Part shown: piece after piece, positions 1 through 64,000 of the stretch | Numbering within the stretch: position 1 is the first letter of the stretch | How the letters are laid out: each line of letters begins with the position of its first letter | Assembly (NCBI GenBank): GCA_024180945.1 | Contig: JAKSGN010000016.1 | Span: 124,001 to 188,000 of the forward strand | Reading direction: 5' to 3' | DNA length: 64,000 nucleotides | DNA from: Macrophomina tecta | Taxonomy: Eukaryota; Ascomycota; Dothideomycetes; Botryosphaeriales; Botryosphaeriaceae | Notes under the pieces: model-generated | Database searches by the model: none | The model's input: the letters and a program-made list of their open reading frames with translations, nothing else | Told to the model about the DNA's origin: nothing | Program-made: the position numbers and the translations under genes

Positions 1-200
1 AATTAGTACGAGAGTGGATATTACCTTTACCGTATTAGCTCTATTAGTGTACCTAACTAATCCTTCCCACTGATACCTCGTACTGGCGTAGAGACTCCTT
101 AAATACCTTAGAGAAATAAAGAAACTCGCCTTATACTTTAATAGCTTAGTCTACTAGAATAAATAAAATATCTTTATAATTAGTAGTAATGTAGTATACG
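1..200. other. Unclassified RIP-damaged AT-rich flank
   Basis: AT-rich sequence with dense stops in all frames and few CpA dinucleotides. It lies outside the left LTR of the large element that starts at about 202. I recognise no domain or boundary in it; it is probably part of an older repeat that extends left of the window. Confidence 0.4.
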
Positions 201-201
201 C

Positions 202-526
202 TATTAACGGGAGGGACTCTCCATAAAAGAGTGTCTGGTAAGCTAGAGAATAAAGATAACTAAAACCGTATAGAAGATAAGAAGGAGTAAAAGAAGAGTC
301 TAAAATAACTCTATTATATAGCGTCTTATAGGCGATCGAGTAGAATACTAAAACTAAAAGAACCTATTTTAAAAGAAGAAGAAATACCGCTTCTATATAC
401 CCCGTAAGTATACTACAAAGTAGTACCTAAACGTTATTATTCTTTTTTTATCTTAAGGGTTATCCTACTTCTTTCTATGCTAGTAAACGTTATCTATTAT
501 TATACTTCTATAGCCGTATTGCGAAG
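202..526. repeat. Left LTR of outer element, first part
   Basis: Aligns with 20,558-20,888 of the right LTR (shared blocks include the stretch around 300-370 and 20,650-20,720). Interrupted at 526 by the inner LTR element; CGAAG at 522-526 is the target site. Confidence 0.75.
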
Positions 527-716
527 TATAAGTAAATAAGTTAGTTGTAAGTAGGGAGCCTTTAAAGAATTATATTCTTAGGTACGAATTCTTAGTAGTA
601 TAGGATTTACCCCTTAGTGGCATTATATACTAGGGGCCCGTGCGTAGCACGTAATAAGCACGTGAAACGCACGGTATAAGTATTCTAAGGATATACTAGG
701 GCCTATTATTCTAATA
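527..716. repeat. LTR of inner gypsy element (3' LTR)
   Basis: 190 bp, matches 8,529-8,718 along its full length with scattered C/T and G/A differences. Contains the shared block near 630-640 (GGGGCCCGTGCGTAGCACG, versus GGGGCCCGTACGTAGCATA on the right). Confidence 0.8.
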
Positions 717-2500
717 ATACCCCCTTCTCTAGTAGGAATTGCCCTAATTTCTATTAGAAGGTATTATATTAGTACCTCGTTAAAAAACCTTTAGTAAGGA
801 AAAAGAGTGCACTCAATTACTATATAGGATATAGTATTATATATTAGCTATAGGCGTTATGTAGTAAGGCGAGTTAGCCTTATTATATAGCCATTACTAT
901 GAATAATAAACAAAGGATAATAAATTAATAAAAAAATAAGGAAATATATTACTAAGTGGTTATTAGCAATGCTAGCGGTATGCTATACGCACGGAAAATG
1001 TAGGTAATAGTACGTTAGCACAGTTTTTTCTTTATTATTAGATATTATTACTATTAAGAATAATAGAAGTTGGCCTTATATAATAATACTAGTAAATATA
1101 CTAATTAGTAACTTACGCGTGTTAATAATACTTATAGGGTACGAGGTTGTTTTTTCAATAGCTTTAATAGGTATAATAACCCCCCGTACTTTTCTAGATT
1201 TTTATAGTTTAGATTTAGCTTCCCTTCTTTAACTAAAATATCTTTAACTAATATTAACCCTTTTTGTTACTCCTTTCTTCTAAATAACTATTACTATATA
1301 GACCCCTTTCAGCTTTGTTTACTTGGGTTACTTCTACGATAAGCTTCTGCAGACGCCTATTATAAGTAATATAGTAAAGCTTCTCCCTTATCTTTAGCCG
1401 TAGCCTAGTTTAGTAGTAGTATACTATATACATTGCGTGCGCTACTAGGGCACGATGCGCTACCGCGAGGGTAAAGTATAGGTTAATTTTACACCTATAG
1501 AGCTTCTTAGGGGGCTTCGCTAGATCTACTTTAAGAATCTACCCTATACTAAGTATAATTAGTATATAAAGAGTAGTTATAAATATACTCTAGTAAATAT
1601 ACTTTTCTTCTACTTTCCTTACGCTTTTCGTATACTTTTATACTACTTATATTTATTACTAATAATAAAATTTATTTTTAGGTTCCCCCTTAATTTTACT
1701 ATACTACTAATTTACTATCGTTCTATTACAATAGCTTCGATAGCGCTTCTAATATAAAGGTACTAGAGTTTATAGAGAAGAATATACTTACGCTATATAA
1801 GTATACTAGTGCGTTAGAAGAGGCGGTGTCGGCATATAAGAAGTAAAAGGTGAAGAAGATTATAGCTACTAGCGGCTATAGTAACTAGTAGTATACGCAT
1901 AATATATTACGCTCGGAGAATTAGCAGCGTTATTAGGCTAGATTAGATAGAATTATCTTAATAAAGCTAACTAACAAAGTAGTAGATAAGAAGTTTAAGA
2001 ATAAGTACTTTATATAAATATCTGTTACGAACACGCCTCTGTATATAGAGTTGTTGGGGCAAACCAGCCACCAGGCTGGTTATTGCTGTACCTTTTGTCG
2101 ACTGACCGGCTACTCGCGGTCGGCGGGAGGTTAGCCGAATGGCTTTGCAGCAACGACTGAAACCCAACACGGTCGCCGCGCTGTAACAATATCTAATACG
2201 GATAAGAGGTAATTCTAATATAGCTCGAATATAAAGTAGATACTCTTCTAGAGCCCTTCTTTATAAATTAAGTATTTCTCTTAATATTTCTTCTTATTCT
2301 TTAATCCTAGGGGGCGCCCTCGCCGTAGCTTACTCGTAGCTTGCGTTCCGCCTACATTTTGCTTACGTTTCGGCTAGGCGTTCTAGGGAATAGGATTTTC
2401 TTTAAGATAATCCTATAAAAGCTCTTTATAATTATCTAGCTCTTCTTTCTACTTCCACTCGTTATATTTATAGGGCTAGCTAAGCTATTTAAGTAGATAT
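717..2500. other. AT-rich interior of inner element without recognised gene
   Basis: RIP-damaged sequence between the 3' LTR and the first solo LTR of family 2. A plus-strand frame near 1,757-2,016 is rich in Lys and Glu codons and nearly continuous apart from TAG/TAA codons, but I recognise no domain. An un-RIPed insertion at 2,023-2,188 is described separately. Confidence 0.4.
2023..2188. repeat. Solo LTR or short LTR-like insertion, not RIP-damaged
   Basis: A 166-bp GC-balanced island in AT-rich DNA. It starts TGTTACGAACACG and ends GCTGTAACA, so the ends are TG...CA with a short inverted repeat (TGTTAC/GTAACA). A perfect 5-bp target duplication, ATATC, flanks it (2,018-2,022 and 2,189-2,193). 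CpA and TpG are abundant inside, unlike the surroundings, so it inserted after RIP of the host element or is too short to be a RIP target. Its family is not recognised. Confidence 0.8.
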
Positions 2501-3113
2501 TGTAAAGCGCTGAGGCTTGGGTGGAGGATTACTAAGCTATATTATAAATAATAAAGCCTAGTAAGCAGTCGGAAGGAGATAATTCTCTAAGAGAGAAGTA
2601 GGTAGGAGATTTAATAAAGAAGGATAAGAGGGGAGGTAAAAATAGAGAATAAAGCTTTTATTAGCTTATATCCCGTTTATAAGTATTACGCGTCTTAAAG
2701 AACGAAACTACCGTGCTATCTAGAGCTTCTTATATATACTTATTCCTTATATAAGTAGATCCTTCTAGATATACCGTATTAGAAATCCAATGAGGGTGAT
2801 TTATAAGAAATAAGATTCTAGCCCCAATCCTTATCCGTTTTACATAATTTTTATATCGTAATTACTGGAAATGATTGAACTTTTATAATATATAAAAGGA
2901 TTTTTAGTAGGGGCTATACCCGTTTAGTTATTAGTCAGTGAAGTGGGGTGGCGAATTTTACTACCTTGGTTTACCACTGTGGTTTGCCACCGCAGTTTGC
3001 CACTTGCTATAACTCCGAGGTATATTCGTTATATACCTTAGGTAGTATTCTAATACCTAAGGTAATATATTAATAAGCTACGTTTATATAAGCTTACTTA
3101 TTAATATTTAATA
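2501..3113 (-). repeat. RIP-damaged solo LTR (family 2), copy 1
   Basis: 613 bp, flanked by the 5-bp duplication GATAT (2,496-2,500 and 3,114-3,118). Read on the minus strand it begins TATTAAATATT and ends GCTTTACA. It is the reverse complement of the solo LTR at 57,806-58,416, with many transition differences. No internal retrotransposon region is attached, so it is a solo LTR formed before or during RIP. Confidence 0.82.
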
Positions 3114-3149
3114 GATATTACCTTAGTAGCCCTTCTTTATAGGCTACTA

Positions 3150-6100
3150 TAGCTTCAACTTTCTAGTATTTACTATCGTCGATTTCTTTGACTAGTGGTG
3201 GTTAGAACCCTAGTCTAGCCGTATATACTTCTAGTAGTATAACGTTAAAAATGTTATATAGCCGAGATATAGATTATAGTAAGTCTAGGCGATAGGCCTA
3301 GAAGCTGATTTTCTCTAGAATCTAAAATAGCTTTAGGTAACGATTATTAAGCTTCTTATAAGGCCGTTTAGTTCTAATATTTCTTACTAAGAGAAGGACT
3401 AGTTATCTAATATTAAAATATATTTTGGTTCGGTTCTGGTTATAGTATTCCATTTAAAGCTCCTAGGAGTATTTAAGAAATTCCGTAGCTAATTTCTATA
3501 CTTTACGTATACTTTTCGTATACTTTTTAGCTACTTCGGCCGATTCGGTTAAGAAATTTCTTTTAAGGTTATTCTAAACCCCGTTTTAGAAGTTAGGTTC
3601 TACTCCCGTATCTAGTTAAACTAGTACGAAGCCTATAGAAGAATAAATTTTCTAGTTATAGGCGTATAAAGCCTACTAAAGAAGCTTTACCTAGTCTAAC
3701 TAGTTCTAGAAGGTATAATAGCGTAGATATACCTCTAACTTCTAATTTTACCTCTCTGTTTAGCCGTCTATCTATGGGTAAAAGAAGGTACTTAGTCTAT
3801 ACTTAATTCTAAGATTATAGTATAATTCGCTCTAGAACTAGCTCGTAAATGTTAAGCCCCTATCTAAGACTAGGCTGTTGGGCGGCCTAAATTATACGAA
3901 GATGTCGTTTACAATAAAGTCCGCGAGCATTACCCTATTAATTTTCTTCCTAACTAGTAGATAATGTATATATTTAGTAAAACGGTTAACGAGTATGAGA
4001 ACTACGTTATATACTTAACCGTCTTACCCTATAGATTCTAGCAAGTCTGTAATAAAATTAAAGAAGTAGTGCCTATAGGGTTAAGCGGCTACTAGTAGTG
4101 GCTATAATAATCTATACGGCTTATACTGGCGAGCCTTATTATATTAATAGGCATCGCAGCTTTATATATATTTTCTAATGTCCGCAGTAATACCTTTCTA
4201 GTAGTACTTCCTAGAAAGTACCTTCTAGGTGCGGCGGATACCGTAATAGCTACTACTCGGATCATTATAATTTCTAAGCAGGATTTCCTCGCGTAGCGGA
4301 GTATACTTTAGTATATATACCCGCCCTTTATAGTATAGGAGTCCTTACTCGTCGATCGTATACTAATTACATGCTAAAAGCACTCTTTTTATAAGCTATT
4401 CTTATACATCTATATAGAAGGCGTCCCTTCGTTACTCGGTATAAATAAAATTAACTAATAATTTAGAAGTAGCTTCGAACGCTATTTCGGTTATAGCGAC
4501 CACTATTACTATAGACTAAGATATAAAACTTTATACTAAGCTCGTACTAGCTCCCTCGTAGTAAGTATATACCGGAGGTGCTAGGCCCTTATAAGTAAAC
4601 TTATCATACTTCTTATAAGTAACGGAATAGACTAAGGCGGTTCAGTAATTACTACTACCGTTTATATATAGGTGTTGGAACAAGTGGTGTGACGGCTTAT
4701 TCAATAGTAAATGGGATGAAATTGGCATGTCTAGTAGAGGGAGGCCGTACGGGCTTCCCTTATACCTATTCTACCTACTAGGGTGAAACGGGTATGTAAC
4801 TTGCTTACCTGCTGAGACAGGTGTGCAACGAGTATAAGACATAACTGAATCCAAAACACTACTGAAAGTAAAATGCACGTGATTGATCCAACAATAGGTT
4901 TTTCTTATACTCTTAGCTAAGGTCCTTAGTAGTACGTAGAAGTTCTTCTAACTCCTAAATCTAGAGTTTACGTTATAGTATAGGTAATATAGTATTAAGG
5001 TAGGTGCACTTATTACCTTTCTTAAAGCTAAGGGCATAGTCTAATGGCCTTAAAAGAGCGTTCGCTAGATTAGACTTACCCGGCTTATATTTAATATTAA
5101 AATCGAATTTAGCTAAGACTTTAGCGTATCGAGCCTATCGAGCCGTAAGGCTCTTAGTTATTATAAAATAATGTAGATTATTATAATTAGACAATACCCG
5201 CACCGGCGTCTATATATATACTAGGTAAGGCCTCTAATATTTAAAGTACTATACAATTACTTAGAGTTTCTTATCGTAGGTATTATACCGTATTTTAGCA
5301 CCAGCGAACTTATAGCTAAAATATGTAACGGGGTACTAATAACGCTAGTTATCCTCTCTATCTAGCAGTTAGAGAAGGATGCTGCCGTAGATATAGTCTA
5401 ATATATTAGTAATTAGCATAACTAGAAGATTTAGGTCATAGTACCGTAGTATAGGAGCCTACGTAAAGTATACTTTTAGCCTACTAAACGCCTACTTTAC
5501 CCCTATAGGCTATTCCTAGGGCTTATACTATTTGGTTAGCCTTTTTTTCGATGCTCGTTTAGTTCCTAGATTAGAATCTTAGGCTACTTCTTTTAGCAAG
5601 CTAGTTAGTAGTTAAACTACTATAGAGTAATTCTATGTAAAGCGCCTATAGAAGTTAGCAAAGCCTAGAAAAACCTAAATATTACGGTAGCTTTACGGCT
5701 CCGGCTAGTCCTTAATAGCTTCGACTCTTATAGGGTCTATAACAACTTCCTAAGAAGTAATGATAAAGCCTAGAAACTCGATGTACTTTATATAAAAGCT
5801 ATATTTAGATGGTTTTACATAGAGGTTCTAATTATATAATCTTTAGAGAATACGTTTAATATACTCGACGTACTAAGACTTATCTGCTAAGTATATAAGT
5901 ATATTATCTAAGTATACTATATAAATTATATCTACTAGGCCTCCTAGGGCTCAGTATATATATAACTAGAAGGTTACAAATACATTAGTTAAGCTAAATA
6001 GTATAACTAGATACTCGTAATACCCGTAACGTATTTTAAATACTATTTTCTACTTATTACCTTCCTTTATACGGATTTAGTAATAAGTATCGCATAGATC

Positions 6101-8300
6101 TAGTTTAGTAAAGATCTTTGCGGTACTTAGGCGGTTTAGCAGCTCGCCTACTAGTAGTATAGAGTAGCTATTTTTAACCGTAACCTTATTTAGGCCCCTA
6201 TAATCTATATATAACCATATAGTGCCATCTACCTTAGGGGTAAAGAGAATAGGTGCGCCTATAGGCGACTTACTATACCTAATTTACCCCCATTTTAAGA
6301 CTTTATTAATATATTCCCTAAGAATCTATAGTTCGGATTAGAAGAGTCTATATAGGAGTATTAATAGTAGCTTAGAACCTATAACGAGATTAATAGTATA
6401 ATTAAACTTAGTATATTGTAGTAGCTTAGTAGCTTATTTATCTAAAGAGACGTCTAAGTACTCTCTATAAGTATTTAGAATCTCATTGTAGATCTTCTTA
6501 GCTATTTTAGCTAGTAGTATGTCTACTAAACTAATGAGTTCTTTATATAGTTCGTATGCTTTTTAGATATAGAAGTGTAGCCCCCGTAGATAAAAGAGAG
6601 TTTAGTTAGAATAAAGTTCTTTTAGATTCTAGTCACCCCCGCTCTATTTTTTATATACTTTTAGTATGCTTTCTACCTACGAAAGGGCTACGAAAGAGTC
6701 GAAATTATTCCCTTAATTTCCTAGGCTACCCGTAGGCGAAAGCTAGTAATTAAACGGCTAAAAGAAATAGACTAGCTCTTCTAGCTCTAGGCCCTAGAAT
6801 AATTTAGTAGCGCTTACTAAATATACACGCTCTAGCGAGTTTATACTTTAGTAAAACGTTTCTCTTCTAAAATTAATAATCGGCCCGGTAGCCCTAAGCT
6901 AGGGTATACTAAGTATAGCATTGTAGCCCGTAAACGAGCTACTCTAGTAAAGTTAGGGTTTAGTAGTACGCGTAGTGCCCCCTAAGTCACACGTAGTGAC
7001 CCCTATATAATAAGAGTCATGCAATATAATAATAGTATTATTAAGAAGGTGGGTAAACGGCTTAGCACTAGCTTATATATTTTATAAGATAAGTCGCTCT
7101 ATATATTTAAGAGACATAAGGTTTAGGTCGTAACTATAATCTATAAATACTTAAATTTTAATAGGACCGGATAGGGTTTCTATCGAAGCGATAACTTTTA
7201 TACGTTTTAAACTACCTCCCGTTTAAGGCCCTAACCATAAGAAAAAAAGGGAAGCGATTAGGACTTTTCTTTTTCTGAGTCTTACTTACCTTTATAGTTC
7301 ACCTAGTTAGTATAGCCTTTAGCCTACTTTTCGCCTATATTTGGGGTGCTAGACCTATACGAATCGCCTATATTTCTCGGGAAAGCTAATACTTTAGATC
7401 GTAGTTAGTCTCCTTTAGCCTTCTTACTATTTCTAAAACCCTTATAGGGACCGTTGCGTCCCGGGCTAGAAGTAGTAAAAGGGCGCTTAGTTTTCTACGA
7501 CTACTACCTATTCTCGCCCTTCTTATAGGGCCTCGTTACCTCTAGTATTTACTTAATATATTAGATTTTAGCTACTAAGTCCTCTTCTATCTATACCCTA
7601 GTAAGAAAAAACTAGCGCACGAGCTCCGTATATATAGATAGTAGAAGCTAGGAGTAGATCTAGTTAATATAGTAGTCTATGTCTTAAATTCGGTATATAA
7701 ATTTATCCTTATATATTTTTATTTAAGTATAGAATTTTATAAACTTCTAGCCCTCCTTTATTACCGAAGTATAATAACTAATAGCGTTATTAAGGCGATA
7801 GATAATAGAATTACGAATATAATTCTATACTAACATCTTAAACTTCTACTAGAGTAGTCCTAGCTTCTTTTAGTTTATTAAATGTCTTTAGACATGCTAA
7901 GAGAGGGTTCTATACTTAGATAGCCCTTTAGTAGCCTAGAGAATCCTTCTAAAGTAGTTCTTATACGCCTAGTATATACCGAAACGCGTCTCTACTATAT
8001 TTATTTATAGATTATATAAGCCCTAAGTAAGGCCTTTAAGTTTAGAAGGTAGGTTTCTTACTAGAAGATCGAGTTACTTTTCGCTATTGTCTACTATACT
8101 TTCCATATACGTTTTACCTGCGTTTGGTATAGGAACGGCTAGTTATTCACTAGTAAGAATAGCTTATAGCTACTATAAGATTTTAACGCGGTTAAGGTAT
8201 TCTAGAAGCTCGGCTTCTAGTATATCTTTAGTAGGTGCGTTACATAAGTGCTATAGCTCGTTAGTAGCTATAGCCGTCCCTAGCTCGGCTACGTTATTTA
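3150..8300 (-). pseudogene. Ty3/gypsy gag-pol relic
   Basis: Read on the minus strand, the region near 6,130-6,280 gives the typical gypsy reverse transcriptase block (SPIGAPILFTPKVDGTIWL, then a YRGLNKVTVKN stretch). The catalytic segment near 5,890-5,920 reads VYLDNILIY where VYLDDILIY is expected, a G-to-A effect. Gag would lie toward 8.3 kb and integrase toward 3.2-4.6 kb by the usual gene order; these parts are too damaged for me to place precisely. The frame is broken by very many TAG and TAA codons. Not functional. Confidence 0.75.
4673..4893. repeat. Solo LTR, copia-like ends, not RIP-damaged
   Basis: 221 bp starting TGTTGGAACAAG and ending GATTGATCCAACA, with the perfect duplication ATAGG on both sides (4,668-4,672 and 4,894-4,898). 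Base composition is normal and CpA is frequent, in contrast to the RIP-damaged gypsy pol that it interrupts. The TGTTGG...CCAACA ends resemble fungal copia-type LTRs. Confidence 0.85.
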
Positions 8301-8528
8301 TTAGGTAATCGATATCCTAAATATTTTTATTAATGGTTAGCGTTAAATGGCCTTTAGGAGTTAATAAGCCTATTTCTATTAATTCGGCTCGAATATTCGA
8401 GCGACTCTATTAGCCTCTTATACCTCTTATCGTGCGATCGTCCCTTTTTCTTCGAAAGTATCGGAATTAGTATATATAGTCCTTTAAGGCCGGCTGCTTT
8501 TCTAAAAGAAATTAGGGAAGGATTCGGT

Positions 8529-8718
8529 TATAAGTAAATAAGTTAGTTATAAGTAGAGAGTCTTTAAAGGGTTATATTCTTAGATACAAATCCTTAGTAG
8601 TATAGGATTTACTCCTTAGTAGCGTTATATACTAGGGGCCCGTACGTAGCATATAATAAGTACGTAAAACGCATAATATAAGTACCCTAAGGGTATACTA
8701 GGGCCTATTATCCTAATA
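8529..8718. repeat. LTR of inner gypsy element (5' LTR)
   Basis: Partner of 527-716, 190 bp. Followed by TAAAG (8,719-8,723), the RIP-altered form of the left target copy CGAAG. Confidence 0.8.
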
Positions 8719-8723
8719 TAAAG

Positions 8724-8861
8724 TTTTTTTATAGTAGAGGACCTTTTTCTAACTCGCTAATTAGAGTTCTCTTCTTAAACCGTCTATTAGAGTCTTATCT
8801 CTTTATATAGAAAGAACTATTTCTTATCTTAACTAGCTTACCTATCTTCTATTCTATAATA
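8724..8861. repeat. Left LTR of outer element, second part
   Basis: 138 bp that align with 20,889-21,020. Together with 202-526 it rebuilds a 463-bp LTR equal in length to the right copy. Ends CTATAATA where the right copy ends CTATAACA. Confidence 0.75.
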
Positions 8862-11800
8862 TCTCGCCTAGAGCTTCAAGCTTGCTGTCCCTTAGTAGTT
8901 TCTAAAAGTAAAAATATAAGACTTATAGTCTATAAAAGTAGGCATAGTATCTATTAAGATTACTAATTACCTAGTATTATAATTCTTATACTTCTTATAG
9001 TAGAGGGCTTTCTTTTAATACTTCTATTAGTACCCTCCCTCTTTATAGTAAAATAAAAGAGAGATTCCCTTCTAAAGAAATATTAATTTATAAAGAAAAG
9101 AGTCTATAAAGTAAACCTAAAACAAATTACGCTAAGGAAAATAAGAAGAATAAGAAAAGAGATAAAAGAGTAAAAGAAAGCTTAGAAAATAAAGTAAACT
9201 AACTATCTATACTAATAAGTTTATAGCTTAGAGGATAAAGGCTTAAATATAATACTAAAGAAAAGAGACTTATACCTAACTAAGTATAAGTCTTCCTAAT
9301 ACACGGACTAGGAACTTATACCTTACTAGGTATAAGTCTCTTTTTAAACTTTCTACTCTCTACATAGGCACCTTTACTTAGCTACTTCTATATTCTTAGT
9401 CTCTAACGGATTTCTCTAAAACCCTAGATTTATATTATAGTTATAATAGCTCTATCTTCTATAGATTATCCTATTAGTATTCCGCTAATACTTTATTACT
9501 CTATAAACTAAAACCGCCGCTATCTTCTACTAATTCTAAATTAAATCGCTTTTCTTTTTCTTACTAGCTATAAACTAATTATCCGCGTTAGCAATTACTA
9601 ATAGATTATTCTAGTCTTTCTTCCCAATAAACGCATTAGATATAGAGTAGATTCTACTTATTAATAAGTTAGTGCGGAGCGTATTAAATAGCTTCGTAAA
9701 GTTAAATCTACTACTACTATAGCTCTTAGTAGGCGGTCTAATCTTTAAGTTAGCCTTATAAATATTCTTATACTTTATATAAGGTAGCTCTAGCTTCCTA
9801 TCTTTCTTAATTCTAATAAAGATAGTATTAGCGTAGACCTAACACGTAGATTCGCTCTCTCTACTATATTCCTAGGAAACCGTAGGCCTCGAAGTAATAA
9901 CTATACTAGAGGCTACTAGATTTATATTAGACCTTATTAAGCCAAAGCTTCCTACTATTTAGTCTTTAAAGACTATAGCTAGCTTATTTAATTTACTATA
10001 CTTAGTATAACTACTAAATATCTCTTTCTCTTTAGTAGAGATTCTATTATATATTCTATAAGTCTATCTAGCTTTCTTTTTATTATATAGAGGTATCTTA
10101 TAGTTAATAATAGCCCTACCGTATTCTTAATATAGTGCATACCTATACTCTTTAGGTAAGTAAAGCACTCTACGAAGAGAAGCTAAGCTATTAATAAACT
10201 AAATAGACTTGGGGTAACTAATAAAGCTATAATAATGTGTCTTACTAGATACTACTACTTAAAGCTATAAGAGAGGGTACTACCTAATAAGCTAAGTAAA
10301 GAGCATAAAGATTATTAATAAGTAATAACTATTATAAGGAAGCTCTCTATTAAAGATCTTTATATAGTATTAATAGTACTAGATGTCTCTCTTAAGCGCC
10401 TACTAAAGTTAAGTTAAAGTAGTACCGGAATACCTATTCTAGATACTAAATATATTAGTAATACTATATATTTCTTAATTACTATTTCTAATTAATTCTT
10501 TTTCTAACCTCTTTTAATCTTACTCGCTCTAGTAGTAATACTATAATTTTTACTTAGAATTACTCTTAAAGTACTTAAAGCCACCTAAATCGGTATTATT
10601 TATATTACGACTCTAGATAAGAAGATACTTCCTAACCTTAAGCTTCTTTATCTAATAAAAAGAATTATTAGAAATATTCTTAATAATTTTTAAGAGGATA
10701 TTACTAATTTCCTCTCTTATTATAGTGCTTCTAGTCTTAATTTCTATTACTATATATAAATCTTAAAGGTATATAGTGCAAGGCTAATCACTAGTAGAGG
10801 TTTATAATATAATTATTAGCGTATCGTAGCCTTTACTAAAATCTAAGTCTTCTAGATTCTCTTTTATATTCAAATTAATACTAGTAGAGTACTCGTAATA
10901 ATATTTCTTATTATAAGTAATCTAGCGATCGAACTTATTATTAAGGCAATTAGCGTAATTATTAAGAAATATAATAACCTCTAGATTATCGAGGTCTTAA
11001 CTATTTATACGTAGACGCGAGAAACTCTACTTAGCCAATACTAATTTACTTATTTTTCTCTTACTTTTAGGCTTCTTAGAGAAACTAGTACTAAACGAAT
11101 AACTTTTCTTTAGAGAGAATATAAAATCGATTATTATAACTCGCCCTAAGGGTAGAGTCTACTAATTAATAAAAACGTATTTATAATTTATTAGAAAACT
11201 AAGACTATCTTTTATAAAATTTTTCTTTTTCTTAAAAACCTCTACTACTTTCTAAGTAGTAGTATTTAAAGCCATCTTTTCGTAATCTAATATAGTATAG
11301 ATTTTATAAGTATCTATATTTCTAGGTATCTTTCTACTCTTCCTAGAATTAGAACTATAGGTAGTAGTAGCCTAGTATATCTTAACCTAATCTTTACTAA
11401 TAAAATAGAAAGAGGAGAGAAAGGTATAGTAGCGCTCCGTAAGCTAGTAATATATTATATAGTTAACCTACTCGATAGCACGTTTAAGGGGTATACTATA
11501 CCTAATCTAAGGGCTAATATATCTTAAGTAGTTTTATAAGGCCGAACCCCTTAAAACTAAAGCTTTTACTATCTCTTTACCCTAAGCCTTTATAATATTA
11601 TTCTAAAACCTACGTATATTCGTAATTATCTTACTACTATTTTTAAGTATCTTTTTTCTAATTTTATCTACTTTCTTTATTACTAAATCGTAATTATCTA
11701 GAGCTAATTTCTTTATCTTAGTATCCTACTCTATAATCTTAGCTAGGATTACGAGCCTATTGCTAGTAGAATTCGTAAGCGTAACTAATATACTATAAAT

Positions 11801-13065
11801 CTTTAAGTATTCCTCTTTTCTCTACTCTCTAGGCTCGAGCTTATTAAGCTTATAAGTAAGTAGCTCTATATCTTTTATAGGGTTAAATATCTTAAGGACT
11901 TTTTCTAAGTATTAAGCTTTCTAAGTAACTAATATAGATTCTTTTATAACCTTACTTAGAGTTTCTAGATTAAATACTTTTAAGTCTTTAGCTATAATCT
12001 ACTTATCTATCTACTATACTATCTTTTATGCTACTAACTATATAACTTAGGTTATAGAAGGGTTTAGTATCTTATAAGAATAAGAGAAAGTAACTAAAGA
12101 AGAAAGAGATAGGTTTAAAGAAGTATTTTAGAAAGAATTTAAAAAAGCGGTAGATCGAGTGCTATTAGCGGGAACCCTTAATAGGCTTATAATTAGGCTT
12201 TTTATGCGCGAACAGGTTATTTGGGGTAAAGCTTTATCGCGAAGAATATCATCGATAATCTTATTAATCGTCTTTTTAAAAGGCGAGCCCCTAGTAGAAA
12301 TGAATATACTCTTATATATTATTAATTTACTTCGGCTATGCTAAGACCACTCTTAGGTACCTAAGAGACTAGCGCGAGGCGCTATCTAAATCCTAAGGCC
12401 TTAAGTAGAAGTATACCTCTAATAGTAAATAAGAATATAAGTATGAGGCGTAGACGTCGGCGACGTAGCCTCTTAAAATAAATAAGTAGATAAGAGAGAT
12501 TTAAAAGAGGACTTAGACTTTAGCGATTAATACTTAGCTTTAAAAGTATTTAGAATACGCTTTCTAGCTTTAATAAACTACTAGCGCTAGGCTATAATCT
12601 ACTTAAGCTTCGAAGTAGGTATCTTAAACGTAAGAGGGTATAAGAGAATAAAGTAATAAAGAATTTATAAAGTAAAACTCTTTTAGAATAAGAGGCTTAA
12701 AGAAACTTTAGTAGTAAAGATAAAAAGTATAGGTTAGTTAGCTATAGTTAGTATATTAATATATCCTAGATTCTTATATTTAGCTATGTACTATATACGC
12801 CTTGTCTAGGTAGTTAGACCCTATATTTACACGTATATAACTATATCTATAGGCAACCCTATAGTTCTAATAAGAGAGGAAGCTACTCTAGATAGTTAGT
12901 CTCTCGTATTTCTATTTATAAATAGGTGCGCTTTATTTACGGTATACCCGCTAATCCTTTTTCGACTACGTATAGCCTATTTAATATAATCTTACGCTAT
13001 CTATTATGTTACCTAGCTCTTTTATTTAGTAATAATTAATCTAGCTATTTAGTTTCCTAGTCTAG
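8862..13065. other. Interior block 1 of the outer element, no recognised gene
   Basis: AT-rich and RIP-damaged. It begins after the left LTR and holds palindrome cluster 1 at 9,266-9,340. I see no recognisable protein domain. A plus-strand frame around 12.35-12.75 kb has many Lys/Gln/Ser codons (Gln inferred from TAA/TAG), which may be an accessory reading frame, but this is a guess. Confidence 0.4.
9266..9340. repeat. Palindrome cluster 1
   Basis: Two near-palindromes in tandem: AGACTTATACCTAACTAAGT... at 9,266-9,293 and GGAACTTATACCTTACTAGG... at 9,311-9,340, separated by a spacer containing ACACGGACTAG. Same unit as clusters 2-4. Confidence 0.8.
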
Positions 13066-13068
13066 GCC

Positions 13069-13152
13069 CGAGAGGCTTATACCTAATTAGATATAAGTTA
13101 TAGTTCGTATACTTACCCCGAGAAGCTTATACCTAACTAGGTATAAGTCTCT
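13069..13152. repeat. Palindrome cluster 2
   Basis: Two units: a degraded one at about 13,069-13,100 (GAGAGGCTTATACCTAATTA...) and a better preserved one at about 13,120-13,152 (GAGAAGCTTATACCTAACTA...GTATAAGTCTC). Same arrangement as clusters 1 and 3. Confidence 0.8.
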
Positions 13153-13159
13153 TACTTAC

Positions 13160-16100
13160 TACTACTTTCTAAAATTAACTAAAAGAAATAAAGCTAAATC
13201 TAACTCCTTATACTTTAGAGCTAAATAGTATATTTTTATCTACTACGTTTTTCATTTTTCTTTACCTAGTTTACTAGCATTATTTCTTTAAGCGTATTAC
13301 TAGATGCGTATATTATAGTTAATATTCTTTAGTTATCCAATCCCTTAAGGGTTAGGTATAGTAATATAACTTCGCTGGCCGATTTACTAAGATTACTATT
13401 TACTCGCCTTAGGTTTCTAGAGGCTCGCTCGCCTCTAGTCTTCTCTTATATTAAAACGCTTTAATCTATTCGCCGGTATTATTTCTTTTAACTTAGTACT
13501 ATCTAGCTTAGCTAAACGGTAGGTCCTTATCTCTATGTTAATATAGGTTACCTGGTATAGTTCTTTTTAGCGAAAGATAAATTTCTTATTCTACTGCATA
13601 AGGTTTTTAGTTTTATATAATAATACTAAGGTTTCTAGAAGCAACGGCTTATCTTTATTATAAAGGTAATAATACTCGTTAAAGTATTTCTTATAAGCTT
13701 TCTTTTTTCTTCTTATACGTAGCTCTATTATTTCTTTAGCTTTTTTTCTATAATTGAGCTTTTTCGCTCTAGCTATTAGAAGCTCTTTCGTTATTCTTAT
13801 AGTTCCCTAGTTAATAGTCTTCTAGTTTTTTACTTTAAGGTCTACTAGAAGAATTAAATTACTCCCGTATAAAAGCTTAGCTAGTATTATTCTAGTAGTA
13901 GCTTTAGTAGTAAAGTGATCTACCTAAAGTATAGCGTAAAAATAATTAGGCTACTCCTAATTAGTTTTAGCGGTAAGCTTTACTAAGAAATCCCTAATTA
14001 GCTTATATTCTACTTCTACTAATCTATAAGCTATTATATAATAGGCTAAAATTTCTACTCGCTTAATTTCTTATTAAGCTAGTAAGCGCTCTACTTTATT
14101 CTTATTCTCTAGGCCTTCGTTAACTATAATAATTCTTAGATATCTATACCTATAGATAATATCTTAGTAGATAAACTTAGTAACGGTCTTTAAAGTATTT
14201 TTCTATAGTATTCTTTCTTTAGACTAGTTAGACACTAATTCGTAGGCTATTATAATAAACTTATACCCTTTTACTCTTAGTAATTTTATTACGTCGATTT
14301 TCTATTTCTCCCTTATAGCTAAACTCTATAATAGATATAGCTAGGCTTTCTTTCGTACCGCGTCCCTACGCTAATACTCTACGTAGGTAGCATAGTACTT
14401 TTTAATATCCTTCTATATTTCTAGCTAGTAGTATTAATTAGCTATTTTACGATATATAGCCTCTCTTTCTTTATAACTATATTTATTATATAGTAAACGA
14501 ATTACCTCTTACTTTCTCTTATTACTATCTATAACCCTTCGGATTAGACTAGTTCTTATTACTTTTCAGAATAGTATATACTCTTAAACTATATACTTAA
14601 GCGCTCTTCTCTTAAATCTAGTAAATTCTTTTCTTATAAGCCGCGGTAGTCTACGTAAGACCGTTAACTACTAAGCGATATCTAACTACTATTCTAACTA
14701 ATATATCTTATCTAATAGGTTTCTAATAATAGGTTCTTTTTAAGTAAGGGTCTAATCTTCCCTCTAACCGCTATCTTTAGCTATCCCCGTAGGAAAAGCT
14801 CGGTATCTTAAGATCTTAGGCCTTAGATCTTATAGTGCTAGATTTCCCGGACTTCTAGATTTCTATTTTCTAGTTCTCTAAAGTCTAGTTCCCCGGTTCT
14901 CTTAATCTCGGCCTTTAGAAATCCTAGGCTTAGAATTCCTAGTTTCCGCTTTAAAATTCCCTATTCTTAAGGCCCTAGTTCCCGAGCGTTTATCTCCCTA
15001 GTTCTTAGTTCTTAATCCCGAGTCCCCTTTACTAGGGTTATTAGTTCCTAGTCGACTAAGCTAGGTATCTATCTAGTTATCTAAGTCCCTACCTAAGCCT
15101 TTATATTTTCTAGGCCTAAGCCTTCTTCTAGATAACGCATCGGCTACGATATTCTTATTTTCTAAGATATATCGTACCTTAAAATCTATAAGGTGGATCT
15201 AGGTAAGCTATCTAGTAATTAGCGCTCTAAGTAAATTCGTTACCGTCTGCTAGAGTTAAGTAACTAGGACTTCGTAGTCTATTTCTACTATAAATTATAC
15301 TCTATAGAGCTAATAGCGGAACCGCTTTAGTCCGTGTATAAGCGCTTTATATTCTAGTTTACTGCTATTATACTTTTTCTTAGTAGAGGACTAAATTCTA
15401 GATTTAAATCGCGTAGGGTGCCTTCTTCTATTACGGCTAATCTAAGCTAAGTACGCGCCTTATTCTTACTTTAAAGCATCTACTTATATAATAATTTTAC
15501 TATAGCCTTTCTTATAATTAACCGGTATTAGAGAAGGAAAAAAAGTAATAACTACTTTAAACTTATCTATAGCTTTCTAGTACTCATTCGTCTATTTAAA
15601 GATAACATTTTTTCTAAGAAGATCGTATAACGGCTTAGTACTTATACTATAATAGAATACCTATACTTAATAGTAATTATAGAGCCTAAAAAATTCTTAT
15701 ATTTCTTATTAGTTCTAATAGAGTAGCTAATTTAAAATCTTCTTAATCTTTTTTAGATTAGGGTACCTCCTATTAGCGTTATAGATATAATCTAAAATAG
15801 CTATATCTTCTTAGTAGAAGTACGTCTTCTTTCTTAAGATTATATAGCCCGCTCTTTCTATATCGTATAATATAGTATTAAGATTCTAGATATACTTAAC
15901 TATAAACCTTCGTAGTCTAGATTCGATCTCTTCGTTTTCGTAATTAGATCATGGCCCATTAACCGTAATATTATTAATATAGTTCCGAGCCTTCTATAGA
16001 ATATAGTCCTTAAGTATAAATATAATAGCGCATTAAAACTACGCTACTAAGTTAGTTACTTCTTATAGAATAGTCGTATAGCGTAAAAGACTAATCGGAG

Positions 16101-17020
16101 TATTAAAAGCTATTAGATTTTAATTTTTCTTTACCAGTAATATCTAGTCGTATTCTAAGAAGAAGCCTAGAAGGCTAAAAACTTTCTTTCTAGAGAAGTA
16201 CTCCGTAAATTCGTTAGTATTTAGAGGGGGATATACGTCTCTAATTATTACTCGATTAATATTAACCGTAGAATTAATTAAGTAGTACTTCCTATTCTTC
16301 TTCTTTACTAAGAAGAAGGGGTTTTAGTATAAAGAGTTATTATACTCTAGAACTCTCTTCTTTAGTCTATCTTCTAATATTATAATAACTTTCTTTTAAA
16401 GGGCTCTCGGAACTCGAATTTTCTTTACTTACTAAGGTTTATACGGAATAGTCTTAATCGTAGCGGGTAGTATAACCGTACTACTAATTTCGCCTTTTTC
16501 TTTAAAGGTCTAGAACAACGCTTACTTATAGTTAAAAAGTATCTTAATTAGTAGCTCTTTTTCTTATTTAGTTACTATATTACTAATATTTAGTTTCTTA
16601 ATTTACTCTAGGGTTAGATGAGCTTTTCTCGCTAGTTTACTAAACTTCTTAGTAATTAGGTAATCGTAGAGGCTATCTAGTAGTCTAGCTAAAATAGCTT
16701 TTTCCTATTTGACGGCCTCTTACTTCTAAAGCTAGTTTATCTCGGGCATACTTCTATTAGAATTAGAATCGCCTATTAGTTATACTTTATTAGCTTTCCT
16801 CTTATATATCGTACTTACTTATATTTTCTAGTTTTTTTTAAAGAACTAGCCTTTATTTTAGTTCTTTAAATTTTCTACGCCAAAATAGGTCGTTCGTAAT
16901 AGATAACTTATTAAAATAGGTTAAGGTAAAGAGAGATAAAGAAAAATTATTACTTATTCGCGAGCGCTACTTATTATGCTTATCTATAGAAGGGTGCTTA
17001 AGGCTCGGCTTATTCTTAGT
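13160..17020 (-). pseudogene. Gypsy-type pol relic of the outer element
   Basis: On the minus strand near 16,190-16,345 the frame reads as a gypsy reverse transcriptase: NPFFLVKKKNRKYYLINST followed by VNINRVIIRDVYPPL and NEFTEYFSRK, matching the class with NGKYRLI / RDAYPPP motifs. Further down, near 15,955-15,990, NYINNITVNGP corresponds to the Y-x-D/N-D catalytic box. RNase H and integrase would follow toward 13.2 kb by standard order but I cannot place their motifs. Stops are frequent and mostly TAA/TAG. Non-functional. Confidence 0.65.
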
Positions 17021-17022
17021 AG

Positions 17023-17097
17023 GAGACTTATACCTAGCTAGGTATAAGTCTCTACGTATACGGACTAGAAACTTATATCTAGCTAGATATAAACCTC
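17023..17097. repeat. Palindrome cluster 3 with a perfect 30-bp palindrome
   Basis: 17,023-17,052 is a perfect 30-bp palindrome with half-site GAGACTTATACCTAG. A second, RIP-altered unit follows at 17,068-17,097 (GAAACTTATATCTAGCTAGA...). The spacer TACGTATACGGACTAG matches that of cluster 1. Confidence 0.88.
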
Positions 17098-17099
17098 TT

Positions 17100-20000
17100 A
17101 GTGCCTTAGTATCTTTCTTTACTCCGACTAATTCTTCTAAAGGATCTTTACCTTTATTCTCTATACGTATCGGTATAAAATGCTATACCTATAACTTTAT
17201 ATTACTAGCTTTTACTAAGACTTTATTCTTTTTTATAGTTACTATATAGGCCTAGGGTTCTATATATTCGGTTCTACTTAGTCTTTTAGGTACTTCTTAT
17301 TATCTTTATTATCTACTTCTTTAACTCTTAGCTAAATATTAACCTTCTAGTAGCTAAGTGATTTATCGTGCTAACTTGTATAGAAGATAATCTTTATCTT
17401 ATTTAGTATTAAGTATACTTAATATAAAACTCTTCTATTAATCTAATACTATAGCCCGAAGCTAGCGAACTATATCTATAGAGCACTAATAATAGTATTA
17501 ATACTACTATACTCTAGTATAAAGAAAGTGACTAGGAAGTTCGATAATCTAAGCTATAGGTAGATAAATGAAATAAACCTAATAAAGTCTATTGCCGGAT
17601 CCGTAATAGGTATAACCTTATAGGTTTTAATTCTTTTTAGTAAGATTTCTACGAAGAGGCTATATTTCTCAGCCGTACTTCTAGAAATTACGTTTACTTC
17701 CAACCTAGTATTAAAGAGAATATTAATTATCTAATCTATATATAGGCCTACTAAACCTTTACTAATAGAGTAGGTCTTCGTTATTAGCACCCGGTCTATC
17801 GTATTATATAGATTATAAGCTTCCGAGCCACTTATTCTTCCTAGACTTATTATTAAGTTTATAGTTATTAGTTATAATATCGCTACTTCTTAAGGTTCCG
17901 TTTTCTAGAAGTATAGCTAAGTCGCTCTTACTAGTTACGTCTAGTATATCGCTTTACGCCTAGAGCTTTAAGCTTTCTTTACCGCATTATATAACTTATT
18001 CTATTCGGCATATACTCGAAAAAGCTTTTTATGCAGCTCTATCGCCTCGAGTAGCCTTTATATAGCTAGGCTAATAATCGATCTAATATCTTCTAGCTAT
18101 TTTCCTATAGTAGATAAGATCTATAATCTTTTCGGGCTCGTTCTATAGCCTTCGGGCGTATACTAATTACGCGAAGGCTCTATATTAGTACTTAGCTCGC
18201 CTTGTGCGGAATTCTCTACTTTTTTTACTTATTTTTCTAGCATTCTTCTTACTTTATTATTATTAATTTCCTAGATACGTCCGGGCCTAAACCCTTTAAT
18301 AGCACTCGGATATTTCTTTCTAATATCTTTATTAGGTATAGGTCTCTTCTTCTTACTAGCGTGGTTCGGCTGCTCTCGTATTACCCGCACTAGGTTCTTA
18401 TTAAAGTCCAGACCGAAAATATCTTACGTATTAGTCTAGAGTTTAAAATCCTTTATTTCTAACTCGTTATCTACCTAGGATCGGTTAGCGTCTAAAATAC
18501 TTTTTATTATTACGGATTTTTTATCCTTTTTAGAATAACCTGCTTTAGTTACTTTAGCCTTAAGTGTTTAAAGCTTATTATCGTATTCTAAAGCTAACGG
18601 CCGATTCATTAGGCCGTAGGTCCGCCTAAAGTAGAATTATTATCTATTGTTCTAATACTAGTAGCCTTAATCTTAACCGCGCACTACACCTTTATATTCC
18701 TCGGGCTAATAATGCTTTTCCCCGCACCTACTATAGTAAAAGCTATTATTAGGTGGCCCTAAGCTAAAGTTTTAGTTTTAAGGGTTACCCCTATTTCCTC
18801 TAGGCGCATCGAATTAATCCCATAAGTAATTAGGTATAAGCTTAATTATAAAGCGCGCCCTTAATAGAACGTTATCGCAAATCGGATAATTTAGAACCTT
18901 ATCTAGAATTTTCTTAGCTAAGGTAACTAAAAAGTACTTCCTTATACTAATCGCTAAATTCTTAAGTTACTTAGCTAGAGTATTAACTTCCTTATTAGTC
19001 GGTATCTTTAGACTTAATAAGGTCTATTATAGGGCCGTCCGTTAATATAGTAAACTAGTTTAAACGATTAGCCTAGCTTTTTATATATCGGTACGCTTCT
19101 TTTGGTTTCCTAGGCTCCCGAGTATTCTAAGCGGGGTAAGATTAATATACTAATCTTCTCTAAGAAGCTTTGTATATAATTCTTTTAATATAAGCTCCTC
19201 ATCTAGTTAAGTTCTAATTACCTTGTAGTTATAGGTATGCGAGCTTCTCTAGTCGATTCGGTATTTTTTAAAAAGAAATACTAATATTTCCCGTAGTATT
19301 TCTTAAAGAAATAACTTAGTCTACTCTTAAGAAGAAATCTTACCTTTCTCTAGAAGGCTCTAAGAAATTATATAGAAGAAGACTAAGTACTATTATAGTT
19401 TAGATATAGTTTTTCTCTACTCTTTCTAGTTCTTACGCTTTACGTATTTATATAGTATTTTCTTGCGGAATAGCGTTTCGCGCTTATTATAGTCTCTATA
19501 TTTGTATAGTATAGACCTTCTTAAGGCCTCCTAATCGTAGTCTTTAAATATATACGTCTTTTAGATGAACTCCGTAATAAAGTCCTTATAGTAATATAGT
19601 ATACGCTCTACTATTTTACTCTTCGAGTAGCTATTATTGTTAGCGAGATACTCGAAGTTCTTAAAGAACTTTAATGTATTAGTTCTATTAAAGATAGGTG
19701 TATCCCTTAAACTAAGTATTGAAAAAGCCTTACTATATTGTATATCTAATAAGTTCTCCCTTAATAATTAATGAAGCTAGTTAAAGATAAGAAAGATCTA
19801 TCTATTTCCGCTTATTATAGTACTTAAGTGTAGTAAAGCGGCTTAATTATTCTAAGACACTGCTACTATAGGCGGCGTAGAATTATCGCTTATTCTTATA
19901 CTAGAGAAATCTATAGAGTCACTTATTAATCGAGCTATTTAAAGAATAACGGGTCGGTTCCTTAGATCTAACGAATCTTTAGGTTTTAATAAATCTAAAT

Positions 20001-20390
20001 TACTACTAACTATCGCACACCTACGAAGGTAGTAGTTTAAAAACTTATATACTAATAAATAGAATAAAAGTCTAAATCCTATTATTATTCCTAGTATAAG
20101 ATAATAAAGTCTTTTTATAAAGTCTTTATCCGTACCCAAGCTATTAATAATAAGCTCAGCAAAGTCGTTTTTAGTAATATAAATTTTAACTCTAAAGATA
20201 ATAAACTATAGCTAGTTAGAGTATGTAGTCGTAACTCTATTATTTCTATATACCTTTATAGAACGCTCCTTATTTGTAGTCGTCTTCGACGAAGTAGAGC
20301 TATTCTTAGAATTTTTAAAAGTACTATAGCCTAAGTCGCTCCTATATAGGGTAATACTCGGGCTATATTTCTTTAGAGTTAAATTAATTT
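17100..20390. other. Interior block 3 of the outer element, probable gag side
   Basis: RIP-damaged and AT-rich. With pol on the minus strand, gag is expected here by gene order, between palindrome clusters 3 and 4. I could not identify a zinc knuckle or other gag motif because stops and substitutions are too dense. Confidence 0.4.
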
Positions 20391-20397
20391 CCTCGGA

Positions 20398-20427
20398 GAG
20401 ACTTATACCTAACTAGGTATAAGTCTC
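20398..20427. repeat. Palindrome 4 (single unit)
   Basis: 30-bp palindrome with half-site GAGACTTATACCTAA and one central mismatch, about 130 bp inside the right LTR. Only one unit is present here, unlike the paired clusters 1-3. Confidence 0.85.
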
Positions 20428-20557
20428 TTGGCTCTTAATACTAGATTCCCCTCTTACCTTCGTACGTTTCTAAGCTCTTTTTCTTTTCTAAAGTACTTAC
20501 TACGAGTCTTTCGACTATTTAGTAGCTATGCTAGCCCTCCGCGTTAGGCTCTAAATT

Positions 20558-21020
20558 TATTAATAAAAGGAACGCTCTGCAAAAGAGCGTCTAGTAAGCT
20601 AAAGAGTAAAGGTGACTAGAACCGTATAGAAGATAAGAAGAAATAAAAGAAGAGTCTAAAACGACTCTATTATATAGCGTCTTATAGGCGATCGAGTAGA
20701 ATACTAAAACCAAAAGAACCTATTTTAAAAGAAGAAGAAATACCGCTTCTATATATCCTATAAGTATACCGCGAAGTAGTATCTAAACGTTATTATTTCT
20801 TTCTTATCTTAAGGGTTATTCTACTTCTTTCCGCGCTAGTAAACGTTATCTATTATTATACTTCTATAGCCGTATTACGAAGTCTTCTTATAGTAGAGGG
20901 CCTTCTTTTAACTCGCTAATTAGAGCCCTCTTCTTAAGTTGCCTATTAGAGTCCTATCTCTCTATATAGAAAGAACTATTCCTCGTCTTAACTAGCTTAT
21001 CTACCTTCTACCCTATAACA
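20558..21020. repeat. Right LTR of outer element
   Basis: 463 bp, ends CTATAACA. Intact partner of the split left LTR and somewhat less RIP-damaged (for example 20,572-20,590 retains CpG-rich sequence). Confidence 0.78.
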
Positions 21021-21490
21021 ATATAAACGATTAAGAAACGCGTAGAAGCTACTAAGGCTCGCTTATTACGCTATTTAGAGGTCTAGTAGATTAGAAAGCT
21101 ACTAAATAACTAACTATTACTATATTAACTACTAAAGCCGAGCTCCTTACCTTATTTAAAATGGCTAAGTAGTACTTTTAGTAGAAACGATTCTTTAATT
21201 AACTATAGTTTAATCTAGGCTATCTTATATAGATTTAGTATAATAACTAAATAATACTACGGCTTATAGAGAAAAGCGTTAGAAAACTAATAACAAAGCT
21301 ACGCTATATTAATATTTATTATTACTAGCTTAGATAAGAAGTATTAGTAGGTAATATTTACTTTAGATAGATGTCTATAGCCGATATAATCGTAGATGGA
21401 CTTATAAAGGTATTACTAAAGTAGAAGTACTAGGCATTTATTAACTAATTAAAACTTACGCCGCTAACTAAATAAAATAACTAAGTTTCT
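21021..21490 (+). pseudogene. Ty1/copia RNase H relic
   Basis: The plus frame near 21,260-21,470 matches the C-terminus of copia RNase H: a stretch reading VRKLITKLRYINIYYY, then LRQEVLVGNIYF, MSIADIIVDGLIKVLLK and KYQAFIN. The upstream part (21,060-21,250) contains the KATKQ/TTST-like region in damaged form. The expected pattern is the same as in the intact copia element at 35.3-40.6 kb, whose C-terminus has HSHWLRQEVQEGNISISW. Stops are TAA/TAG at Gln/Trp positions. Only the 3' end is left; the outer LTR element abuts it. Confidence 0.7.
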
Positions 21491-21882
21491 TTTATTTTCT
21501 TTATTTAATGTTATGTACTCTTATCTTCTTATTTAGATATATATAGCTTATAACTATCTGCTCGGCTAAATTATTAACTATTTATTAGTTATTACTTTAT
21601 ATTCTATTAAAGCTAGTAACCTAGCCACCTATATAGTTTAATAGTCTAGATAAAGCTAGGTTTAGTTAGTAACCCTAAACTATAGCTAATAGAACCTGCT
21701 CGCTATTCTTTTTTAGCCTCGAGTTTATAAGTTTAATTCTTAATTATATATATAGTTATTCTTTTTATCTATAGCTATTATTATATCATGCGCTGGCTTT
21801 ACTACCACACGAAGGGGGTATATTAGAATATTATATATATATATAATAAACTTTAGCTTAGTTATAGAAGAGAATGGATAAG
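21491..21882. other. AT-rich spacer, no recognised feature
   Basis: RIP-damaged sequence between the copia relic and the TRIM-like element. It could hold the copia 3' untranslated region and LTR but no boundary is visible. Confidence 0.35.
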
Positions 21883-22487
21883 TATTACAACGGACCTAAC
21901 TGTGTTAGGTTTTAGTTAGTGCGTAAGACTATTTAGCTAACCTCCTATTAACTCTTAGTTAATAAAAGGTTTAGTAATAATTAGCCTAGTAGCTAATCGT
22001 GCCCTAATAACTCTATATATAGATAGGTTCGTAATACTATCTCCCTCTTTAAGGTAGATAGCCTAGTTACCTAGGACTTAGCTAGCTATTATCTAGATAT
22101 AGAGTTACCCCTAACTATCTAGTTATGCGCCGGTTAAACACGACCGGGCCTATAGCGAACTATAGCTATAAGCTGGGGGAACGAGTCACCTAATTATCTA
22201 TTACTAGTAGAGTAGTAGGGGAACTAGACCTACTTTCTCGCCTCTAGCTAGCTACCTAAAAAACTAGCACTCACTCGACTAACTACTGATAACAGGACTC
22301 AAACCTATCGATCCATGGATAGACTAATTATATTATTACGACGGACCCGACCGTGTTAGGTTTTAGTTGGCGCGTAAGACTATTCAGCTAACCTCCCATT
22401 AACTCTTAGTCGATAAAAGGTTTAGTAATAATTAGCCTAGTAGCTAATTATACCCTAATAACTCTATATATAGGTAGGTTTATAATA
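21883..22487. mobile_element. TRIM-like element: two 154-bp LTRs, no coding capacity
   Basis: Direct repeats 21,883-22,036 and 22,334-22,487 are each exactly 154 bp and differ mainly by transitions (TATTACAACGGACC versus TATTACGACGGACC at the start). A perfect 5-bp duplication ATAAG flanks the whole (21,878-21,882 and 22,488-22,492). The 297-bp interior has no reading frame. A 605-bp element with short LTRs and no genes fits a terminal-repeat retrotransposon in miniature; an internally deleted larger element is the alternative. Confidence 0.8.
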
Positions 22488-22599
22488 ATAAGAGAACTCT
22501 CCTAAGCGTCTCTTTTACACCTTATACTACTTATTCTTAATTAATAGTATTACTACTAATTCCAATAATAACGCGCCCTTTATAAGCGATTAAAGTAAT

Positions 22600-23836
22600 C
22601 TATATACCTCTATAGGTAAGGAGCTGCAATACTATCTTACCTACTAATAAAGTAGCATTGATTAGGCCTCTAATTCGCGTATATTACTAGGTGTTTTAGA
22701 TTCCCATGCGGTAGCCTCTAGTGCAGCCGGTATAGGTATACGAAGCCTAATATTAATCTTTAATAATACTATCTACGGGTTAAATGGTACTAAGCCAGCT
22801 TCTTAGAAGCTTATATAGATATTCTTCTCTATAAATACCTTATAATAAGCTGCCTTATACGCCTATATAAAGGCTAGTTTGTCGATTTTCGTGGCTATTA
22901 AGCGCGCTAAGCCCGAGATCTAAGAGCGGTATACTCGCTTTAATGGTGAGAAAATACCTATATTAAGCGGCTATAGAAGGTGCGACAAATATAATAATAT
23001 ATAGATAGCAATAATCTTCTCCTCCTTATATAGATTCTAGAACTTAATTAAGTTATAGCTCTTATGGCCATCGATTATAAGTAGCTAGTGTATTCCTATA
23101 GTACGCGACTTTATATACGTGTTAAAGTACTCTAACTACTTTACTCTAAGCTTATTTATCGTCTAGCCGTTAGCGCTAATAGTAATAACCTAGTTCTCTA
23201 TATTAGAGGTGTCCTCGTACTAAGTTTTAATATATTTTTTACTAGTAAAGATCGTAAAGGATAGGACTACCTACTCTTACGCATTAATTATATTAATAAT
23301 CGTAGTCTACTCGCGATTATCTAGCTAGATCGCTTTTTATTTTCCGTGTCTCTTAGAGCCTGTAATGACTAGCTAGGAGCCTATTATATCTATTATAAAC
23401 CTAGTCTCGTTAAAGTTATACGTATTATCTAGGATGCCGTACTTTTCCTTTATAGAGCGAATAAGGTCGAACTACCACTTAATAACTACTAGGTCCTCGT
23501 TTAAGACTCGCTAGTAATCGTACGCTCGAGTTTAGTAGGTTTTAAGTTTATCTTTGCGTTTAATATACCTATCCGGCTAGTTCTTGCCTATAGTACCCCC
23601 GTCGCGCTTTACTAGTAATTTATTAGCTATATCACGTAGTATATCTTTTAAGGGCAGAAATCCTCTTAAATCTAGGTCTAGTATACATTTAACTATCGCG
23701 ACCTCTTTAAGTTTAGTAAGATTTTTATAGTTAGGCTTAACTTCTACGCATAGAAGTCGTTCGTTGTGTCGCGCTCGTACGGTTGATCGGGGTATAAGAT
23801 ACTCGTGATACGTAGCTCGTATGCTAGTAGAGGCAT
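22600..23836 (-). pseudogene. Tc1/mariner (pogo-type) transposase relic
   Basis: Minus-strand frame from an ATG at 23,836. Near 23,290-23,400 it reads KARFIIDIIGS, LVITGSKRHGK, KAI, LDNRE, the pogo/Fot1 DDE segment before the second aspartate. Near 23,030-23,080 it reads IDGHKSYNLIKF then NLYKEEKIIAI, followed by a form of SSHLLQPLDVG, the region of the third acidic residue. CAA/CAG and TGG codons have become stops. The C-terminal end and terminal repeats are not identified; the TRIM-like element lies just beyond. Confidence 0.68.
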
Positions 23837-24411
23837 GGGTATCGATAGTATATAGAGTAAGGTTAATATACTAATATTTTTAAGATAATTTAGTATTATT
23901 ATAGTAATATATTACATTAAGTTGTTATCTAACACGTGTTTTAGTAAGAGGTGGGCCGCTCAGTAGTACGGGCCACTTGGTAGTAAACTACGTTATAGGT
24001 AGTCGACTTTATAAGGCGTTAGAGAGTTATTCATCCTTTAAAGCGATTAAGGTTTAATAGAATGCACTGCTCGCTTATATATACTGTTTACTTGTGGGAT
24101 ACATTATCTGTTAACCTATAGAAATAAAGTATATAATGCGATTATATTACCCTAACAGTCTATATTATTAAATAAATCAGACGCCGTAATATATTAATCT
24201 ATTCTAGAGCAGCTAGAATTAATCTTTCGATAAGTTAAGGATATCTAACTTATATACCTACTAGTCGAATCTATAAGAACCTATATATACTGTTACTAAG
24301 CACGTGACTAATCGATATCTTCTAAGGAAACTATAAGTCCGGACGTACTTACCTAACGCTAGTACGTAATATTATCTACTTCCTATAGAACTCGATAATT
24401 ACTCATAAATA
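23837..24411. other. AT-rich spacer and probable LINE 5' region
   Basis: No gene seen. A segment at about 23,923-24,157 has TGTTATC...CTAACA ends like an LTR, but no matching target duplication, so it is not called. The last ~100 bp precede the LINE ORF1 start and may be its 5' untranslated region. Confidence 0.35.
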
Positions 24412-25720
24412 ATGCCGGCCGACGAGGACAATAGGGGCGGGTATACTATCGTTAGCGCGTCGCGACGCGCTACGCGTCGCCAGGCCTAATAACCCGACTA
24501 TCGCGCCCTCTATACCGGTAAACCAACGCGGCAGCGTAGAACTTACGTAGAGATAATACCCGAACTGCTAACCGAATCGAGCGAAGCGACCCTAGACGAC
24601 GTAATTAGCCTACTTAACCTTATTATCGCGTAGAATAACTAGCTTACCGAGCGGAACGAAGCGCTTACCGAATAAGTAGCTAGCTACGAAGACGAAATTA
24701 TGCGGCTACGTAGCGCGCTAGAGATGTTCGAGGAGACGCAGGTTAAGATAGAAGAGCGTATAGAAAAGATAAAGAAATAGATAGCGGCGCTCGTCGAGAC
24801 GACGCGTAGGAACCTAACCTCGTAGTCGTAGATTAACGCGAGTTACGTAAGCGCCCTAAAGAATATACTCGCCACGCCGCTAACGTCCGTAAATACTAGC
24901 CTAGCGTCGATGCTAGTCGTGCCGGTACGAGTCGCGACTACGAATACGCTACTACTACTATCGCCGCTACCCGCGATTGAGATCGATCTCTCCGGAGCCA
25001 ACGTTGATACTATAAAGCCGGGAGACGTACGCGCGCGCTTTTAGAGAGCGCTTAAAGGCTAGAAAGCGACTAAGAATATTAGGTACTATAGCCTAACGAG
25101 GTATACGAGCGACGTAGCGAAAGTATAGCTCCTCTTCCGCACTAAGGATGATAAGGAAACCGTTAGATTATATAGCGGCTGGCTAGAGATAGCATTTAGA
25201 GGCGCGAGGATAAGAGGTCGATAATAGTACCCGGTAAAGGTAGATAGTGTTAATAAGACGACGGTATTTAACGATAAGCGTACGGCTCTGCGAGAGAATG
25301 CTTGTAAGATAATAAGCGAAGAGAACGAGGTGGAAATAGTATATACGCGTTAGCTAAGCAAGCCGAGCGACCGACCCTACGGATTAATAGTAATTTACTT
25401 AATAAAGGAAAGCGATGCGGACGCGCTCCTGGCGGGTAGGGTAATAGATATCGGCGGAGAAGCGGCGTATACTAACGTGTTTAAGTATTGGCCTCGTCCC
25501 CGGCGCTGCTTCCGATGCCAGAGCTACGACCACCAGCAATTTCGATGCACAGGCGAAGAGAGGTGCGTAAAGTGCGTAGGCCATGGGCATAAGGAAGACA
25601 ACTGCGGTTTCGAGTGTGGAGAAGTGCGCAGCTTGCGGCGGCCCGTATAGGGTAGACGATTGAGGCTGCCCGAGGTATAAGGAGCTCCTAGAGGAGATAA
25701 TGGGGAGGCTGAAGAGGTAA
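24412..25720 (+). pseudogene. Tad1-like LINE ORF1 (gag-like) relic
   Basis: From ATG 24,412 one frame runs through with only TAG/TAA stops at Gln/Trp positions. A charged, coiled-coil-like stretch lies near 24,640-24,780. The C-terminus has retroviral-type zinc knuckles near 25,500-25,610: CFRCQSYDHQQFRC and CVKCVGHGHKEDNC. A third knuckle (CAACGG...) continues in another frame near 25,625-25,720, so there is a frameshift at about 25,605-25,620. This is the ORF1 layout of Tad1/I-type non-LTR elements. ORF2 (endonuclease and reverse transcriptase) is absent; the 3' untranslated tail follows directly, so ORF2 was deleted. RIP is milder here than further left. Confidence 0.78.
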
Positions 25721-26106
25721 ACTGCTGGGAGGGGAAAAAAGGAGAAAGCTGGTGATATGAAGGCAATTAGGCTCTGTGGTTAATGGTCTCTCGGTGCTTG
25801 TTACCCCGCCGTTAAAGGGACGGGCAATACTCAGGAAAGCGGTCTTGATGGAAACCAAGAGGCAGGATGGTTAAGGAAACAGGGTAAGGATGGCTTTCAT
25901 GTTCTACTAACTTTAGGGTTTTCTCGTTTCTCCTCTCTTTCTCGCTGCGTGATTGCTTGCGTTTACTGTTGTCCTCTCAATTTTTGGGCTTTGGATGAAC
26001 CGGATATTCATGTATTTTAAAAAGTATTCCATAGTGCGTCTTTTCCCTATGGTCTGTGGAGGCCGACGGGGTGTATGAATCATCATCATCATCATCATCA
26101 TCATGA
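25721..26106 (+). repeat. LINE 3' untranslated region with (CAT)n tail
   Basis: Ends in about eight CAT/ATC units at 26,076-26,104. The last ~70 bp (CTATGGTCTGTGGAGGCCGA... to the tail) recur in reverse complement at 32,382-32,450. A simple-repeat 3' tail instead of poly(A) is known for several fungal LINEs. It ends directly against the 3' end of the Zn2Cys6 gene and seems to have truncated it. Confidence 0.7.
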
Positions 26107-28112
26107 TTGCTTAAACCTTCTGACAACCTCGCCCGACACGCTTGCCGCCGACTCGGCTACCACGCATACTACTGCGCTTCCTGCTGTCACGGGTTGGACC
26201 CGTAGGATGCCTTGGATGATTCCTGCGGCAGGTAGCCAGTGGAGGGAGCGAGAAAGTTCGAGAACATGCCAAATCTGGAAAGTAGTCAGTGCGCAGGGTG
26301 TATATTACTCGCACTACCCTCGTCTTTTATCTATTCCTTTTCTCTCCAGCTTAGTCTTCTTGTAGGTACCAATGCCACTGCATACCCGCGAACGCACCGG
26401 GTGCAAGCCCTCACCGTCCATGGCAACTAGTTGCCTGTAGATGTTTCGGTCGTAGTTTGGGTCTCTTGCCGGTATCCTGTCTTTACTTTCCACAACTTTG
26501 CCCGCAATCTCCATAAGCTCGATGAGAGCCTCGTATGTTTGAGTCTCCAGTGATAACTCTGGGCCAGCTGGTAAACACGTCCCGAGGCGCTCGAAGTGTC
26601 TCCCCAATGGGTACACTTCCAGATCAGACCTCTTGATAGCTGTCGGTCGCCCTAGGAACAGGGACCAGGACTTGTCAAATATAACACTGTGATACGTCAG
26701 CGCCGTGTCTGGGTACCAAAAAAGGAATTTTTCTGTTACCAAGCCCGCAAAGCCTTCTCGCGAACCTCGACGTGGCGCTTTGGAAGTCCTGAAGCACGGG
26801 TATCCAGATGGAGTCCAATGTCAAAAGCTAACCTGACTCCCATGCCAGAGTAAAGCCAGCCAGTACGGTCTCGTCCAATGGAATACTCGCAGTTGGCAAG
26901 CAACAAGAGAGCCTGGACCTGAGGTACACCACCAGGCTTCTCCAGCTCGACGTCCAGCATATATGTTGGGATATAACTCAATCAATTCGCACTGAATCAC
27001 AGTGCGGCGCCGTGCTTTTTTCAGTCCAACAATATATTTTGCTGCTCTGTGGAATGTGCTCTCTCGTGGCGGGAGTGTAACTCGTTGGATTTCCGGTCGA
27101 GATTTATCGGAGTATTGAAATCCCACAGCTAGGACGCATATGTGTAGGAAAGGAGAGTAAAACTGGCTGCGACCATGCTCGTAGTCGTCCAGGAACACTT
27201 CCCGGTGGACAACGTGAAGGACAGGATTGAAATGTTCCCAGAGCAAGTTCATCAAGTAGTCGTGCATTTCCTGTGAGAGGAGTCCGATAGTCTTGATCGC
27301 GCATCGAGCGTGCTCTACCGTTTGATGATTGCTCGCTGTGGCCGTGCTCTTATCTGAAGGCAGGTGGCAGTTCATGAGCGAGCCAAAGAGCCGTACGCTC
27401 CCGCTGGTCTGATCGATGCCCAAATGACGTCTAGTAGATAATATCTGGCTAAGCAAGCTCTGGTTCTCTTCGCTCGCTATCAAGAGCTTTGGTGAAAACG
27501 CAGACCTGATAGTCGCACCGCCTTGGGTTGACCGCGCGCCGTCGGCGTCTGATTCGCTGTAGAGGAAGTCCTCAAGGTGGCCATTTTGGGTGGACTCTCG
27601 GAGGTCGCCTCGTCTCCTTTCAGGTGAGGCATTTTCATTTCCTGGAAAACCCGGCCTAATTCGTGATGAATGGATTACAGGTGGTGGCTCTTCTCCTCTT
27701 CTCCTCTTCTCCTGAGCCGTTCCTCGAGCCCAGCAATTCAGTCCATGAGTGAGGCCACATAAGCGCGAGAGATTAGCCTATCAAGTAAGATTGACGTTAG
27801 AAGTTTTCGCCACTCCATCCTATGGCGTTCAAAAGAAGCAAGTTACTTCTTCCTTTTATCATCGTTCCTGATGATACAGTACGAGCCAGTGCGCTTGCAG
27901 TTCAAGCATTCGGTATCGCCCGGATGAATAGCGCACTACACGAATGAGCATTTATTCCCGAGCGAGATTCTGGGTGAAGTGTATACCCGAATACGGCGGC
28001 CTCGACACGAAGCACATGCGATAGAAGCTCGGTAGCGGGTGTTCTGTGCTTTCGAAGGCACTGAGGCAGGTGCATAGACTAACATGGAGCCCGTTCCTGC
28101 GAATGTCTGCAT
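26107..28112 (-). pseudogene. Zn2Cys6 transcription factor, disrupted
   Basis: Start ATG at 28,112. Exon 1 ends within the DNA-binding domain; an intron at 27,936-27,986 joins a textbook C-x2-C-x6-C-x8-C-x2-C-x6-C cluster (CASCRGRRIR, then CAIHPGDTECLNC). A second intron is 27,778-27,846, with branch site CTAAC. The middle homology region follows at 26,740-27,400 (VQALLLLANCEYSIGRDR, then GWLYSGMGVRLAFDIGLHLD), a third intron at 26,687-26,739, then FDKSWSLFLGRP. Lesions: in-frame TGA at 27,738-27,740, a frame change in the GA-rich run near 27,690-27,715, a 68-bp LTR-like insertion at 26,964-27,031, and a 3' end lost against the LINE tail. It is divergent from the GGCT gene. It is probably the pathway regulator of the ETP-like cluster (inference), now likely dead; unusual splicing past the TGA is a less likely alternative. 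Confidence 0.8.
26964..27031. repeat. 68-bp LTR-like insertion inside the regulator gene
   Basis: On the plus strand it starts TGTTGGGATATAACTC and ends TTCAGTCCAACA, with the exact 5-bp duplication ATATA on both sides (26,959-26,963 and 27,032-27,036). Insert plus duplication is 73 bp, so the frame shifts by one base. Protein homology resumes directly after it. No GT-AG pair removes it in frame. It looks like a very short or internally deleted copia-type solo LTR. Confidence 0.75.
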
Positions 28113-28718
28113 GTTGGTTGTGGGCAACAACCGGTCTCATGGCTACACGGGCAGCGCACAGCTTATAATGGGCAGAACTATGAGCTACAAAAGCGGCATG
28201 GCGTGAATCTGCGAGGCTTCAGTGAAATTCGCTATCATCGGGTTGCCTACCCTTAATTCACACGCAGCGGGGTGCCATGGGAGTGTTCCACTCAGCGTGT
28301 TGCAGGGTGTTGAATTAGGCCCTGAGCCGTAAAATCTGCACAGTAGAATGGTTCCTGAGAATGCTGCGCACGTGTAAGGCTATGCTAATTATAACTAATA
28401 GAAACGTGCGGCGCACTACTACCGCCCATTGTCCTCGATGCCGTTTAGAGCGGGCGGTCTAACTCTTCGGTATTTTTCGTTGCCTCTGCTCTTATCGCAG
28501 CTGCCCTTGTTCTCTTAACGGCCGGTACTGTCTTTTACGTATTCCCTATTCGGTTGCGCAGGGCCCCTTGGTGGCGTAGTTAAAGTGTTGTATGTACTCG
28601 TCGGTCACCGACCCTTGTCCAGCACCCAACCACTGCTATACATGTACCCCAAGAGCACCCGCCACCCGCCGGCACGAGCCTTGCGCAGACAGTGCCGTTT
28701 CCATTTCCAATTCCCGTC
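28113..28718. promoter_or_regulatory. Divergent promoter between regulator and GGCT genes
   Basis: 606 bp without a coding frame that I can support. It holds the TCGGN3CCGA site at 28,601-28,611. Being between two divergent genes, it could control both. Confidence 0.55.
28601..28611. promoter_or_regulatory. TCGGN3CCGA site upstream of the GGCT gene
   Basis: TCGGTCACCGA, a perfect palindromic match, 108 bp before the GGCT start codon. This motif is the published consensus for the Zn2Cys6 regulator of ETP clusters (described for the sirodesmin regulator and found in gliotoxin-type promoters). Confidence 0.75.
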
Positions 28719-29546
28719 ATGGCGCCCTCTCAAGTGGAAAACGTGTGGTATTTTGCGTATAGCTCCAACATGAGCTCCAGCACGTGCCGCGGATCGAGAG
28801 GCATCGAGCCACTTGCAGAGCTTCCGGCTAAAATTTCCGGCTGGTACCTGACCTTCGAAATATACGGAACGCCGTATAAGGAGCTCGGCTTCGCGTCTAT
28901 TAGACCCATGTCCGCAGGCTTAGAGAAGACGACGGAAATCCACGGCATCGCATACCTTGTTACGCGCGAGCAGTACGTTAGTATTCTAGCTTCCGATGGG
29001 GGCGACATCGTCTACAGCGAAGCCGAGCTACCTGCCGAGCCGCTCAATCCGGCCGACGCTGCTGCCATCTTGGGCAACCCTTCCGCTACGCTGAGGGTCG
29101 CAACGCTCGTCACAAGCTTCGCCTGCACCCCCGCCCCGCCTCCCCAGCTCTCGCTACAAGGTATTCGACCCTATGCCATCGCCCCAAAATGCATGTGGCT
29201 GACCCCGGTTCTGCAGGAAATCATGGTTGAAGGCGGCGTGGAAGCGTCCCTGCCCGATGCGTACCAGCGGTATCTGCGGCAACTGGCCTTCTACCATCCC
29301 GCGAAGAGCACGTGGCGGCATGTCGGGGCGGCGCTGTTTTTGGCCATCTGGATGCCATTGTTGGCGTTTGCTGAGTCTCTGGCTAAGGCGACGGGCAATT
29401 ACGATGGCCGCGGGCACGTGCCGCACGTCGTCAAAACCATTGTGCGCGCTATTTTCTTTACTATGTGGATCCATCATGATTACTTGTACGCTCCAATATG
29501 GGTACGTGGACATGGACTTGACGCTCTTCCGGGGATTTACTGCTAA
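28719..29546 (+). CDS. Gamma-glutamylcyclotransferase, GliK-type
   Basis: Single open frame of 275 residues from ATG 28,719. The N-terminal YFAYSSNM (residues 11-18) is the family's substrate-binding signature (usually YFAYGSNM), followed by a GWYLTFEIYG strand and an FASIRP segment. The C-terminal half (residues ~185-270) has the fungal extension seen in GliK-like proteins, with a hydrophobic LFLAIWMPLLAF segment and FTMWIHHDYLYAPIWVRG near the end. In gliotoxin synthesis GliK removes gamma-glutamyl groups from the bis-glutathione adduct. Here the gene neighbours a P450 and, across a transposon block, a GST and a GliP-type NRPS. A TCGGN3CCGA site lies 108 bp upstream. No lesions seen. The family and the cluster role are well supported; the product chemistry is inferred. 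Confidence 0.85.
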   Translation: MAPSQVENVWYFAYSSNMSSSTCRGSRGIEPLAELPAKISGWYLTFEIYGTPYKELGFASIRPMSAGLEKTTEIHGIAYLVTREQYVSILASDGGDIVYSEAELPAEPLNPADAAAILGNPSATLRVATLVTSFACTPAPPPQLSLQGIRPYAIAPKCMWLTPVLQEIMVEGGVEASLPDAYQRYLRQLAFYHPAKSTWRHVGAALFLAIWMPLLAFAESLAKATGNYDGRGHVPHVVKTIVRAIFFTMWIHHDYLYAPIWVRGHGLDALPGIYC

Positions 29547-29694
29547 AATTCATACATATCGTTATTCGTGCTTGTCCATGTTCCTGTGACGTGCTGGGTC
29601 GAAGCACGACAAATGTGGATAGTAGTACCATATTGCTATGCAAATACAGTGCCCTGTCATTAAATGCTAATTGTTCCCTTTCGACAGCTCGTAG
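29547..29694. other. Short intergenic stretch
   Basis: GGCT 3' region. It may hold a first exon of the following acetyltransferase that I cannot recognise. Confidence 0.3.
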
Positions 29695-30191
29695 TAAGAG
29701 ATCACCGGTGTGGCGTACGTGCAGATCCCGCGCCCGCGGGAAGTCGGCCAACTCAGTTCAGAAGGTGTGTAGTCGTTAAGCAGTATTCTCTGCCACAAAG
29801 TAGACTCTAACCACGTGTTACAGGCTTATCTTCACACCGACTTCGAACGTGAAACAAAACCAAGGATATCGGGCTGTGGCCGACGTTCCAAACCTCGGAG
29901 GTTTACAGGCGACTCATGGGCGAGCAAGCCATGCTGGAAAATCTGCGGGAACACGGCCAAGGAATGTAACAAGGAAATCTATGTTTCTTCGCAGTAGCTC
30001 CCAAGTTCCAGGGAATAGGGATTGGCTCAAGGTTATTGGCACACGTCGGAAATGTTGTCCGGAACATGCAGATCAGAGAGCTTTCTTTCGTCGGAGGTGC
30101 TGGATCCGCGCGGTTCGTTCAGCAGTGCGGCTTCTTGGAACCAAAGCAAGCTGCAAGCAGTGGCTTGGGTGTTTTCGTTAAGTCTCTTTAG
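29695..30191 (+). pseudogene. GNAT-family acetyltransferase remnant
   Basis: An N-terminal piece reading ITGVAYVQIPRPREVGQLSS (29,695-29,765) is followed by a likely intron (GTGTGT... to ...GTTACAG, ~29,767-29,822). A later frame holds YRRLMGEQAMLENL, then the acetyl-CoA motif A VAPKFQGIGIGSRLL (the Q-x-x-G-x-G/A signature, about 29,997-30,040), and a C-terminus with FVQQCGFLEP ending at TAG 30,189-30,191. A TAA near 29,967-29,969 interrupts the frame just before motif A, and a frame change lies near 29,865. The TAA would be explained by CAA to TAA, a RIP-type change. The expected N-terminal ~50 residues are not found. An undetected intron could repair one of the breaks. Its role in the cluster is unknown. 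Confidence 0.6.
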
Positions 30192-30242
30192 CTTACTGGA
30201 AAAATGGACCCTCTTGATTCCGGTTCTTCCGGAGTAGCATGA

Positions 30243-30253
30243 TCGGTTACCGA
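30243..30253. promoter_or_regulatory. TCGGN3CCGA site upstream of the P450 gene
   Basis: TCGGTTACCGA, a perfect palindromic match, 123 bp before the P450 ATG. The core is identical to the second site in the GST/NRPS promoter. Confidence 0.78.
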
Positions 30254-30375
30254 ATGGATTTCGTACAAAGTCTCCAACCGCATAGCTACTTAAATGTGCC
30301 GACCGTCGCTTTTTTCATTTGCGTACGATAAGAATGCTTTGGCTGTGATTGGACAAAGCTTCCGAACCTGTCGTA

Positions 30376-32143
30376 ATGTTTGCCGACGCGAGAGTCCTAT
30401 GGCTCCTGGCCATTCTGGGATTGGTGTTTGCTGGTTGGCTAGGCGAGAAAGGGGACAGGAAAGGAAACAAGGAGGTGATCATAGGTGATTGTTCGTGGTG
30501 GTGGCGGCGCCTGTGGTTTTGGACAAGATGGTTCCAAGACATGGCAGAGATGACCATGGAAGGTTACGAAAAGGTGAAGCGACCAACTTTGCTCTGAGAG
30601 AAGCACTGACACGGCCTCCAGTTCAACAAATCCAACCAAATCTGGGCCACCTGGATGTTCGATAGCCTGGTATACGTCCTCCCGGCCAAGTACATTGATG
30701 AGATCAAGGGCGGACCCAGGTCAAGACTCAGCACTCTGCATAGAGTCAACGAGCACTTGCAGTGGAGCTTGCACACCGGAAACCTTCTGGACGATGGAAG
30801 CTTCATAAAAGACCTTTCAAAGCATCTTAACCCAAGATTACGTAAGTGCAGGACGTGAAATTCGAAGACGAAGCTAAGTACCATTCAGCGCAAATGACCG
30901 AGTACATTTCCGGCGTGGTGCAGGAAGCCACCAACTTCCGTCTGGCCCCGGAACCGAATTCACGCGGTTCGTGGTCAAGATCCCCAAAATTGACCCTCTA
31001 CTAATCAACAGCAATCAAAGGTTGGAAATGTGTCAACCTGGCTGGTGCCATTACGGACATCTCAATGCGTCTGACTGGCGTCATGTGGGTGGGTCCCAAG
31101 CTAGGTCTATCAGAAGAGTACAGGACGAACTCCAGGAGCTACATAGACACGGCTGTCGAGTGGCCCACCATCCTCTTCTCAGCGCCCTCTTGGTCTCGCA
31201 AGGCGCTGTTCTGGGTGTGTCCCACTGGCCGCAAAATCCGTAACCATTTGCGAAAGATCAAGGAACTCCTGATCCCTGAGCTCCTGCATCGCTTGGATTT
31301 AGACGAGACCAAGCAGGCCTTCTCGCTCATTGATGGCCTTCTGCCAGCTTCCAACGATCCTCAGCGGGAAGCAAAGGTCGAGAGAGCTGTCGACCGAATC
31401 CAGTTCCTTACGTTCGCCGCCGCGCCGTTGATTGCCCTCATCACGAATCAGTTCTTGCTGACAGCAATGGGATACCCGGATATCGCGGACATCTTGCGGG
31501 ACGAGATGCGCACTGCAATCGCCAAGCACGGGGGACTGAACGACAAAGCCGTGGCCGACATGCCGAAACTGGACAGCTTCTTTCGAGAGACGCTCAGGGT
31601 CAGCCCACCGCAATCCCGTAAGCATCCGCACATTCTAGCCCCCTGGGTGACTTTCAACTCAAGTACTGTAGTTACCATGACCAGGCGGGTCATGAAAGAC
31701 TTCCGTCTCTCGAATGGCTTCTTGCTGAAGGAAGGCGTGTCGATTGGCGCTCCCGCGCGTGGTATTCTCCACGATCCTGCCAACTACGACAATCCACTTG
31801 CATTCGATCCCTTTCGATTTTACGATGCTACAACAAACGAGGTTACTGTCAGCTGCGCGACCATGACCGCAAAGTACCCTGTGTAGGCTTTCTCCACCCA
31901 AATCAGAACCGCTTCCAGTAACTAATGATGTGTTTAAGATTCGGCTACGGCACGTACTCCTGCCCTGGCCGCTACTATGGCATCCTCGTGGCGAAGCTTT
32001 GGATGACGGAGCTTTTGTTGAACTGGGAGATGAAATTTGTTCCCGAGAGGATTGGAAAACCGGTTGATTGTGTCATCAATGGGCTGACGTTGCCTAACGT
32101 TGACACCTTCGTGGCGTTTCGGAAAAAGGCAGAGGCCTCGTAA
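30376..32143 (+). CDS. Cytochrome P450, six exons
   Basis: Exons by GT-AG introns that keep homology in frame: 30,376-30,573; 30,622-30,841; 30,889-30,966; 31,012-31,617; 31,672-31,873; 31,939-32,143. The total is 1,509 nt, 502 residues, normal for a fungal P450. The N-terminus has a membrane anchor (VLWLLAILGLVFAGWLG). Mid-protein are VYVLPAKYIDEI, the K-helix FFRETLR (ExxR, residue ~358), a DPFRFYD segment and the haem loop FGYGTYSCPGR (Cys ~442). Introns are 45-65 nt, with branch sites such as CTGAC and CTAAT. The first exon lacks a clear Pro-rich hinge after the anchor, so its splicing is less certain. It resembles microsomal P450s of ETP clusters such as GliC/GliF (hydroxylation of the diketopiperazine); which of these it matches is not decidable. 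A TCGGN3CCGA site precedes it. No stop or frameshift is needed. Confidence 0.82.
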
Positions 32144-32377
32144 GGGATTCAACAAAAGGGATTGCTGAACTTGGGCTGAGGAGTTGTTTGGATAAACAAA
32201 CATCTTTTAGGCCACTCATGCTTGTAACTAGCAGGATGAAGTCGCTTATTCCTCAGCGAAGCTGGAGGCAGTGCGAGACTGGCGGCAAAGGAAGGGCCGA
32301 ACGTCCGACCGCCGCCCGAGCCTGCCGTAAGCGGGCTGGGGATTACGTGCCTTGAGGAACGAAGTTACGAGAGGTCG
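32144..32377. other. P450 3' flank
   Basis: No gene recognised. Normal base composition. Ends at the inverted LINE tail. Confidence 0.4.
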
Positions 32378-32482
32378 ATGATGATGATGATGATTCATAC
32401 ACCCCGTCGGCCTCAGCAGACCATAGGGACAAAGAACACTATCCTACGCTAAGCTACATTGGGATCCCGGTTCATTCGAGGC
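32378..32482 (-). repeat. 5'-truncated LINE 3' end, inverted copy
   Basis: Starts with (GAT)n at about 32,378-32,394 and then TTCATACACCCCGTCGGCCT, the reverse complement of the LINE tail at 26,040-26,104. About 100 bp are kept. It ends where the hAT terminal repeat begins. Confidence 0.7.
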
Positions 32483-32991
32483 CAGGGTGGTAAGCGTCCC
32501 GTTTTCTGCCGTCATGGGCCGTCTGACGAGAGGAGACGACACGGCCAGGGGCCATGACGAGACGTGACGGCAGAAACCGGCCGGTGACGAGTCGGTGACG
32601 ATATGACGGAAAGCTTAGTAAGCATATATCCATGGTGTTGAGTTGGGAGGCCTGGATGAGGGTATCGTTTGCTAGCATCACCCATATTAATTATACTGCT
32701 TTCTCCGCACCCCATCCACAAACTCTCTTCGCCAGCTCACCAGCTACGAGTCCAAAGCGTTTCACGATAGATGACGTTATTCCATGGTGTTAAGTCTCAT
32801 TGCTACACGATCTTATTTACCAGCTACGCCTTCTGGCACATCTCTGCCTCTATCGCATCGTCGCTGAGCCTTGTTCGCTCATACGATATCTTCCGCCTCC
32901 CATATGAGAAGAGACGCTCAGGTTCTGCGCTCATGGCGGGTATGGTGAAGACGTCAAAGGCCATGCGCTGTAGCACAGGCCATTGCGAGCC
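32483..32991 (-). mobile_element. Truncated hAT element: C-terminal transposase piece plus terminus
   Basis: 32,483-32,640 resembles the terminus of the hAT element at 51.2-54.1 kb (CAGGGTGGTAAGCGTCCCG versus CAGCGTGTAAGGCGTCCCG, with GACGG/CCGTC subterminal repeats). On the minus strand 32,800-32,991 encodes the hAT dimerisation domain: SQWPVLQRMAFDVFTIPAMS, AEPERLF, YERTRLSDDAIEAE, then TAG codons. The rest of the transposase is missing at the point where the next hAT element begins. Confidence 0.72.
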
Positions 32992-33036
32992 AGACGTCTT
33001 AATAATCAGTACTGATTGATAAGGCTCATACTGATA

Positions 33037-34867
33037 ACGTAATCAACAAGCGAGTCGCACACACAAGCGAGTCGCACACCTCCCACCTCCATCTCAACTT
33101 CAACTCCTTATGCCTCCGCAAATAAGGTCTGCAAAGGCCTAGAAAGAGGCCAAAGTACGTCTCGCACGTTAGGCCTATAAAAAGGGCCAAATTTCGAGCA
33201 TTCGCAAAGCTACAAAGATCTATAATATACCTTATAAGACCCTCGACGATCGCATACACGGACGCGTCGCACGCATTAATTTACGCGCATATAATCGCAA
33301 ACTCACTTAGACGGAGGAATAAACACTTATAGAATAGATTCTAGATATAGACGCACGTGGCTACCCACTTAGAATCGATATAGTGCGTAAGGCAGCCTTA
33401 TTATTGCTTAAGGAGCGCGTGGGCGATTCTGCCTATATCGGCATTAACTAGCCTTATAACTTTATAAACAATCACGACGAGATTAAATCGATATATACGC
33501 GTAAATACGACTACTAGAGGGCTCGATACGAAGATCCAGTAATTATATAGAGCTGGTTTAACCTTGTTAGCAATACAAAGCGAAAATATAGGATTATAGA
33601 TAAGAACTTATACAACTTCGACGAGATAGGCTTTATAATAGGAATTATAAGTACTTCACGTATTGTTACTTCCTTAGACCGACGTGGCAGGCCTCGTCAA
33701 ATACAGCTAGGTAATCGTAAGTGGGCTACTACTATTAAGATAATTAATATATTCAGTTAGTATTTGCCTCCTATAGTGATCCTTAAGGGCAAGGTGCACC
33801 TATCGACCTAGTATAGAACAACTAACCTCCTACTTAAGTAGGTAATTGCGCTTTCTAAGAATGGATGGACTAATAATAAGCTTAGTTTAAAGTGGCTTTA
33901 GGACGTCTTTAATAAATATACGGCTCTAAGGACTATTAGCATATATCGACTCCTTATTCTAGATGGCTATAGAAGCTATACGACACTAAAATTCGATAAA
34001 TTCTACTCAGAACGGTTAATTATTACGCTCTATATACTAGCTTACTCCTCTTACCTCTTATAACCCCTTAATGTGGGCTATTTTTCGACTTTAAAGCGAT
34101 TATATGGGCGCCTGGTTGTAGATTAGATCCGACTTAGTATTAACCATATCGACAAGGCTAAATTCCTACTAATATTTAAGCAGGCACGGGCCGAAGCGCT
34201 TTTAAAAGGCAACATTTTAAGTGGGTTTGCAGCAGCAGGCCTGATTCCATTTGGTCTAGATCGGGTACTCTCGAAGTTGCAAATCCGTATACATAATACA
34301 CTACCTCTAGAGCCAATACAGGCCCCCTAGCATCTAGAAACACCTTACAATGTTGCGTAATTAGAACAGCAGGTTAAGGTAATTAAGGGCTACCTTAAGC
34401 GTCGTACCTAGAGTCCTCCAACTCTAATAGATGCTGTGTTGAACCGGCTGGTTAAAGGCTGTTAGATGGCCATACACAGTATTATACTTCTAGTAAGCGA
34501 AAATGAGAAATTAAGGGCTGTAAATAAGAGATAGAAAAGGAGAAAGGCTATAAAGCGGTCTTAGATATCAAAAGAAACCACTCTTATAGTAGTAGAGGCC
34601 TAGGAGCTTATATAGTAGCTAGAAGTAGCCCTAAACCTTCCTACTTTAACGGTCGTTACTTAGCTAAGAAGTAGTGTTCTGCCTTCCTATATAAAGTGCT
34701 ATGCCTCTGATTATAAAACGAGGTCATGCTATAGGCCTTACTAAATTTATATACCACGTTTTATTTGAATTATATGAGTTGTTGTGGTGTTAGTCGAGCC
34801 ATAAAGTTGAGATGGAGGTGGGAGGTGTGCGACTCGCTTGTGTGTGCGACTCGCTTGTTGATTACGT
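33037..34867 (+). mobile_element. Pogo/Fot1-type Tc1-mariner element, RIP-damaged
   Basis: 1,831 bp between TA target copies (33,035-33,036 and 34,868-34,869). The terminal inverted repeats are at least 60 bp and appear perfect. Each contains the unit ACAAGCGAGTCGCACAC twice in tandem, then CTCCCACCTCCATCTCAACTT. One transposase gene lies inside. Its coding region is RIP-hit but the terminal repeats are not visibly damaged. Confidence 0.88.
33110..34744 (+). pseudogene. Pogo/Fot1 transposase with many nonsense codons
   Basis: One frame of 545 codons from ATG 33,110 to TAA 34,742-34,744 without frameshift but with more than 20 internal TAG/TAA codons, almost all at positions where Trp or Gln is expected. 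Recognisable parts: the CENP-B-like helix-turn-helix region, then NFDEIGFIIG (first catalytic Asp), GRPRQIQLGNRKWATTI, WTNNKLSLKWL, LLILDGYRSYTT (second Asp) and PLNVGYFSTLKR near the third acidic residue. The lack of indels suggests the element was young when RIP hit it. Confidence 0.85.
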
Positions 34868-34899
34868 TACTGATTGATTGATTACTATACACCTGATAC

Positions 34900-35265
34900 T
34901 GATTGATTAGCCTATCAGTATGTGCCAAGACATGACGCTGTAGTACCTCTGCTCGAATACGTCGCTGCTCTTACTATTCTTAGTCTAATTATTCTCATTT
35001 GGTAGTACATGTACCTTCCGAATAAGATTATTCTTGTTCTAATTACCAATATACTTTGTTATCTTAATATTCTCCGCCCCGAGACGTGTACGGTCATACG
35101 AAATAGTACGCTGAGTACCTGAAAAGACACGTTCGGCCTTATTAGATATAGGCGCAACTAAAGGTATGTTAATAGCCATCTTATGCAGCCGCGGGTATTC
35201 GATCCGTTGCTCTCCTCTGCTCTACTATGTAAGCGGGGTTGTTGCGATCTTGCACGGAGAAGTAT
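34900..35265 (-). pseudogene. hAT transposase 3' part (C-terminal dimerisation domain)
   Basis: On the minus strand, 35,040-35,165 reads PLVAPISNKAERVFSGTQRT and SYDRTRLGAENI, the hAT C-terminal motif. It is separated from the rest of the gene (40,603-42,431) by the copia insertion at 35,266-40,597; AGTAT is duplicated at the two sides. Confidence 0.75.
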
Positions 35266-35493
35266 TGTCAGACTATTTTGCCTTATTGCTACAGATCAGC
35301 ATCTACTCTTTGCCACCTCCTCACTACTCCTCATCTTCACAAGCTTCGGATAGCAATATCGGCTTCTATTCTCCTCGGTTATTCAAGCACTCATTTATGT
35401 ATATAAGCAAAGCATACCTACCTCCCTCTCAGGAGACAGGCAGAATCTACTCTCTTTCTGACCTCACTACTCTTCACTCACCCAAATTCAACA
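35266..35493 (+). repeat. Copia 5' LTR
   Basis: 228 bp, identical to 40,370-40,597. A TATA-like ATGTATATAAGC lies near 35,397-35,410 and is the probable start region for the RNA. Confidence 0.92.
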
Positions 35494-35505
35494 GTTATGA
35501 GCCCG
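35494..35505 (+). promoter_or_regulatory. Copia primer-binding site (initiator Met tRNA half)
   Basis: GTTATGAGCCC immediately after the LTR is complementary to the anticodon stem-loop of eukaryotic initiator methionine tRNA (GGGCTCATAAC). Priming from a cleaved half tRNA is known for Drosophila copia and several fungal copia-type elements. Confidence 0.75.
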
Positions 35506-35729
35506 GGGAGCGCCAAGACTACCCCACTTCTAAGCTCTTTGCTGATCAACTCGTCTACTCAAACGAGTACTCTTTACTGACACGCAACTGCTGTCAGAAC
35601 TGCGGCTTCTGTCCGGTTACAGGCTACGGCGACTGAACCAAATACTCTCAAACCGGAGCCACGCTGGCTACCACCACTACTCGGATCCAACTGGACCAAC
35701 GACTTCGACAATTACTACTCACTGACAAC

Positions 35730-38700
35730 ATGGGAGACTCTACTAAGTCCCACATTCTCACCAAGTCTTCGGACTGGAATCACTGGCTATTCTTAGTGAA
35801 AGGAAGAGCTCAGAACACTGACATCTGGGGCCTCGTTGATCCTTCACTAACAACCAAACCCGAGGGCACTCCAAAGCCCACGAAACCAACCATCGAGGGC
35901 ACTGTTACTGCTGACAAGAAGCTCACCTACGACTATGAGATGAGCAACTACCGCGCTGACTATGCACTCTACGAGAAACAACAAAAGGCACTTGCTGATC
36001 TTGCAACCTACATTCAGGACTCAATTGCTACAAACCTACTGCCCTACATCAGCAACACCGATTCTGACAATCATCCCTGGACCTACTTGACGACGCTCAA
36101 AGCCAAGCTTGCACCAACCAATGAAGCCACCGACCTAGAGCTTGAGCAGCAATACAACCAGCTCAAGCGAGGACCAGTCAACCAGAACATCGAGAGATGG
36201 CTTCAATCCTGGGAAGAAGTCTACACCAAGGCAAAACAACGAGACATTCCTCAAGTTAAAGACGACCGACCAGTTAGAGATTTCCTCCTCTCACTTCGAG
36301 GCATCGACTCCACCTACTCTCAGATGGAACTGCATATCTTACGAGGCCAGACTGACAAGCCATCTCTTCACAAAGCTGTTGAGGACTATCGACAACACCT
36401 ACGGATCGAAAATCTCGAGAAACCCTCTAAGTCTTCGAAACACTCAGCCTTCCCAGCCACTTTCAAGGGCAAGGAACAGGAAAATAACGACAAGCCACCT
36501 TGTATCTGTGGTCTCAATCACTGGTATAAGGAATGCTTCTACTTGAACGAGGATATACGGCCAAAGCACTGGAAACCGAATAAGGCTGCTCAAACACGTG
36601 TCAAAGAAAGACTCAAGGATCCAAAAATCAAAGCAAAAGTTGACTATGCACTAAATCGAGAAAGAGAAAGACAACCTGGATTCCAATCCACTACTACTGC
36701 CAACAGTCAAAGCAAATCTCCTTCAATCGAAGTCGCCTCATTCTCAGTCATTAGTCACTCTACAAGAAGAGCCAATACCTCTCTCCAATCATCCTGGATT
36801 CTAGACTCTGGAACCGATCATCACATCTGCAACAGCTTTATGCAAGACAGATTCACACAAACCAGAGCTGCTGAACCAGATGAATACCTCACCTGCGGAG
36901 AAACCACTGCACCAATCACGGCCTACGGAACAGTTACCGTGAATGTCAAGACACCATCTGGAAAGGGCCATATTACTCTCCAAGACGTTGCAATGTCCCC
37001 ATCTTTCATGGCCAATCTTATATCACTCGACAAAGCTCTCGAAGCAGGAATTGACTGGAATCCAAGGACTGGCACTCTCAGCAAAAACAACAACACCTTT
37101 TGCTTCACTGAACGACACAATGGTCATTTTTATCTCGAGCGCAACGTAGCAACTCTCCAAGCTCACTCTTCACTTATTGCCTTACAACCAACTGCTTTCG
37201 CAACTAAAGCCGCACAGATCACCAACTGGCACCAAATCCTTGGCCACGCTAGCCAGGAAACTCTTCAACACCTCGAAGAATCCACCAAAGGCACCAGCAT
37301 CACTCCATCTGATCAACCACTTCAGCACTGTGAGACCTGCGCTCTATCAAAGGCTCACCGTCTTATCTCGCGATTACCAGACAAGGAAGAAGAACCGTCA
37401 CAACCCTTCTCGCGCGTCACGTTCGACCTTCTCCAACTTACGCCAGCTTACAACGGAGATAGATGGACAGCCCATTTAGCCTGCTCTTCATCAAATTTCA
37501 TCCTCCCATTCACGTATCGACACAAATCAGACACCGCTGAACTGGCCATCTACGGACTCAAAATCATCAAGATACGCTACCATGGCAAAGTTATCTTCTT
37601 CAGAACTGATGGAGAAACAACACTCGGAAATACCTTTCTCTCTTATCTTATGGACCATGGAATCACACTTGAAACTTCAGCTCCAGCAACACCCGAGCAA
37701 AACGGACACTCTGAACGCTCAGGGGGTGTACTTCTCACCAAAGCACGAGCCATGCGAATTGGAGCCAACCTCCCAGAACGACTTTGGCCTGAAACCATCA
37801 GAGCCGCCGCCTATATCCACAACAGGACTCCACTCAAGAAACTCAGCTGGATCACTCCTTTCGAGAGAGTCACTGGCAATAAACCAAATCTCTCTCACCT
37901 TAAGGCCTATGGATGCAAAGCCTACTCTCTACGCAAGGACCTCCCACGCACGCACAAGCTTGCTGAACGAGCTTTTATTGGATATCTCGTTGGATACGAC
38001 TCAACCAACATCTTCCGCATCTGGATTCCAAGCCAGGATAAGGTAATAAGGACCAGAGACGTCACCTTTGACGAAACGAGCTTCTACGACCCTACCGAAA
38101 CTGATATCGGCAAAATTCTTGAAAAAGAAGTAATTGAGACCCTCAATACTCCTAATCTACCATCAATCTACGGTCTCATGCCTCAGGAAGAATCCGAATC
38201 CTCATCCCACTACGAAGGAACAAACGACGCTCAAGCAACCATTCAATCTCAAGCTGAGAAAGACTCGTCTACCCGTCAATTACCAACACCTTCAGAATCA
38301 GTGGAACCCCAAATACAAGCTCTCGTGCCACAAGAAGCTATGGAGCAACAAGAACAAGCACAAGAACAAACTGAGCAACGACTTGGACCTCTGCTACCAG
38401 CTCAGTATGATACTCCACCACAACCAGGAGCTGCTCCAGGCAACAGAGCACCAAGAGGAGCAGATATTGCAGCCGATATCACTGAAGAAACGATCATTCC
38501 TGAGAAAAGCTCAAGAAGTTCAAGAAACCAGAATCCAAATTACAGCAATGATCCTTTTAAGAAGCCTCGAAAACCACGGAAGGAAGCATACGCTGCAACT
38601 CTTGCTCAAACTCAAGTATATCCAAAGTCAACCTTCTACAACGCCTTTTCAGCTGCAATTCACACTCCAAGGCCGACAACTACACTCCATCGAGATAATC

Positions 38701-40283
38701 TGCCACCAGAACCAAAGAATTTTGAGGAACTCCTCAATCACCCATTCGGAGACAGATTTATGGACGCACTTCTCGAAGAAATCAAGAAACTTGAGCAAAA
38801 CCGAACCTGGAAACAAGCTCTAGCTACTCAGGCACACGCAGCGAAGAAACAGATTCTTCCACTCACCTGGGTATTCAAATACAAGTTCGACGAAGAAGGC
38901 TATCTTATCAAGTTCAAAGCGCGACTCTGCGTACGAGGAGACCTTCAATCGACTGCTCAGGATACCTACGCTGCCACACTCGCTGCACGTATCTTCAGAG
39001 GACTTATGGCAATCATGGCCGCTTTCGATCTTGAATCAAGGCAATACGATGTCATCAATGCGTATCCACACGTGCCAATCGATGAAGAAACCTACTGTAA
39101 ACCACCACCCGGCATGAAAATTAAGGACGGACTCGTTCTCTTACTCTTACGAGCATTCTATGGACTTAAGCAGTCGCCAGCTCTCTGGCAAAAGCACTTG
39201 TCAACGACACTTCAAAATCTCGGCCTTACTGAAGTGCCAGAAGCTCCCTGCCTCTTCACGAACGAACATATGATCCTATTCTTCTTTGTAGACGATATCG
39301 TCATCATCTATCATAAGGATCACACCGCCTATGTCGACGACTTTCAGCGCAAGCTCTTCGAAATCTACGAGATGAGATATCTCGGGGAAATTCAGTGGTT
39401 TCTAGCCATTAGGATTATCCGCAACCGGAACGAACGCAAACTCTGGCTTTGCCAAGACTCATACATCTCGAAACTTACTGCCAAATTCAATGTCAAAGAA
39501 GACTCGAAGCGCTCAGTTCCTCTCCCACCTGACGAACCTATCACTCAGAATCCTGAACAAGCTACAGAGCAAGATATCTACGTCTACCAACAGAAAGTCG
39601 GATCAATCAACTACGCTGCAGTCCACACTAGACCTGATATCGCTCACGCAGCATCACGACTCTCTGAACACTTGCAGAACCCATCAGCTCAGCACCTTCA
39701 TCTGGCTCAACGAGTTCTCGAGTATCTGGCAAGTACTCGAAACTACGCTCTTACTTTCTCAGGCTTTACTCAGTCTACCAAAGATCTCTTTATTGCCTCC
39801 AGCGATGCCTCATTTGCTTCAGATATTGACACCAGAAAGAGCATTCAAGGTTTTCTCTTTCGACTCTTTGGAGGACCTATCGACTGGAAAGCAGCTAAGC
39901 AACGCACTGTCACTACGAGCAGCACTGAAGCCGAATTACTCGCACTCTCAGCCACCGCCAAGGAAACTATTTGGTGGGAAAACCTCTTCAAAGCAATCGA
40001 TTTCTCTACTGGACATCAGACAAAGATTCAGTGTGACAACACTCAGACAATTCGCCTACTTGACGAGGAAACTTATAAGCTCATCACAAAACTTCGTCAT
40101 GTTCAAATCCACAGCCACTGGCTACGCCAGGAAGTACAAGAAGGCAACATTTCAATCTCTTGGACTCCCACTGCAGAGACAATTGCAGATGGACTCACTA
40201 AACCTCTCAACAAACAGAAACATCAATACTTTCTTCAACAAATTGGACTCGAAGACATCACTACTAAATTGCAAGATAACTAA
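35730..40283 (+). CDS. Copia Gag-Pol polyprotein
   Basis: 1,517 residues in one frame from ATG 35,730, the normal size for fused copia polyproteins. Order: Gag with an N-terminal NTDIWGLVDPSL block; a CCHC-like knuckle CICGLNHWYKEC (~255); protease WILDSGTDHHICNS (~355); integrase zinc finger HQILGHAS...CETCALSKAH (~505-555); integrase core FSRVTFDLLQL, FFRTDGETTLGN and PATPEQNGHSERSG (D, D, E); reverse transcriptase WVFKYKFDEEGYLIKFKARL, YDVINAYPHVPI and FFFVDDIVII (~1,185); RNase H ASSDASFASDIDTRKSIQGF, TSSTEAELLALS and a terminal HSHWLRQEV. All catalytic residues are present, so it may be active. It replicates its own RNA through reverse transcription. Confidence 0.95.
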   Translation: MGDSTKSHILTKSSDWNHWLFLVKGRAQNTDIWGLVDPSLTTKPEGTPKPTKPTIEGTVTADKKLTYDYEMSNYRADYALYEKQQKALADLATYIQDSIATNLLPYISNTDSDNHPWTYLTTLKAKLAPTNEATDLELEQQYNQLKRGPVNQNIERWLQSWEEVYTKAKQRDIPQVKDDRPVRDFLLSLRGIDSTYSQMELHILRGQTDKPSLHKAVEDYRQHLRIENLEKPSKSSKHSAFPATFKGKEQENNDKPPCICGLNHWYKECFYLNEDIRPKHWKPNKAAQTRVKERLKDPKIKAKVDYALNRERERQPGFQSTTTANSQSKSPSIEVASFSVISHSTRRANTSLQSSWILDSGTDHHICNSFMQDRFTQTRAAEPDEYLTCGETTAPITAYGTVTVNVKTPSGKGHITLQDVAMSPSFMANLISLDKALEAGIDWNPRTGTLSKNNNTFCFTERHNGHFYLERNVATLQAHSSLIALQPTAFATKAAQITNWHQILGHASQETLQHLEESTKGTSITPSDQPLQHCETCALSKAHRLISRLPDKEEEPSQPFSRVTFDLLQLTPAYNGDRWTAHLACSSSNFILPFTYRHKSDTAELAIYGLKIIKIRYHGKVIFFRTDGETTLGNTFLSYLMDHGITLETSAPATPEQNGHSERSGGVLLTKARAMRIGANLPERLWPETIRAAAYIHNRTPLKKLSWITPFERVTGNKPNLSHLKAYGCKAYSLRKDLPRTHKLAERAFIGYLVGYDSTNIFRIWIPSQDKVIRTRDVTFDETSFYDPTETDIGKILEKEVIETLNTPNLPSIYGLMPQEESESSSHYEGTNDAQATIQSQAEKDSSTRQLPTPSESVEPQIQALVPQEAMEQQEQAQEQTEQRLGPLLPAQYDTPPQPGAAPGNRAPRGADIAADITEETIIPEKSSRSSRNQNPNYSNDPFKKPRKPRKEAYAATLAQTQVYPKSTFYNAFSAAIHTPRPTTTLHRDNLPPEPKNFEELLNHPFGDRFMDALLEEIKKLEQNRTWKQALATQAHAAKKQILPLTWVFKYKFDEEGYLIKFKARLCVRGDLQSTAQDTYAATLAARIFRGLMAIMAAFDLESRQYDVINAYPHVPIDEETYCKPPPGMKIKDGLVLLLLRAFYGLKQSPALWQKHLSTTLQNLGLTEVPEAPCLFTNEHMILFFFVDDIVIIYHKDHTAYVDDFQRKLFEIYEMRYLGEIQWFLAIRIIRNRNERKLWLCQDSYISKLTAKFNVKEDSKRSVPLPPDEPITQNPEQATEQDIYVYQQKVGSINYAAVHTRPDIAHAASRLSEHLQNPSAQHLHLAQRVLEYLASTRNYALTFSGFTQSTKDLFIASSDASFASDIDTRKSIQGFLFRLFGGPIDWKAAKQRTVTTSSTEAELLALSATAKETIWWENLFKAIDFSTGHQTKIQCDNTQTIRLLDEETYKLITKLRHVQIHSHWLRQEVQEGNISISWTPTAETIADGLTKPLNKQKHQYFLQQIGLEDITTKLQDN

Positions 40284-40369
40284 CCACTATTCTCTACTGC
40301 TTTTATTGTACACTCGACGCTGCTTCTACTATCACGACCCTCCCAAGCGTACACGTCGTGAAGGGGGTG

Positions 40370-40597
40370 TGTCAGACTATTTTGCCTTATTGCTACAGAT
40401 CAGCATCTACTCTTTGCCACCTCCTCACTACTCCTCATCTTCACAAGCTTCGGATAGCAATATCGGCTTCTATTCTCCTCGGTTATTCAAGCACTCATTT
40501 ATGTATATAAGCAAAGCATACCTACCTCCCTCTCAGGAGACAGGCAGAATCTACTCTCTTTCTGACCTCACTACTCTTCACTCACCCAAATTCAACA
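40370..40597 (+). repeat. Copia 3' LTR
   Basis: 228 bp, identical to the 5' LTR, followed by AGTAT. Confidence 0.92.
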
Positions 40598-40602
40598 AGT
40601 AT

Positions 40603-42431
40603 TAATAAACTTCTCTAGCTTATTCTTATCGTTTGACGCCTCTGTTACATCGAGTGACTGGGCTAGTTTATTATACGCTGTTATCTGGATCTGCGGGGCC
40701 TCCTCCGGAGTAGTGGTAAGCGGAAGATCTTTGTATTGACTCTAGATCTGCCTAGCTCTATTGATTGTACTATCGTGCTAATTAACGTGCTAGTTCTGGC
40801 GGAGGTATTTCAATCGCTTTGATGGGTGGAGAAGCAAGGCCGCGGAATATATAGGCGCCTCGTTGGTCTTAAAGTAGTACTTATTAAGCACAAACCAGCC
40901 TATATGTATAGAGTGAATGAGGCGTTGATTATCGGCGTAGGTCTCCTAATAAAATAGTTAGTACTATGATGCTAAATAAAGTCTATTATCTACCTTAGTA
41001 TCTTTGAAATGCTTAAGTAGGATATCTATTTGGTAAAGTAGCTGATCTAACGAAGACTACTTCTTCTGCTGCGCTTGCGTAGCCTGTTAGAAGGGTTGAA
41101 GGAAGTCCGCCGTTAGCCTAAGGACATCCTAGTCATCCTGTGTGAGACTATTATCGCCCAAGGCTTTATGATGCTCTTGTTGAAACACTATAAGTTTGTC
41201 CTTCTTCTCGAGTGCAGTCCGAAGGAGTATGTACTATGAATTCCACCTGGTCGCGTTGTTAATGCCGAGTGTATCGCCTGCTAGGCGCTCCTAAAGCATC
41301 GCTGTGTACTGTGGAACTCCGTATATACACGGCGATATTGTGGAGTTTACCAAGGGGCCCTATGGATCGCTATCTAGATTGATCCTTTGGTACCTTTCGC
41401 TGCTTGCCCTTGCTGTTTTTCTGCCGCAATTGCGCCTGTAGAGACTTAATAACTATGGTGTTTGCGTTGCTATCTGCCTCTTTAATGGCCGCGTTGAGTG
41501 CCTCTTTGCTGGAGGCGAAGAGAAATGCCTGGAGGCATAGATTGATAATATGGCCTCTATATCGAACCCGGCGCTCAATGGGGTCGAACCCAACGCTATA
41601 TTTATTCGCCAGTGCCGTTGATAAAGCACGTATGTAGGTGTTATTTGCGGTAGAGTTATCTGACGTAAAGTAACCGATGTTGCCGGTAATATTGAAATAC
41701 CGTATAGTCTCTAGTAAGTGGCGTAACATTGTCTCTCTAGAGTGACTGTGCCGTACGTTTGGTAGACCTAATAAGGCCTCACGGAGCTCATAGTTCTCAT
41801 CAACCCATTACCTATATATTCCGAGGAAGACTTTGCGATGCGGTGACGACTATAGGTTGATGCTGAAATGGACTTGTGACTTTGCCGCCTGTAATTGAGC
41901 TTTGACGTTCTCGCGATGTATGATATATGATAGCCTAATATGAGCCACTACCGTATTGCCTGACTGAATAAGGATCTCTTTAGCCCTCGGGTTTACTGCG
42001 TAGAGAAGTGCTTGGTATTCCGGCCAAGAGACGTAGTTGAATGGAAGCCGCTGGCGTGTAATAAGCTGGATTTGAGCCTCGTAGAATGCGTTAAGTTTGA
42101 TCGTATTCCGTAGTATTGATTGTTCGTCACGGGATATGTGCTCTCGATTGTTCTCTTCTACGCGTGTAAATGCTACTTTAAGAGACTGTTGAAGCGCCTT
42201 CTTGGCTGGCCTTTCTTCGTTATCAATGGCAATACCGTGTTTACTTCGCATATGCTGTTTGGCGCTTGTAGTGGAGACTGTGTGCCAGGGTGGGTTGTGA
42301 TAGTGTTGATAATACCATAGTCTCTGGTTATTCTGGTGTGTCTCTTCGTCTCCTTGAGGCATACGGAAGTGCTTCCAGGTTTCTGGCGTACGTATTTTAC
42401 GCTTCTTCGGCTGAGATTGAGGTTTGGACAC
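40603..42431 (-). pseudogene. hAT transposase 5' and central part
   Basis: Start on the minus strand at 42,431. Residues 17-65 have the layout of a BED zinc finger (TWKHFRM...TTSAKQHMRSKHG), but the Cys positions read Tyr (RLWYYQHYH), as after G-to-A. Then a core segment at 41,370-41,729: NIGYFTSDNSTANN and RRVRYRGHIINLCLQAFLFA, where the usual RRxRCxGHIxNL has Cys replaced by Tyr. The reading frame is broken at about 41,850 and again after 41,370. The 3' end of the gene continues at 34,900-35,265 beyond the copia insertion. Not functional. Confidence 0.75.
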
Positions 42432-42888
42432 GGATGACGCAGAGGAAAAGGTAGTAGAGAAAAATGACTGCTGTGAACGGGGCCGTAGGGCTGTGGAGAT
42501 GCTCGATTCTGGCGCCGGTGAGCTTAATTCTTCGTATTCGATGTCCCCTACGAATGGAGACGACCCAGTAGGTATATTAACGCGCGGTGTTTATTTATGT
42601 GTTGTATACTGTACGCCGTTAAAAGCTTTTCGAGTTGTGTGCTAGAGACTTAGTCTATTTTAATAGTGCTAGTAAGCTCAAGTTATCTACGAGGTTCGAA
42701 GCGCAACATAATGGTTCTTGGTGATGAGTTACTGCGCGCCACCAGCAGGCAGCCATCCCATAGATTAGCCAGGTCACGTGGATTACTGGTTACTGATTGA
42801 TTGATTAGGAGCTTACTGATACTGATATCATATCAGTATCAATTAGTAAGCAATACTGCTTGATAACTGACTGCTTGTTGAGACGTCT

Positions 42889-43848
42889 GTAGTAGATCTA
42901 GCTATCAGACTTCGCACAGCCATCGATATCTTCTTTTATAGATATTGTCATGACCATGATGAGGGAGAAGAAGATGTTCGGCAAGACCAGCTAACCGACG
43001 AGGACTGGCGACAACTTGATCTCTTTATGGTGCTTCTAAAGCCCTTTAAGGGCCTTCCGAAGCACATGGAAGGCAACACGAATAAACGTGGCCTCGAGGG
43101 TAGCCATGGTGCACTGTGGGAGGTTATCAAGGGCATGGATTTTCTGTATACTCATCTGGACAGCGCAAGCGACATGATCAACGCAGATCCTTGTAGCTAC
43201 AGTGAGCCCTACACCGCTGGTGTTGACGCAGCTATCTATAAGCTGAATGAGTACTACAGAGAGACTGACAATTCGCCTCTATATTCATCAGCTATTGTTC
43301 TGCATCCCTCCATGAAGATGGAGTATTTCAAGGAGCATTGGAAGAAGCAGAAGGACTGGATAGCGTCGGCGAAGAACAGCGTCACCAGTCTATATTAGAA
43401 GTACGAGAAGATATGGCTTATGGAGGACGATGATCAGCAGGAGGACTCTAGCGCTGGAGACCCTGAAGAAGACGAATTTGAGCGCTTTGGCCGCATTAGG
43501 GCACCTGTGAGAGGTCGCAAGCGCAGAAGGATCCTCTCTGAGCTCGAGCAATATCTAGAATCTGGTGTGGTGGACACGAAGGTGAAAGATCCGCTTAACT
43601 GGTGGCTTACCAAAGGTTCTAGATATCCAATCCTCCAGCGGATGGCTCTGGACCTTTATAGTATCCTGGCGATGAGCTCTGAATGTGAAAGAGTTTTTAG
43701 TCAGACTAAGTTGATCTTAACTGATCAGCGCAACCGATTTGGCAACGACACGCTAGAGGCAGTGGAGTGTCAGCGGCACTGGTTGAAAGGCGGTATATTG
43801 AGCGAAACGGTGGAGGAGGCTTTTTCGCGGGAGCGGCTAATTCGATAG
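42889..43848 (+). pseudogene. hAT transposase C-terminal half, different copy
   Basis: The frame opens directly after AGACGTCT with SVVDLAIRLRTAIDIFFYRY, continues through LFMVLLKPFKGLPKHMEG, YKLNEYYRETDNSPLYSSAI and a single TAG at 43,396-43,398, then YPILQRMALDLYSILAMSSE, CERVFSQTKLILTDQRNRFG and ends at 43,848. It corresponds to the second half of the transposase at 51.5-53.8 kb. The N-terminal half is absent; the neighbour on the left is the terminus of the other hAT element. Only one stop, so little RIP. Confidence 0.78.
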
Positions 43849-44049
43849 CTTCTTTATATGGCGAATATCATGGTTCTTTCAGCTCCTCAACACCAATTAT
43901 CTTCTGCAGCTTACCCAATTGGGCATAGTGAGGCGCCCATACGCCCGCCTCGCGCCCGGCGCGTAATTCAAGCGCCAGTCCGCCCGCCGCCGTCATGCGA
44001 GGCGCCCGCCCGCCCGAGACCCTCGGGCGCCGGCGGGCGGGCGGTTGGA
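43849..44049. repeat. GC-rich hAT terminus or junction with GCGCCCG repeats
   Basis: Contains repeated GAGGCGCCC/CGCCCG units and an imperfect GC-rich hairpin around 44,005-44,043 (arms CGCCCGCCCGCCCGAG and CTCGGGCGCCGGCGGGCG). It ends where homology of the GST gene stops. This is the probable 3' end of the hAT copy to its left; the exact boundary is not visible. Confidence 0.5.
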
Positions 44050-44376
44050 CACACTGGTCTTGCCCACAAGCCGTTTACGCGCATCGTATCGCTCTCCCAT
44101 ATAGGACAGAATCGTCGAACTATCCCACACGACAACGCGCTCGCCGTCAACGTTATCGATCAGCGCCGGGGCGTACAGCTGCGGATGGATCTTGCGGAAC
44201 CAATCCGCAGCGGCGGCCACCTTATCGAGCACGGCGTACTGCCAGGGGATTTGAAGATACTCGAGGATGACCGGCTTGATCCAGTTTTGGTACCTGCCCT
44301 TGACCAGCAGGAGAGTAGGGATATCCGGAACATCCTCGACGAGGGAACGAGAGGAGTTGACGTCAAGCGGCATCAT
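44050..44376 (-). pseudogene. Glutathione S-transferase, N-terminal domain only
   Basis: Start ATG at 44,376 (second ATG at 44,373). About 108 residues form a thioredoxin-fold GST domain: DIPTLLLVKGRYQNWIKPVI, LEYLQIPWQYAVL, a WFRKIHPQLYAPALIDNVDG segment and VVVWDSSTILSYMGERYDAR (the SNAIL-like glutathione-binding strand). Homology stops at GKTS near 44,053, at the GC-rich repeat, so the helical C-terminal domain (~110 residues) is missing. An intron at that point (AGTGTGT) cannot be excluded, but no second domain lies nearby. In gliotoxin synthesis GliG is the GST that adds glutathione to the oxidised diketopiperazine. Divergent with the NRPS, sharing a promoter with two TCGGN3CCGA sites. 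Confidence 0.72.
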
Positions 44377-44535
44377 GAGCGAGGTTGGCAGAAAGGGGAA
44401 AGTTTTGAAGATTGCAAAGCGTTTGGGTCCTGCAAGACTCAATGGGAATAAAATATAAAACTCCGACTTTGCAAGGACGACAGGAGGCGCTATTTTTGGG
44501 GCACGGTTGCCAAAGCAGATATGTCCCGCCGCCAA

Positions 44536-44546
44536 TCGGGAACCGA
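44536..44546. promoter_or_regulatory. TCGGN3CCGA site 1 in GST/NRPS promoter
   Basis: TCGGGAACCGA, a perfect match to the ETP-regulator palindrome, 197 bp before the NRPS ATG and 160 bp before the GST ATG. Confidence 0.75.
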
Positions 44547-44569
44547 TAAGAGATTAGTTCCATATGGGG

Positions 44570-44580
44570 TCGGTTACCGA
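44570..44580. promoter_or_regulatory. TCGGN3CCGA site 2 in GST/NRPS promoter
   Basis: TCGGTTACCGA, the same 11 bases as the site before the P450 gene. Confidence 0.78.
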
Positions 44581-44742
44581 GGCGGGCTGTGCGTAGCCTG
44601 GAAAGTGAGCTGCAAGTATGCCGAAGAGCAGGCGGAAGTTACGGAAGCTACACCAAGCAATTTAGCTTTTGTTAAATAGTACCCTTACAAGTGGCGTGCT
44701 GATGGTGCAATACACCCCTCCAATCGCAACTAACGCACAGCC

Positions 44743-47700
44743 ATGACTCGCCGACCTCGTCTATCCATACTAACACTCTTTCAACAAGTCGCCCGTCTCC
44801 ACCCACACAGCATCGCCGTTCAGGATGGCAACCAGAACCTGTCATATGGCGTATTAGACGCGAAATCGTCGGCGCTGGCCCGCCGGCTTGAGCAGGCGGG
44901 CGCAAAACCAAGCCAGGCCATCCCCCTCCTCACCAACTCGTGCCTGCACATGGTCGTTGGAGTGCTGGCAATCCTAAAAGCGGACGCGGCGTACGTCCCG
45001 ATAGATAGGGACCAATGGCCACAAGAACGCATAGAGAACGTGCTGGCTCAGGTAAGCTCAGAGCTCGTCGTCTACACGGGCCGAAAGCCGACTCTCCCGG
45101 CGGGAGTGACGGCGGCGATCAACGCAGAAGATGGGGATGTGGAGCTCGATGATGGGTTCGCACTTGCAGAAAGAGGGGCGGGCCTGGCGGCAATCATTTT
45201 CACCTCGGGCACCACCGGCAAACCCAAGGGGGTAATGGTGCGAGAGGATTCGCTGGCGCGCTTCGTGACCAGCCCACACTTCAACTATGACGTCACGCCC
45301 GACGACCGGGTACTGCTGGTGCTCTCGGTGGCGTTTGATGGTGAGTTCCAGGCTATCCTTTGGCGCGTGCATCGACGGGCTAACCTGGCCAAGCGTGCAT
45401 GGGCACTCTGTTCAATACCCTCTGCAATGGCGGAACCGTGGTCCTGGCGGATAAATCGAACTTCCAGCAGCGAGCACGCCAGTGCAGCGTCTTCGTGGCC
45501 ACGCCGTCCATCCTGGAAGCGTTGGAGCCGCCTTCTTCGCCGTTCGACTACCCTCTCCTTAACAGAATAGTGCTCGGCGGCGAGACGCCATCAGGGAAGC
45601 TGCTCGAGAGGTGGAACGTCCTGCAGAGGCCAATGTGGATCGCATATGGACCCACCGAGGCCACGTGCGCGTGCTTGACCGGGCTCGTCCAAACGTGTCC
45701 CCAGACGGGCGAGTTCCGACCAACGATTCTGGGAAGTGTCATTGACGGCGCTGAGGTGACGATCGTGGACGAAGACGGCAAGGACATCGACAGCCTGGAC
45801 CAGGAGGGCGAGCTCTTGATTTCTGGCGCCGGCCTGGCCGCCGGGTATTGGCGTGACGAATGCCGGACGAAAGAGAAATTCACAGTCCGCAACGACAAGC
45901 GCACGTACTGGACGGGCGATCGTGCAAGGTGGACTCTCGTAGGAGAGGGTCAGAAGGTCGTTGACTTTTGCGGACGGCGAGATCGAACAGTCAAGATACG
46001 AGGTTTCCTTGTCAACCTTGACCTCGACGTGGATGCGGCCATCGCAGCACTGGAGCCTCGCGTGAAGTCCGTCCATTCAGCCAAGATCGGGCAAAAGCTC
46101 TGCACCGCAATATCGCCAGCTCTCGATGACCTCGACGACCTGAAGTGCCGATGGAGGGCCAAAGCACCGGCGTACCTCGTGCCGGACGTCATCCTGGGCC
46201 TGGACGCGCTTCCGACGACGGCAAACGGCAAGATTGACGCACGCAAGTTGCGCGACCTGCTGGAGACCAGCATGCCCAGAGTTGATGAAGCACAAGGCGT
46301 TGTTTTCACGAATCTCACCGGCGTCGTCCTCGGCGGCCTCTCTCAAATACTCGACGTGCCGGCGGCCAGCATCGACGTCACGCAACCCTTCATCAACCAG
46401 GGAGTGCACTCGTTGGCCGCGGCCATGCTCTCGTCCCATTGCCGGAAGCACGGCCTTTCCATCTCAGTCCCGGACATTCTCACAGCTTCCTCCATCAGTG
46501 AGGTACTCGAGGCCGCCCAAACCATGCAGGCGGCACGAGTAGCAGCAGGCCCCAAGCCGTGCCGAGACGTGACCGAAGGCCCCCTGACAACGCTGCAGAA
46601 GATGCTCATATACGGCAGCGCGCAGAATGCCGCCCGGAACGTCGTCCAGCACGTGGGGTCGTACCGCAGCAAGGACGTCGGGCGACTACGCACCGCGTGG
46701 CAGGCCGTTGTAGCCGCAGAGCCCATGTTCCGCACCCAGTTCGACATGGACACTCTCACCCAACGGGTGACGGACGAAGCGCCCTTCCGGTGGAGCGAAT
46801 GCGACGTCGGCTCGCGGCGCGAGGTCGAGCGGCTCACGGCCGAAGCAGCGCGCGCCACCGGGCTGGGATCGAGCTTCGTGGTGCTCCACTGCCACGGCCC
46901 CAACCTGCACCGCGACGAGAGTATCCTGGTCTGGTCAACGCATCACGCTCTCATTGACGGCTTCTCCGCGTCGCTGATCCTCAACAACGTCGCCGCGGCG
47001 CTGGCCGGCCGCCCTTTTGAGCCGTCGCCGCCGTTTGCCGTTGCCGTCGATGGCCTGAGCCAGGTGGCCGACAGGATGGCCGTCGAGGCCGACGTCTTCT
47101 GGAGGCAGCAGAAGCAGAAGTTCCCCAACGCCGCGGCCGACATCCTGCTCCCCAAGCCGGCGACTGCGCCCACTGATGCCGGCCACGCCGAGTATTCGAT
47201 ACAGACGGGACTGGGCCCGGCGGCGCTGGCCGGGCACGCGCAAGCCGCTGGCGCCACGCCGGCGGCCGTGTACTACGCCGCGTGGGCGCTCACGCTGGCC
47301 AGCTACGCCAGCTCCGACACGGTCGTCTTCGGCGCAGTGCTGTCGGCTCGGAGCCTGCAGTTCGACGGCGCGGAGCGCATCGTCGGGCCGCTGATCACCT
47401 CGCAGCCGCTGCACTTCAAGATTGACCGGGATGCCAGCGCCGCGGCCACGGCGGCCGAGATGCACCGGTCCATCCAGACGCTGGCACGCTTCCAGGCCGC
47501 CGACAGGAAGGACGATGGCCCGGTGCATTTCGCCTCCGCCGTCGCCATCCAGTACGACGCGCCGCCGCGGAACCCGGCCGCCGTGGAGCCGCTGCGCCCG
47601 CCGTCGGTTAAGGAGTCGACCGACATCCAGCTGAACGTGCTGGTTGAGGGTAACGGCCGCGTCAGGTTCCTGTACCGCAAGGACCTGTTCTCCGAGTATC

Positions 47701-50700
47701 ACGTCCGCCACATGGCCTTCGTGTACGCGAACTTGCTGCGCTCGCTGACGCGGCACGAGGCCACCGTGCGGGAGTGTATGGACAAAAGGTTAAGCTCCGA
47801 GGCGACGGAAATGCTGCTCGCCATGGGGAACCACCCCTCGCCCATGACCTACACGGTCGAGAGGAAGCGCAACGTCGCCACGGCCATCGAGGAAGCAGCC
47901 CGGGCCAACGCGGACCGCGTCGCCGTCGAGAAGGGGACGGCCAAGCTGACCTATGCCGAGCTGATGGCGGGCGCGAACAAGGTGGCGGCCGTGGCCGAAC
48001 TGATCGTGCAGCCCGGCGACGTCGTCTGCGTCGTGGCCGACCGCTCCATCAACTGGATCATCGGTGCCGCCGCCGTATTCAAGGCTGGCGGCTGCTACTG
48101 CCCGCTCGACGTGGACCACAGCGTCGAGTACCGCGCGGAGCTCCTGCGCAGCAGCGGCGCCAAGCTGCTGCTCTGCCCGGACAGCGCTCAGCTGCGCGAT
48201 TCCATGCCTGGCGGGCCCGTCGCCGTGGCCATCGATCAGATCCTGGCCAGCGGCGTCGAGCCGAAGCGCACGCCGCCGAGGCTGCAGAGCTCTCTAGCTC
48301 CGGCCTTTTTGTGCTTCACCTCTGGCTCCACTGGCAAGCCAAAAGGTGAGTTCCTCTGCTATCCCATTGTGCCTTTTGCTGTGAGGCTGACTCGTCAAGG
48401 CGTTGTCTGTAACCACGGAGGCCTCATGGCCTTCCACTCGGTGCCGGAATGCCGTCTTCACGCCGCGCCCGGCATCCGCGTGGCGCAGTTTACAGCAACA
48501 GGCTTCGACTGCTGCGTGCAGGAGATCACGGCCTCGCTTTCTCACGGCGCGACCCTCGTCCTCAGGAAAGATCCGGATGATCCGTTCTCGCACCTCGGAG
48601 ACGTCGATGTTGCCATGGTCACGCACTCGGTGGCGGCAGAGCTGGACCCGAACGAGTATCGCAATCTCAAATATGTGCGTAACACCTCCCATGTGCGGTG
48701 GACAGCGCAGTGCTGACCACTTCCTGCAGTTTTACTTCATTGGTGAGCCCGTCCAGCAGAAGACACTGGACAAATGGGCCCTTGGCCGGACGGCATACAA
48801 CCTGTACGGGCCGACCGAGGTAAGGACGCGAACCCCAATGGCGTGCATGCATGGCTGACGGGACGCGCAGGGAACGGTCGGCAACACACAGCAGAAGCTG
48901 ACGTCGGGCGTGCCGGTCAACGTAGGCCCGCCGGTGCCGGGATCGCGCGTGTACATCCTGGACGACGAGATAGCGCTGCAGCCGCCGGGCGTGGTGGGCA
49001 ACATCTTCGTGGCGGGCGTACAGGTCAGCCGGGGCTACATCAACATGCCCGAGGTGACGGCGCGCGAGTTCCTGCCGGACCTCTTTTGCGCCGGGGCGGC
49101 GGTGGAGCGCATGTACCGCACCGGCGACCTGGGCTTCTGGGACGCGGCCGGCAACCTGCACGTGTGCGGCCGCAAGGACCGCCAGGTCAAGATGCGCGGC
49201 TTCCGCATCAACCTCGACGACATCGCCACCGTCGCCATGCGCGAAATGCCCGCCGTGCGCAAGGCCGCCGCCACCGAGCACCAGGGCCGCCTGATGCTGT
49301 GGGTCGAGCCCGAGGCCGTCGACAAGGCGGAGCTGGCGCGCCGCCTGCGAGCCGCGCTGCCCCAGCACGCCCAGCCAAAGGCCATCGCGGCCTCGGACCG
49401 GCTGCCGCTGTCGCGCAACGGCAAGCTGGATGCCAAGGCGCTCGCCGCGGCGCAGGCTGCTCATACTTCTACATCGACGACGGAGACGACGACGAAGCCG
49501 ACGACAAGGGAGGCGACGCGGTTCGAGGCGCTCATTGCGCAGGAGTGGCGGCTGCTGCTGGAGCTCGGGCCGGACGCGGCCGTGGCGCCCGAGGACTGCT
49601 TCACGGCGCTGGGCGGGCACTCGGTGCTGCAGCTGAGTCTGGCGGCGCGGCTGCGGAGCGTGTACAAGATCCCCATCGCCGTGCGCGACGTCATCCACGC
49701 CCCTAGTCTGGCCGAGCTGGCCCAGCTCGTGCAGGCGCGCTACCACCGCACACATCGTGATGATGATGATGATGATGATGGTGCTGACGATGTGCGGGCC
49801 GCCGCGGCGCCGGCGCCGGCCGAGCCGCTCGGCGTCTCGGCACTGTCCCCCCCGGAGCTCGAGTGGTGGCTCCGCTACGCCCGGGCCGAGTGCCTGAGCG
49901 GCTTCAACGTCCCGTACGTCGCCGACCTGTCGCCCCAGGTCGACCACCACAGGCTCGCCGCATCCCTCGCCACCGTCCTCAACCGCCACCACATCCTGCG
50001 CTCGCGCTTCGTGCAGGCCGACGGCAGCGCCGTGCGGCGCGTGCTGTCCGACGAGCCCATCGCGGTGCCGACGGTCGACGACAAAGACCTCGATGTCGCC
50101 GCCTTCATCAACCAGCCGTTCGAGCTCGACCGCGAACCGCCGGCCCGGGCGGTCGTGTCGCCGACGACGCTGGCTGTCAGCATCTCGCATATCGTCTGCG
50201 ATCTGACGGCGCTCGACGTGCTGCTGGCCGAGACGGCGACGGTATACAACGGCGGCGCGCTGGCGCCCGTGCGGCGCGAGTACTTCGACGTGACGGCGTG
50301 GTCGCAGCCGCCCGAGCCCGAGAGCGCCTTCTTCTGGGCCTCGAACCTGCACGGCCTGTCGCTGCGCCGCCGCGAGGACGACGACGCGCCGCAGCCCCGG
50401 TCGTACCGCGGCACCTCGCGGCTGCTGCAGCTGCCCGCTCAGCTATACGCCGCCATCGTCGCCCTGACCCAGCGGCAGCACCTCACCCTGCACCAGTTCG
50501 GCCTCGCCGCCTCGGGCGCTGTGCTGCACGCTCTGTGCCGCCGCGCCGACGTCGTGCTCGGCAGCCCCTACCAGAACCGCGCTGCCGCCGCCGCTGACCA
50601 GCAGGTCGTGGGCCTGTTCCTGGAACCGCTGCCGGTGCGCGTCAAGCCGCCCATTCCCGCCGCCGACGGAACAACAACAACGTCGGCCGACGTCCTGCGC

Positions 50701-51189
50701 GCGGTGCAGCGCGCGTCGCAGAGCTCGCTGGCCAACGCCATGCCGTGGCCGCAGCTGCTCGCGAGCCTGGGCCTGCCCGCCGACAGCGAGCAACAGCAAC
50801 TGTTCGACTGCGTCGTCACCTTCCACGACGACCGCCGCCGCTCCGGCAGCGACACGGCGGAGAAAGGGCCGCTGGCCGTGGCGGGCGCGCTCCCGCGCCA
50901 CGTGTGGGCCGAGGGCGCAAAGTTCGCGCTGCTGTTCGAGTGGCACGCCTTCGGCGACGACCGCCTGACGGTGCGGCTGGAGCACGATACCGACGCGCTG
51001 CCGCCGCCGCTGATGCGCGTCGTCGAGCTGCTCCTGCGGCGCGCCGCCGAGGGGCTGGTCGAGGCCGAGTGTCGGTACGAGACGCTGCTGGAGAGCATGC
51101 GGGAGCTGATGAGGCTGGAGTGCGAGCGCAGCGGGGTCGAGGTGGCGGAGATGCACGATCTTGCGGTTAGGTTTTTGAGGGGGGTGTAG
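44743..51189 (+). CDS. Two-module NRPS (A-T-C-A-T-C), GliP/SirP-type
   Basis: Five exons: 44,743-45,340; 45,394-48,345; 48,400-48,674; 48,730-48,819; 48,871-51,189, joined by 51-55-nt GT-AG introns with CTAAC/CTGAC branch sites; 6,234 nt, 2,077 residues, no lesion. Domains: A1 (IIFTSGTTGKPKG ~150, YGPTEAT ~284, TGD ~372, NGKID ~476); T1 (QGVHSL, Ser ~538); C1 (HHALIDG ~715); A2 (FTSGSTGKPKG ~1,173, YGPTE ~1,300, RTGD ~1,388, NGKLD ~1,487); T2 (GGHSV, Ser ~1,556); a linker with an Asp run from (GAT)n at 49,756-49,780; C2 (~1,625-2,050, SHIVCD ~1,744 in place of HHxxxDG). GliP-type enzymes join two amino acids into a diketopiperazine. GliP has a further T domain after C2; here the protein stops about 25 residues after C2. 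A hAT element begins 2 bp after the TAG. Substrates not predicted. Confidence 0.88.
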
Positions 51190-51191
51190 AT

Positions 51192-54075
51192 GGACAGCGT
51201 GTAAGGCGTCCCGGTTGCCGATTCGGTGACGATTCGTCAACGGATTACGTAATCCGTCCCGTCATGGATTGTTCCAAACGTTCCGTCCCGTCATGTGGCC
51301 TCTAATGACGGCAGATGACGGCAGATACGGCACGCTTTACCAAATCGGGTAATTCTTGTGTTGTTGATGCCGATACAAACGGTGCAAACATGCCCAGCAC
51401 CAATGAAAACTCTTACACCCTACCCGCTCTTCCACCTCATTGCCAAGGAATACGCCCTCCACAAAGCCGTGCGGAATTCACGATGCCTCCATAGACTATG
51501 CCTAGCTCCCAAGACTCTCATTCGGTGACTGCGAGCGACCGTCCGGCGGGAAGCATATCGCTAGCGAGCCTCCGACCAGACAGTACCCATAGAGTCGTCG
51601 ATGTGGACCTCTCGAAGGTGCGAGATAGCAAGGGCAGGCTTATTCCGGGCCTCCGCTATCGCATGCGCTATCGAACGTAGTTCACCGGTACTAGGATCTC
51701 GTGGATTTTCGACCACGGCGCCGACTGCGAGGCTGATGGAGGCGTCCGCTGGTTTGTGTGCAGACAGTGCCAGCTAGACCGCCGCCATGGCGACGGAGTG
51801 TACAAGCTCACGGGCATTCATACGGTAGAGGCTTACTTGGAGCAGGTATATAAAATTTCCAACCCAAGGAAACCCAAGAAACCAGAACTGCCACCGATCT
51901 AGGACTTTTTCCAACGTCGATCCTCGACGCCATCGTCCTCGTCCTTGTTCTTCTACTCGCTCGTTACCCTGTTTCACGATCTCCGATTCAAGCAAGTATT
52001 TACCGATACGGTCATCAAGCTCGATCTCTTATTTCGGCAAGCTTCTTCCGAGGAACTACGCGACGTTATACTTATGGGTGGCCCTGCTGCCGAGCGAGCA
52101 ATACCGAAGAGCCTAATGGGTGTAGCGAGCTGGGTAAAGTGGTTCTTTGAGGACCGGAGGCAGCAGCTTAAGGAGCTTGTCTCCAAGACGGGTAGCAAGA
52201 TCAATTTTAGCGTAGACTTGTGGACTAGCGACGAGGGTAATAAGCGCGCCTATCTGGCTGTGAACTCCCACTTTATTGACTACTGTGGCAGCCTCCGAAC
52301 GGCTCTCTTGTCTTTTACCCGTATAATCGGACCTTATAGCGGCGAGAACCTTGCGAAGGCGGTTTACAGCTCGATCCGAACATACGATATTGATTATACC
52401 CGCATCGGCTGCTTTGTCGCCGATAACGCCTCTCACAACGAGGAGATGCTGCGCGAACTACAGCTCCTTATCCCTATTGACTATCCATCCTATAGAATCC
52501 GTTGTATTGGCTATATAATTAACCTTGTCGTCGAGGCCATTCTCTTTGGAAAAGGCGTCTCGAAATTTAAGCAAGGTCTGGTCGGGCGTATAGAAGACAG
52601 TAAGGAGGCCTTCGAGATATGGAGTAAGGAGGGCCCGATTGGAAAGCTTTATAATATCTGCGTGTTTATTAATAGGAGCGACTAGCGCCGCGTCGCCTTC
52701 GGTAATTGTTAGCTTCCAGAAGAGCGGGCACTAGACGAGGATGCGGATCCGGATGGGGGAGATGAGGTCTTCTACTACGTCCTCATCGTCGATCAGGGCG
52801 TGCGTTGGAGCTCGGTTTACTATATGGTGAAGCGGGCGTTAAAGTTGCGGCATGCGATCGATCGCTATATCGATCGCTATGAGAAGCAAGGCCAAGGATA
52901 CGATATCCGCCAAGACCGCCTCTCCTCTCAGGATTGGGACCAGCTCGGCCGCTTTTACCACCTTCTAGAGCCTTTTAAGAGGCTCACTGAGTACATGAAG
53001 GTAGGGCGAACAGCGCAGGGAGAGAGGGCTCTCGCGGTGCCATCTGGGAGTCTCAAGGCTATGGACTTCATGTACAAGCATTTGAAGACTGTAGTAGACG
53101 ATCTGGAGAGGCGGCTGACCTGTGGTGACGTTACTGCAGACGACTGGCAGCAGTTTTCAGCCAAGGTCGACGCTGGATGGTATAAGTTGAATGACTACTA
53201 TAGGCACTTCGACGACTCACCTGTCTATTGCGCCGCGATATTCCTGCACCCTAACTACCGCTTCGAATACTTCGAACAGAACTGGGCGGCGCATAAGAGC
53301 TGGATCGCTAAGGCGAGAGGCTTCATACGTCGCATGTACTGTCAGTACGAGGCTAAATATCTTGCAGAGCTAGATGTGAACGAGGACGAGGAGCCGCCGG
53401 TCGAAGATGAGTCTCGCCGAGCTAGAGGGAGCTGTTTTGCTGACTTCGAAGCCTTCGGTCGCCCTAATAACGCTAGCATGCGCGGAAAAAAGAGACGTCG
53501 ACTCGAGTCGACGCAGCTGCAGGCTTACTGGGATGCAGGAGCGACAGCTTACACCGTCAACGACCCTCTGGCTTGGTGGGGCACCGAGGGCGCGCAGTGG
53601 CCAGTCCTACAGCGCATGGCATTCGACATCTTTAGCGTACCTGCCATGAGCGCGGAGCCAGAGCGCGTGTTCAGTCACACTAGGCGAATCATCAGATATG
53701 AACGCACAAGGCTAGGTGACGACACGGTAGAGGCCGATATCTGCCAGAAGCATTGGCTCCTCAATAGAGTTGTAGAGTAAGGTGTGATTGGTCTTTCTTT
53801 TTACGAGTTAAATGCTGTACGGGTCTTATATAGTAGGTATAAAGGGCGAAACATAATCTCAAAGACATTAGACCGGCATCAGGATACGCAGAAATCGTCC
53901 CCAGAGTAGCGAACATAATAATGTTCAACCACCGACTATTTGATTAGTAAGCAACCGTTGACGAGTCGGTGACGGTCGGTTTGCTCAAGCGTCACGTCCC
54001 GTCATGCCTTTCCAACCGTCCCGTCCCGTCATAGACCCTATGACGGGACGGGACGGGACGCCTTACACGCTGTCC
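51192..54075 (+). mobile_element. hAT element at the NRPS stop codon
   Basis: 2,884 bp. The terminal inverted repeats are at least 20 bp: GGACAGCGTGTAAGGCGTCC and its reverse complement. Subterminal CGTCCCGTCAT repeats occur at both ends. TAGAT flanks both sides (51,187-51,191 and 54,076-54,080); the left copy includes the NRPS stop TAG. hAT duplications are normally 8 bp, so this 5-bp match is either an altered duplication or the true size for this family. Confidence 0.8.
51498..53780 (+). pseudogene. hAT transposase, lightly damaged
   Basis: ATG at 51,498. BED zinc finger near 51,690-51,840 (SWIFDHGADC...WFVCRQCQLDRR...IHTVEAYL). Catalytic core 51,945-52,685 with FSVDLWTSDEGNKRAYLAVN, DYTRIGCFVADNASHN and RIRCIGYIINLVV, where the usual GHIxNL histidine is Tyr (CAT to TAT). 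C-terminal dimerisation domain 53,560-53,770: WPVLQRMAFDIFSVPAMSAE, PERVFSHTRRIIRYERTRLG. A handful of in-frame stops (TAGs at about 51,678, 51,900, 52,683 and near 52,710) break an otherwise continuous protein of about 760 residues. Damage is C-to-T/G-to-A type but far lighter than in the gypsy relics, so it is either a late RIP target or one with few cycles of RIP. Confidence 0.8.
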
Positions 54076-54080
54076 TAGAT

Positions 54081-54366
54081 TACTCAGTGTCTGTTACCTC
54101 CTCTGCACAAGTCCGTCTATTGTGCCTGGTCTTGCCGCAGTCCCCACATGTTACGGCGCAGCCTCCACAGGTCGAGAAAGTTGGGAATCAGCCCCGCTGG
54201 AAGCGACAGAAGTCGGGGTCACAAGGATCCGAAGTCACGTGACCCCCACGATCAGTTGGACCCACTCGCTCATTCGCCAAGACAAATGAGCGGACAGGGC
54301 CCACTGAGCACTCCCGCTTAGTCACTTCACCGCGCTCAGAAGAGGTAGCGGTTGAGTATAACGTAC
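54081..54366. other. Remainder of NRPS 3' flank
   Basis: Normal-composition DNA after the hAT element. I find no thiolation-domain signature in any frame and no other gene. It contains a GGGTCACA...GTGACCCC inverted pair near 54,215-54,250. AT-rich repeats begin at about 54,360. Confidence 0.5.
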
Positions 54367-54636
54367 CTACTAAGTATATAGATTGTATATACTTTCCTAC
54401 TTATATATAAACTATACTCCTTAGATGGCTTTAACCTTCGTGGTTAACTTTAACAATAGAACTTAGACTCTATTAGTAATACGGTCTTCGCACGTAGTGC
54501 TTAGTCTTATTACGTATTCGACTTGCTCTCACCCTCTTCTTATATCTACTTAAGGAAAACCCCCTCGATAGGTCTTCTCCCTCTTTAGTATTTAGATCCT
54601 TAGAGGTAGAGGCCCGCTTATTATACTTTAACTACT
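54367..54636 (+). repeat. Gypsy 5' LTR
   Basis: About 270 bp, the reverse complement of 58,892-59,143 with transition differences (shared blocks around 54,560-54,630 and 58,895-58,965). Ends are approximate. Confidence 0.65.
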
Positions 54637-54716
54637 ATTCTTGTAAGAAGAGGAAGGCTCTAAGATTAAGTCTTATTAGGTAAGGTATTACCCCCTAACG
54701 AGTTTAGAAAATAGCA

Positions 54717-57490
54717 ATGGCACTAGGATCTTAGATGGAGATTGACCCGACCGAGGGTTACGTTTAGGGTGCCTAGGGGCTAGCTTAGCCCGTATAGTAA
54801 ATAGAGCCTACTAGAGCTAAGCTCTTATAGCTTATTAAGGAGCTAAAGACTTAGAACACTCGACTAATCGAGTATACGATAAAGCAGAGCGCTACTAAGG
54901 TTAAAGTAGTAGCACCCAAGAAGTTCGATAGAAATAGAAAGAAGCTCTAATTCTTTTTACTTTAGATATAATGCTACCTCTAGTTTAATTAAGCGTAATT
55001 TAATAGTAACGCCGAGGAAGTACTCTTCGTATTAACCTACCTTAGAGGAATGGTAGAGGTATAGATAGAACTATATCTTTATAATTATCTAGCTAATGAA
55101 TACTCTCTCGAGAAGAGATAAGAAAAAACTAAGAAAATCTTTAGCACCTATACGGGATTCGTAGATAACCTTAGGGCTACTTTTAATAATTAAGATAAAG
55201 TTCATAAAGCCTCTAATAATATTATAACTATTAAATAACTAGAATCTATAGCTGTCTACGTAACTAAGTTTTAATAGCTTATAGCCTACCTTAAATAGTT
55301 AAATAAGACTTTCCGCGACCTCTTCTATAAAGACCTAAAGGAAGAAGTTAAGAAGAATATAATTACCTATAAATACCCGTCTACCTTCTAGAAGATAGTA
55401 GATCTTACGTTGTTGCAGGGCAGAAGGCAGGCAAGCTGGTTAAGGCGAGAATAGTTCTTCCCATATAAAGGACAGGACTTTGAGGGGCGGCTCAAGGAGA
55501 GGGCTCTGATTGGCACATCAGAAGGACGCCCTCCGCCACAAGCAGACTTCACAACACGGCTACGGGAGCACAAGAGGAAACAACGAACAACAAGAACAAC
55601 GGCAACGGCCAATGTTCACCAGCGCGGAACGAAGCAGGACAACCCTCATTGGGAGGGAGTTTAACGACGTTCAGGCACTACTTCGCGGCGCACTTACGGG
55701 GTGCGTGGAAGCGGTGATTCTTCTTCTTCTTTTGGAACAGGTTCTTTTGGTTTTGTTACTCTATTCGATCGCCCACGAGACGCTGTATAATGGAGTCGTT
55801 TTGGACCCTTCTTTTACCCCTCCTTGCCTTCTACACGGTTCTGACCGCCTTTGCCCTCTGGCTCACTGGACGCTCTTTTGCGGAGCGTCCCTCCCGTCAA
55901 CAACGTCTTAGATTAATAGTTATATATATAAATAGAAGATAGGTTCCTGATAAGCTAATATCTTAAAGCCTCGCTATAAAAGAATAACCCTTAAAGACGA
56001 AGATGCTATAGCCCTTAACGTAGCTAACTAATAGAATTCTAAGAAGGGTAATAATAATAGTTAAAATAATAATAAGAAGCCTAAAGAACCTAATTTAAAC
56101 TAGATAAATAAGTAGAAATAGTGCTATAAAAATTAACTCTATATTATCTACGGTAGTAATAAGTACTTCTCTTCTAAGTATCTACAGAACCCTCGCAATA
56201 AGAAGAATAGAAAGTAGACCTTAAGTACTTAGCACGAAGTATCAGTTATATTACGCTAGAATAACTACGATATACTATACTAGATAGCCTACTACGACAA
56301 TAACTATTAGATGCACTAAAGTAGCAAAGATATATCGGAATAGTACCCCTATAAACCTCGATAATTTAGTATAATAACTAGAAATGAAGAAGTTATTAAG
56401 ACCGATAATATTATTAATAGCTTCCCCTTAGATGAGGAACTCGTAAATAGTAAGACTAAAGAACTATATAACTTAACGAATAGCAAAGTAGAAGCTATAC
56501 CGAACCCTATAATTCTTTCGAAACTTAAGCGCCTTACGGCTAAGCATAGAATTAGCGTAGAAATAACGGATAAGAATAATTAACTCGCCTAGGTAATTTA
56601 AATTTCCTACGAGAGAGGATTAGCCCTTACGATACTATAAATATAGCGCTAAGGGACCCTCTAGGAAACCTAAATTAAGTAAGATAGAAAGAAGTATAAA
56701 CTTATTATTATAAAGAAAACCGTGCTTGTAATACTCTATTATTAAGAAACGACTACTTAATAGTAAGTAGACTATAACTTTCTCTAAGAATTAGTAAGGA
56801 TTCTTTACTAATATAGCATAGTAACTATCTAGAACTATATACTTTAATAGATACTAGACGAGAAACTTAATATACTAGCTTTTTAATACTAGGTGCGAAA
56901 GGATATAGTCTACTAGCGGAAATAGTTACGCACTAATAAATAGACTAACTAGACGTAAGTATACCTTTAAGTTAATAAATAGAAAGACTATATATATAGT
57001 AAAGTCTACGGCTATCTGAAGCTAAAAAACTAGACAGCCCTACGATATTAGAATTAATCTAGGGGCTATAGTCTAGGTCCCTTTATATAGTATTACGTAA
57101 TCGAATACAGAAATTCTCACCGGACTAAATCTTTAGAGATAATTTAAGACGAAAGAAACGCTTAATAAACGTCTTATTTCGATACTAATTAATATAGAGT
57201 CGAGCAGAAACTTTATATATAATAAGTTTATAGAATAATGCAAGATTCTATACTAAAAGAAGAAAGAGCTATATCCGCTTAGCGAATTTAACGGGAAAAG
57301 CTTAGTCTACAGAGAAGGCTAGGTAAAAATAGAAATAGAGAAAGTAATCCTCTAAATTAAGAACTATTAGAAATAGATTTTCCTTAATATCTAACGAATT
57401 TCCGGGTACGATATTATTCTAGGTATACCCTAGATTCGAATATAGAGACCTATCTTTAACTTTAGCGAAGGAGATAAAATAGTCTTTTAA
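54717..57490 (+). pseudogene. Gypsy gag and protease relic
   Basis: From ATG 54,717 the frame gives a gag-like core near 54,905-55,406: VVAPKKFDRNRKKL, EVLFVLTYLRGMVEV, DLFYKDLKEEVKKNIITYKY. The frame resumes after the 492-bp solo LTR (55,411-55,902). A zinc-knuckle-like CYKN... lies near 56,120. Near 57,170-57,490 a retropepsin-like end reads GYDIILGIPWIRI and RPIFNFSEGDKIVF. No reverse transcriptase follows before the truncation. Stops are very frequent. Confidence 0.7.
55411..55902 (+). repeat. Solo LTR inserted in gypsy gag, not RIP-damaged
   Basis: 492-bp GC-balanced island starting TGTTGCAGGGC and ending CCCGTCAACA, flanked by ACGT on both sides (55,407-55,410 and 55,903-55,906). The gag frame continues directly across it when the insert and one flank copy are ignored. 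A TATA-like CCATATAAAGG at 55,459-55,469 fits an LTR promoter. It includes a short open stretch starting MESFWTLLLPLLAFY at 55,791, which I regard as chance. CpA and TpG are abundant, so it was not RIPed. Confidence 0.8.
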
Positions 57491-57805
57491 AAAGAGATCG
57501 ATAACCTCCTATAGAAATTTAATTTATATATAGAAAACGGGTTAATAAATACCCTATAGTGACTCTTATCTACTATAAATCGAGAAGTAGCTAGCGTAAG
57601 GCCTAAGAGTAGTAACTATATAGGTGACTTTGATAGTAGTATAAGTTAGAACTAGAACTACGATATAGAAGGCGAAGCTTCTTTAGTAAAATATAATTCT
57701 ATTATAGGAATAAGCCCTACTAAGCGAAACAATACCCCCGAATTATTAGAAGAAACGCAAGACTTAAATAATAGTATAAGGCCTAGCGTTAGTAGTATTA
57801 ATAGC

Positions 57806-58416
57806 TATTAAATATTAATAAGTAAGTTTATATAAGCGTAGCTTATTAATATATTACCTTAGATATTAGAATACTACCTAAGGTATATAACGAATATACC
57901 TCGGAGTTATAGCAGTGGCAAACTACGGTGGCAAACCACGGTGGCAAACCGAGGTAAATAAAATTCACCACCCACTTCACTAACTAATAACTAAACGGGT
58001 ATAGCCCCTACTAAAATTTCTTTTATAATATAAAAGTTCAATCATTTCCAGTGATTACGATATAAAAATTATGTAAAACGGATAAGGATTGGGGCTAGAA
58101 TCTTATTTCTTATAAATCACCCTCGTTGGATTTCTAATACGGTATATCTAGAAGGATCTACTTATATAAGGAATAAGTGTATATAAGAAGCTCTAGATAG
58201 CACCATAGTTTCGTTCTTCGAGACGCGCAATACTAATAAACGGAATATAAGCTAATAAAAAGCTTTATTCTATATTTATACCTCTTCTCTTATCTTTCTT
58301 TATTAAATCTCCTACTTACTTCTCTCTTAGAGAATTATCTCCTTCCGACTACTTACTAGGCTGTATTATTTATAATATAGCTTAGTAATCCTCCACCTAA
58401 GCCTAAGCGCTTTACA
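57806..58416 (+). repeat. RIP-damaged solo LTR (family 2), copy 2
   Basis: 611 bp starting TATTAAATATT and ending GCTTTACA, with the perfect duplication ATAGC (57,801-57,805 and 58,417-58,421). It is the inverted counterpart of 2,501-3,113. The host sequence without it is contiguous in the other gypsy copy (63,600 region), which proves the insertion. Confidence 0.87.
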
Positions 58417-58891
58417 ATAGCAACCTTAAAGAAGGCCTAAGATAGGACTAGGATTATAGCGTACGAAATACCGCCTCCTCGGTAAAATATAGCGCCTTAA
58501 GCGGAGTAAGCCCTACCAAGTTAAGTATTCCCGAAAATTAGGTATAATACTTATTATAAAGAATTACGCAGAGAAAGCGTAAGGCTAAGAGTAAGGCTTC
58601 GCGAAAGTAATTAGTAGTCCTAGAATCTTTTATAGACGTATAGATAATCTTAAGAGAGGTATTTAGGCATATATAATACTAAGAATAATAGGTCTACCTT
58701 ATATATATTAAACCCTTACCGGCGGTGTAATAGAGAGTATTAGCTAGGGCCTAATAAAAAAAGGTTAAGAAATAAGAACTATCTAACTCTTATTAGAGGA
58801 GATAATCCTATAAGAATTAAGAGAGAATAATATAGTAGTTTAAAAATATAGTAGTAACTATAAAGAATACCTCTAATACTAGAAATAAAAT

Positions 58892-59143
58892 ATAATAAGC
58901 GGGCCTCTACCTCTAAGAATCTAAATACTAAAGAGAGAAAAAACCTATCGAGGGGGTTTTCTTAAGTAGGTATAAGAAGAGGGTAAGAGTAAGTTAAATA
59001 TATAAAGAGACTAAGCGCTACGTATGAAGACTATATTACTAATAGAGTCTAAATTCTATTATTAAAGTTAACTACGAAGGTTAAAGCTATCTAAGAAGTA
59101 TAGTTTATATATAAGTAAAAAAGTATATATAATCTAGTATTCG
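58892..59143 (-). repeat. Gypsy 3' LTR, inverted relative to 54,367-54,636
   Basis: Together with the left LTR this makes a ~4.5-kb fold-back arrangement. Boundaries are approximate. Confidence 0.62.
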
Positions 59144-59199
59144 TAAAGTTTATCTCTATAGGTGGTCTAAACTATCTAAACTAGTATTCGGGAGTTTAT

Positions 59200-62100
59200 T
59201 CTACTAAGCCCTTATAAACTAATAAACTAGTAGGGTATTATATAATCCCTATCTTTTCTAAGGGACCTTCTCCGGCGCTCATCTATACCTTACTTATTTC
59301 TTTCCCCTATCTATTCTAGGTTCTATAAAGGCTATATCGTAATACTATTCCCTTCTTTAAAGATCTTTGGCCCGAAGATTCTTTCGTACTACCGTATTTC
59401 TATTAGTCTTAGAGTTCTTCTTATTCTTCTTCTATAAGTACTAATATAGCCGGGGTTAAGCGTTATTATAATAAAATAGCGTATCGTAAAGACTTAGCGT
59501 TCTTCGCTTATTACTTTACGCTAGTTGTTCGTTCCTGTTTTAAGTATCTTCTAAATAACCGCGTTTATAGAGTTAGGCCTTACTCGTCTCGTTATAGCGA
59601 GTATATTTCTCGTAGGCTTAGTATATATAATACTTAGCGAGTAACTATAGGAGCTAGTAAGTTCTTTCTTTCTTCGTTTTTTCTTATTAACTTTTCCTAA
59701 TAAACCGATTATGTCATTAATAAGAGCAGATTTATACCGAGAAAGAGTTAGCTTATAATAAGCTATAGGCTTCTTTAAAAGAGTTAGAGGAACTATAATA
59801 TCGCGCTAAGTAGCGTACTTAGCTAGCTTTAGCTAAACTAGGTCGCTTACGAAAGTAGCGTAAGTTACTTAAAAAAAGAGGTTTAGTAGTACTTAAGCGA
59901 GAATATAGTACTATTAGTATTAATAAGTTAGAAGAGGAGGATTAAAAAGCGTTAGAGGCTATCTTAGCTACTAGAGAGCTATCTAATCCTAAGAATTCTA
60001 AGGGTTCGTCCGCATTAAAACAGCTACGTTATAAGTCGGTAGAGCCTACTATACTATAGAAGGCTAAGTCTACCGATTCTACTAGCGAGTCTATAGCTAG
60101 TATATGGTCTCCGCGTTTTCTAGAGCTTATAAATTCTTATCTAGCTCTTAATTCTATTATTCTTAAGGGTTTTCCGTTGTTCTTATTTAGGAATAATCTT
60201 ATATTTATAGAAGGTCTAGGTTCTAGTAATAGAATTCTATAATAAGGTCTAGATATATATCGTTCTTTAGTATTTACTAGTTATCTTCGTTCCCGTAATC
60301 TTTCTATTTAACGAGATATTTAAGCTAACGGCTAAATCGTTTATAGTCTAGAATCTTTTCGACTAGGTACTAGTCTTTTTTAGTATTAGGGTTTTCTAGT
60401 ATAATCTCTTTCTAAGTTTCTAGAATAGTGGTATTTTCTAGTACTAGCTCGAGTATTACTACGTAAAAGATAGAATTTATCCATATATTAGATAATTTAA
60501 GTTAATACGTAACTTCTTCGAGTTTTTCTATAATTTTGAATAGACCGATTTTCTTAAAATTTAATTTATCGCTCGGTCGCTTTAATTTAATATTTTTTAT
60601 AAGGAGGTATACTTTATTTCTTCTTTTAAGGTTCGGTACTACCTAGTACCGTTTATTATAGTATTTAGATATTATAATTCGTACATATTCGAGGTCGAGA
60701 CTAATAGCTTTATATAATTCTCTTAGTTACTTGGCTTTAAGAATACCTTTCTAGACTAATTTTCTATTTAGAATAGTTTCTCTATATACGTCTAGTTTAA
60801 ACCTATAGTTAGTAAAGAATGGGGATACGTTAGTTAACTCTTATTTAGTGCTATTATAGGCGAATTATACTATAGGTAGCTATATAGCCTAGTTATTCTA
60901 TAGATAGTTAATATAATAGTAGAGATATTACTCGAGAGTTTAGTTTATTCGTTCTATCTAGCCGTCGATTTATGTATATACTATTATAGAGAGTTTATTC
61001 TTTACTCTAAGTTAGCGTATAAGTATTTACTAAAATTCTAATCTTATTAGCTTATCTCTATTTGAGACTAATACTTTCGGTATTCTACGATCCGCGAAGA
61101 TATATTAGAGAAATATATAGGCTAGTTATTCTATATTCGATACCTCTAGATAGGGTAAAAAGAGTACGTACTTTATAAGTCTATTAATAAAAACTAGAAT
61201 CGAGTTATACTTAACTTTTATAATTAGGTTTCTAGACTTAGATAGTTTTGTAATAAAGTCTAGCGTAATCTATTACTATAGTTATTCTAGAACTTCTAGG
61301 GATTATAGTTATTCGTATAGAGCATATATTACGGCTTTACTTCGGATATAAAGGTTATATTATAAAACTATATACTAGACTGTTTTTTATAATCCCGAAA
61401 AGTAGAAGTTTTGCGTAATCCTCTCAGTTATTCTATTAATACCCTAATATCTATATATAGATACTACGTATATATCCTTAATAAGTGCTTCTTATAGTCT
61501 TATCGAAATATAGATTAATTCTTTAAAGAGAAGTATTCCTTTTCTATTTTAAGTAATATACAGGTCGTTCTTAAGCGCTAAAAGTTCCTACGCGAAGAAG
61601 TTCTAAATATATACTTCTTAAATCTTCTAATGCTATAGGTTTAACTCGATACGAAGCATTAGAAAAGACTACCTAGTAAGAGTAAGTAATTTATTACTTA
61701 TCTACTATAATACTATAGGTTGTAGCTCGATTCTTTCTTTTATATAGTCTACCCTTCTACTAAGCATATTAGCGGTGGTATTATCTATATCTTTTCTATA
61801 TATAATCTTAAAATTATAGAATACTAATTCTTATAACTAGCGAATCTATCGTTAGTTTAGCTCCTTAGTCGTAGTAAAGCGTGTAAGATTCTAATAGTTA
61901 TAGTATACTATTACCTATTAGTCGGCTTCTTTTAGGTAGTATCTCTAGTACTTAAATGCCGAGATAATGGCTAAGAGCTCCTTATTATAAGTATCGTAGT
62001 TAAGCTCTACTAGGGTAAACTTTCTTAAGTAGAACGCGATTAAATACTATCTACCTTTATTATTAGGCTAGCTAAGATATACTTCTAGGGCGAATCCTAA

Positions 62101-64000
62101 CGCATTAGTTTCTACTTTAATTAGTTTATTAAAATTATATATCTCTAAGACGGGTGCTTCGTAAAATATCCTCTTTAGCAAATTAAAGGCTTACTACTAA
62201 TCGTCTCTCTATTAGAAGCTATACTTCTTCTAAGTAAATCGCGTTAAAGGTTTTATAACCTTTAAATAGTTCTAGATAAACTTTTTATAGAAGTTTATAA
62301 ATCTAAGAAAGGACTATACTTTCTTAATCGTCTTTAGTACTAGCTATTCTCTAATAGAATCTAGTTTCGAGTTATTTATACCGATATAACTAGGGATAAT
62401 AATAAAGTCTAAGAATTTTATTCTCTATACGTGCTATTTGTATTTCTCTAGTGCGATAGATAGATTCTTTACTTAGAGGATTTCTAGAACTTTTCTAATA
62501 TACTTCTTATATTTCTCGAGTGTTTCTAAGAAGATAAGGATATTATTAAGATAAGCTAAGTAGAAGATATCTAAGTATTTATATAGCGTATTATTAACGA
62601 GCGACTAAAAGGTTATTAGCACGTTTATAAGCCTAAATAGTATTACTATATACTCGAAGAGTTCTAGTCTTATTCTAAAGGCTATTTTCTATTCTTCCCC
62701 TTCTTTAATCCTAACTAAGTAATAACCTTTTCTAAGATTTAGTTTCGTAAAGTACTTTATATTTCCTAACTTATTCTAGAGCTTATTAATACGTAGAAGC
62801 GGGTATCAGTTCTTAATTATAATATTATTAAGTTATTAATAGTCGATGTAGAGGCGTAACTTGCTATTCTTCTTAGAAATAAAGAGAATCGGATATCCGG
62901 CTAGTAATATTAATAGCTAAATATATCCTTATTTAAGGTTCTTCTTAATATATTTCTTTAGAGCCTCTATTTTCTTCTTTAATAAGAAGTAGATAGGCTT
63001 ATAAGCCGGTTTCGTTTCTAGCTTAAGCGGAATCTCGTAGTTCTATAGTTAATATTTAGGTAAGTTTTCCTTTTCTCTTTCTTAGTAAATAGTAATTAGG
63101 TTCTAATACTCGTCGGGTACTATTTCTATTTTCGATATTAGAGGTATTTCTTATAGTTACTACTATATCTCTAAACTACTGTATTATTCTCTCTTAATTC
63201 TCGTAGGATCGTCTTCTCTAATAGAAGTTAAATAGTTCTTATTTTTTAGCCTTTTTCGTTAGGCCCTAGCTAATACTCTCTATTATACTACTAGTAAGGA
63301 TTTAATATATATAAGGTAGACCTATTATTCTTAGTATTATATATGCCTAAATACATCTCTTAAGATTATCTAGACGTCTATTAGAGGTTTTAGAACTACT
63401 AATTACTTTCGTAAAGCCTTACTCTTAGCCTTACGCTTTCTCCACGTAGTTCTTCGTAATAAGTATTATATCTAATTTTTAGAAATACTTAACTCGGTAG
63501 GGCTTATTCCGCTTAAGGCGCTATATTTTACTAAGAAGATAGTGTTTTATACGCTATAGTTCTAGTTCTATTTTAGGCCTTTCTTAAGGTTATTATTAAT
63601 ATTGCTAACGCTAGGCCTTACGCTATCGTTTAAGTCTTATATTTCTTCTAATAATTCGAGGGTATTCTTTTACTTAGTAGGGTTTATTCCTATAATAGAG
63701 TTATATTTTACTAAGAAGGCTCCGCCTTCTATATCGTAGTTCTAGTTCTAACTTATACTACTATCGAAGTTGCCTATATAGCTACTATATTTAGGCCTTA
63801 TACTAGCTACTTCTCATCTTATACTAAAGATATATTCTTAGAAGATATCTAGTAGTTCTTATTTAATATTCTTATAACTACTCTTAGGGTTCTCAATAAT
63901 ATCCTAAATATATTATTATAGAAAAAGTATATCGCTCGCCTAGTCTATAAGGGGATTACGAGTCCTAAGCTAAGGTATTTTAAGAATAACGTTATATTCT
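59200..64000 (-). pseudogene. Gypsy pol relic
   Basis: On the minus strand 62,690-62,920 reads as reverse transcriptase: GYPILFISKKNSKLRLYIDY, then LNNIIIKN, YPLLRINKL, KLGNIKYFTKLNLRKGYYLV. The catalytic box near 62,516-62,546 reads YLNNILIF for YLDDILIF. RNase H would lie at ~61.7-62.3 kb and integrase at ~60.4-61.6 kb by order, with damaged frames. The protease-to-RT spacer is at 63.1-63.8 kb. 59.2-60.3 kb holds no motif I recognise. Stops are mostly TAA/TAG. Confidence 0.72.

Follow-up and report, generated by a model that had tools for sequence, protein, structure and literature searches.

Do perfect copies of the palindrome TCGGN3CCGA in a 64-kb window (the whole stretch of DNA that was analysed) mark its two gene segments as one former ETP-type cluster, as a preliminary description proposed, or as parts of a wider gene set? 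The four copies are probably regulator sites that would jointly switch on scattered genes for a predicted sulfur-containing diketopiperazine. The fuller reading developed here, to which we give a probability of about one in four, is that the contig carrying the window (C14) encodes a dispersed, still co-regulated thio-diketopiperazine pathway with a PboA-type core, the missing origin of alkaloids of the lasiodipline/botryosulfuranol kind; the TCGGN3CCGA code would have stayed shared after break-up by repeats, and an intact GST on contig 37 (C37) would replace the truncated local one.

Palindromes and genes of the window

26314..28112 (approximate), minus strand: Zn2Cys6 regulator gene, zinc-cluster half and Fungal_trans, start taken as Met 28112
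28601..28611: palindrome TCGGTCACCGA, 107 bp before the GGCT gene and 488 bp before the regulator gene
28719..29546, plus strand: GGCT (GliK-like by kind), open frame of 275 aa, from protein matches
29970..30191, plus strand: GNAT acetyltransferase, C-terminal part only (PF13508, 1.6e-06)
30243..30253: palindrome TCGGTTACCGA, 122 bp before the P450 gene
30376..32143, plus strand: cytochrome P450 (PF00067), several exons, boundaries by eye
44053..44376, minus strand: GliG-like GST, N-terminal part only (~108 of 238 residues), from a PDB match to GliG
44536..44546: palindrome TCGGGAACCGA, in the divergent GST/NRPS promoter
44570..44580: palindrome TCGGTTACCGA, in the same promoter
44743..51189, plus strand: NRPS, A-T-C-A-T-C, 2077 aa, five predicted exons, four GT-AG introns, no internal stop

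The window holds exactly four perfect palindromes, with the cores TCA (28601), TTA (30243), GAA (44536) and TTA (44570); the preliminary description was right in this count, in finding no other copy in the gene-bearing DNA and in noting a TTA core shared by two. One hundred dinucleotide shuffles of the window gave a mean of 0.59 and a maximum of 3. Copies with one mismatch show no excess in the window (15 observed, 14.3 expected), and a reading as TCGN5CGA, the AflR-type site, was ruled out, this motif being at chance level there (12 observed, 12.6 expected). Measured distances to the start codon are 107 bp for the GGCT, 122 bp for the P450, 159 and 193 bp for the GST and 196 and 162 bp for the NRPS, so that the placement of every site within 200 bp of a start holds (107-196 bp). 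That a site stands in front of every head gene was overstated: the one nearest the regulator gene is 488 bp off, and the GNAT fragment has none ahead. The palindromes at 44536 and 44570 form one of only five pairs in the genome no more than 30 bp apart, compared with two for the motif read backwards.

The Zn2Cys6 gene at ~26.3-28.1 kb had been overlooked. Its zinc-cluster half, at 28016, seems by eye to be interrupted by an intron, and the piece at 26821-27777 matches Fungal_trans (PF04082, 4.5e-08); an NCBIfam search with the regulator piece gave no useful result. The GGCT is 61% identical to a paralogue at C14:106 kb, 59% to a Macrophomina phaseolina protein named gamma-glutamylcyclotran[sferase] and 27% to the GGCT stretch that ends the Trichoderma NRPS model P0081, and had no match in Pfam, NCBIfam or PDB. 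The GNAT fragment is 63% identical to a GNAT at C14:411 kb. In the P450, PF00067 is matched by the piece at 31005-31886 (1.8e-17), and a haem-binding motif can be seen by eye in that at 31922-32143. The description of the cluster as "former" holds for the truncated GST and GNAT and not for the NRPS and GGCT, whose frames are open.

The palindrome beyond the window

Two flanking islands on C14, at ~102-119 and ~201-220 kb, were fetched via protein homology and add seven palindromes, bringing the number to 11; for 10 of them a predicted start follows no more than 250 bp downstream. That 7 of the 11 come from stretches chosen by homology and not by the motif favours a dispersed, co-regulated pathway. 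By our own gene calls, a palindrome stands within 250 bp of 14 of the 20 starts mapped, two of these 14 (C14:410 kb) having been located via the motif itself. Counting against such a pathway are the six starts that have no site nearby, those of GliT-R and AtaL-R included, and at least six further island genes outside the 20 mapped starts with no listed palindrome beside them (on the left an aminotransferase, an acyltransferase-like gene, an ABC and a second transporter; on the right two P450s).

Palindromes also precede the intact GliG-like GST on C37 and occur in the island at C14:410 kb, and promoter comparisons show them to be conserved between paralogues. The 28601 palindrome keeps its arms in the left-island GGCT promoter, that at 30243 is retained with its flanks at C14:411287, and that at 44570 is perfectly retained in the C37 GST promoter, where the place equivalent to 44536 is degenerate. 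A divergent NRPS/GST pair with palindromes is seen twice, in the window and at C14:218.7-219.4 kb. The DNA on both sides of the window has a RIP-like composition. That an inverted repeat at ~26.1-32.4 kb bounds a mobile gene cassette was considered and rejected; two separate insertions are likelier, because one arm belongs to a stretch with at least 43 genome matches.

The palindrome is not rare genome-wide, and its strength is its placement and context. The genome-wide count proposed in the preliminary description gave 866 sites in 54.1 Mb, below the 1127 of the motif read backwards. Locally, 114 kb of C14 (98-118, 124-188 and 200-230 kb) hold 11 palindromes, compared with a local-shuffle mean of 1.37 and a largest value of 9 in 300 shuffles. 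In the same 114 kb the backwards-read motif occurs once, spacers of 0, 1 and 2 give 3, 0 and 0 matches, and spacers of 4 to 11 give 0, 0, 0, 1, 0, 0, 1 and 4; this specificity for spacer 3 argues for the dispersed pathway and against chance. At the genome rate, 11 sites in 67 kb (bins with GC of at least 0.45 in 140 kb around the locus) have a Poisson P of 2e-8. At the rate of a control set of 11 GC-rich loci, likewise fetched for protein homology (3 palindromes in 50.8 kb, overlapping loci left out), P is only 0.0026, and 0.011 for the seven sites outside the window; the enrichment is then modest, which counts against our reading. Two other candidates were dropped: TCGGTTACCGA as a rare genome-wide beacon, as a single near-identical repeat, by eye a LINE, accounts for 14 of its 23 copies, and a palindrome pair at C14:345472, the DNA around which by eye resembles a Tc1-type repeat.

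If GC-rich promoters in this genome often carry CGG/CCG-type sites, the copies here could be due to chance, and a total below the backwards control and three sites in the control loci would be in keeping. We consider this very improbable in view of the enrichment at spacer 3 only, the lone backwards motif in the same 114 kb, the closeness of 10 of the 11 sites to a start and their retention in paralogous promoters.

Synthetase and sulfur-type genes

The NRPS is 71% identical to a Neofusicoccum ribis NRPS of equal length, 44% to PboA and 34% to GliP. In a quick, midpoint-rooted tree, the order of whose three clades is unsure, it falls in the clade of PboA-type cyclodipeptide synthetases (support 100), separate from the GliP/VerP clade. 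The tree was built from 40 matches picked by eye among 120 listed (5801 over threshold), the window NRPS and two fragments from its own genome; bacterial matches, all Trichoderma matches but one and the right-hand T-C-A piece were left out. Grouping with a non-GliP clade is one of the outcomes that the preliminary description had itself set against its proposal.

To count as an ETP gene cluster by the definition in PMC2045112, a locus needs linked genes that best match P, T, M, N, G, C, I and J. The synthetase here is PboA-type in both layout and clade and is not of the GliP/SirP type. GliT-type reductases are present as two flanking genes with GliT as best PDB match (2.7e-27 and 1.5e-36), with none in the window. 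The C-S lyase is represented by an ACC-synthase-like gene in the left island (best PDB match ACC synthase, 3.4e-16; PF00155), ~32 kb away from the first gene segment of the window, which does not contain it. GliG-type GSTs are also present: the truncated window copy has GliG as best PDB match (1.1e-09; next other GST, 4.9e-07), is 85% identical to the C37 copy and is matched by an M. phaseolina GST at residues 1-111 only. The right-hand copy (2e-21 to GliG) and the C37 copy match further. That the C37 gene is itself truncated was rejected, as it matches an M. phaseolina GST across three exons at 97.6-100%; this full-length orthologue matches GliG at 1e-46 and the next other GST at 1e-16. The flanks also hold AtaL-family and transporter genes, and P450s occur in the window and both flanks. 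The palindrome lies in cluster promoters, though not in every one. The proposed ETP-type enzyme set looks ETP-like once the flanks are included, with a PboA-type synthetase instead of GliP.

Two further observations count against our reading. M19 dipeptidase matches on C14 lie at 509 and 642 kb, at least ~290 kb from the right island, and the N. ribis, L. theobromae and D. corticola NRPS matches have no same-species partner among the three GGCT and eight GST matches, though the latter do include one from Lasiodiplodia hormozganensis that bears the name gliG, and distant relatives escape such a search.

The union of both segments in one former cluster is not supported. There are two GGCT, two GliT-like, three GliG-like GST (C37 counted) and two NRPS genes, and these duplications point to at least two sets that are related and have been split apart by repeats, and not to a single cluster. 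Several independent neighbouring clusters with a common type of Zn2Cys6 site, in place of one pathway, would be a possible if doubtful explanation: besides the duplications, the right-hand NRPS piece is 31% identical to the window NRPS across that piece, and 12-30 kb separate the islands. Yet no single island has a full ETP set in the stretches fetched, the one match of a zinc-cluster motif scan is the window regulator gene, and footprints connect the window, the left island, the 410-kb island and C37.

The synthetase clade, its layout and the truncated GST would also fit a PboA-type cluster that has a Zn2Cys6 regulator of its own and makes a sulfur-free cyclodipeptide (indole); the neighbouring GST and GGCT would then be relics or belong to another pathway. 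This is unlikely, as the GST and NRPS have a common divergent two-site promoter, a second NRPS/GST pair has the identical layout, and no prenyltransferase was noticed among the listed open frames of the window's gene segments, on inspection and not by dedicated search.

We infer that a PboA-type synthetase forms the core of a scattered, ETP-like set of genes, and that this set is a candidate source of the thio-diketopiperazines of Botryosphaeriaceae. A Zn2Cys6 regulator, perhaps that at 26.3-28.1 kb, would bind TCGGN3CCGA as a dimer and activate the palindrome-bearing genes of several C14 islands together. The NRPS would make a cyclic dipeptide, which a P450 may oxidise; glutathione would be attached by one of the GliG-like GSTs, probably that of C37 or the right-hand one, a GGCT and a dipeptidase would trim the adduct, the ACC-synthase-like enzyme would cut C-S, and a GliT-like enzyme would form the disulfide.

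Comparison with known systems

The gli cluster of Aspergillus fumigatus and the sir cluster of Leptosphaeria maculans share with this locus promoter copies of TCGGN3CCGA, a two-module NRPS, a nearby Zn2Cys6 gene and GliG-, GliT-, GGCT-, ACC-synthase- and P450-type genes. What the preliminary description called the published binding consensus figures in the literature as a predicted GliZ/SirZ site. PMC4006717 treats it as proposed, not proven, and places it at all gli genes but gliZ and gliA; according to PMC8191991, eight sir genes carry it in their promoters. GliP has three T domains, whereas the NRPS here has two and is PboA-type; unlike in gli and sir, the genes lie dispersed, in several islands and on two contigs, and include duplicates and a truncated local GST.

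PboA and VftPS (protubonine, verrucofortine) share the A-T-C-A-T-C layout with the window NRPS (for VftPS, as described in PMC12983300), and PboA also its clade. They differ in the pocket residues of the second A domain (by eye), and the window synthetase has sulfur-type neighbours; its own A-domain residues, read by eye, point to no firm substrate. Characterised relatives yield sulfur-free cyclo-Trp-Leu, which counts against our reading. The pairing of a PboA-type synthetase with such neighbours, if real, would show that sulfur-adding genes of GliG/GliT type can be joined to another kind of cyclodipeptide synthetase.

In Dothistroma, the genes for dothistromin likewise form islands, being broken into six miniclusters (PMC7530617, in its account of that pathway); there they serve one pathway, whereas here the islands may do so, and dothistromin is a polyketide, whereas this locus is NRPS-based. 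A promoter palindrome here picks out pathway-type genes that sit in different islands and that mining for tight clusters would separate.

Lasiodiplines and botryosulfuranols come from the same family as this genome; they are compounds, and we infer their link to the locus. We know of no genes for either. PMC7530617 names L. maculans and S. diversum as the Dothideomycetes in which ETP-like clusters had been known, and adds homologues from other Pleosporales. Thio-diketopiperazines described from Botryosphaeriaceae include the lasiodiplines, of which lasiodipline D is a Trp/Ala disulfide, and the botryosulfuranols (PMC9224594). For the latter, whose biosynthetic origin is described as still to be worked out (PMC11443486), the present locus offers a concrete candidate gene set.

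Palindromes and genes of the window

An exact scan of the window finds four copies of TCGGN3CCGA, the predicted GliZ/SirZ-type motif of ETP clusters (shuffles: mean 0.59, at most 3), confirming the four positions of the preliminary description. Its claim that all are within 200 bp of a start also holds, with distances of 107 bp for the GGCT, 122 bp for the P450 and 159-196 bp for the divergent GST and NRPS; a copy in front of every head gene is too broad a statement. Neither near-matches of the motif nor the looser TCGN5CGA exceed chance level in the window. The inventory of that description overlooked a putative Zn2Cys6 regulator gene at ~26.3-28.1 kb, with a zinc-cluster half at 28016 followed by a Fungal_trans domain; this half is the sole match of a motif scan covering the window, eight further stretches of the same contig (C14) and one of contig 37 (C37).

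The NRPS is predicted to encode 2077 aa over five exons with no stop and the GGCT is an open frame; for the GST, the match covers no more than the initial 108-111 of 238 residues. Composition is RIP-like at 1-24 kb and 54-64 kb (composite index 1.1-1.8), and the index is -0.2 to -0.9 in bins holding the regulator, GGCT, P450 and NRPS. The regulator-GGCT-GNAT-P450 segment is flanked by a 66-nt inverted repeat (26031-26096 / 32377-32442, 89% complementary), one arm of which lies within a stretch having at least 43 genome matches (43 listed). Transposase-like frames, hAT-type by eye only, adjoin the truncated GST end (42871-43848) and directly follow the NRPS (51903-53780).

The TTA core common to two of the four sites occurs 23 times in the genome (54.1 Mb, 37 contigs; window at C14:124001-188000). 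Fourteen copies lie in one near-identical repeat; the nine others include two in the window, one before the C37 GST and one after a GNAT gene at C14:411 kb. The repeat carries TCGGTTACCGA in an open frame (L001, L004, L009-L012, L045-L047, L049-L053) and by eye only is a LINE with an endonuclease-type frame; as an aside, retrotransposition of this LINE-like element appears to have spread the palindrome.

Flanking islands and related loci

Stretches at C14:106 kb, C14:216-220 kb and C37:227 kb were fetched because they gave matches when the genome was searched with the window GST, GGCT and NRPS.

Genes of the two flanking islands on C14 (suffixes: L, left; R, right)
Left, ~102-119 kb: GliT-like reductase, MFS transporter, GGCT, P450, ACC-synthase-like aminotransferase, ABC transporter
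Left: oxidoreductase, weakly CmcJ/NvfI-like (62 bits, cut-off 80)
Left: second transporter and acyltransferase, named by eye alone, without a family hit
Right, ~201-220 kb: several P450s, AtaL-family gene, GliT-like reductase, partial NRPS (T-C-A), GliG-like GST

In the second C14 NRPS, on the right (L035 5415-8747), T-C-A alone was recognised, and its best matches within the protein set used are PboA-type. Over 155 residues, the left GGCT piece shares 98.7% identity with a Macrophomina phaseolina protein, and each exon of the C37 GST shares 97.6-100% with an M. phaseolina GST, which makes a Macrophomina-like fungus (Botryosphaeriaceae) the likely source. The C37 GST gene (L037 4620-5474) is GliG-like, has three exons and a palindrome 170 bp upstream, and lies in DNA of 33% GC, where any other frame of at least 120 aa overlaps the GST and its promoter. 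At C14:409801-412800 (L044), two palindromes lie in the divergent stretch shared by a GNAT and a FAD-monooxygenase-like frame (by eye); another follows the GNAT, at the position where the window has its P450, and no P450 match was found there.

Several promoter footprints are retained. Downstream of the GNAT, TCGGTTACCGAATG and AGCTACTTAAAT are identical in the window and at C14:410 kb, with the intervening DNA changed. The GGCT promoters of the window and left island keep the palindrome arms and CTATACATGTACC, and the GST promoters of the window and C37 have two sites in the same order, the second degenerate in C37. The right-hand GST promoter has its own sites and gave no useful alignment to that of the window.

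Density and position of the sites

Genome-wide the palindrome is not rare (866 copies, versus 1127 for the motif read backwards as a control). The islands add seven sites, for a total of 11 in 114 kb versus 1.37 in local shuffles; other spacers of 0-11 never gave more than four matches in the same 114 kb, and the palindrome is absent from C14 stretches 88-98, 118-124, 190-200 and 220-230 kb. For the 11 sites in 67 kb of bins with GC of at least 0.45, P is 2e-8 at the genome rate and 0.0026 when the rate is taken from 11 control loci; for the seven sites outside the window (40 kb) it is 5e-6 and 0.011, respectively. Position adds still more to the case, beyond density: 10 of the 11 precede a predicted start by no more than 250 bp, and the remaining one, C14:110479, is next to the 3' end of the left P450. 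When C37 and C14:410 kb are included (the latter was fetched via its TTA site, and only its two other sites are independent information), a near site is present at 14 of 20 mapped starts and absent at GliT-R, AtaL-R, P450-L, P450-R5, the left oxidoreductase and the regulator (488 bp).

The synthetase and the proposed pathway

The window NRPS best matches enzymes of Neofusicoccum ribis (71%), Lasiodiplodia theobromae (69%) and Diplodia corticola (62%), followed by Phyllosticta citricarpa (60%) and Plenodomus biglobosus (56%); Aspergillus and Penicillium enzymes, A. ustus PboA (a cyclodipeptide synthetase) included, are at ~44% and A. fumigatus GliP at 34%. In a 43-row tree it falls inside a 20-row PboA-type clade (support 100) and does not group with GliP; the GliP/VerP sequences (14 rows) and the HasD sequences (8 rows) form separate clades. 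PboA produces cyclo-Trp-Leu, as stated in a passage of PMC12983300; one of the two outcomes that the preliminary description named as contrary to its reading is therefore observed. The P. biglobosus (Pleosporales) sequence shares a six-row clade with the window NRPS, D. corticola and Phyllosticta (Botryosphaeriales; P0006-P0008), a placement that might reflect horizontal transfer or old duplicates. The Trichoderma ghanense NRPS model P0081, like P0071 and P0122, ends in GGCT-like sequence at the C terminus, either a fusion or merged neighbours.

The three closest NRPS relatives, N. ribis, L. theobromae and D. corticola, are absent from the 3 GGCT and 8 GST matches, which is weak evidence because the search misses distant relatives; the matches do include two proteins of M. 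phaseolina and, from Lasiodiplodia hormozganensis, a GST with the name gliG. These lists count weakly against the ETP reading and lend conserved linkage no support. Literature titles and the beginnings of abstracts, an incomplete coverage that does not prove absence, yielded no ETP cluster in Macrophomina or Botryosphaeriaceae.

The proposal of an ETP-type cluster is partly supported: it is borne out in its palindromes and sulfur-type genes, a set enlarged by the flanking islands, but not in its synthetase, which is PboA-type. What we see is an ETP-like gene set, fragmented by repeats and joined by a shared palindrome, with an unexpected type of synthetase. It may represent one working pathway, two decayed ones or a sulfur-free one. 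In favour of a thio-diketopiperazine pathway built around a PboA-type core are the sulfur-type genes, the palindrome that they share, and the two occurrences of a divergent NRPS/GST pair.

The window NRPS has two T domains versus three in GliP, although one GliP-clade sequence (Coleophoma) also has two, and it shares the A-T-C-A-T-C layout described in part of PMC12983300 for VftPS, a PboA relative. Among related fungi, a section of PMC9224594 reports lasiodiplines, one a Trp/Ala disulfide, from Lasiodiplodia pseudotheobromae and botryosulfuranols from Botryosphaeria mamane, the origin of the latter being still open according to an excerpt of PMC11443486; we infer that compounds of the lasiodipline/botryosulfuranol type may be the product of these genes.
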